Assembly: GCA_031296325.1 (NCBI GenBank)
Contig: JARLFY010000090.1
Coordinates: forward strand, 1-32,079
From: Acidobacteriaceae bacterium
Lineage (GTDB): Bacteria; Acidobacteriota; Terriglobia; Terriglobales; Acidobacteriaceae
DNA: 32,079 nucleotides
Direction of reading: 5' to 3'
Shown here piece after piece: positions 1 through 32,079 of this stretch. The notes below the pieces were generated by a model. The model ran no database searches. It was not told the DNA's origin and saw nothing but the letters and a program-made list of their open reading frames with translations. The translations under genes and the position numbers were made by a program. Position 1 is the stretch's first letter; every line of letters starts with the position of its first letter.

Positions 1-15
1 CAACAGCGCTCTTCC

Positions 16-672
16 CTATCGCTCAACCATGACCTCGCGCACGTTGTCCTTGCCCAGGATGAAACGGTGTCCATGAAACGCTTCCAACAGCTTCTCAATC
101 TTGCGGCTTGAGAAGTGATTGCGCAGAGGGAAATTCCCGGCGCGTTGCACTTCGAGTTTGCTGGTATCGGTCATGTGATAGCGGCAGAAGTCTGCCTTTT
201 CGACTCCGGCGGAGGAGGTTCCGGTCGGCGAGTGGAACAGGGCCAGCATCTGCCCGCCCGGAGCCATAATAGCGTGAATGCGCTCCAGCACCGGCTCCAG
301 CAGAGCTTCTGGCAAGTAGTCCGCCGTATCCCAAAACAGCACGATGTCGAACGCCTGTCCCGTGAAGTCGAGGTGGGTGGAGAGGAAGCGCTGCACGTCA
401 AAGTGCTCTTCCTCTCCGTCCTTTTCGGGAACGATCCACTCGGGTTTAGACGCCTCCTCCACCAGATTTGCCAGATAGATACTGTGTCCGAGCGAGGTGA
501 CAAAGTTGATATTGATCGACGAGGTTGTTCCAATGTCCAACACGCGCAGCTCTACTTGACTGTGCAGTCGTTCGAGCAGTTGTCCCCAGCCGCTCGAATG
601 ACGCGCGCTGTGGACGTTCTCCGTCGGCGCGCCTCCCCCGGATTTCTCCTTGCCCCCAAAGATGCTAATCAT
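16..672 (-). CDS. SAM-dependent methyltransferase-like protein
   Basis: The 218-residue protein has the layout of a class I methyltransferase. A hydrophobic strand ending in VLDIG lies at residues 44-48, a second acidic strand region (DIVLFWDTADYLP) near residue 110, and a strand ending APGGQMLALFHSP near 140-150, as in methyltransferase domains after motif III. The motif I glycines are not canonical: DIGTTSSIN replaces the usual GxGxG, so SAM binding or catalysis may be altered or lost. The first 25 residues are Gly/Ser-rich and probably disordered. The start ATG is preceded by GGAG at short spacing. It lies 15 bp downstream of the bactofilin stop codon on the same strand, so the two are probably co-transcribed. 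Substrate is unknown. The fold assignment is fairly safe, the activity is not. Confidence 0.7.
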   Translation of the reverse strand: MISIFGGKEKSGGGAPTENVHSARHSSGWGQLLERLHSQVELRVLDIGTTSSININFVTSLGHSIYLANLVEEASKPEWIVPEKDGEEEHFDVQRFLSTHLDFTGQAFDIVLFWDTADYLPEALLEPVLERIHAIMAPGGQMLALFHSPTGTSSAGVEKADFCRYHMTDTSKLEVQRAGNFPLRNHFSSRKIEKLLEAFHGHRFILGKDNVREVMVER

Positions 673-687
673 CGCTCCGCCCTATCC

Positions 688-1095
688 TCACTTCTGCATC
701 GTGAGCGGTACCGCTCCATTGGATGCAGGCGCGCCCGTGCGATGATCTGCAACCGGCTTGACCGTATGCTCCAATAGCTCGACGCGACCGGCCATACTGG
801 CATTTTCTTCGATCGAAAGACTCAGCGCCATCAGATCACCCTTCACCGCAGCCGAAGCGCGCAGTTCGATCCGCTCCGACGCATGAATATTGCCCTCAAC
901 GATCCCGTGGATGACCACCTCGCGCGCGTTCAGGTCCGCCAGCAGATGCGCATTCGGCCCCACCGTCAACCGACTTTCCAGCAGCGTAATTGTTCCCTCC
1001 ACCACTCCGTCCACAAATAGATCTTCCTTGCCCGTCACATCTCCTACAATCTTGACGGACCTGCCGATAACGGTCGAACCCTCTGCTGATTTCAT
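688..1095 (-). CDS. Bactofilin family cytoskeletal protein
   Basis: A 135-residue protein whose middle (about residues 8-105) is one beta-helical bactofilin domain. It begins with STVIGRSVKIVGDVTGKEDL and continues as short repeating strands such as DGVVEGTI, GPNAHLLADL, GIVEGNIHASERIEL and AAVKGDLMAL, each with the G-x-I/V periodicity of the family. Bactofilins self-assemble without nucleotide into filaments at the inner membrane and are linked to cell shape, stalks or chromosome organisation in other bacteria. The C-terminal 30 residues are low-complexity, as is usual. GAGAG upstream of the ATG is a weak ribosome binding site. The methyltransferase-like gene follows after 15 bp. The domain call is confident. 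The cellular role here is unknown. Confidence 0.9.
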   Translation of the reverse strand: MKSAEGSTVIGRSVKIVGDVTGKEDLFVDGVVEGTITLLESRLTVGPNAHLLADLNAREVVIHGIVEGNIHASERIELRASAAVKGDLMALSLSIEENASMAGRVELLEHTVKPVADHRTGAPASNGAVPLTMQK

Positions 1096-1385
1096 CTGTC
1101 TCTCGCTCTCCCCAAATGCAGTATTTGTTACTCAGTTCCGCATATACACTGCTTGCCGAACTATACCCAGCCCAGAGCGTCAAGGCAAACGACAGATCAA
1201 TCGCCTGCAAAAATGCATTGCAGAAGACTCGCGTTAGAAGCTCGTCGTCCTCGATTCCGATAGCCCTTACCCGCTCGTTTTTCCCTCAGCAGTGACGTTG
1301 TCGTTATCACACGCAGAAAGACTACCCCACTCAACCGAATGGGGTAATCCGCCAAGCAGCATTTGCTTGCGACTTTGAAATAGTC
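1096..1385. other. Intergenic spacer between the small protein gene and bactofilin
   Basis: A 290-bp spacer with minus-strand genes on both sides. It must hold the promoter of the bactofilin/methyltransferase unit near its left side and the end of the small-protein transcript at its right side. On the minus strand a TTGACG (about 1181-1186) is followed by TATAGT, but they are only 12 bp apart, so I do not call a promoter. The terminator-like hairpin at 1323-1346 is listed separately. No convincing ORF is seen. Confidence 0.5.
1323..1346 (-). terminator. Probable terminator of the 67-residue protein gene
   Basis: The arms TACCCCA (1323-1329) and TGGGGTA (1340-1346) form a perfect 7-bp stem with a 10-base loop, 40 bp past the stop codon at 1386. 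Read on the minus strand it is followed by GTCTTTCTG, a modest U-rich stretch. A second small palindrome, AAGCA/TGCTT, sits between it and the stop. Confidence 0.45.
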
Positions 1386-1589
1386 TTACTTTGAAAAAAT
1401 CGTGCTTCCGGGGATGTTCTGATCATTCGCGATGATGCGGTTCTGCGCGCGTTTGGCGCCGCGCATCGCCACATTGTCCATCTTCTGTTGTTCGCTCTTG
1501 AAATCGTTGATCGAATCCTCGCTCGCCTTCTCTATCGCCTGATGGGAAGGCCGTGACGGCAGTTTGCCTGAATTCAGTCCTGTTGACAT
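1386..1589 (-). CDS. Small hypothetical protein, 67 residues
   Basis: I do not recognise this 67-residue protein. It is polar and basic with an acidic stretch in the middle, has no signal peptide, membrane segment, cysteine or obvious motif, and looks largely helical or disordered (for example EKASEDSINDFKSEQQK). The reason to believe it is translated is the ribosome binding site: GGAGGTGA (1593-1600) lies 4 bases before the ATG and is a near-perfect match to the 16S 3' end, stronger than the site of any neighbour. A terminator-like hairpin follows the stop. It stands alone between bactofilin and glmU. Such a strong site suggests high expression, which fits a small nucleoid, stress or regulatory protein, but that is inference. 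Confidence 0.72.
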   Translation of the reverse strand: MSTGLNSGKLPSRPSHQAIEKASEDSINDFKSEQQKMDNVAMRGAKRAQNRIIANDQNIPGSTIFSK

Positions 1590-1592
1590 AAG

Positions 1593-1600
1593 TCACCTCC
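1593..1600 (-). promoter_or_regulatory. Very strong Shine-Dalgarno of the 67-residue protein
   Basis: Minus-strand GGAGGTGA, 4 bases (CTTA overlapping the start context) ahead of ATG. It decides the start and supports expression of an otherwise anonymous ORF. Confidence 0.8.
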
Positions 1601-1745
1601 GTCTGTCAATAAGAGCGTACTCCCCCTCGTCAGGGTTGCCCAGAGTCTACTCACCTTATAAGGATCTCTGCAAGCTCTTTTTTTGATGGTCTTGGCTTCA
1701 CAGATTTCAATAAATCGCGACTTAGGTGCGACGGACAAAAGTTAC

Positions 1746-1878
1746 GGGCTAAACAGGCTACAGAAATACTCGGCTTTGACGTGCAAGCATTCCCTCGGGA
1801 TTGGAAATAGGCCACTTACGGAGTGGACAAAGCCGCGCTCTTTCAAAATAACGAGTTTTTCCGCAGCCTGTTTAGCCC
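1746..1878. repeat. 133-bp MITE-like element or structured RNA with 25-bp inverted ends
   Basis: GGGCTAAACAGGCT at 1746-1759 is exactly complementary to AGCCTGTTTAGCCC at 1865-1878. Extending inward, GAAATACT (1763-1770) matches AGTTTTTC (1854-1861) in 7 of 8 positions, so the ends are inverted repeats of about 25 bp with 3 mismatches. Nested inside are CGGCTTTG (1771-1778) with CAAAGCCG (1828-1835), and the hairpin CCACT-TACGG-AGTGG (1812-1826). As DNA it resembles a miniature inverted-repeat transposable element. As RNA it would fold into a long irregular helix with an internal hairpin. No target-site duplication is evident next to the ends. No known riboswitch signature is recognised. Confidence 0.7.
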
Positions 1879-1932
1879 TGTTCGGACAGATTACCAAGAC
1901 GAGTTGCCGTCAAAAGTGAGAAGATATCGGGA

Positions 1933-3354
1933 ATGGAAACGACAGATTTTGCAGTAGCGATCATGGCCGCCGGCAAAGGCACGCGGCTCAAGAGCAAGCG
2001 CCCCAAGGTGCTGCACGAGGTTGGCGGACGCGCTCTTCTGATGCACGTCATTGCGGCGGCGAAGTCGCTGGTTCCCGCCGAGGCGATCTACTGTATCGTC
2101 GGCCACGAGGCCGAACGCGTGCAGGCCGCAGTCGCTCCGACCGGCGTGAACTTTGTTCTGCAAGAGGTTCAGCGCGGCACGGGCCACGCCCTACAGATCC
2201 TCAAGGCTGCGTTGGAGATCTCCACAGCCGAACTGCCGAAGCATCTTCTGGTTCTCTCCGGCGACGTGCCGCTGATTCGCCCGGAGACTCTCGCCGAACT
2301 CTGCGATCTACATCTGCGCGAGCGCGCCGCTATGACGATTTTGACCGCCGTTCCCGACGATCCGACCGGCTACGGACGCGTTCTGCGCCGCTCCGCCGGT
2401 TCGCCCGAGGTCATGGCCATCGTAGAGCAAAAGTCGCTCAAGCCGGACCAACTCGCCGCGCCGGAGATCAACTCCGGAATCTACTGCTTCGAGACGGCGG
2501 CTCTGTTCAGCAAGCTCGATCTGCTCTCCACCGATAACCCGCACGGCGAGTTCTATCTGACCGACGTTGCCGCAATGCTGGTCGCCGACAAGCGCCGCGT
2601 CGTAGCACACCAGGCCGCCAGCGTGGACGAGGTTCTCGGAGCCAACACCATCGCCGAGATGATGCATCTGGATCAATCCATGCGCTCCGCCACAGCGCGT
2701 CGTCTGATGGCGCAGGGAGTAACCATCTTCCGCCCCGACACCTGCGTCATCGACGCTGAGGTCGAGGTCGCTCCAGACACCGTTATTGAGCCGTTCGTCC
2801 AACTCCTCGGAGCGACGAAGATTGGCGCAGAATGCCTCATCCGCTCCTACTCGGTGGTGCAGCATTCGACCATCGGCGAGGGAGTGACCATCCGCAACGG
2901 TTGTATTCTGGATCACGCCGAGGTCGGCAACGGAGCGATCATCGGGCCTTATGCGCATCTGCGTCCAGAGAGCCGGATCGGCGAACAGGCCCATGTAGGA
3001 AACTTCTGCGAGACCAAGAAGACCACTCTCGGTCGCGGTTCCAAGGCCAACCACCTCACCTATCTCGGCGACGCGATCATCGGCGAGGGAGTCAACGTCG
3101 GAGCTGGAGTCATCACCTGCAACTACGATGGAGTCCACAAGCACACCACCACCATCGGCGACCGAGTCTTCGTCGGCTCAGACACCACGCTGGTCGCTCC
3201 CATCAGCCTTGGCGACGACGCATATGTTGGAGCAGGATCGTGCCTGACCAAGCCGGTTCCAGCCGGAGCGCTGGCCCTCACTCGCCCGCCTCAGGTCACC
3301 AAAGAGGGATGGACTGCGACGCGACGAGCCGAGCTAGCCGCCCGAAAAAAATAA
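1933..3354 (+). CDS. glmU: Bifunctional UDP-GlcNAc pyrophosphorylase / GlcN-1-P acetyltransferase
   Basis: GlmU makes UDP-N-acetylglucosamine, the precursor for peptidoglycan and LPS, by acetylating glucosamine-1-phosphate and then adding UMP. The 473 residues match the usual length. The N-terminal uridyltransferase half (about 1-240) opens with the nucleotide-binding signature MAAGKGTRLKSKRPK (residues 11-25), followed by LSGDVPLI, the metal-site region, and DDPTGYGRVLR. A linker leads to the left-handed beta-helix acetyltransferase half (about 260-460) with hexapeptide repeats (IGEGVTIRNGCILD, VGNGAIIGPYAHLRP), the HVGNFCETKK segment, NHLTYLGDA and ITCNYDGVHKHTT typical of the active site. 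It is a single gene with a long upstream spacer. Nothing is missing and the call is secure. Confidence 0.97.
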   Translation: METTDFAVAIMAAGKGTRLKSKRPKVLHEVGGRALLMHVIAAAKSLVPAEAIYCIVGHEAERVQAAVAPTGVNFVLQEVQRGTGHALQILKAALEISTAELPKHLLVLSGDVPLIRPETLAELCDLHLRERAAMTILTAVPDDPTGYGRVLRRSAGSPEVMAIVEQKSLKPDQLAAPEINSGIYCFETAALFSKLDLLSTDNPHGEFYLTDVAAMLVADKRRVVAHQAASVDEVLGANTIAEMMHLDQSMRSATARRLMAQGVTIFRPDTCVIDAEVEVAPDTVIEPFVQLLGATKIGAECLIRSYSVVQHSTIGEGVTIRNGCILDHAEVGNGAIIGPYAHLRPESRIGEQAHVGNFCETKKTTLGRGSKANHLTYLGDAIIGEGVNVGAGVITCNYDGVHKHTTTIGDRVFVGSDTTLVAPISLGDDAYVGAGSCLTKPVPAGALALTRPPQVTKEGWTATRRAELAARKK

Positions 3355-3527
3355 TTAATCCGCAGTCCCGAGCCTAAAGTTCCGCCGACCTCTGCCGATA
3401 GACAGAAAAGTCCCACTGCGGCTCGTCAGGATCGTGCAATGGCAGTATCGCTGGTAGCCGATTGGGCTATGGAGATATTCTGGCAAAAGCACCCTGAACC
3501 TCCACAGTGGCGGAAGGCCTTGGCCCT

Positions 3528-4688
3528 ATGCAGGTTCAAACCAGTACGGTGCAGCAGGAGTTGCTGCCAGCGCAGTTCGCAAGTATGCAACGGCAGGAGA
3601 TGCCCGGACATCAGGAGCACATTCTGGTGGTCGACGACGAGGCATCCGTGCGCGGTTTGCTGATGGAGTTGCTGGCCGGCGCTGGATACGACGTTACCGC
3701 CGCCTGCAACGCGGAACAGGCTCTGCTCCAGCTACAGGAAGACCCTGAATGCAGTCTGGTTCTCGCCGATCTTCTGATGCCGGGAACCGATGGCTTCACT
3801 CTGCTCGATCTCATCAGCCGCAATCACGCCAGCGTTCCTGTCGTCATCTTCACCGCGATGCACGACATTCATGTCGCCACCAGCACCTTCCGACGCGGAG
3901 CCGTTGATCTGTTGTTGAAGCCCTTCAATCGCGCCCAGTTGCTTGATGTCGTCTCTCGCGCTCTGGAACACAGCAACCAGCTCAAGCAGAACGACGTGTA
4001 TCGCAAGAATCTGGAGCAGATTGTCTCCGCCCGCACCAGTCGTCTGCGCTCCACCATGAACGAGTTGCAAAAGAGCTACGACATTACGCTGGAGACCATG
4101 GGCTATGCCCTCGACTTGCGCGATGCAGAGACGCAGGAGCATGCGCGACGCGTCACGGCATACACCATCGCTCTGGCGCGCGAACTCGGCATCGATAAAG
4201 ACAGGCTGCACGTCATCGCCTGCGGAGCCTTTCTGCACGATGTCGGCAAGATCGCCACTCCCGATGCCATTCTCCTCAAGCCGGGGAAGCTCACTGCGGA
4301 AGAGACCGAGATCATGCGCCAGCACAGCACGCGCGGATACGAGATGGTACACAAGATTCCCTTCCTGCGTGACGCCTCCGAACTGATCTACGCGCACCAC
4401 GAAAACTTCGACGGCTCCGGTTATCCGCGCGGTCTGCGCGGAGAGGAAATTCCGCTGGGAGCGCGCCTCTTCGCCATAGCGGATACGCTCGACGCCATGA
4501 CCTCCGACCGTCCTTACCGCAAATCCCTCAGCTTCGCAGAGGCTCGTGCAGAGATTGGGCGATGCAGCGGAACCCAGTTCGACCCGCAGATCGTCAAAGT
4601 CTTTCTCGCCATGCCAGACGGTCTCTGGGCCGACCTGCAACGCGAGGCGGATCAGGCTCCCATTGGAACCTTCGGCGTAAAAATCTAA
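3528..4688 (+). CDS. Response regulator with HD-GYP domain (c-di-GMP phosphodiesterase)
   Basis: A two-domain signalling protein. The receiver domain (about residues 30-150, counting from ATG 3528) has the acidic pair DD at 36-37, phospho-acceptor Asp81 in LADLLMPG, Thr109 and Lys131 in LLKPF. A coiled region (HSNQLKQ ... NELQKSY) links it to an HD-GYP domain (about 185-370) with His205 in EHARRV, HD at 237-238 in FLHDVGK, the HH pair in AHHENFDG, and GYP at 298-300. HD-GYP proteins with these residues hydrolyse cyclic di-GMP. No histidine kinase is adjacent, so the partner is unknown. An in-frame GTG lies at 3507, but ATG 3528 has GGAAGG about 10 bases upstream and is preferred. Output probably affects motility, biofilm or exopolysaccharide. 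Confidence 0.92.
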   Translation: MQVQTSTVQQELLPAQFASMQRQEMPGHQEHILVVDDEASVRGLLMELLAGAGYDVTAACNAEQALLQLQEDPECSLVLADLLMPGTDGFTLLDLISRNHASVPVVIFTAMHDIHVATSTFRRGAVDLLLKPFNRAQLLDVVSRALEHSNQLKQNDVYRKNLEQIVSARTSRLRSTMNELQKSYDITLETMGYALDLRDAETQEHARRVTAYTIALARELGIDKDRLHVIACGAFLHDVGKIATPDAILLKPGKLTAEETEIMRQHSTRGYEMVHKIPFLRDASELIYAHHENFDGSGYPRGLRGEEIPLGARLFAIADTLDAMTSDRPYRKSLSFAEARAEIGRCSGTQFDPQIVKVFLAMPDGLWADLQREADQAPIGTFGVKI

Positions 4689-5107
4689 CATTTTCCGTCC
4701 TGATGCAATCAACCCAAGAGCGACAGCGATGACAGTCCAGAGTTGACCTGCCTCCACCGTCGGCGGTATAAGTTGGTTATCTGGTGTTCGGGAAGACGGT
4801 GCGAGTCCGTCGCTACCCCGTAACTGTAAGCGCTGAGAATCTGACACATAGGGTCACTGGGGCGAGAGTTCTGGGAAGGCCGCTCAGGTTCGACGAGGCG
4901 CAAGTCAGGAGACCGGCCAGAGGATCATGGGCTTGATTCAACTTCGCTGGGAGAGTTGAAGAGCAAACACTGCGCCGTGTTTAGCCGGAGCAGCAATGGC
5001 TGCCTATATATACTTCCCGCTCGGCGTTCGTTGGTCTGCCACCGCGACCGTCAGGAGCGATCCATGCAACATCGACAACGGACATCCGCAGCGGAAGAGG
5101 TACGCCG
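4689..5107. other. cbiA: Leader region of the cobalamin operon
   Basis: A 419-bp gap containing the B12 riboswitch (about 4768-4925). Two perfect small hairpins follow: TTCAACT (4937-4943) with AGTTGAA (4954-4960), and AAACAC (4965-4970) with GTGTTT (4977-4982). Neither is followed by a U-run, so they do not look like classic terminators. The remaining 125 bases before cbiA have no obvious terminator. An open frame starting at 4996 (MAAYIYFPLG...) overlaps cbiA out of frame and is not called. Confidence 0.7.
4768..4925 (+). promoter_or_regulatory. Cobalamin (adenosylcobalamin) riboswitch
   Basis: The conserved core is easy to see: GGGAAGACGGTGCGAGTCCG (4790-4809), then CGCTACCCCGTAACTGTAAG (4811-4830), and the 3' B12 box GCAAGTCAGGAGACCGGCC (4900-4918). 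The order and spacing are those of the class I cobalamin riboswitch. It lies upstream of cbiA, an adenosyltransferase gene and cbiP, exactly the genes expected to be shut down when coenzyme B12 is plentiful. The outer boundaries are approximate. The expression platform is unclear: hairpins follow without U-tracts, and the start of cbiA is 180 bases away. Confidence 0.95.
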
Positions 5108-6589
5108 ATGAAGGGACTGCTCATCGCAGGCTCATCAAGCGGCGTGGGAAAGACCACCGTCACGATGGCGTTGCTGGCCGCCATGCGAAGGCGCGGGTTC
5201 GTCGTGCATCCCTTCAAGGGCGGGCCAGACTTCCTCGACACGGGCCACCACTCACGCATCGCTGGCCGCGTGGCGCGCAACCTGGACACATGGATGCTCT
5301 CAGCGGACGCCAACCGCGAGGTTCTGCTACAGGCATCGCAGGGCGCGGACGCCGCACTCGTAGAGGGCATGATGGGCCTCTTCGATGGCAAGGACGGAGC
5401 CAGCGAGATCGGCAGCAGCGCGGAGATCGCCAAGCTGTTGCGATTGCCTGTTGTGCTGGTACTCGACGCCGGCAAAAGTGCGCGCAGCGTGGCCGCAGTC
5501 GTCCTCGGCTTCGAGAGCTTCGACCCGGAGCTGCCGCTGGCCGGAGTCATTCTGAACCGAGTCGCCGGAGATCGCCACTTCAAGATGCTGGAGACGGCGA
5601 TCCGCGCCCGTTGCCACACGCCGATTCTCGGCTGGCTGCCGAGCGCCTCGGAAATCGCCATCGCCGAGCGCCACCTCGGACTACATACTGCGGAAGAGTC
5701 GGACGATAAAGATTTAGAAGCGCAGATCGACCAACTGGCCGCGCTCGCCGAGGCGCATCTCGACCTCGACACACTGCTCGCGCTCGAATGCGGGCTTGAT
5801 TTGCATACGGTCGCACCCCAGCCGCACATCGATACAGCAACATCCGTTCGCATCGGGGTAGCGCGAGATCGCGCCTTCAGCTTCTACTACGAAGACAACC
5901 TCGACCTGCTACGCGCACACGGCGCGGAGATCGTACCCTTCAGCCCGCTCGACGACGCTTCCCTTCCCCTTGATCTCGACGCGCTGTACCTGGGCGGAGG
6001 ATACCCCGAACTCTACGCGCAGCAGTTGAGCGATAATCGCACGATGCTTGCGTCGATCCGCGCCTTTGCCGCCACAGGTCGCCCCGTCTACGCTGAGTGC
6101 GGCGGCATGGTCTACCTCTCTCGCCAACTCGCAACTGCTGATGGCGCGGCTCATGCCATGGCCAGCGTTCTTCCCTTCGCCGTGGAGATGACCGCAGGCC
6201 TTGTTCAGTTTGGCTACGCCACCGTCGAACTGACCGCGGACTGCCTGCTCGGAAGACGCGGCTCCGTGCTGCGCGGACACAGCTTTCACACCTCGCGCAT
6301 CGTCGGCGCTCCTGCACTGGCGACGAGCTACCGAGTCCACTATTCGCTCTCGGATCAGCAGGAAGATGAGGGCTTTTGCATTGGAAATCTTCTGGCCAGC
6401 TACATTCATCTTCAGTTCCGCGCTGCACCGCAGATTGCGCAGAGCTTCGTCGATGCTGCGCGTAGAGGCGCATCTATATCCTACGACGATCTGGGCATAC
6501 AGCACGCTCGTCCGCAACTCATCAAGACGCTACGCATCACAATGAAAGAGACTATCGCTCCGGCGATAGCAACAGGAGAAACATTATGA
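5108..6589 (+). CDS. cbiA: Cobyrinate a,c-diamide synthase
   Basis: This enzyme amidates the a and c side chains of cobyrinate using glutamine (or ammonia) and ATP, an early corrin-decorating step in B12 synthesis. The 493 residues show an N-terminal dethiobiotin-synthetase-like ATPase domain with the P-loop GSSSGVGKTT (residues 8-17) and FKGGPDFLDTGHH, then a C-terminal type 1 glutamine amidotransferase domain with LGGGYPELYA, the nucleophile Cys in AECGGMVYL, and the catalytic-region histidine in HSFHTSRI. AAGAGG precedes the ATG. It is the first gene after the cobalamin riboswitch and its stop overlaps the next start as ATGA, so translation is coupled. The aerobic homologue cobB is the alternative name. 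Cobalt insertion and ring genes are not in this window, so the route cannot be decided. Confidence 0.96.
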   Translation: MKGLLIAGSSSGVGKTTVTMALLAAMRRRGFVVHPFKGGPDFLDTGHHSRIAGRVARNLDTWMLSADANREVLLQASQGADAALVEGMMGLFDGKDGASEIGSSAEIAKLLRLPVVLVLDAGKSARSVAAVVLGFESFDPELPLAGVILNRVAGDRHFKMLETAIRARCHTPILGWLPSASEIAIAERHLGLHTAEESDDKDLEAQIDQLAALAEAHLDLDTLLALECGLDLHTVAPQPHIDTATSVRIGVARDRAFSFYYEDNLDLLRAHGAEIVPFSPLDDASLPLDLDALYLGGGYPELYAQQLSDNRTMLASIRAFAATGRPVYAECGGMVYLSRQLATADGAAHAMASVLPFAVEMTAGLVQFGYATVELTADCLLGRRGSVLRGHSFHTSRIVGAPALATSYRVHYSLSDQQEDEGFCIGNLLASYIHLQFRAAPQIAQSFVDAARRGASISYDDLGIQHARPQLIKTLRITMKETIAPAIATGETL

Positions 6590-7161
6590 GCATTGCAACC
6601 AAAGGCGGAGACAGCGGCCAGACCAGTCTGGTCGGCGGCATACGCACCTCAAAGGCGGATCTATGCGTCGAGGCCTACGGCACCATCGACGAGTTGAACT
6701 CCTCGCTCGGCTTTGCGCGCAGCATCTGCCAGGACAAGCAGATCGCCGCATGGACAGAGGAGATTCAACGCACCCTCTTCCGCGTCGGATCGGCTCTTGC
6801 TACGCCGCCAGAGAGTCGCAAACCCGCTTCCGTTCTGGCCACCGAAGACATCGACAAGCTGACCGACCTAGTACACAAACTGGAAGCGACCGAGGGCGTT
6901 CTCTCCGACTGGTCGCTGCCCGGAGCCTACACCGAGTCCGCAGCCTACGAGGTCGCACGAACCGTATGCCGCCGCGCAGAGCGCGCCACCGTGCGCTTCG
7001 CCGAGGCAGGAGGCACCTTGCAGGAGACCATTCTGCCCTATCTCAACCGCCTCTCCGACGTCATCTGGCTCTTCGGTCGCATCCTCGAGATCAACGCTGG
7101 CGTCGAGTCGCGTCTCCGTCCAGATTCAAAGACAGAAAACAGGTGGTCCAAAGCTTGGTAG
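6586..7161 (+). CDS. Cob(I)alamin adenosyltransferase, PduO type
   Basis: A 191-residue ATP:corrinoid adenosyltransferase of the PduO/MMAB family, which attaches the 5'-deoxyadenosyl group to cob(I)alamin to make coenzyme B12. Family signatures are all present: TKGGDSGQTSLVGG near the N-terminus for ATP binding, AYGTIDELNSSLGFAR, the arginine-rich helix RTVCRRAERATV, and LNRLSDVIWLFGR near residue 160, the segment that contacts the corrin. The start overlaps the stop of cbiA by 4 bases. Placing this non-CobA-type enzyme between cbiA and cbiP in a riboswitch unit suggests it serves de novo synthesis as well as salvage, since adenosylation precedes the CbiP step. Confidence 0.95.
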   Translation: MSIATKGGDSGQTSLVGGIRTSKADLCVEAYGTIDELNSSLGFARSICQDKQIAAWTEEIQRTLFRVGSALATPPESRKPASVLATEDIDKLTDLVHKLEATEGVLSDWSLPGAYTESAAYEVARTVCRRAERATVRFAEAGGTLQETILPYLNRLSDVIWLFGRILEINAGVESRLRPDSKTENRWSKAW

Positions 7162-7222
7162 TCATATCGCTGTGTAAAGAGCAAACAATGCACGCAACAG
7201 CATCTCGCAAAGGAGACGCTCT

Positions 7223-8788
7223 GTGAGCGCGCGCGGCCTCATGGTTCTTGGCACCAGCTCGCACGTCGGCAAGTCTCTGTTGACGGCGGCGCTCTGCCGC
7301 ATCTTCGCGCAGCAGGGCTATCGCGTCGCGCCCTTCAAGGCGCAGAACATGTCACTCAACTCCGCCGTCACGCCAGAGGGTTTGGAGATCGGTCGCGCGC
7401 AGGCTCTACAGGCCGAGGCCGCCGGAATCCTGCCCTCGGTACACATGAATCCTATCTTGCTGAAACCCTGTAGCGACAGCTCCTCGCAGGTCGTCGTGCG
7501 CGGCAAGATCTGGGACAAGCTCACGGCCAGCGACTATCATCTGCGTCGCGTCGATGAACTAATCTCAGTCGTGCGCGAGAGCTACCAGACCCTCGCCGAA
7601 CAGAATGACGTAATTATTCTAGAGGGTGCAGGCTCACCCGCCGAGATCAATCTAAAGAAAAACGACATCGTCAACATGCGCATGGCCGAGATGGCCGACG
7701 CGGCCTGCATTCTGGTCGGAGACATCGATCGCGGCGGAGTCTTCGCCTCGCTGCTCGGCACCATCGAACTGCTTGACGCGCAGGAACAGCAACGAATTTT
7801 CGGCGTTCTCATCAACAAGTTTCGCGGCGACGTATCGCTTCTTATGCCCGGCGTACGCATGATCGAAGAGCACATCGACAAGCCCTGCATCGGTGTTGTG
7901 CCGTACATCTCGCATCTCGCGCTGGAGGAAGAAGACAGCGTAGGCCTTCCCGTTCTCGGCTCAAACGATGGCGCAACGTGGACGCCATCGACCGACGCAG
8001 CGCGACCATTGCGCATCGCCGTCATCGCTCTGCCATCGTTCTCCAACTTCACCGACTTCGACGCTCTGCGCGCCGAGCCCAGCGTCTCGCTGCATCTCTG
8101 TCGCACCGCCGAAGAGCTTGCCCACGCCGACATTCTCATCGTCCCCGGCAGCAAGCAGACGGTCGACGATCTGCACTGGATGCGCGCCAACGGTCTGGAT
8201 CGCGCACTGCTTCATCACGCGCGCAACGGTCTCGTCGTCGGCATCTGCGGAGGCATGCAGATCCTCGGCGAAGAGATCGTCGATCCGCTCGGCATGGAGA
8301 GTGCGGGCAGCATCAAAGGCCTTGGCCTGCTGGCGATTCATACCACCATGCAGCCGCAGAAGACGACGCGCATCAGCTCCGGCCGCCTCGCTATGACGTC
8401 GCTCTTCGGCCAACCCATCGCATCGCAACGCATCCACGGCTATGAGATTCACATCGGTGAGACGCGCTATCTCGACGGCGCAAAGCCCTTCGCGGAACTC
8501 GAACGCGAGTCCAGCCAGAGCCTTCGCGACGGATGCATTGCCACGAATGGCCGCGTCTTTGGCAGCTATCTGCATGGCCTCTTTGACGACGACAGCTTTC
8601 GCCACGCCTTTATCTCAGCCGCGCGCGCCTTTTACGCACTCGCTCCAACGACCCAGCTCAACAACTGGCGGCAACAGCGCGAAGAGTCGCTCGATCGCCT
8701 CGCCGACACCGTGCGCGACTCGCTCGATATGACGCAAATCTTCTCCTGGGTAGGACTCACCTACACTCCGCACAACAACGATAAATAG
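7223..8788 (+). CDS. cbiP: Cobyric acid synthase
   Basis: This enzyme amidates side chains b, d, e and g of adenosyl-cobyrinate diamide with glutamine and ATP, giving adenosyl-cobyric acid. The 521-residue length is typical. The N-terminal domain has the P-loop GTSSHVGKS (10-18), PFKAQNMSLNS and EIGRAQALQAEAAG, all family hallmarks, and ILEGAGSPAEINL. The C-terminal glutamine amidotransferase domain has the nucleophile Cys in GICGGMQILGEE, IHGYEIHIG, and GSYLHGLFDD with the conserved His. The start is GTG, chosen because AAGGAGA lies 6 bases upstream. It follows the adenosyltransferase gene by 61 bp and is the third gene of the riboswitch unit. The name cobQ is equivalent. Confidence 0.97.
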   Translation: MSARGLMVLGTSSHVGKSLLTAALCRIFAQQGYRVAPFKAQNMSLNSAVTPEGLEIGRAQALQAEAAGILPSVHMNPILLKPCSDSSSQVVVRGKIWDKLTASDYHLRRVDELISVVRESYQTLAEQNDVIILEGAGSPAEINLKKNDIVNMRMAEMADAACILVGDIDRGGVFASLLGTIELLDAQEQQRIFGVLINKFRGDVSLLMPGVRMIEEHIDKPCIGVVPYISHLALEEEDSVGLPVLGSNDGATWTPSTDAARPLRIAVIALPSFSNFTDFDALRAEPSVSLHLCRTAEELAHADILIVPGSKQTVDDLHWMRANGLDRALLHHARNGLVVGICGGMQILGEEIVDPLGMESAGSIKGLGLLAIHTTMQPQKTTRISSGRLAMTSLFGQPIASQRIHGYEIHIGETRYLDGAKPFAELERESSQSLRDGCIATNGRVFGSYLHGLFDDDSFRHAFISAARAFYALAPTTQLNNWRQQREESLDRLADTVRDSLDMTQIFSWVGLTYTPHNNDK

Positions 8789-8824
8789 AGCGCTATCACT
8801 ATTTCTGTAGAGTAAAAACTATTC

Positions 8825-8870
8825 TCATTCTGATCGACGCGAAGAATCTCCGCATATTCTTCGCGTCGCG
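8825..8870. repeat. Dispersed hairpin element, copy 1 (convergent spacer)
   Basis: The core TCATTCTGA ... CGAAGAATCTCCGCATATT matches the three other copies in this window. Here it forms a perfect 13-bp stem, CGACGCGAAGAAT (8835-8847) with ATTCTTCGCGTCG (8856-8868), around an 8-base loop. It lies between the ends of cbiP (plus) and the lyase gene (minus), and could serve as a bidirectional terminator although U-tracts are weak. Confidence 0.75.
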
Positions 8871-8895
8871 ACGCTCAACCCATTGGGAAAATTCT

Positions 8896-11688
8896 CTACT
8901 CTCCGCCAGAGCCTTCTGCGGAGGGCTTTCCTGCGTCCCACCCCGCGGAGCCTGCCGTGGGCAGCAGGTCGGCGCAGAACTCCAGCACGGCAATCGCCGT
9001 AAGCCCGGACTGCGCGGCGCTGTTGGTGCTGGTTCCGTCGTCGCTCGAAACCAGCGCATACGGAGGATCGACGTGTGCGGCGCGCACTCCGCCGACGCGA
9101 TAGAGTCCATCGATGGCGCTGCGAGCCAGTGCTCCATCTCTGGTCACGGCATACGCGTAGGCCTGTAGCTTGCCCAGACTGATCCCAGCGCCCGAGTCGG
9201 CGCAGAACTCCGCCCAGATCTTCTTCCAGGCCATGTCGTCGATGCTCATATTCATCTCGAACATCAACTCCGCGCCGCCCATGATGGTGGCTAGATTATA
9301 GGTTCCCTGCGTGTTGTCGCGCGCGGTCAACTTGCCGGTCGCAGGGTCAAAGCCCATCAGCATCTCCTTGCCCGTGCGGAAGCCATGCGGCATCGCCTCC
9401 ATGGACTTCATTCCGGCAAGAATCTTGTCGCGCCATTGCGTGTCGCCGGTGCGTTCCCACTCGGTCATCCAGTTGCCTGCAATAGCCAGCCAGTCCGGCC
9501 CGGAACGCACACGCGCGGGAAACTGTTTATCGCTCCCACGTGGCGGATCGGCCTCGCGCATCGGGTCATATGCCATGATCGACCTCTCTGCCTGTGTCGC
9601 CTCGTGCATCACGTCGCCTGTTCGCTCGTCGCTCGAAAGGTAGTAGTAGAAGCGGCGGAACGCAGCCTGTCCAATGCGCGCCTCTTTCGCTCCATCGCCC
9701 CAGTGCGAGACGCCGTGACGTGTGCCGAGTCCGGCCATCGGGCCGAAGTGATAGCTGTCAACCTCGCCGGTGTGACACGTCATCGCCTCGGCCATGCGGA
9801 ACAGATCTGCGCGTCCCGAACGCAGAAACGAGGTCCAGAGCCATGTATCCGTACCCAGTTCGGAGTTGTCCCACGCCATGCCGCCCAGGTCGTATCGCCA
9901 GACGTGGCGAGCCTCGTCGAACGAGTGCATCACGTCGCCGAAGTTCCAGAAGCCGTACCAACTGCGCTGATCCACCTGTCCCAGATACAAGTTCAGCGTG
10001 GCGTCCAGACTGCGCTCGACCGAGGCGCGGAAGGGCGTCGATGTGTTGCGCACGCTCCAAAATCCGAAGGCGCGCACGTTGTGATAGTACTGCGGCGAGG
10101 CGACCAGCAGCGGCAACGCCGTCCCAGCCTTCGCCATCGCAGCCGTCGCAGGCTTGCTCGGAACGCGCGAGCTGGGCCACAGCGTCAACTCGCTGGTGCG
10201 CGCAATGCCGAACGGCGTACTGTTGCCCGCCTGCACATCCTCGTAAGCCTCCTGCAATCCATGCGCTCGCGTGTCGTAGTGGCGCAGATCCATCGCCTCG
10301 GCCTCGGGAGACCAGAGCCACGCGGTCAACTGTGCCGCAGGGCTCGCGGCGTTCTGCACCGCAAGCTCCGCCGGGTAAGACTGCCAGAAGTTCTTCACGC
10401 TCACGCCTAGCCCGCCGCTCACGTCTCCGACAAAGACATGCCCGGTCGAGCGTCTTCCCGTCGCCGCATTCAGCCATGAACTCTGCGCATTCGTGCGCTT
10501 CTGGATGGTGAATCCGTTGGGGCTGAGTTGCACCAGTTTGAACTCGTCCCACACCGCCCAGTGGTCGACCATGTCGCGCCCCTGCTTGCTCATCTGCGCG
10601 CGGTTGGCGACGCGTTGCCCGTTCAACTGCGTCGGGTAAGCGTCGTTGCCGTTGGAGTCGTTGACGATGCGCGAGCCTCCCCCGCGCCCGATCAGCGGCT
10701 GGATCGGTTCGCTCCACAGCCCCTTGCCCTCGCCCGAAAGTCGCACATGGCGGTTATGAATCTCCTCGCGCATTGGCACGTTGAAACTCACGCCCAGCCC
10801 GCGAATGAAGTCCTTCTCCTGATCGCCGTCGAAGAAGATCGTATGCACCATGCGCACCGGCGTCTGCCCCGCGTAGAAGTAGAGCCGTACATGGAAGGGC
10901 AGCCACTCGCGGCCCGACTTCGCGCCCTTGTGAACGCCCTCGAACTTGACCACCGCGCGCACCGGCCCCGACTGCTCCAGCGTAACTTTCTTAATCAGGC
11001 TGACAAATCTTTCGCGCGCAGGAGCGTCGTCCGCCGCGCTCTCCGGGCCGCTTTGCAAGATGCAGACCAACTGCCCCGCGCCAACCACCGCGCGCCCCTC
11101 GACCGTCATCGAGTCCACCAGATTCGCGCCACCCGCCAACGGGATCGAGCATTGCATCGCGCCCGTGTCAATGCAAATTACCTTCGCATCGCGAGTAACC
11201 ACCAGCGCGCCCAAACCCGCAGCGTTGCCTCCGGCCGCCGAACCATTTGCAGAACTCGCCGTCAGCAGTACCTGACTGTTCAGCCCAGCCGGAACCACCG
11301 TAGCAAAGCCGCTCCACTTCAGCGATCCATCGGGCCAGCTTGCCAGCGGCCAGCTCTGCACTGGCAACTCCCTGCCCTGCGCGCTCAGGCTGAACTTCGC
11401 TCCGCGCGCAATCGCTCCCTTCGGCCAGGGAACGCCCCAGCTAACCCCGGTCGGCATCTGTGGAAGATCCTCGCCCAGCCAGGAGAGAGTTACGTTCGAC
11501 GTTCCTCCGCGACCAATCTGCGCCCCAGCCTCCTCCATCGCGGCACCGGATCCATGGCCCATCGCCTGCCCGCCATCCCCCTGCGCCGAAGCGGCGAAGA
11601 GACTGCCTTCAACCAGCGAACCAGCAGTCAGCGCCGCTCCAGCCAGCGCAGCATTCCGCAAAAAAACCCGACGTGATGATTCGCTCAA
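8896..11688 (-). CDS. Tat-exported YetA/PcRGLX-like (PL26-type) exo-rhamnogalacturonan lyase family protein
   Basis: A 930-residue exported protein. The N-terminus SSRRVFLRNAALAGAALTAG carries a twin-arginine motif and hydrophobic core, so it is probably exported folded. The rest matches, in order, the RIFT-barrel N-domain (FGxxxPKGAI-like stretch VSWGVPWPKGAI near residue 85), a beta-sandwich middle (about 370-480), and an alpha/alpha-toroid C-domain (HSFDEARHVWRYDLGGMAWDNSE near 600, HVDPPYALVSSDDGT near 890) of the PcRGLX/YetA family. Characterised fungal members release unsaturated galacturonosyl-rhamnose from rhamnogalacturonan I. The start is TTG with GGGAG 8 bases upstream. No sugar transporter or other pectin gene is adjacent. 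The family call is from recognition without a search, and the substrate is inferred. Confidence 0.78.
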   Translation of the reverse strand: MSESSRRVFLRNAALAGAALTAGSLVEGSLFAASAQGDGGQAMGHGSGAAMEEAGAQIGRGGTSNVTLSWLGEDLPQMPTGVSWGVPWPKGAIARGAKFSLSAQGRELPVQSWPLASWPDGSLKWSGFATVVPAGLNSQVLLTASSANGSAAGGNAAGLGALVVTRDAKVICIDTGAMQCSIPLAGGANLVDSMTVEGRAVVGAGQLVCILQSGPESAADDAPARERFVSLIKKVTLEQSGPVRAVVKFEGVHKGAKSGREWLPFHVRLYFYAGQTPVRMVHTIFFDGDQEKDFIRGLGVSFNVPMREEIHNRHVRLSGEGKGLWSEPIQPLIGRGGGSRIVNDSNGNDAYPTQLNGQRVANRAQMSKQGRDMVDHWAVWDEFKLVQLSPNGFTIQKRTNAQSSWLNAATGRRSTGHVFVGDVSGGLGVSVKNFWQSYPAELAVQNAASPAAQLTAWLWSPEAEAMDLRHYDTRAHGLQEAYEDVQAGNSTPFGIARTSELTLWPSSRVPSKPATAAMAKAGTALPLLVASPQYYHNVRAFGFWSVRNTSTPFRASVERSLDATLNLYLGQVDQRSWYGFWNFGDVMHSFDEARHVWRYDLGGMAWDNSELGTDTWLWTSFLRSGRADLFRMAEAMTCHTGEVDSYHFGPMAGLGTRHGVSHWGDGAKEARIGQAAFRRFYYYLSSDERTGDVMHEATQAERSIMAYDPMREADPPRGSDKQFPARVRSGPDWLAIAGNWMTEWERTGDTQWRDKILAGMKSMEAMPHGFRTGKEMLMGFDPATGKLTARDNTQGTYNLATIMGGAELMFEMNMSIDDMAWKKIWAEFCADSGAGISLGKLQAYAYAVTRDGALARSAIDGLYRVGGVRAAHVDPPYALVSSDDGTSTNSAAQSGLTAIAVLEFCADLLPTAGSAGWDAGKPSAEGSGGE

Positions 11689-11882
11689 AAGACGATCTCC
11701 CTACTGAATTCAGAGCCGCATACATCCTGCAATCCCGGCGTTGACCAACCATTATCCGCTAACCGAGGCAGGCTTGTGAAACAGCCCTGAGTCAGTCCGC
11801 AAAACTCCAGAGTCCAATCTATTTATAGCCATTCCGTCTGCGCTATACTCAGCCACAGTCGTTTTCATCCAAGGAGTCATTC

Positions 11883-12278
11883 ATGCTTAGAGGTTTTCGC
11901 GACTTCATCCTGCGCGGCAACGTCGTCGATCTCGCAGTCGCCGTCATCATTGGCGCAGCCTTCGGCAAGATCATCACCGCCTTTACCACCAACATCATCA
12001 GCCCGCTGATCGGTGCCATCGTCGGCAAGCCGGACTTCTCCTACCTCTTCTTCACCCTGAACGGCGGCAAGATCGGCTACGGCAGCTTTCTCACCGCCGT
12101 CATCGACTTCCTGATTCAGGCTGCGGTCGTCTACTTCCTGCTGGTTGTGCCGATCAATTATCTTATGGCGAAGGTCAACAAGCCCGCCGAGACGACCACG
12201 AAGACCTGCGACGAGTGCCTCTCGGAGATCCCGCTCACAGCCAAACGCTGCAAGTTCTGCGCCCAGCCCGTCGCCTAA
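11883..12278 (+). CDS. mscL: Large-conductance mechanosensitive channel
   Basis: MscL is an inner-membrane pentamer that opens under membrane tension to release solutes on osmotic downshock. The 131-residue protein starts with FRDFILRGNVVDLAVAVIIGAAFGKI, the conserved N-helix and pore-lining TM1, has a periplasmic loop (about 45-70) and TM2 (FLIQAAVVYFLLVVPINYLM, about 80-99). The C-terminal tail ends in a CxxC-x11-CxxC zinc-ribbon-like cluster (CDEC and CKFC), known in some soil-bacterial MscL homologues but absent from E. coli MscL. AAGGAG precedes the ATG by 6 bases, and a -10-like TATACT lies about 30 bp upstream. It is divergent from the lyase gene. Confidence 0.97.
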   Translation: MLRGFRDFILRGNVVDLAVAVIIGAAFGKIITAFTTNIISPLIGAIVGKPDFSYLFFTLNGGKIGYGSFLTAVIDFLIQAAVVYFLLVVPINYLMAKVNKPAETTTKTCDECLSEIPLTAKRCKFCAQPVA

Positions 12279-12299
12279 CCCTTCGCCCAGCCCGTCGCC
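12260..12299 (+). repeat. 16-bp direct repeat across the mscL stop codon
   Basis: CGCCCAGCCCGTCGCC occurs at 12260-12275, coding for the MscL C-terminus, and again at 12284-12299, separated by TAACCCTT. The second copy abuts the composite palindromic repeat, so it may mark the duplication produced when that repeat arrived. Confidence 0.7.
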
Positions 12300-12586
12300 G
12301 GGTGCCCCATCCATCGCAGCACTTGGCGATGGGTGGGAGCGATACCACTCACCCCACAAGTCGTTGCCGTTGCTTCTGCCGTGCCGTTTAATTGGTTTGT
12401 CATCCCCGAAGGGGATCTTCTTTTGCCGTTGCGGTTGTCGTTGTTTTTGCCGTGGCAGCTAAAGGGCCAAAGGCCTGTTCCATACCAGCCCAGACCGAAG
12501 GTCTGGGTAAAACGTATCGCGCTGAGATTGAGGGCTGAAGGCCCAACCTATAACGTCTGCCCCACAACGTCAGGCGCAAAGACTCC
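12279..12586. other. Convergent spacer packed with short palindromes
   Basis: A 308-bp spacer between mscL (plus) and cimA (minus). It holds the composite repeat (12297-12420) and then several small hairpins with a GAA or AAA loop: ATCCCC-GAA-GGGGAT (12402-12416), GGCC-AAA-GGCC (12465-12475), CCCAGACC-GAA-GGTCTGGG (12489-12507), and GGGCT-GAA-GGCCC (12532-12544). Between them runs a GTTGCC/TTGCCGTTG-rich tract (about 12361-12455). No ORF is supported. Confidence 0.7.
12297..12420 (+). repeat. Composite intergenic repeat, copy A
   Basis: Order of parts: GCCGGGTGCCCC, the palindrome CCATCCATCGC (12307-12317) / GCGATGGGTGG (12326-12336), then GATAC, CACAAGTCG, a tract rich in TTGCCGTTG, and GGTTTGTCATCCCC with its own hairpin. 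The same parts occur in the same order on the minus strand at 23197-23338. Confidence 0.7.
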
Positions 12587-14221
12587 CTACGCCGGATTCT
12601 TCAACAGCCAATAGTCGAATCCGTCCACAATCGCCATCAGCGCGGCCTGATTCAGATCGCTGCTAACTCCTGCGGTCGTCCACGGCTGATGCCCGTCGGC
12701 GTGGAAGCTCACCGTCACGCGAACATGCGCCGCCGTATCGTGCGCCGTCACGTCGATCGCCGTCACGCTGAAGGTATCCAGACGCATCCTTTGGATCGCC
12801 GGATACCAGTGTTCCAACTCCTGACGCATCGCACGGGTCAGCGCATCGACCGGCCCGGATCCCTCCGCCTGCGAGGCCGTCACCCGTTCATCGCCCAACT
12901 GTAGCGACATCGAGGCCTGCACAAACCGGTTTCCCCGCTCGTCCGACTCGTCCACAACCTTCCAACTCTTCACGCTGAAGCTGTTGCGCAGCGTCCCCAG
13001 AATCTTCATGCAGGCCAGCCGGAACGAGACCTCGCTCGCCGTGTATCCTCCACCGTCGATCATCGCCTGATTCGCGTCGATAAAGCTCTGCGCCTCGGTC
13101 GAATTCAGCGCGACTCCCAGCGATGCCGAGAGCAGCATCACGTTGGCCCGCCCCGACTGCCCGTTGACCCCGATCCGCGAATAGGCCCCCACCCGCGCCG
13201 GATCGCACCACAGATACGCACCCGGATCCTTGCCCTCGCTGCTTCCGTGCATCCCCGCCCAGGTTCCAAAGGCTCCCGGGCCAACGATCGGCGCGCCGTG
13301 CGGAGCCTCCAGCGAGAAGGCGGCATAGGCCTCCCGCGCCAGTCCGGTCAGCCCGGCCAGTGCCTCCGCCGCAACGAACTCCGCCTCGTCGCGCAGTTGC
13401 ATGCTGCCCACCACCGTCGTCAGATTCACATTGCCGCAACGCTCGCCCGTACCCAGCACTGTACCCTGAATCTGCACCGCTCCGGCAAAGATCGCCGCCC
13501 TCGAATTGGCCACTCCCAGCCCGCGATCCGTGTGCCCGTGAAATCCAAAACTCGCCGTCGGATAGGCCTGACGCAGCTCGCCGAAGACCGCAGCGACCTC
13601 CTCCGGACTTGCCCCTCCGGTCGTGTCGCATAGAACGATACGCCCCACCCGCTGCTCCACACACTGCGCCGCCATCTGATGCAGATAATCGCGTGTGCGC
13701 CGGGCAAAGTCGGCATCGCACCGCACCCCGCTCTCGCGCCGCGCACAGGCCGCATCCATCGCATGCTCAAAGTCAACAAAGACCTCCAGCCCCTCATCCT
13801 GTAGGCAGGCGATGGTCTCGTAGGCCATGCGCAGATTCTCCTCCGGGGTCGTCGCCAGCGACTTAGCCACATCCAGCAGACGCGACTTGACCACCACCAC
13901 CGCAACCGGAACCCGCGCCTTGTGCCGCACCATAAACTTTACGTCGGGCCAGTCCTGCACCCTCGCGCCGCGCCCGCGCGTCCGCCCAAACAGAGCCAGC
14001 CGCGTCGATCCAGTCTCGACCGAAGCCAACGCCTTGGTCAGATCGGAGACAAACAGATTCGCACCGGCAAATCCAATCTCCGCGTAATGCACCCCGAACT
14101 CGCCCATCCGCTGGAGCAGGCGAACCGCGTTCGGAACCGAGATGTCCAGGTTTGGCTGCTGCAACCCGTCGCGCAGACTGGTATCAAACAGCTCAACCGT
14201 TATCGATTTATTCTCCGTCAT
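12587..14221 (-). CDS. cimA: (R)-citramalate synthase
   Basis: Citramalate synthase condenses pyruvate with acetyl-CoA and feeds the threonine-independent route to isoleucine. The protein, 544 residues from the chosen start, has the HMGL-like TIM barrel with FDTSLRDGLQQPN at residues 12-24 (metal and substrate site), DFEHAMDA, CDTTGGASPEE and FGFHGHTDRGLGVANS with the HxH metal ligands, then GTVLGTGERCGNVNL. The C-terminal third (about 400-540) is a LeuA-type dimerisation/regulatory domain, usually the isoleucine feedback site. Closely related homocitrate and isopropylmalate synthases are alternatives, but this domain pattern fits the CimA group. An upstream in-frame TTG at 14275 exists. ATG 14221 with AGGGA just upstream is preferred. 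Confidence 0.9.
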   Translation of the reverse strand: MTENKSITVELFDTSLRDGLQQPNLDISVPNAVRLLQRMGEFGVHYAEIGFAGANLFVSDLTKALASVETGSTRLALFGRTRGRGARVQDWPDVKFMVRHKARVPVAVVVVKSRLLDVAKSLATTPEENLRMAYETIACLQDEGLEVFVDFEHAMDAACARRESGVRCDADFARRTRDYLHQMAAQCVEQRVGRIVLCDTTGGASPEEVAAVFGELRQAYPTASFGFHGHTDRGLGVANSRAAIFAGAVQIQGTVLGTGERCGNVNLTTVVGSMQLRDEAEFVAAEALAGLTGLAREAYAAFSLEAPHGAPIVGPGAFGTWAGMHGSSEGKDPGAYLWCDPARVGAYSRIGVNGQSGRANVMLLSASLGVALNSTEAQSFIDANQAMIDGGGYTASEVSFRLACMKILGTLRNSFSVKSWKVVDESDERGNRFVQASMSLQLGDERVTASQAEGSGPVDALTRAMRQELEHWYPAIQRMRLDTFSVTAIDVTAHDTAAHVRVTVSFHADGHQPWTTAGVSSDLNQAALMAIVDGFDYWLLKNPA

Positions 14222-14556
14222 TGATCCCTGTTCCCGGCCTCGTACGACTCTTCCTGAACGATCCCCAGCAAGCAAACCGTCAGAGTTTTATGATACCTCT
14301 ACGCGCCGCCCCAGCGCCGCCCGCCTTCCGCAGAAACGAAAGCGCATTTCAGCAGCATCGTAAGGGCACACTAAAAGCAGAGGCGTGCGCTTCAGCAGCA
14401 TCGGAAGGGAACGCGTTTACGCGTGCCGAAAAGAATCCCTATCTTCTTTTTTTACTCTCGGGATTGCGTAGCAATCCCGAGAGTAAAGACGCACCCCTAC
14501 TGCAAAGTTCCTCGCGCAGATCGTTCCCCATCCCATAAACTAGAGACTTGCCCCCG
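14222..14556. other. Divergent promoter region of cimA and mqnA with repeats
   Basis: A 335-bp region from which cimA and mqnA diverge. It contains a direct repeat (TTCAGCAGCATCG-N-AAGGG-N-AC at 14348-14369 and 14391-14412, 20 of 22 identical, 43 bp apart), the small palindrome ACGCGT-TT-ACGCGT (14411-14424), and a long perfect palindrome at 14451-14487. I cannot assign -35/-10 boxes with confidence. Confidence 0.6.
14451..14487. repeat. Perfect 17-bp inverted repeat with 3-base loop
   Basis: TTTACTCTCGGGATTGC (14451-14467) and its exact complement (14471-14487) flank GTA. There is a T-run before it and no T-run after it, so it is not a plus-strand terminator. Lying between two divergent promoters it could be an operator, or another member of the palindromic repeats. 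Confidence 0.7.
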
Positions 14557-15579
14557 ATGATACCAACTCGCCTGCGTGTCGCCGCCATCAACTTTCTGAA
14601 CCCTGCACCCCTAATGTGGGACTTCAACCATCCGCCGCTATCTTCGCAGCTTGCCGAGCGTTACCAGATCCACTCCATTCAGCCCGCGCAGTGCGCCATC
14701 GAGTTGCTGGAGGGCCGCGCCGATCTGGGCCTGATCCCCATCGCCGCGCTCACGCCAGAACTCACCATCGTCCCCGGCTGCACCATCGCCTCGCTCGACC
14801 GAGTTCGTTCCATCCAACTCATCGTAAAACTAAACCGCAACAGCAGCCAAAATATCATCCCCCTAAATAAAGATTGTCATTCTGACACTGAACGAAGTGC
14901 AGGGGAAGAATCCCCGCATTTCGTTCGCAGCGCGACAGAGTCCGATCAAATCCTCGCCAGCGTCCGCAGCATTGCCGCCGACACAGCCTCGCGCAGTTCG
15001 CTGGCCTACACCCAGATTCTCTTCAACCGATTCCTCGCCACCGACCCCGCCTTTATCCCCGCGCCCGCCAATCCCATCGCCATGCTGCACCAGGCCGATG
15101 CGGCTCTGCTCATCGGCGACCCAGCCCTACTCGCCCTCGAATCCCGCGCCGAGATCGAGGCATCCGTCGGCCCCTGCCTCTGGCTCGACCTCGCCCACGA
15201 GTGGATCGCACGCACGGGGCTGCCCTGGGTCGCCGCCGTCTGGGCCGTCCGCAGCGAGGCACTCACCAGCACCTCTCCCGCACAACTCCTCGCCGACCTC
15301 GAACAATCCCGCGACCACGGTCTGGCCAACATCGACCAACTGGTATCCGAATGGACTCCGCGTATCGCTATTCCTTCCAACATCATCAGTAACTACTTAA
15401 ACCACAACATTCACTATCGCCTTACCCCATCCTGCATTGAGGCGATCCAACTCTTCCGCCGCTACGCCGCCGAAGCCGCAATTCTCCCCCCGCTACCCAA
15501 CCTCCGCTTCCTGCAAAGCTCTAAACAAATTAGCCCCCACCGCGACTTCCCATCGCCGACAAGCGTCATACCATCATGA
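14557..15579 (+). CDS. mqnA: Chorismate dehydratase of the futalosine menaquinone pathway, with inserted repeat
   Basis: MqnA converts chorismate to 3-[(1-carboxyvinyl)oxy]benzoate, the first step of futalosine-dependent menaquinone synthesis. Family features: RVAAINFLNPAPLMWDF at the N-terminus, CAIELLEGRADLGLIPIAAL, IVPGCTIASLDRVRSIQL, then IAADTASRSSLAYTQILF, and DLAHEWIARTGLPWVAAVW. It is a periplasmic-binding-protein-like fold. At 340 residues it is longer than the roughly 280 usual for the family. The excess sits between RSIQLIVK and ASVRSIAADTASR (about residues 95-130), where a dispersed hairpin element is translated in frame. Start is ambiguous: TTG 14548 or ATG 14557, neither with a strong ribosome binding site. 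The stop overlaps the start of the next gene (ATGA). Confidence 0.88.
   Translation: MIPTRLRVAAINFLNPAPLMWDFNHPPLSSQLAERYQIHSIQPAQCAIELLEGRADLGLIPIAALTPELTIVPGCTIASLDRVRSIQLIVKLNRNSSQNIIPLNKDCHSDTERSAGEESPHFVRSATESDQILASVRSIAADTASRSSLAYTQILFNRFLATDPAFIPAPANPIAMLHQADAALLIGDPALLALESRAEIEASVGPCLWLDLAHEWIARTGLPWVAAVWAVRSEALTSTSPAQLLADLEQSRDHGLANIDQLVSEWTPRIAIPSNIISNYLNHNIHYRLTPSCIEAIQLFRRYAAEAAILPPLPNLRFLQSSKQISPHRDFPSPTSVIPS
14873..14932 (+). repeat. mqnA: Dispersed hairpin element, copy 2, inside mqnA
   Basis: ATTGTCATTCTGA ... GAAGAATCCCCGCATTTCG ... GCAGC matches the other copies. GAACGAAGTGC pairs with GCATTTCGTTC (one G-U) and encloses GGGG-AAGAAT-CCCC, giving a long hairpin. The reading frame stays open through it and encodes about residues 106-126 of MqnA (HSDTERSAGEESPHF region). 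Confidence 0.8.
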
Positions 15580-16334
15580 TGCTAACCGCAGCACGAGCGA
15601 TTGTTTCTGCGCGGACGAGTGCCTTGGGCCTGGCCGCAACTCTAGCCGCAGCTCTGCCTGCCGTCGTGCATCACGAGGCCATCTGGCTGGTTCACCTGCT
15701 GCTCTCCTTCGGTCTGCTGGGAGTTCTGCTGGTCTCTATTGTCGATGCGTCCTTCGTGCCTCTGCCCATTCCCGGCATCACCGACCTGCTGGTCGTCATT
15801 CTTGCCGCGAGACACACAAACATCTTCCTGCTGGTCGGCGTAGCGACGATCGGCTCCTTCCTTGGCGGAGCCTTCAGCTATCAGGTTGGCCAAACCGGAG
15901 GCCTCGCCTTTCTCGAACGACACGTTCCGCCGCGCATCTTCCAGACCGTCTGCAACTGGATGCAGACGCACGCGATTCTCTCGGTCGCTCTGCCCGCGAT
16001 TCTGCCTCCGCCCATGCCGCTCTCGCCCTTTGTTCTGGCTGCGGGAGCGCTCAACATGTCGCGGCGGAAGTTTCTGACCACCTTCACCCTCAGCCGCTTG
16101 CTACGCCACTCCATAGTCGCCGCTCTGGGCGTCCACTACGGCCCACACATTCTGCATCTATGGAACCTCTTCACCCGCAAGTGGAATACAGAGATTCTCA
16201 TCGCCATCTGGAGTACGATCTCCATCAGCGTGGCCTTCGCCTTCTACCGGCTCTACAAGACCAACCGCGCCCTCAACGAGCAAAGCCAAGCTAGCCGAGA
16301 CCCACGTGCCGCCACTCCGACCGCGCAGGTCTAA
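15576..16334 (+). CDS. VTT-domain (DedA/YqaA-like) integral membrane protein
   Basis: A 252-residue polytopic membrane protein with hydrophobic segments at about 14-32, 38-62, 67-80, 83-105, 135-160 and 205-225. The part from SFVPLPIPGITDLLVVIL to LPPPMPLSPFVLAAGAL fits the VTT (SNARE-associated/DedA) domain, with the re-entrant proline-rich loop typical of the family. Some DedA proteins act as lipid (undecaprenyl phosphate or phosphatidylethanolamine) flippases and affect envelope integrity. The role here is unknown. The ATG overlaps the mqnA stop codon by 4 bases, so it is translated with mqnA, although no functional link to menaquinone synthesis is established. The tail is polar and Ala/Ser-rich. 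Confidence 0.82.
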   Translation: MMLTAARAIVSARTSALGLAATLAAALPAVVHHEAIWLVHLLLSFGLLGVLLVSIVDASFVPLPIPGITDLLVVILAARHTNIFLLVGVATIGSFLGGAFSYQVGQTGGLAFLERHVPPRIFQTVCNWMQTHAILSVALPAILPPPMPLSPFVLAAGALNMSRRKFLTTFTLSRLLRHSIVAALGVHYGPHILHLWNLFTRKWNTEILIAIWSTISISVAFAFYRLYKTNRALNEQSQASRDPRAATPTAQV

Positions 16335-16357
16335 CGACTAGCTCGACTTCCCCCCGT

Positions 16358-17380
16358 TTAGATCTCCCACCGCAAAAGCGTCGCCGCCACGGTGAAACCC
16401 GCGCCTGCGCTGGCCAGCAGCACCAGATCGCCCTTCTTCACGCGACCCTCTTCCATAGCGGTCTTCATCGCCATGGGGATCGTTGCAGCGGTTGTATTGC
16501 CGAAGCGATCGATGTTGATAATCACCCGATCGAGAGGCATTCCCAGCCGCTCGGCGGTCGACAGAATGATCCGCTTGTTGGCCTGATGCGGGATGAAGCA
16601 GCCCACGTCCTTGCCGGTCAGGCCGTTGTTGGCCAACACGGACTCGGTCGCCTCTGCCATCTTGCGCACGGCAAACTTGTAGACCGTCGGCCCATCCTGG
16701 TGGACGTAGTGCATCTTCTGCGCCACGGTCTCCGCCGAGGGAGGATTCAGGCTTCCACCGCCGGGCATGTACAGCGACTTCGCGCCCGTCCCGTCGATCT
16801 CGTGCCAGTAATCCACCAGCCCGACCTCGCCCTCTTCGCATGGCTCCAGCAGAACCGCTCCCGCGCCATCGCCGAAGATCACGCAGGTCGTGCGGTCGGT
16901 GTAGTCGATAATCGAGCTCATCACATCGGCTCCCACCACCAGAACCTTCTTGTGCGCTCCGCTCTGCACCAACTTCGCGCCCACCTGTAGCGCGTAGGGA
17001 AAGCCCGAGCAGGCAGCCGAGAGGTCGAAACCCCATGCGCCTTTCGCGCCAATCTTCTCCTGAATCAGGCAGGCCGTCGACGGGAACATCATGTCGGGAG
17101 TAACCGTAGCCACGATGACGACCTCGACTTCGGAGGCTGGAATTCCCCGTGCCGCCAGACACTGCCGCGCCGCCTCTGCTCCCAGATCGCTGGTTGCCAC
17201 GCCCGCGCCCTTGTCCACAACGTGTCGCGTGTGGATTCCGGTACGCTCCATGATCCACTGATCATTGGTCGCAACCATCTTCTCCAGATCCGCATTCGTC
17301 AGCAGCCGCGGCGGAACGTACGTCCCTACCGAACTGATCTTTACCCGCACACTCTGCTGTGCCTTCAACGTCAGACCCAA
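16358..17380 (-). CDS. fabH: 3-oxoacyl-ACP synthase III
   Basis: FabH starts fatty-acid synthesis by condensing an acyl-CoA primer with malonyl-ACP. The thiolase-fold protein has [22 protein letters not shown] at the N-terminus, [12 protein letters not shown], the nucleophile Cys124 in [10 protein letters not shown], and the remaining catalytic residues His in PHQANKRII and Asn in [13 protein letters not shown]. It ends with the usual [13 protein letters not shown]-type motif. The frame can be extended to TTG 17422, but GAGGTGA lies 4-5 bases before the TTG at 17380, giving 340 residues, close to the family norm. I prefer that start. The gene is monocistronic here, convergent with the VTT gene and divergent from the DUF59 gene. 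Primer preference cannot be read from sequence. Confidence 0.95.
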
Positions 17381-17563
17381 ACCATCACCTCGCTGCTTCT
17401 TTCTGTTCAAAGTTCTTCTCAACCTAGGCTACACCGGCGCGCGACATTCCTGCCGCGCCAGATAGCCCCGAATCATTCTCTCTGACCTGCGCCCGAAGAA
17501 CAAGTGCGCAGCTTGAGCCATTCTATAAGCGACGTTGCAAGATATGATGAAAGTCAGGACACC

Positions 17564-18019
17564 ATGCCTCTATCGCCCGCAAAACTCGCTCCAACCACGC
17601 CCCTCAGCGAAGCCGCCATTCGCTCCGCCCTGCGCGATTGCTACGATCCCGAACTGCCCTGCAACATCGTCGACCTCGGTCTGGTCTACGGCATCGCTCT
17701 CACACTCGACCCGGACGCCCCCGGCTCGGGAATCCCCGGAGTTCCCGCGCGCTATCGCGTCGCCGTCCAGATCACCCTGACCACGCCCGGCTGTCCCGCG
17801 CACACGCAAATCGCCGCGCAGATCGAGAACCGCCTCGCCGCCTTCGAGAGCGTCAGCCAGACCAGCGTTGAGCTAGTCTGGCAGCCCGTCTGGTCGCCCG
17901 AGCGCATCACGCCAGAGGGTCGTCTGCGCCTCGGAATCAACGCCAGCAATCCGCTCTTCGCCAAGACCCGCGCAAAAAACCTCCACCCCAGAAAGAGCGA
18001 TCTCGTCCATATTCAATAA
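17564..18019 (+). CDS. DUF59/MIP18-family iron-sulfur cluster assembly protein (SufT/PaaD-like)
   Basis: A 151-residue protein with one DUF59 domain (about residues 15-110). Landmarks are ALRDCYDPELPCNIVDLGLVYGI (residues 22-44), a beta-strand VAVQITLTTPGCPAH with conserved Cys77, and LVWQPVWSPERI. SufT-type members help load [Fe-S] clusters onto target proteins, and PaaD-type members serve the phenylacetyl-CoA epoxidase. No paa or suf gene is nearby, so a general maturation role is more likely. The ATG at 17564 is preceded by AGGA at 4-base spacing and is preferred over an upstream in-frame start at 17504. It lacks the CxxC tail of long PaaD proteins. Confidence 0.85.
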   Translation: MPLSPAKLAPTTPLSEAAIRSALRDCYDPELPCNIVDLGLVYGIALTLDPDAPGSGIPGVPARYRVAVQITLTTPGCPAHTQIAAQIENRLAAFESVSQTSVELVWQPVWSPERITPEGRLRLGINASNPLFAKTRAKNLHPRKSDLVHIQ

Positions 18020-18079
18020 CCTAAACCTTTCCAATAAAATGATCCCGCAATAAATCTGAAAGAGGCTCTAAGCCGCATC

Positions 18080-18925
18080 ATGAGTTCCAAACAATCCCAA
18101 CCCGCCCTAAGTCTTGTTCCTGCACCCACTCGCGCGCGCGACCTGCTGAAGTTGACCAGCTTCCCCATCCATCCCTTCGACCAGATGCACGGCGTAGACA
18201 CCAGCGGCCTTGTCCCGGCCAAACACCTTGTCACCGGCCACGCCAACGACGAGCATGTTACGGCCTACTACGGCGTTGCGCCCAGCATTCTGCGCTCCTT
18301 GATTGAGCGCTGGCTCGAACTCTCCCCGCCCCACGCACTCGACCAGTACACCTTCATAGACATCGGCTGCGGCAAGGGACGCGGCCTTCTATTGGCCAGT
18401 GAGTCCCCCTTCCGCCGCGTCGTCGGCGTGGAGTTGAACCCCGCCATGGCCGCCATTGCGCAGCAGAATGTGGAGCATTGGACGCACGACCACGCCGAGG
18501 ATCTCACCGCCCCGCGCCTGGCTCCGATCGAGGTCTTGGAGATGGACGCGCTCGACTTTGACCTGCCCGACACGCCGACCCTGCTCTTCCTCTTCCACCC
18601 CTTTGAGGCGCCGGTTCTCAAGCAGCTTCTGCGCCGCATCGAGACGCACTTTGCCAAACGCCCCGGCGCGCTCGACCTGCTCTACGTCAACGCCGAGTGC
18701 GCCAACGTCCTCGACCGCAACCCCGGCTTCGAGCAGCTCTTTCTGGACAACGTCCCCATGTCGCCCGAGGATCACGCCGCCGACATCGAGGCCATCGCCC
18801 GCCAAAAGGACTATGGCTCCACCGGCGACGAGGAGTGCGCCATCTACCGCTACTCCGGCCGCGCCAAAGGCCCCATCTTCCCCCCCTCCCGCATAGCTCA
18901 TCCCACTCCTGAAGCGTCATTCTGA
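18080..18925 (+). CDS. Class I SAM-dependent methyltransferase, substrate unknown
   Basis: A 281-residue protein with a clear Rossmann methyltransferase core. Motif I FIDIGCGKGRG is at residues 92-102, followed by RVVGVELNPAM (acidic ribose-binding Glu), then EVLEMDALDFDLP and TLLFLFHPFEAPVLKQLL. The N-terminal 70 residues (HPFDQMHGVDTSGLVP) match a group of uncharacterised bacterial methyltransferases. It follows the DUF59 gene by 60 bp on the same strand. The last codons, Ser-Phe-stop, are read from the left end of a dispersed hairpin element (TCATTCTGA), so the original C-terminus may have been different. The following gene converges. Confidence 0.85.
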   Translation: MSSKQSQPALSLVPAPTRARDLLKLTSFPIHPFDQMHGVDTSGLVPAKHLVTGHANDEHVTAYYGVAPSILRSLIERWLELSPPHALDQYTFIDIGCGKGRGLLLASESPFRRVVGVELNPAMAAIAQQNVEHWTHDHAEDLTAPRLAPIEVLEMDALDFDLPDTPTLLFLFHPFEAPVLKQLLRRIETHFAKRPGALDLLYVNAECANVLDRNPGFEQLFLDNVPMSPEDHAADIEAIARQKDYGSTGDEECAIYRYSGRAKGPIFPPSRIAHPTPEASF

Positions 18926-18957
18926 GCGGAACTCAGAATCTCTGTCGTTCTTTCTGT
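18916..18957 (+). repeat. Dispersed hairpin element, copy 3, supplying a stop codon
   Basis: CGTCATTCTGAGC begins the element as in the other copies, and ATTCTGAG-CGGAA-CTCAGAAT forms a perfect 8-bp hairpin. Its TGA at 18923-18925 is the stop codon of the upstream methyltransferase gene. It is joined directly to the CCATCGC palindrome that follows. Confidence 0.65.
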
Positions 18958-19002
18958 CGGGTGCCCCATCCATCGCCGCCCTTGACGATGGGTGGGAGCG
19001 AA
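18958..19002 (+). repeat. CCATCGC/GCGATGGGTGG palindrome, single-module copy
   Basis: CGGGTGCCCCATCCATCGC ... CGATGGGTGGGAGCGA, nearly identical to the first module of the composite repeat at 12297-12340, including the GGTGCCCC lead and the GGGAGCGA tail. The stem arms are 18966-18976 and 18986-18995. It lies between the methyltransferase (plus) and tsaE (minus). Confidence 0.75.
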
Positions 19003-19012
19003 ATGCCCCCGC

Positions 19013-19450
19013 CTACTCCTTCAACCGCAGAATCAACCCGCGTTCATCGCCCTCGCCGTGCTCCATGTAGATCTCGCCACCGGCCATCTTCACCACGCTC
19101 TCGAATCGCTCGCCCCACTCCACCAGCACCAGCGAGTTCTCGTACCCAGCCATCTCGTCCAGCCCCAGCACGGCGATCTGCTCCTCGGTCTCCAGCCGAT
19201 ACAGGTCGAGATGAAAGAGTCGCACCGCAGTTCCAACGTACTCATGCACGATGGTGAAGGTCGGACTGGTCACCTCGTCCTCGGTCGCCGCGCCCAGCGC
19301 CTCGGCGATCCCCTTCACCAGCGTCGTCTTCCCTGCGCCCACCTCGCCGCGCAGCACCACCAGCAGCGGAGGACGCAGCATCCCCGCGATCTTCCCGCCC
19401 AACTCCAGCGTCTCCTCCACCGACCGCGTCTTGAACCGCTTCTCCCTCAT
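19013..19450 (-). CDS. tsaE: tRNA N6-adenosine threonylcarbamoyltransferase ATPase subunit
   Basis: TsaE is the ATPase that works with TsaB, TsaC and TsaD to make the universal t6A37 modification in ANN-decoding tRNAs. From ATG 19450 the protein has 145 residues, a normal length. It shows the P-loop GEVGAGKTT (Lys41), SPTFTIVHEY (switch region), LFHLDLYRL and LVLVEWGERF with the conserved Trp. A longer frame starts at 19534, but GAGAGGA lies 6 bases before ATG 19450 and the extension would overlap the upstream gene. It lies 28 bp after nnrDE, an arrangement (NAD(P)HX dehydratase next to tsaE) that is common in bacteria. Confidence 0.95.
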   Translation of the reverse strand: MREKRFKTRSVEETLELGGKIAGMLRPPLLVVLRGEVGAGKTTLVKGIAEALGAATEDEVTSPTFTIVHEYVGTAVRLFHLDLYRLETEEQIAVLGLDEMAGYENSLVLVEWGERFESVVKMAGGEIYMEHGEGDERGLILRLKE

Positions 19451-19478
19451 CAATCTTCCTCTCGTCCTCAATAAATAA

Positions 19479-21269
19479 TCAGCGCCATCGGAATAAATCG
19501 GGGTTACCCTTTGCCGCAACCGGATGCAGCCCACAGATCCACGTTAGTCCATCGGCATCCTTTGTGCGATAGCGAAACGCATCCGACAGATGCGCCAGCG
19601 TGTCGCTGGCCAGAACCGTATGCTCGTCCATCGACCGCGCAGCGAAGTCTCCGGCGAGTCCATGCAGGTAGACGGCGGACTCCACCGCGCGAGCCACCTC
19701 CTGCGCCTCTCCGCCACGAGCGTACTGCGCCAGCATTGCGGCGATGATTCCGGTCAGGACATCTCCGCTGCCACCCTTGGCCATCGCCGGATTGCCGCTG
19801 GTATTGACCGCGACGCTTCCGTCGGGATGGGCGACGAGCGTGCGCCAGCCCTTCAGCACCAGCGTCAGCCCGTGTGCAACGGCGAACTTTCGCGCCAGCC
19901 CGACGCGGTCCGCCTCGACCTCGGCGACCGTCAGCCCGAGCAACCGAGCCATCTCGCCGGGATGCGGCGTCAGCACCAGCGTTCGCGGCTTCCCCGTCGG
20001 ATCCTTGCGCGCAGCGGCGAGGCGCAGCAGTTCGGCCCGCCCCGCAAAGGCGTTCAGAGCATCGGCATCGACGACCATCGGCAACGAGGCGCGCTTGACG
20101 AAGCTACGCACAAACTCCTGCGGTGCCGTCTCCCGCCCCAACCCCGGGCCAATCGCCGCCACCGAGATTCCACGCAACAGCCGCTCCAGAGCGTTTCCAC
20201 TGTTGCTGTAGTACAGAAACGTATTGTCACTCTGAGCAAAGCGAAGAGTCCCTGCATTTTGCTCGTGCTGCAACACGTCAGAGGATTGTTTGAAGTACTC
20301 TAAGTCCCCATCCTCTGTCAGATCCAGAATTTCCTGTCCCAACGGCAGAACCATCAACTCCGGCGCAAATCCCGCGACCGTCGCAAGAATTTCGGATGGC
20401 ACGGCGGCCGTAACCAGTCCCGCTCCCGCGCGCAGCGCCGCCATCGCGGCCATCGACGGCGCGCCCGCCATGCCGTAGCTTCCGCCGACCACCAGAACGT
20501 GGCCAAATCGTCCCTTGTTCGCATCCACCGCCCGCGGTGCCTCGGCAATCGTCTTCGCCGATCCAGCCCAGTGCAGCCCACTCGCGGAGCAAACCGCCTC
20601 CTCAGGCGAACCAATCTGCGCAACAACCACTGGCCCGCCACGCGATCCGGCGAGCCGACCGAAGACATGCGCCGACTTCGCGGCGGTAAACGCAACCACC
20701 GCGTCGGCGCGAAAGGCTCCGTCGGCGTTCATTGCAACCGAGTCGGCGTCCCAGCCGCTCGGCAGATCGACCGCGACCACCGGCGCAGTCAGCTTTGCCA
20801 CAGCCTCGCGCAGAGCCAACGCAACCCCACGCAGCGGAGGCTGAAAGCCCGTCCCCACGATCGCGTCGACGACAAGCTCCGCCGTCTTCAGCGACCGGGT
20901 AGCAAGGGCCAGCCACTCTTCAAGCTGCGCAGCCCCATCCAACTCCCGCACCACGACCTCCGGGGCGTCAAAGCGCAGACGACCGATCGCCGAAACCGCT
21001 TCTCCCCGCAGATCGGCCTCGCGCCCCAGCAGCTGAACCTCGACGACAACGCCCGCCGCCGCAAGCACTCGTGCCGCAACCAGTCCGTCTCCGCCGTTAT
21101 TGCCCTTGCCGCACAGCGCAACGACTCGCCGCGCCGCCGGATACCGCCGCAGACAGAAGCGCGCCACCGCCGTCCCAGCGTTCTCCATCAGCGTCTCCAG
21201 CGGAACGCCGAACTCCTCCGCCGTACGCCGATCCACCGCGCCCATCTCCTGCGAACTCAAGATCCTCAT
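19479..21269 (-). CDS. nnrD: Bifunctional NAD(P)HX epimerase / dehydratase, with inserted repeat
   Basis: Repairs hydrated NADH and NADPH. The N-terminal epimerase (YjeF_N, about 1-215) has MRILSSQEMGAVDRR, ENAG and the GKGNNGGDGLVAARVL loop. The C-terminal ADP/ATP-dependent dehydratase (about 235-570) has FGHVLVVGGSYGMAGAPSMAA, AIGPGLG, VDADALNAF, LTPHPGEMARLLG and NPAMAKGGSGDVLTG. At 596 residues it is longer than the roughly 500 usual. Part of the excess lies at about residues 315-362, before AIGPGLG, where a dispersed hairpin element is translated in antisense (TLRFAQSDNT). Another part is a 25-residue tail after LSDAFRYRT that I cannot match to the family. The start ATG is preceded by AAGGGA. 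It forms a unit with tsaE. Confidence 0.93.
   Translation of the reverse strand: MRILSSQEMGAVDRRTAEEFGVPLETLMENAGTAVARFCLRRYPAARRVVALCGKGNNGGDGLVAARVLAAAGVVVEVQLLGREADLRGEAVSAIGRLRFDAPEVVVRELDGAAQLEEWLALATRSLKTAELVVDAIVGTGFQPPLRGVALALREAVAKLTAPVVAVDLPSGWDADSVAMNADGAFRADAVVAFTAAKSAHVFGRLAGSRGGPVVVAQIGSPEEAVCSASGLHWAGSAKTIAEAPRAVDANKGRFGHVLVVGGSYGMAGAPSMAAMAALRAGAGLVTAAVPSEILATVAGFAPELMVLPLGQEILDLTEDGDLEYFKQSSDVLQHEQNAGTLRFAQSDNTFLYYSNSGNALERLLRGISVAAIGPGLGRETAPQEFVRSFVKRASLPMVVDADALNAFAGRAELLRLAAARKDPTGKPRTLVLTPHPGEMARLLGLTVAEVEADRVGLARKFAVAHGLTLVLKGWRTLVAHPDGSVAVNTSGNPAMAKGGSGDVLTGIIAAMLAQYARGGEAQEVARAVESAVYLHGLAGDFAARSMDEHTVLASDTLAHLSDAFRYRTKDADGLTWICGLHPVAAKGNPDLFRWR
20224..20272 (+). repeat. 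nnrD: Dispersed hairpin element, copy 4, inside nnrD
   Basis: ATTGTCACTCTGAGC ... GCGAAGAGTCCCTGCATTTTGCTCG ... TGC aligns with the mqnA copy over its whole length, apart from a short gap. GAGCAAA and TTTGCTC form a stem. It runs antisense to nnrD, and the frame stays open through it, coding for about residues 333-349. Confidence 0.8.
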
Positions 21270-21484
21270 CTGTCCCTTCTACGCCAACTGGGGTGCGCAA
21301 CGCCAACGCAATCGGCGACAGCCCCTCTCTTCATAATCTAGCCCCACGCCCTGTTTGATGCTTTAAAACGACGGCGCAGAGTTTAGTACGGTGGTTCGCT
21401 TGGCACCAAAGTTGCATGAATACAGAGTAAAGTTGCATAGTGATCCACGGTTAGCCTTTAGTAGCCTTGACACAGGAGCTTCCG
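21270..21484. promoter_or_regulatory. Divergent promoter region with 21-bp-spaced direct repeat
   Basis: AAAGTTGCAT occurs at 21408-21417 and 21429-21438, exactly 21 bp apart, about two helical turns, as expected for a dimeric activator or repressor binding one face of DNA. TTGCAT (21412-21417) and CATAGT (21436-21441), 18 bp apart, could serve as weak -35 and -10 boxes for the lipoprotein gene that starts at 21485. The region also serves nnrDE to the left. Confidence 0.4.
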
Positions 21485-23149
21485 ATGAACCTGCGCCTTC
21501 GTGCGTCTCTACTGCTGATCTTGCTCGGCTTGCCGTTAGCCCTAATGCTGACAGGTTGCAACAAAGTGCTGGCCATCTCGATTACTCCCGCTGCGGGGAC
21601 CGAGGTTCTGATCGTTGGCCAGACGGCGCAATACTCCGCGTTTGCGACTGAGCAGATGGGATCGGCGGCGACGACGACATCCAATATTTCCAGCTCTGTG
21701 ACCTGGACGTCGAGCAACCCGCTTGTTGCGACGATCAACTCTTCCGGTCTGGCGACGGCTGTGGGAGCGGGCTACGTTACCATCGCGGCGCTGTCCTCCA
21801 ACGGCGTGACGGCCTACTCTGACCTGACGGTGAATGCCGCCGCCACGACCAGCGGCTCTTCATCCAGCGTCACCTCAATCTCCATCATTCCCGGCTCTCA
21901 GTCGGTCGCTTCGCCGAATCAAACCAGTCAGTTCCTCGCCATCGGAACAACTTCGACCGGGACGACGACGAACCTGACCAACAGCGTGAGCTGGAGTTCA
22001 AGCAGCGCGCAGATTGCCAGTATCAACTCTGCCGGACTCGCCACGGCGGTAAGTCAGGGAACCTCGACCATTACCGCCCTCTACGCAAGCTCCACAGGAG
22101 GAACCGTGGTGGGAACGGCGACCTTCACCGTAACCGGAGGAACCGCCGAGCAGTACACCGCCTTGACCCTTATGCCGTCCTCCGTAGCCATCTCGGCCTC
22201 GGGGCAGACCAGCCAGTTAATTGCACTCGCTACCAGCGGAACGACCGGACAACAGACCGACGTCACCAGTTCGGCCCAGATTGCATGGAGTTCCAGCAGT
22301 TCCACCATTGCTACCGTCAGTTCCTCCGGGCTGGTCACAGGCAAAAACGCAGGAGCAACCACCATCACCGCAGAGTTGACAAACCCCGACGGCTCCATCA
22401 TCTCCAACACGGCGAGCATCACAACTACGCTGACAACAGCGCCGGAACCCCTGATCTCGCTCACCATTATTCCCAGTTCCCTTACTGTATTAAATCTAAA
22501 GGGACAGGGACAATTCCTTGCCATCGGGACCTACTCGACCGCTCCTTACACTAAAGATTTGACCAACGATGCAAGCCTCGTCTGGAAGTCTTCTTTTCCG
22601 AATGATTTCACCGTCAGCTCCAACACGGGCGGAGGCTCTGGCGCTACCGCCGGCGTCGTCACCGCTTATGCGAGTGGCAGCACCACGATTATTGCCGAGG
22701 CCACCAACCCAGACGGAACGATTCAGACTGCCACTGCCACCTTCAATTGTCCTTACTCGGCTCCGAACTCAACATTTACCACGGGCTCGTGCTATTCGGG
22801 TTCCGAAGGTTCTTCTCTTATCTCGACTCTCACGGTCTATAGCGAAGGGCTGAACTCGTCATCGACCTCGCCCAACTGGCTGGTCACCGCTTCATCGGCC
22901 ACCGGAACCGCCGACGTAATTCATTGCGGCCCAGGCTGGACAAACAACGCAAAAACCGGCGGATCGGTCTGTACGGCAACCTATCCTGTTGGCACAACCG
23001 TAACCTTGACCGCGCCTGCTCAGACCGGAGTTGCCTTCGGTGGATGGTCCTACAACTGCCAGAACACCGCACCTGTCACTGCATCTGGACCAAACACTTG
23101 CACGATCACGATGGATTACGACAATACCGTGGGAGCTATCTTCAACTAG
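21485..23149 (+). CDS. Surface lipoprotein with tandem Big_2 (bacterial Ig-like) domains
   Basis: A 554-residue lipoprotein. The signal peptide ends in a lipobox LTGC with the lipidated Cys at residue 25. Then come four Ig-like Big_2 domains at roughly 30-110, 115-200, 205-300 and 310-410, each with the signature W-S-S-S-N ... I-x-S-x-G-L-A-T-x-x-x-x-G-x-x-x-I-T-A (VTWTSSN, VSWSSSS, IAWSSSS, LVWKSSF). The C-terminal part (about 430-554) is a further beta-rich domain with four Cys and GWSYNC...TITMDYDNTVGAIFN, like the repeats seen at the ends of cell-surface proteins. The protein is Ser/Thr-rich. Such proteins are usually adhesins or envelope scaffold components. AGGAG lies 6 bases before ATG 21485, preferred over the in-frame ATG at 21467. 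Confidence 0.88.
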   Translation: MNLRLRASLLLILLGLPLALMLTGCNKVLAISITPAAGTEVLIVGQTAQYSAFATEQMGSAATTTSNISSSVTWTSSNPLVATINSSGLATAVGAGYVTIAALSSNGVTAYSDLTVNAAATTSGSSSSVTSISIIPGSQSVASPNQTSQFLAIGTTSTGTTTNLTNSVSWSSSSAQIASINSAGLATAVSQGTSTITALYASSTGGTVVGTATFTVTGGTAEQYTALTLMPSSVAISASGQTSQLIALATSGTTGQQTDVTSSAQIAWSSSSSTIATVSSSGLVTGKNAGATTITAELTNPDGSIISNTASITTTLTTAPEPLISLTIIPSSLTVLNLKGQGQFLAIGTYSTAPYTKDLTNDASLVWKSSFPNDFTVSSNTGGGSGATAGVVTAYASGSTTIIAEATNPDGTIQTATATFNCPYSAPNSTFTTGSCYSGSEGSSLISTLTVYSEGLNSSSTSPNWLVTASSATGTADVIHCGPGWTNNAKTGGSVCTATYPVGTTVTLTAPAQTGVAFGGWSYNCQNTAPVTASGPNTCTITMDYDNTVGAIFN

Positions 23150-23196
23150 ACGGTATCGACATGTAGCTCTTTTGTAATTGCAGTTGTCCTTGCCTG

Positions 23197-23338
23197 TTTT
23201 TGTTTGCCATTCCGCAGCGAAGCGGAGGAATGACAAACAAACGATAGGCAACGACAACGGCAAAAGCAGCGACTTATGGTGCGAACTGTATCCCACCCAC
23301 CCATCGCTGATGAAACTGCGATGGGTGGGGCCCCCGGC
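23197..23338 (-). repeat. Composite intergenic repeat, copy B
   Basis: Read on the minus strand: GCCGGGGGCCCC, stem CCACCCATCGC / GCGATGGGTGG (arms 23297-23307 and 23318-23328), then GATAC, ATAAGTCG, a TTGCCGTTG-rich tract, and GTTTGTCATTCC with a hairpin CATTCCTCCGC/GCGGAATG. The parts follow the same order as copy A at 12297-12420. Confidence 0.7.
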
Positions 23339-23440
23339 TACATGCTCCCACTTCACACCTAAAAGCCGCGTCGCAAGCAACGTGTATATGTCGATACCGC
23401 CTAGACGCTTTCCTGCTCTCTATGGTTTTCGACCAACGTG

Positions 23441-23469
23441 GGGCCGATACGAATGATTCGTATCGGCCC
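23441..23469. terminator. Perfect 13-bp inverted repeat, possible terminator
   Basis: GGGCCGATACGAA (23441-23453) and TTCGTATCGGCCC (23457-23469) flank TGA. GCCTTGAATTT follows, so the U-tract is poor. It may end transcription from the lipoprotein gene, or act as an operator for yggS. Confidence 0.4.
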
Positions 23470-23566
23470 GCCTTGAATTTGCACTCAAAATCGGAACGTA
23501 TGGAACAGGAAGAAGGCTCCGGCCAAACTCGTGCGTCTCTCTGAAAAGCAATAAGATGCTAAGAGG

Positions 23567-24271
23567 ATGCCACTCGCCGTACAACTCGCCCAGATTCGTG
23601 AAGAGATTGCCACAGCCTGCCGTCGCGCCAACCGCTCGGACTCCGAGGTTGCTCTGATGGCGGTCACCAAGACGCATCCCGCCGAGGTTGTAATGGAGGC
23701 TTACGCGGCTGGCTTGCGTCTCTTCGGCGAGAACCGTGTGCAGGAGTGGCAGGAGAAATCTACCGCCCTCGCGCACCTGACCGATGCGGAGGTTCACCTG
23801 ATTGGGCCGTTGCAGTCGAACAAAGCGGCGCGCGCGGCGGAACTCTTCCACGCCATCGACGCGGTCAACTCGCTGAAGCTCGCCACGCGGCTGGATGCGG
23901 CGGCGCGCGCACTGGGCAAGCGACTGCCTATCCTGATCGAAATTAAGCTGAGCCACGAGGAGTCTAAGCACGGCCTTGCTCCCGCCGAACTTCCGAGACT
24001 TCTGGCGGCTCTTGCACCGCTCGACGCACTCATACCCACTGGCCTGATGACCGTGCCGCCGTGGTCGGAGAATGCCGAGGACGCGCGCCCATACTTCCGC
24101 GAGTTGCGCCGTCTGCGCGACGCCTCGCTCACCGCCTGTCCTACGCTGACCCAGCTCTCGATGGGAATGTCGGGAGACTTCGCCGTCGCGATTGAGGAGG
24201 GCAGCACCTGCGTCCGCATCGGCAGCGCGCTCTTCGGGCAACGCTCCTACCCTCTGAAAGAAAAGGCTTAA
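23567..24271 (+). CDS. YggS/PLPBP family pyridoxal-phosphate homeostasis protein
   Basis: A 234-residue PLP-binding TIM-barrel protein like YggS of E. coli and human PLPBP, which buffers free PLP and has no known catalytic activity. The PLP lysine is Lys35 in MAVTKTHP. Other family segments are LFGENRVQEW, HLIGPLQSNKA, IKLSHEESKHG, PTGLMTVPPW, LSMGMSGDF and IEEGSTCVRIGSALFG, which binds the phosphate. The start codon is unusual in having AAGAGG directly against it, too close for efficient initiation, so expression may be weak or the start may be used differently. The gene is followed 102 bp later by the helicase gene on the same strand. Confidence 0.95.
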   Translation: MPLAVQLAQIREEIATACRRANRSDSEVALMAVTKTHPAEVVMEAYAAGLRLFGENRVQEWQEKSTALAHLTDAEVHLIGPLQSNKAARAAELFHAIDAVNSLKLATRLDAAARALGKRLPILIEIKLSHEESKHGLAPAELPRLLAALAPLDALIPTGLMTVPPWSENAEDARPYFRELRRLRDASLTACPTLTQLSMGMSGDFAVAIEEGSTCVRIGSALFGQRSYPLKEKA

Positions 24272-24373
24272 CACCGATTGGCTCCGATTTAACCGATCAA
24301 GGCGGATAAGACTTTTGAGGAAGCAGAGCCTTCGTCGCTACCGGATAGGGTATCTTTCAGAGAGTAGACTTCT

Positions 24374-26524
24374 GTGTCCTCGCCCATCCAAATCGCGCCC
24401 GCAACGCCCGAGCCAGCAGCCACGACGACGCTGCCGAGTCTCTACGATTTTTTCTCGCCCACGGGAATGCTCTCGCGCTCGACGCTCGCTTTCGAGCATC
24501 GCAAGGGGCAGTACGAGATGGCCCGCGCCATCGAGAAGGCCTTCGCCGACAAGCGTCACTTGATCGTCGAGGCAGGAACCGGCACGGGCAAGACGTTGGC
24601 CTATCTGCTGCCTGCGCTGCGTCTGGCGCGCGAACGCAATCAGCGCGTCATTATCTCCACCGGAACGAAGAATTTGCAGGAGCAGCTCTACTTCAAGGAC
24701 GTGCCTTTTTTGGAGTCGATCCTTGGCCCGCTGAAGGTCTGCTACATGAAGGGCCGTGGCAACTATCTGTGCAAGCACAAGCTCTACGCGCTGCGCGATT
24801 CGCCGCTGCTGACCGGGCTGGAGGAGGTCGGCCAGTTCCACGCAATTGCTGCCTGGGAGAAGACGACCGAGACCGGCGATCGCGCCGAGATTGACGCTCT
24901 GCCGGAAAACTCCGCGCTGTGGCCCAAGCTGGACGCGCGCGGCGAGGCCTGCCTCGGCCAGAGCTGCCCGGACTGGGAAAAATGTTTCATCACCACGATG
25001 CGGCGCAAGGCTCTCGAGTCCGAGATTATCATCGTCAACCACCACCTCTTCTTCGCCGACATGTCGATCAAGCTGCATTGCGGGCAGGATTCCCCCGACT
25101 GCGGCGTTCTGCCCGCCGCCGCAGTCGTCATCTTCGACGAAGCGCACGAGTTGGAGGAGGTGGCCAGCAACTACTTCGGGATCGGCCTCAGCACCCAGCG
25201 CTTCGACGAGCTGGCCCGCGATGTGGAGACCATGCTGAAGGCTAAGAGGGCCTCGACCTCCGCCATCGAGAACGCCACGGAGACGCTGCGCGAGCGTTCG
25301 CGGATGTTCTTCGCCGCGCTTCCCTACGACACGTCGCGAACGCCTCTCGCCGGACTCGACACCTCGTCGAACGCAAGTCCCTATGCGGGACTGGGCCGCA
25401 TGCCCTTCGAGCAGCGAGCAGAGTTTCTCGAAGAGTCCGGCGACACCTACACCGGCGCGCTCAACGCCCTGACGCGACTGGAGGGCGAACTCGACCGGCT
25501 AAAGAACGTGGATGAGGCTCCCGGCCTGCGCAAGCGCGCCTCCGAGATCGCCATGCACCTGAAATTCCTACTTGAATCCGACGATCCCAACACCGTCTTC
25601 TGGATCGAGCGACGCGCCGCAGGCGGAGTGCGCAACCTTGCCCGCGCTCCCGGCCACATGAGCCACCACACCCACCTGCAAGCCACGCCCATCGACGTAT
25701 CGCGGCTCATGGCCGCCGCACTCTTCGAGGCCTACAGCTCGGTCATTCTCACCTCAGCGACGCTCACCGTGGCCTCCAGCGCAGGCACATCCTCCGGCGA
25801 CGAGAAGCCCTCCGGCTTCGCGCACATCTCGCGACGGCTTGGCCTAACTATGGCGCGCGAGCTGGTCGTTCCCTCGCACTTCGACTACCCGCGCCAGGCG
25901 CTGCTCTACCTGCCTCCGGGAATGCCCGACCCGCGCGAACCGGATTTCTTTCCGCAGGCGATCGAGCGGACGCGCCGTGTCCTGGAGCTATCGCACGGTC
26001 GCGCCTTCTGCCTCTTCACCAGCTACGCCCAGATGCGCGCCACCCACGAGCGTCTCTGCGCCGAGCTGCCCTACCCGCTTCTGCTGCAAGGCACCGCCCC
26101 GCGCAACGTTCTGCTCGATCAGTTTCGCGAGACTCCCAACGCGGTTCTCTTCGGCACGTCGAGCTTCTGGCAGGGCGTAGACGTGCAGGGCGAGCAGCTT
26201 AGTTGCGTCATCATCGACAAGCTGCCCTTCGCCGTGCCGTCCGATCCGGTGGTCAAGGCGCGCATGGACGCGATTACGGCGGCTGGAGGAAGCTCCTTCT
26301 TCGACTATCAGGTACCCAGCGCGGTCATTACGCTGAAGCAGGGCTTCGGACGGCTGATCCGCTCGCTGGAGGATCGCGGCGTGCTGATGCTGCTCGATCC
26401 ACGCATCCAACGACAGCGCTACGGACGCATCTTCCTCGACTCGTTACCCCCCTACCGCATGACGCAGAGCATCGAAGACGTAGAAGAATTCTTCGCTGTA
26501 GGCGCAGCACCGAGCAAGACTTAG
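24374..26524 (+). CDS. DinG/XPD-family ATP-dependent DNA helicase
   Basis: A 716-residue superfamily 2, 5'-to-3' Fe-S helicase of the DinG/YoaA type, acting in DNA repair or in resolving R-loops and collided forks. Helicase motif I is EAGTGTGKT with Lys73, motif Ia TGTKNLQEQL, and motif II the DEAH box in VVIFDEAHELEE. Between them are cysteines that fit the 4Fe-4S cluster: NYLCKHKL, then EACLGQSCPDWEKCF. The C-terminal half has SSFWQGVDVQGEQL, IDKLPFAVPSDP and motif VI QGFGRLIRS. There is no N-terminal exonuclease domain. The start is GTG with a weak site. The call to this family is firm. Which subgroup it belongs to is not clear. Confidence 0.93.
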   Translation: MSSPIQIAPATPEPAATTTLPSLYDFFSPTGMLSRSTLAFEHRKGQYEMARAIEKAFADKRHLIVEAGTGTGKTLAYLLPALRLARERNQRVIISTGTKNLQEQLYFKDVPFLESILGPLKVCYMKGRGNYLCKHKLYALRDSPLLTGLEEVGQFHAIAAWEKTTETGDRAEIDALPENSALWPKLDARGEACLGQSCPDWEKCFITTMRRKALESEIIIVNHHLFFADMSIKLHCGQDSPDCGVLPAAAVVIFDEAHELEEVASNYFGIGLSTQRFDELARDVETMLKAKRASTSAIENATETLRERSRMFFAALPYDTSRTPLAGLDTSSNASPYAGLGRMPFEQRAEFLEESGDTYTGALNALTRLEGELDRLKNVDEAPGLRKRASEIAMHLKFLLESDDPNTVFWIERRAAGGVRNLARAPGHMSHHTHLQATPIDVSRLMAAALFEAYSSVILTSATLTVASSAGTSSGDEKPSGFAHISRRLGLTMARELVVPSHFDYPRQALLYLPPGMPDPREPDFFPQAIERTRRVLELSHGRAFCLFTSYAQMRATHERLCAELPYPLLLQGTAPRNVLLDQFRETPNAVLFGTSSFWQGVDVQGEQLSCVIIDKLPFAVPSDPVVKARMDAITAAGGSSFFDYQVPSAVITLKQGFGRLIRSLEDRGVLMLLDPRIQRQRYGRIFLDSLPPYRMTQSIEDVEEFFAVGAAPSKT

Positions 26525-26574
26525 AACATTTTCAGCGTTGAGAAGAGCTGTCTTGCGTCCGTCGCCCTCGCGCA

Positions 26575-27552
26575 TCAATGATGGCGAGCGACCACCACCA
26601 GCAACGCCAGAATCAGCAGCGGGATCAGAATAAAGGTCGCGATCAGCAGGTTCCGATGCGCTGGAGGCGACTCGCGCCGCTTCCAGTTGGAGAGTTCGCT
26701 GCGGTTGGCCACGCCAACCAGATCCTGATGCTCCAGATCGTAGGCAAACTCACGCGCACTGGCGTAGCGATTCTTCGGATCGCGTTCCAGCGCACGGTAG
26801 ATGATCTCCTGAAGCTGCGGAGTAATGGACGGCTCCAGTTCGCAGGGCGGCGGCGGATAGTTGATTAGCCGGTCGTTCATCACCGCGAAGGGGTTGGCTC
26901 CGGTAAAAGGAACCGTGCCGGTCAGCATCTCGTACAACATGATGCCCATGGCGTAGAGATCGCTGCGCGCATCGCCGCGTTTGCCGCGAACCTGCTCGGG
27001 CGAGATGTAGTCCGGAGTTCCCATGCCCTGTGAGAAGTTGCCGAAGGTCAGCCTGCGCGCTCCGGCGTTGGCCGCGATGCCAAAGTCGATCAATTTGATC
27101 TCGTCCTGATCGTTGACCATGATGTTTTCCGGTTTCATGTCGCGATGCGCCACACCGTTGGTGTGAATATACTCCAACGCCTTGCAGATTCCGATGGACA
27201 GCTTGACCGCGCGATCGACGGGAAGCTTGGGCTGTTCGCGCAGAATCTGGCGCAGCAGACGACCCTCAACCCACTCCATCGCCATGTAGACCTGGCTGCG
27301 GTCGGGCGTAGGATAGACCTTCATCACGCCGGGATGATCGAGACGTGTGCCGATGTCTGCCTCGCGCGTGAAGCGCTCAAACATGGCAGGATCACACTCG
27401 ATCTCGGGATGCGGAACCTTGATGGCCACCTGAATCCCGTTCGTGGTATCGATGGCGCGATAGACCGTTGCCATGCCGCTGGTCGCGACAGTGCCCTCGA
27501 TGCGGTACTGGTCGATCTGATCGCCAGCCTGAATGGAATGAGTAGGGGACAT
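26575..27552 (-). CDS. Membrane-anchored Ser/Thr protein kinase (Hanks type)
   Basis: A 325-residue kinase with a C-terminal membrane helix (LLIATFILIPLLILALLVVVA, residues about 300-320), followed by ARHH. Conserved kinase features are VAIKVP (Lys), HRDMKPEN in the catalytic loop, LIDFGIA (DFG), GTPDYISPEQ in the activation segment, and RSDLYAMGIMLYEMLTG. The glycine-rich loop is unusual: VATSGMATVYRA lacks the first two glycines of GxGxxG. No extracellular domain follows the helix. It starts 3 bp after the PP2C gene with no ribosome binding site of its own (TAAATTATG), so it is translated by coupling. Targets are unknown. The two form a reversible phosphorylation pair. Confidence 0.94.
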   Translation of the reverse strand: MSPTHSIQAGDQIDQYRIEGTVATSGMATVYRAIDTTNGIQVAIKVPHPEIECDPAMFERFTREADIGTRLDHPGVMKVYPTPDRSQVYMAMEWVEGRLLRQILREQPKLPVDRAVKLSIGICKALEYIHTNGVAHRDMKPENIMVNDQDEIKLIDFGIAANAGARRLTFGNFSQGMGTPDYISPEQVRGKRGDARSDLYAMGIMLYEMLTGTVPFTGANPFAVMNDRLINYPPPPCELEPSITPQLQEIIYRALERDPKNRYASAREFAYDLEHQDLVGVANRSELSNWKRRESPPAHRNLLIATFILIPLLILALLVVVARHH

Positions 27553-27555
27553 AAT

Positions 27556-28425
27556 TTATAGGAGCCGATACGGACGACCACGGTAAAGTCCCATGCGCTC
27601 AACCGAGCGAATGCGGATCAACTGAACACTTACGTTATCATATCCGCCAGCAGCGTTTGCCGCCGCAATCAGGGTAGACGCGGCCTGATCGAGATTTGGG
27701 GTGGACCGTATGATCTGCTGAATCTCCTCGTCGATCACATAGCCATGCAGCCCGTCGGAGCAGAGCAGAAGAACGTCTCCCGGCATGATGTTGACCGTAA
27801 TCGTGTCGGCAGCGACAAAGAGTTCATTACCCAGGCAGCGCGTAAGAATATGTCGATTGGCAGCGGTTGCAGCCTCGGCCTTGGAGATAAGGCCGAGGCG
27901 AACCTGCTCGTCCACCATCGTGTGATCGTGCGTCAGCGCAGTTAGATTGCCGTTGCGGAACATATAGCAACGCGAATCGCCGACGTGCGAGATGACCGCC
28001 GAATCAAAGCGAAGCGCGCAGAGGACCAGTGTGCTGGCCATATGTGAGCCGCTGGGGATGATCGCGCCGCCGGGATCGGAGTAGCGCGCATCCGAGCGAT
28101 TGGGAGCGGCATTGCCTTCGTCCACAATAGCGTGGTTGGCTTCCTGTACCAGCTTCGGCAGCAGCGAGACGTGCATGATGCCCTTGGGAATCTTGCGAAA
28201 TCCCTCCTGCACCTTTTCAATGGCGAGGCGCGATGCGACCTCTCCGCGCTCTTGTCCGCCGACTCCATCGGCCAGAGCGAAGAGCCAGCCCTGCGACTGC
28301 ACCTGTGCGGGGGAAGACGGGATCACGTGGCCGAGATAGTCTTCGTTGTGGTCGCGCGTAAGTCCAGCGTCGGATAGTTCTGCAAATTCGAGATCAAGCA
28401 TAGGAATCAGCCAGTCAGAAACCAT
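27556..28425 (-). CDS. PP2C-family Ser/Thr protein phosphatase
   Basis: A PPM/PP2C phosphatase of 289 residues, which removes phosphate from Ser/Thr using two metal ions. The metal-binding and structural motifs are all present: TRDHNEDYLG, LFALADGVGGQERGEVAS, ISHVGDSRCY, LCSDGLHGYV, and GGYDNVSVQLI. It immediately precedes the kinase gene and is presumed to dephosphorylate the kinase or its targets. The start is uncertain: ATG 28425 gives MVSDWLIP..., whereas ATG 28401 gives MLDLEFAELSDAG, the more usual family start. Neither has a clear ribosome binding site. No membrane segment. Confidence 0.94.
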   Translation of the reverse strand: MVSDWLIPMLDLEFAELSDAGLTRDHNEDYLGHVIPSSPAQVQSQGWLFALADGVGGQERGEVASRLAIEKVQEGFRKIPKGIMHVSLLPKLVQEANHAIVDEGNAAPNRSDARYSDPGGAIIPSGSHMASTLVLCALRFDSAVISHVGDSRCYMFRNGNLTALTHDHTMVDEQVRLGLISKAEAATAANRHILTRCLGNELFVAADTITVNIMPGDVLLLCSDGLHGYVIDEEIQQIIRSTPNLDQAASTLIAAANAAGGYDNVSVQLIRIRSVERMGLYRGRPYRLL

Positions 28426-28507
28426 GTACAGTTATGCGGTTAGTCCGCAGGTAAATAAATGGCAGCCATTCTTTATAAATACCAATAATTGTCAGGATAT
28501 AAATATA

Positions 28508-28548
28508 GATGCATCCGGCGAAGGATCAAACCCTTCGCCGGATGCATC
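28508..28548 (-). terminator. Terminator of the permease gene
   Basis: A perfect 17-bp stem, GATGCATCCGGCGAAGG (28508-28524) with its complement (28532-28548), loop of 7. On the minus strand it lies 5 bases after the permease stop and is followed by TATATTTATAT. It also separates the permease from the PP2C promoter. Confidence 0.7.
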
Positions 28549-28552
28549 TGGT

Positions 28553-30349
28553 TTATGCAACTATTTTTTCTTCGAGCAGAGCAGACTTGCCATGCTCCTT
28601 GCCGATTCTGGAGAAGTGGAAGAAACCATAGACCGCCCAGAGTCCAGCAATTCCGAGCGCCAGATACGGCTCTTTCCATGTTCCCAATCCGATGAACGGA
28701 GCGGCGAGGTAGAAGCCCATGCAGACGACGTTCGCCAGCAATCCGAAGATCGGAATGAGCGTGTGGCGGACGAAGCTGTGATCGGGGCGACCTCTGAAGG
28801 CCACGATGCAGGTCAAGCAGCTTAGCGCGTAGAGAAGGAACGTGCCGAAGTTGGAGACCAGCGTGACGGTCAGCAGAGTGTTGGGTAGAGCAGCCATCCG
28901 TTCGTGCGTGGTATAGCCGAAGCTGGACCAGAAGCCCTGCGGAATGGATGCGATCGAAGCAGCGGTCGGGGCAGCACCGTCGCCAAAGGCATAGACAACA
29001 GCGATGCAACCTACGATGGCAGAGATCGTCGCCAGCGTCCAGATAGCGCGATGCGGAGTCAGGTTCTTGGCATGAAGGCCGCCGAAGTTTCCGCCGATCT
29101 CCTTGTCCTTGCCCATTGCATAGGTCACACGAGCGCCTGTGTTGATGCAGGAGAGCGTGGTTCCAATCAGCGCGAGGAAGACCGTGAGAGCTTCGATCAG
29201 CATGAAGGCGCGACCATGACCATGGAAGAGATAATCTCCGACCAGAATCATCATGTCGCCGATGGGAGCCGAAGACGCGCTTGCACTCGTCATCGGATAG
29301 CCGCTATTCAATAAGAAATTTGCAGCAAAGTATTCAAAGCAGTAGAAGAGCGCCCCCTGCACGACCAGAGAGGTAATAACTGCAATGGGAATATCGCGCT
29401 TGGCGTTCTTCGCTTCTCCGCCCATCGAGGTTACCGACTCGAAGCCAACCAGAATCAGAATGGCAACCGTCGCCTGAACAAATACCCAGCTGAACTTGTG
29501 CGGGCTGATGACCGACAGCGCGTTGGGATGAGCAAGGAAGTTGCCCGAAGCATCATACGCATCGTAGCTGACGTGGAAGGGAACGATGTTTCCCGAGGCA
29601 TCCTTCTTGGGTAGAGGAACGCCCGAAGCATCGCGAACGATGGTGTCGGTGGAGACGCCATTGGTCACAACCGGAGTGGTCTGGAACTCATAGGTATACG
29701 CATCGCCCGAGCTGGAGTCGAACTGATACGCAGGAGATCCGGCGGGGTGATTGGTGCGATAGCTGAGAGCGCAGACAGCGAATACCAGCAGAGCCGTTAC
29801 CTGAATGGCGTTGATGGCAAGGTTGACCGACGTTGAGCTATTGACGCCGCGGTGAGCAATCGACGCGATCGAGAAGGCATAGAAGATCGCGCAGGCCATC
29901 ATGAAGAAGATGCCGGGGTTGGAGGCGCTCATGAAGTTGGGATAGAGCGTACCGACGATATAGCCAGTAAATACGCCCATAACGCCGACCATCACGCCAG
30001 GGTAGACCCAGTAGTAAAGATGAGATGCCCATCCTACAATGAACTTCGAGATGCGGGCGTAACGCCACGCCTTGTCGTTATTGAGGAAGGACTGCTCGGC
30101 AAAGTAGTAGGAACTACCCGTGCCAGGATAGAGCTTCGCCATCTCCGCATAACAGACCGCAGTCGCCAGACAGAGAATCAAAGCGCCAACAATGCCCATC
30201 CACATCGCCGGTCCAGTGACGCCGGTTGCGCCCTGAATAGCAAAGGTTAACCAAAGAAATGCGCCCGGGGCTATCAACGCCATCGCGTTACTCGTAAGCC
30301 CGGTAAGACTTAGCGTTTTTTTCATCTCGCCTGTTGTAACGTCTGCCAT
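28553..30349 (-). CDS. APC-superfamily amino acid permease
   Basis: A 598-residue inner-membrane transporter. The N-terminal segment SLTGLTSNAMALIAPGAFLWLTF is typical of APC proteins, followed by about 12 predicted hydrophobic segments, the conserved region ILVGFESVTSMGGEAKNAKRDIPIAV in the middle, and LIGTTLSCINTGARVTYAMGKDKEI. It is longer than the roughly 450-500 residues usual, mostly because of a hydrophilic stretch of about 80 residues (about 215-290) between membrane segments, with DASG three times. Substrate cannot be read. No close ribosome binding site beyond GAGAACATG context (AGGAGAGAAC before ATG). The porin gene lies upstream on the same strand, separated by hairpins. It may work with the porin for uptake. 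Confidence 0.9.
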   Translation of the reverse strand: MADVTTGEMKKTLSLTGLTSNAMALIAPGAFLWLTFAIQGATGVTGPAMWMGIVGALILCLATAVCYAEMAKLYPGTGSSYYFAEQSFLNNDKAWRYARISKFIVGWASHLYYWVYPGVMVGVMGVFTGYIVGTLYPNFMSASNPGIFFMMACAIFYAFSIASIAHRGVNSSTSVNLAINAIQVTALLVFAVCALSYRTNHPAGSPAYQFDSSSGDAYTYEFQTTPVVTNGVSTDTIVRDASGVPLPKKDASGNIVPFHVSYDAYDASGNFLAHPNALSVISPHKFSWVFVQATVAILILVGFESVTSMGGEAKNAKRDIPIAVITSLVVQGALFYCFEYFAANFLLNSGYPMTSASASSAPIGDMMILVGDYLFHGHGRAFMLIEALTVFLALIGTTLSCINTGARVTYAMGKDKEIGGNFGGLHAKNLTPHRAIWTLATISAIVGCIAVVYAFGDGAAPTAASIASIPQGFWSSFGYTTHERMAALPNTLLTVTLVSNFGTFLLYALSCLTCIVAFRGRPDHSFVRHTLIPIFGLLANVVCMGFYLAAPFIGLGTWKEPYLALGIAGLWAVYGFFHFSRIGKEHGKSALLEEKIVA

Positions 30350-30643
30350 GTTCTCTCCTAAGTAAATCAGCGTCTCCAGCGTGGTTCGCCGGGTTGAAGA
30401 AGTTGAATCTGTCGTATCTACTCTATTTCCTGAAGTCGAGAAATATTATTTGAAACAATCGCGTCGGAAAATAAACGCAGTTATGGGTTTGGATAAAAGA
30501 GCTATCTCTTCGATCCATGTGGTTGAGAGTTTTGGTAGAGGCTTCAAGATAAGTTGACTTGAAGCCTCCACCGAATTGTTGTCTATTTTTACTTGGAGAC
30601 CTGAGTCGGTCTCTTCTAGTTTTTAGTTAGAGGGAGACCCAAA
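30350..30643. other. Spacer between porin and permease genes
   Basis: A 294-bp spacer, minus-strand genes on both sides. At 30534-30572 the arms GAGGCTTCAAG (30538-30548) and CTTGAAGCCTC (30558-30568) form an 11-bp perfect stem, extendable with one mismatch to 15. At 30596-30613 GAGACC-TGAGTC-GGTCTC is a smaller hairpin. These may end the porin transcript. The left 180 bp should hold the permease promoter. No box is clear. Confidence 0.5.
30534..30572 (-). terminator. Probable terminator of the porin gene
   Basis: Perfect 11-bp stem, extendable with one mismatch to 15 bp, 9-base loop, about 75 bp past the porin stop on the minus strand. TACCAAAAC follows, so there is no good U-tract. Confidence 0.4.
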
Positions 30644-31819
30644 CTAGCGCTTGGGTCCGAAGAACGCGATCAGGCCAAGGGTCAACGTGGACTGATTCTT
30701 TGCGCTCTCAAAGGTTCCCTTGTTGAAGACCGCAGCGTCCGACCAGTCGTAGCGATACTCTGCACGCGTCAGCAGACCAGCCGCCCACTTGTACTCATAG
30801 GTTCCGGTGAACTCGTCAAGATGCTGCCGTGTTCCGGTTGCAGCTCCCTGATCGAAGAAGTACTCATAGCGACCGACGAGTGCCGCATTGGCAGTGACCT
30901 GACCACGAGCCGAAGCAGCGATTCCCTGCCAGTGGGTCGATGTCGCCTTCATAGCTGGGGACACATGAAGTACCGCAGCCACAGCAGGAATATTATTCAT
31001 GCCGTAGTCGTAGTTGACGTAGTAGTTAAACTTCGTATTGGGCGTCATCAACAGGGTTGTGTCGATCAGGTTGCGATAGCCATTCTGGGTATCGGTGTTC
31101 TCTGGCCCAACGTAGTAGTTGGTGTTCCATGTGTACTTCGGCTTCACCAATGCACTGGTCACGCCGATGGTAACTCCGCCGTTGTTGTCGGTCGTGTTAT
31201 TCCATCCGTTGACTACCTGTGCGCCGACGGTCCAGGTCTTGGTGACCGGCATCGTGGTGCGCAGTCCGAAGTGATAAACCGGAATCGCATAGCTGAACAG
31301 AAGACCGTGCGAGTAGCTCCAGTTGTTCATCGTCTCGACCACTTCCTGTCCGGCCGAGGTTACGAACTGACCGAAGTCCATCTCGAATCCCTTGGCTTTG
31401 GGCGGCTTCACGCTGATATAGGCCTGCTCGATGTAGTTGTCGTTGCTCGAATCGGCAGAGTTGTGAATCAGGGTGTTGGTGCGACCCAGAAGGATGTCCA
31501 CATGCGCGCCAACCGGATCGGCATCGTGGTTCAGAGTGAGCTTTGCAGCCTCCAACGAGAACTGGTCGGTCTTGTCGTCGAAGGTATACAGATTGCTGGT
31601 CTGGCCATCCGCAGCGTTGCTGGGGCGGTTGGCGTTGTAGCTATAGTAGCCGTCGATGTAACCGCTGACGTCAACCGAGCCAACGCTCCAAACAGGGGCA
31701 GCGGCGGGCGTGGCGGCGGCAGGGGTAGCCGCTGGGGCAGCCTGCGCGTAGCAAGCAGCCGTCAAAGTCGCGAGGGAAGCCAATATAACAACGTGGCGAG
31801 CAATGCGTTGTGATTTCAT
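30644..31819 (-). CDS. BBP2-family (OmpL-like) outer-membrane beta-barrel porin
   Basis: A 391-residue outer-membrane protein. A signal peptide (about residues 1-26, ending CYAQA) is followed by an Ala/Pro linker (APAATPAAATPAAAP) and a barrel of alternating strands rich in Tyr, Asn and Gly. It begins VDVSGYIDGYYSYNANRPSN and contains FSLEAAKLTLNHDADPVGAHVDILLGR, IEQAYISVK, FEMDFGQFVTSAGQEVVET and NWSYSHGLLFSYAIPVYHFGLR, features of the putative beta-barrel porin-2 family common in Acidobacteriota and other soil bacteria. It ends LGLIAFFGPKR. Such porins let small solutes into the periplasm. Substrate unknown. The ATG has only a distant GAGAG. The permease gene lies downstream. Confidence 0.88.
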   Translation of the reverse strand: MKSQRIARHVVILASLATLTAACYAQAAPAATPAAATPAAAPVWSVGSVDVSGYIDGYYSYNANRPSNAADGQTSNLYTFDDKTDQFSLEAAKLTLNHDADPVGAHVDILLGRTNTLIHNSADSSNDNYIEQAYISVKPPKAKGFEMDFGQFVTSAGQEVVETMNNWSYSHGLLFSYAIPVYHFGLRTTMPVTKTWTVGAQVVNGWNNTTDNNGGVTIGVTSALVKPKYTWNTNYYVGPENTDTQNGYRNLIDTTLLMTPNTKFNYYVNYDYGMNNIPAVAAVLHVSPAMKATSTHWQGIAASARGQVTANAALVGRYEYFFDQGAATGTRQHLDEFTGTYEYKWAAGLLTRAEYRYDWSDAAVFNKGTFESAKNQSTLTLGLIAFFGPKR

Positions 31820-32079
31820 ATGAATATTAATGGCAGACTCTCTTTCATCCGCGATCGAAATAATATCGCCGCAGTGTTCGGTCAGGTACCAGACGGTCTC
31901 TACAAGGAAACGAGCTGGAGTCTGAGTTTGAAACCTGAGTTGAAATAGATCAAATAACCGTCGTACATCAAAGAAGATCGTTATTGTTGACGCTTCCTTT
32001 CAACCTCCTCGATTCGGTCATTTGGCGTGAAACACCTGAACCACTTCGGCCAGGCGATCCAGGCAACAGTTCAGTCATG
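31820..32079. promoter_or_regulatory. Upstream region of the porin gene
   Basis: A 260-bp region to the window edge. The symmetric site TTGAA-ATAG-ATCAA (31940-31953) matches a CRP/FNR-type palindrome in 9 of 10 specified bases and lies about 120 bp before the porin start. One such match is expected by chance in a window of this size, so it is only a candidate. No complete ORF is convincing in the remaining 80 bp at the edge. Confidence 0.25.

What the first reader, a model, noticed from the sequence alone, without database searches (positions are those of the whole stretch)
8825..20272. A dispersed hairpin element present at four sites, including inside two enzymes
Copies at 8825-8870, 14873-14932, 18916-18957 and 20224-20272 share TCAYTCTGA near the left end. 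Three of them also share GAAGARTCYCYGCATWTT, with different but complementary bases in the stem arms, as expected for an element kept for its fold. None carries a transposase gene. Two are intergenic between convergent genes and two are inside coding sequence without breaking it. This looks like a mobile or copied REP-type sequence tolerated in proteins, comparable to Rickettsia palindromic elements.
Basis: partly seen in the sequence, partly recalled or inferred. Interest (0 to 1): 0.7.

Follow-up and report, generated by a model that had tools for sequence, protein, structure and literature searches.

The report
Hairpin repeat riding in IS630 MITEs
A small DNA hairpin that is scattered more than a hundred times through this bacterium, sometimes inside enzymes, sits in many copies at the centre of a tiny jumping element whose ends match an IS630-family transposon of related species, and the same hairpin turns up in many bacterial phyla.

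Summary
The repeat is real. Three of the four sites (8824, 14876, 20226) are one family with at least 150 copies in the genome (148 of 150 scored candidates, a capped list that lacks two of the window's three). Site 18915 is a sister form: a CGTC-tagged REP with an 8-bp stem. The core is YGTC + ATTCT-GA-GC-GNA-GC-GA-AGAAT + C; this 25-mer (one free base) lies in 119 named stretches that I place in 18 phyla. IS630-family elements of same-genus relatives have such ends, so I read the rods as IS630-type MITEs with a REP hairpin core. Neither Y1_Tnp (RAYT) nor IS630 genes were found in this 88.8%-complete genome. Fourteen of 132 sampled copies lie inside genes (LigA, MnmG, MurD, MqnA, NnrD and others), ten in the frame CHSERSEESPHF or its longer form. 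Aligned relatives lack the MqnA and NnrD inserts. REP-like and tolerated in proteins: supported. RAYT: not supported.

The parts
8786..8898 (+). Full-length rod (113 nt): IS630-type MITE with a YGTC-type hairpin core; both terminal TAGs serve as stop codons of the two convergent genes
   Evidence: ends match the rod ends at 22 and 19 of 27 (1% null cut-off 16); DNA fold z -3.62; stop codons read
8824..8848 (+). Hairpin core of element 1 (tag CTC, stem ATTCT/AGAAT)
   Evidence: R1 match 8821-8866, 48.3 bits
14873..14930 (+). REP unit without detectable MITE ends, in frame inside the MqnA-family gene (14548-15579)
   Evidence: R1 85.4 bits; end scores 10 and 14, below the cut-off; insert absent in 23 of 23 aligned same-genus homologs
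14548..15579 (+). Host gene: menaquinone biosynthesis protein family (MqnA-like), frame open through the insert
   Evidence: PF02621 9.2e-37 in two stretches
18915..18940 (+). Canonical CGTC REP: CGTC tag, 8-bp stem ATTCTGAG/CTCAGAAT, 5-nt loop CGGAA; supplies the stop codon of the gene that ends at 18925
   Evidence: perfect-stem scan, one of 3 such in 99 own sources
20187..20302 (+). Full-length rod (116 nt), antisense inside the NAD(P)H-hydrate epimerase/dehydratase gene
   Evidence: end scores 20 and 16 of 27; insert absent in 23 aligned ORFs from 22 same-genus genomes; DNA fold z only -0.30
20223..20268 (+). Hairpin core region of the element in the NAD(P)H-hydrate gene
   Evidence: R1 53.4 bits
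19479..21269 (-). Host gene: bifunctional NAD(P)H-hydrate epimerase/dehydratase, open through the insert
   Evidence: PF01256 and PF03853; TIGR00196 and TIGR00197 over cut-off

Best explanation
The element is a non-autonomous IS630-type MITE whose core is a YGTC-tagged REP hairpin. Shown: a 113-131 nt rod with two inverted ends starting TAGAGCATTTTC, like the ends of ~1.03-kb IS630-family elements of same-genus genomes; inside it a hairpin YGTC-ATTCT-GA-GC-GNA-GC-GA-AGAAT-C or a longer-stemmed form; at least 150 core copies; mostly between genes, about a tenth inside genes. Inferred: an IS630 transposase acting in trans, from an element now lost from or missing in this assembly, moved the rods to TA dinucleotides. 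The commonest rod length, 116, less one TA is 114 nt or 38 codons, and four of the six core frames are usually free of stops, so insertions in linkers of enzymes can be tolerated; the Ser/Glu-rich frame is the one usually seen. Copies without ends, such as the one in mqnA, are either worn-down rods or REPs that moved in another way.
For: End test against random places: 42 of 131 left, 77 right, 84 at least one, 35 both, about 1.3 expected for each end. Search by ends alone in the own stretches: 39 rods, all with the hairpin (29 R1 matches, 10 read by eye), 0 in shuffled sequence. PF13358 in 18 of 62 genus genomes; 4 of 30 fetched DDE_3 loci have paired ends at 20-21 of 24 about 1.03 kb apart, 0 of 180 control loci reach 18; L353 transposase passes NCBIfam IS630 (138 bits, cut-off 100). 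Rods with the same ends in G080 and G010. Rods begin with TA in 21 of 35 and end with TA in 20 of 35. Taking out 114 nt from the NAD(P)H-hydrate gene leaves an open frame that scores better against 22 of 23 relatives. Relatives lack the two inserts.
Against: No DDE_3 gene in this genome (88.8% complete). 47 of 131 copies show neither end, the mqnA copy among them. No empty site was seen at the DNA level, so the TA duplication is inferred from the ends. The own stretches were chosen around hairpin copies, so rods without a hairpin could be missed. The outer stem covaries little (73% paired vs 69% shuffled, 7 of 2000 as high). Mean gain on emptying the NAD(P)H-hydrate gene is only 7 bits. In same-genus relatives other than G080 the R1 copies that I read showed no such rod (30 loci, by eye).
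Confidence: 0.78

Rival explanations
1. The YGTC REP has its own mover, a single-strand (HUH/Y1, RAYT-like) or unknown enzyme, and the rods are only preferred landing places: the REP entered the loop of an older palindromic MITE, which later spread with or without it.
For: The bare REP is present in most same-genus relatives (29 of 36 by R1) and the 25-mer in about 18 phyla with no shared flanks. Y1_Tnp occurs in 49 of 60 genus genomes. Rods with other interiors exist in G080 and G010. 47 of 131 copies have no ends.
Against: No Y1_Tnp in this genome; 1 of 30 Y1_Tnp loci has copies nearby. All 39 rods found by ends in the own stretches hold the hairpin at the same place, as expected if the composite spread as a unit.
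Confidence: 0.3
2. The repeat is kept as an RNA or transcription signal (terminator or mRNA stabiliser) rather than as mobile DNA.
For: Copies prefer convergent over divergent gaps (35 of 51 vs 10 of 48, p 2.3e-6) and lie closer to gene 3' ends than to 5' ends (median 64.5 vs 128 nt).
Against: Between tandem genes 34 run with and 30 against transcription (counted), although the core is not symmetric; no Rfam match in 8000-21500; copies sit in frame inside genes. Avoiding promoters explains the placement equally well.
Confidence: 0.1
3. The in-gene copies mark broken genes or miscalled frames.
For: No expression data; fragmented assembly; genes called by my own script; two of 13 host proteins had no Pfam match and one only a weak one.
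Against: Frames stay open through the inserts and align on both sides with homologs for MqnA and NAD(P)H-hydrate; LigA, MnmG and MurD keep domain matches on both sides of the insert.
Confidence: 0.05

Closest known systems
CGTC-tagged REPs (Di Nocera et al. 2013, PMC3733652)
   Same: Tag CGTC or TGTC, stem that begins with AT, short tail starting with C, head-to-head dimers, in-gene copies, no dedicated transposase known. Site 3 fits the description throughout.
   Different: Main form has a 5-bp stem, a GA/GA mismatch step and a 2-bp GC stem closed by GNA, not an 8-9 bp stem with a 4-5 nt loop; here it sits inside IS630-type ends; Acidobacteria are not among the five phyla named for CGTC repeats.
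MITEs of IS630/Tc1-mariner-type insertion sequences
   Same: No transposase gene, inverted ends shared with an IS630 element, TA borders, ~116 nt.
   Different: Parent seen only in relatives; core is a REP hairpin also known on its own.
Rickettsia palindromic elements
   Same: Palindromic element in frame inside unrelated core enzymes, with a favoured reading frame.
   Different: Other lineage; no RPE sequence was fetched for comparison; RPE-4 and RPE-6 are CGTC REPs according to PMC3733652.
GTAG REPs with RAYT transposases
   Same: High-copy tagged hairpin.
   Different: Other tag; no RAYT found in the genome and no clear link to Y1_Tnp genes in relatives.
QMITE2 of Coxiella burnetii (review PMC10969869, passages seen)
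   Same: Truncated copies that lost their ends resemble REPs, as do the end-less copies here.
   Different: Not compared by sequence.

Membership tests
CGTC-tagged REP superfamily | Unpaired 5' tag CGTC, TGTC or CCTC | tested here: met
   134 exact cores from named contigs: base before GTC is T in 112, C in 16; site 3 has CGTC. The GTC itself was part of my search pattern.
CGTC-tagged REP superfamily | Stem starting with complementary A-T pairs | tested here: met
   A-U 41 of 46 and U-A 45 of 46 at the first two pairs
CGTC-tagged REP superfamily | Stem of 8-9 bp with a loop of 4-5 nt | tested here: not met
   met by site 3 and 2 other places in 99 own sources; the main form has 5 bp + GA/GA + 2 bp + 3-nt loop. 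The paper names exceptions in loop length.
CGTC-tagged REP superfamily | Head-to-head dimers | tested here: inconclusive
   19 of 134 cores have an inverted partner with at most 4 mismatches within 200 nt; stem variants would be missed
CGTC-tagged REP superfamily | Sequence match to the four published families | not testable with these tools
   consensus sequences are in a figure, which is not held
IS630-type MITE | Terminal inverted repeats shared with an IS630-family element | tested here: met
   L351, L352, L353 ends 17-23 of 27 against the left rod end; paired-end control; NF033545
IS630-type MITE | TA target duplication | tested here: inconclusive
   TA first in 21 of 35 and last in 20 of 35 rods; no empty site at DNA level
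IS630-type MITE | Parent transposase in the same genome | tested here: not met
   PF13358 0 matches in G000; genome 88.8% complete
GTAG REP with RAYT | GTAG (or GTGG) tag and a RAYT gene flanked by the repeat | tested here: not met
   tag is YGTC; PF01797 not in G000; 1 of 30 Y1_Tnp loci in relatives has copies nearby
Rickettsia palindromic element | Palindromic element in frame inside unrelated genes | tested here: met
   14 of 132 copies in 13 genes, frames open
Rickettsia palindromic element | Sequence relatedness to an RPE family | not tested
   no RPE sequence was fetched

The most novel reading that the evidence does not exclude
YGTC REPs have no dedicated transposase because they travel as the folded core of ordinary DDE-transposon MITEs, taken up again and again by unrelated elements in many phyla. 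This genome names one carrier (IS630); in five other lineages (Desulfatirhabdium, Chloroflexales, Binataceae, Anaerolineales, Nitrospirae) the same REP or REP dimer lies between inverted repeats that do not resemble one another.
Probability: 0.33. Interest if true: 0.78.

Novelty: new variant of a known kind. Interest (0 to 1): 0.58.

Why it matters
The 2013 survey of CGTC REPs left open what moves them and suggested a broad range of transposases (PMC3733652, passages). Here a CGTC-type REP is tied, by shared ends and by copy structure, to an IS630 element, so the question can be tested with one transposase and one rod. The same 25-mer hairpin in about 18 phyla is striking: six longer strings of it were found in 0 held papers (the 10-mer TCATTCTGAG is in 148 papers, of which 20 were listed and none concerned repeats). 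It also adds an Acidobacteriaceae case of repeats tolerated inside core enzymes with one preferred reading frame; CHSERSEESP in a protein is a warning sign for annotators.

Tried and rejected
RAYT as mover: PF01797 in the own genome and in the genus (49 of 60 genomes; 30 fetched loci checked): no support in this genome. Plasmid or phage source: one 54-nt query gave 3 plasmid records and no phage record; no lead. Replication-strand bias: strand counts in eight genomes (14/13 in G064, 21/8 in G041, 39/19 in G003, 20/8 in G085, 43/49 in G086, 5/4 in G084, 1/1 in G048, 0 in G082) are mixed; inconclusive, not used. RNA family: no match in window 8000-21500. RNAalifold on 22 rods gave only the 5-bp hairpin. 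DNA folding energy does not single out the 25-mer (z -0.22) nor the rod at 20187-20302 (z -0.30), while 8786-8898 (-3.62), 14873-14935 (-4.93) and a rod of L157 (-5.90) fold better than shuffles. That d(GCGNAGC) forms an unusually stable DNA mini-hairpin is recalled; one search shows only a listing of papers that hold GCGAAGC with 'extraordinarily stable'.

Papers and what was seen: PMC3733652 abstract, passages and section 15; PMC6006769 passages and section 27; PMC2817692 passages; PMC10969869 passages; all others search listings only.

Limits of counts: the 132 copies come from 98 own stretches chosen around earlier hits plus the window (414,663 bases, 410,012 distinct, of about 2.6 million; 132 distinct places), so they are not a random sample. 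Genes were called by my own script. One copy of 132 was left out of the end test for lack of flank. In one search, 13 of 134 cores were left out for lack of flank, two of the eight top pairs (L299, L324) are other repeat copies, and lower cut-offs show only a mild excess (25 vs 17.4 at score 9). Phylum labels are my reading of record titles; the scan was capped.

Full report
What was claimed and what is there. The motif GAAGARTCYCYGCATWTT occurs three times in the window against 0.01 expected. The window is one contig of a 2.6-Mb, 88.8%-complete, 94-contig genome. It shares a genus with G012, whose first contig has the same length, 2,076,233 bases, as JAAVVA010000001.1, 'Acidobacteriaceae bacterium dw_441', so I take it as an Acidobacteriaceae. 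The 160-nt stretch around site 2 gave 40 BLAST rows in the own genome (40 scored of 202 candidates).

The core. Copies start sharply at TTGTCATTC. Forms differ inside: GTCATTCTGAGCGNAGCGAAGAATC, longer stems such as GTCATTCTGACACTGCACGAAGTGCAGGGGAAGAATC, and GTCATTCCGCAGCGAAGCGGAGGAATC. An alignment of 46 cores with a structure that I named keeps the outer 5-bp stem in 96.1% of cells; the whole structure has 14 cells changed on both sides, which none of 500 shuffles reaches. Against it: the inner helix is paired in only 71.5% of cells, because the types differ there, and sliding the partners by +2 also gave 14 such cells and a higher score (0.090 vs 0.075). In the whole genome the exact 14-mer TGAGCGNAGCGAAG occurs 108 times, with 0 for the reversed pattern.

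Distribution. R1 matches 29 of 36 same-genus relatives and, weakly, 1 of 24 genomes of the same order or class. The 25-mer GTCATTCTGAGCGNAGCGAAGAATC is far wider: a scan of named genome contigs stopped at its limit with 119 stretches. By my reading of the titles they fall in 18 phylum-level groups plus 3 unclassified records. Over 134 cores the base before is T in 112 and C in 16, the base after T in 94 and C in 38, and conservation ends there, so the unit is about 27 nt; all four bases occur at the free position. In the same loci (839,677 bases, chosen for holding the 25-mer), hairpins of the shape YGTC-5-11-5-C with perfect stems number 180 against 2 in a first-order random control; 142 have the stem I searched for, 38 have others (ATCCT 15, ACCCT 6, ATTCC 5 and so on), and 16 of these 38 keep GAGCGNAGCGA. 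In 149 genomes of the phylum the 14-mer is patchy: 47 have at least one match and a few have dozens.

The rod. Aligning wider flanks showed inverted ends. Against a null from random places in the same loci, 42 of 131 copies have the left end, 77 the right end, 84 at least one, 35 both and 47 neither at the 1% level; the 35 rods are 113-131 nt, most often 116. A search by the ends alone in the own stretches gave 39 rods; 29 hold an R1 match and I read a GTCATTCC hairpin in the other 10; shuffled sequence gave 0. The stretches had been chosen around hairpin copies, so this does not exclude rods without one. In 27 rods of 113-117 nt the outer stem is paired in 73% of cells against 69% shuffled (7 of 2000 as high): the ends are kept mostly as sequence. 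One rod of the relative G080 has the same hairpin; another in G080 and one in G010 have the same ends and other interiors; strict rods were found in 2 of 62 genus genomes, and in none of the own genome's copies at that strictness.

The parent. The TA borders suggested an IS630-type transposase, so I searched PF13358: 18 of 62 genus genomes have it, this one does not. Of 30 fetched DDE_3 loci, four (L351, L352, L353, L377) have paired TAGAGC...GCTCTA ends about 1.03 kb apart at 20-21 of 24 and a fifth (L371) at 16; of 180 other loci none reaches 18 and three reach 16. Ends of L351, L352 and L353 agree with the left rod end at 17-23 of 27; those of L371 and L377 at 15-18. The transposase of L353 passes the NCBIfam IS630 model (138 bits, cut-off 100) and those of L351 and L353 have PF13358. 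I therefore read the rods as IS630-type MITEs whose transposase is not in this assembly.

Placement. With my gene calls, 132 copies at 132 distinct places divide into 64 tandem, 35 convergent, 10 divergent, 14 inside genes, 3 across a gene end and 6 at a locus edge. Convergent gaps hold copies more often than divergent ones (35 of 51 vs 10 of 48, p=2.3e-6), and copies are rarer inside genes than the coding share of 82.6% would give. Between tandem genes 34 run with and 30 against transcription, which gives no sign of an RNA role. Inside genes 12 are sense and 2 antisense; 10 of 14 use the frame that reads CHSERSEESPHF or its longer form CHSDTxxSxGEESPH (W for C in one), p=3.3e-4 given the open frames. 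Hosts by Pfam include NAD-dependent DNA ligase, MnmG, MurD, a laccase-like protein, two PMT-type glycosyltransferases, an EamA protein, DUF4147 and, weakly, an RNA methyltransferase; two had no match.

Two enzymes in the window. The MqnA insert is absent in 23 of 23 aligned same-genus homologs, several of which have short unrelated linkers at that point. The NAD(P)H-hydrate insert is absent in 23 aligned ORFs from 22 genomes; one (L078) has a different insert there. Taking out 114 nt of that element leaves an open 558-residue frame that scores better against 22 of 23 of these ORFs, mean 638.0 to 645.5 bits, gaps 54.1 to 27.3. The MqnA copy shows no MITE ends.

Beyond this genome. In 121 cores of other loci with enough flank, left and right flanks were compared for inverted repeats: score 14 or more in 8 against 0.84 expected from swapped flanks. 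Six of the eight, from five lineages, are outer inverted repeats around the REP or REP dimer; two are other repeat copies. This is the basis of the bold reading that unrelated MITEs carry these REPs; which transposases they belong to was not examined. Di Nocera et al. noted REP dimers inside longer palindromes in two species and suggested that CGTC elements may be moved by a broad range of transposases (PMC3733652, passages); the review PMC10969869 (passages) notes that MITE copies which lost their ends look like REPs.

Verdict. Known kinds in a new combination: a CGTC-type REP, an IS630-type MITE and RPE-like tolerance in proteins. Confidence in the MITE reading is 0.78, in the general carrier model 0.33. 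The rivals overlap with it in part, so the odds are not meant to add to one.

Noticed in passing
window 12300-12338 (+), 18959-18997 (+), 23295-23335 (-): A second palindromic repeat, GGGTGCCCCATCCATCGC...GCGATGGGTGGGA, about 40 nt, often beside the REPs; 20 copies in the 99 own sources.
   Followed up: partly
window 23206-23230 (+): A remnant of the GCCATTCCGCAGCGAAGCGGAGGAAT form of the hairpin, with a TGACAAACAAA tail.
   Followed up: no
L041 444-510, L029 1877-1950 (reverse strand): Short tandem partial copies of 23-24 nt such as GTCATTCCGTAGCTCTTTTGTTT, in a row before a complete hairpin, as if the start of the element had been copied repeatedly.
   Followed up: no
G085:C1 1962256-1962821 (genome of L330, Lachnospiraceae bacterium AC2029): Thirteen copies of the loop motif on one strand at an exact 46-nt spacing, a tandem array of the hairpin unit.
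   Followed up: no
L032 475-2586 (-): One membrane glycosyltransferase gene carries two hairpin copies read in two different frames.
   Followed up: no
L280 4853-6450 and L313 2265-2340 (Ignavibacteria): Head-to-head hairpin dimers flanked by GGTTCTA-type inverted sequence, below the cut-off used but alike at several loci of one genome.
   Followed up: no
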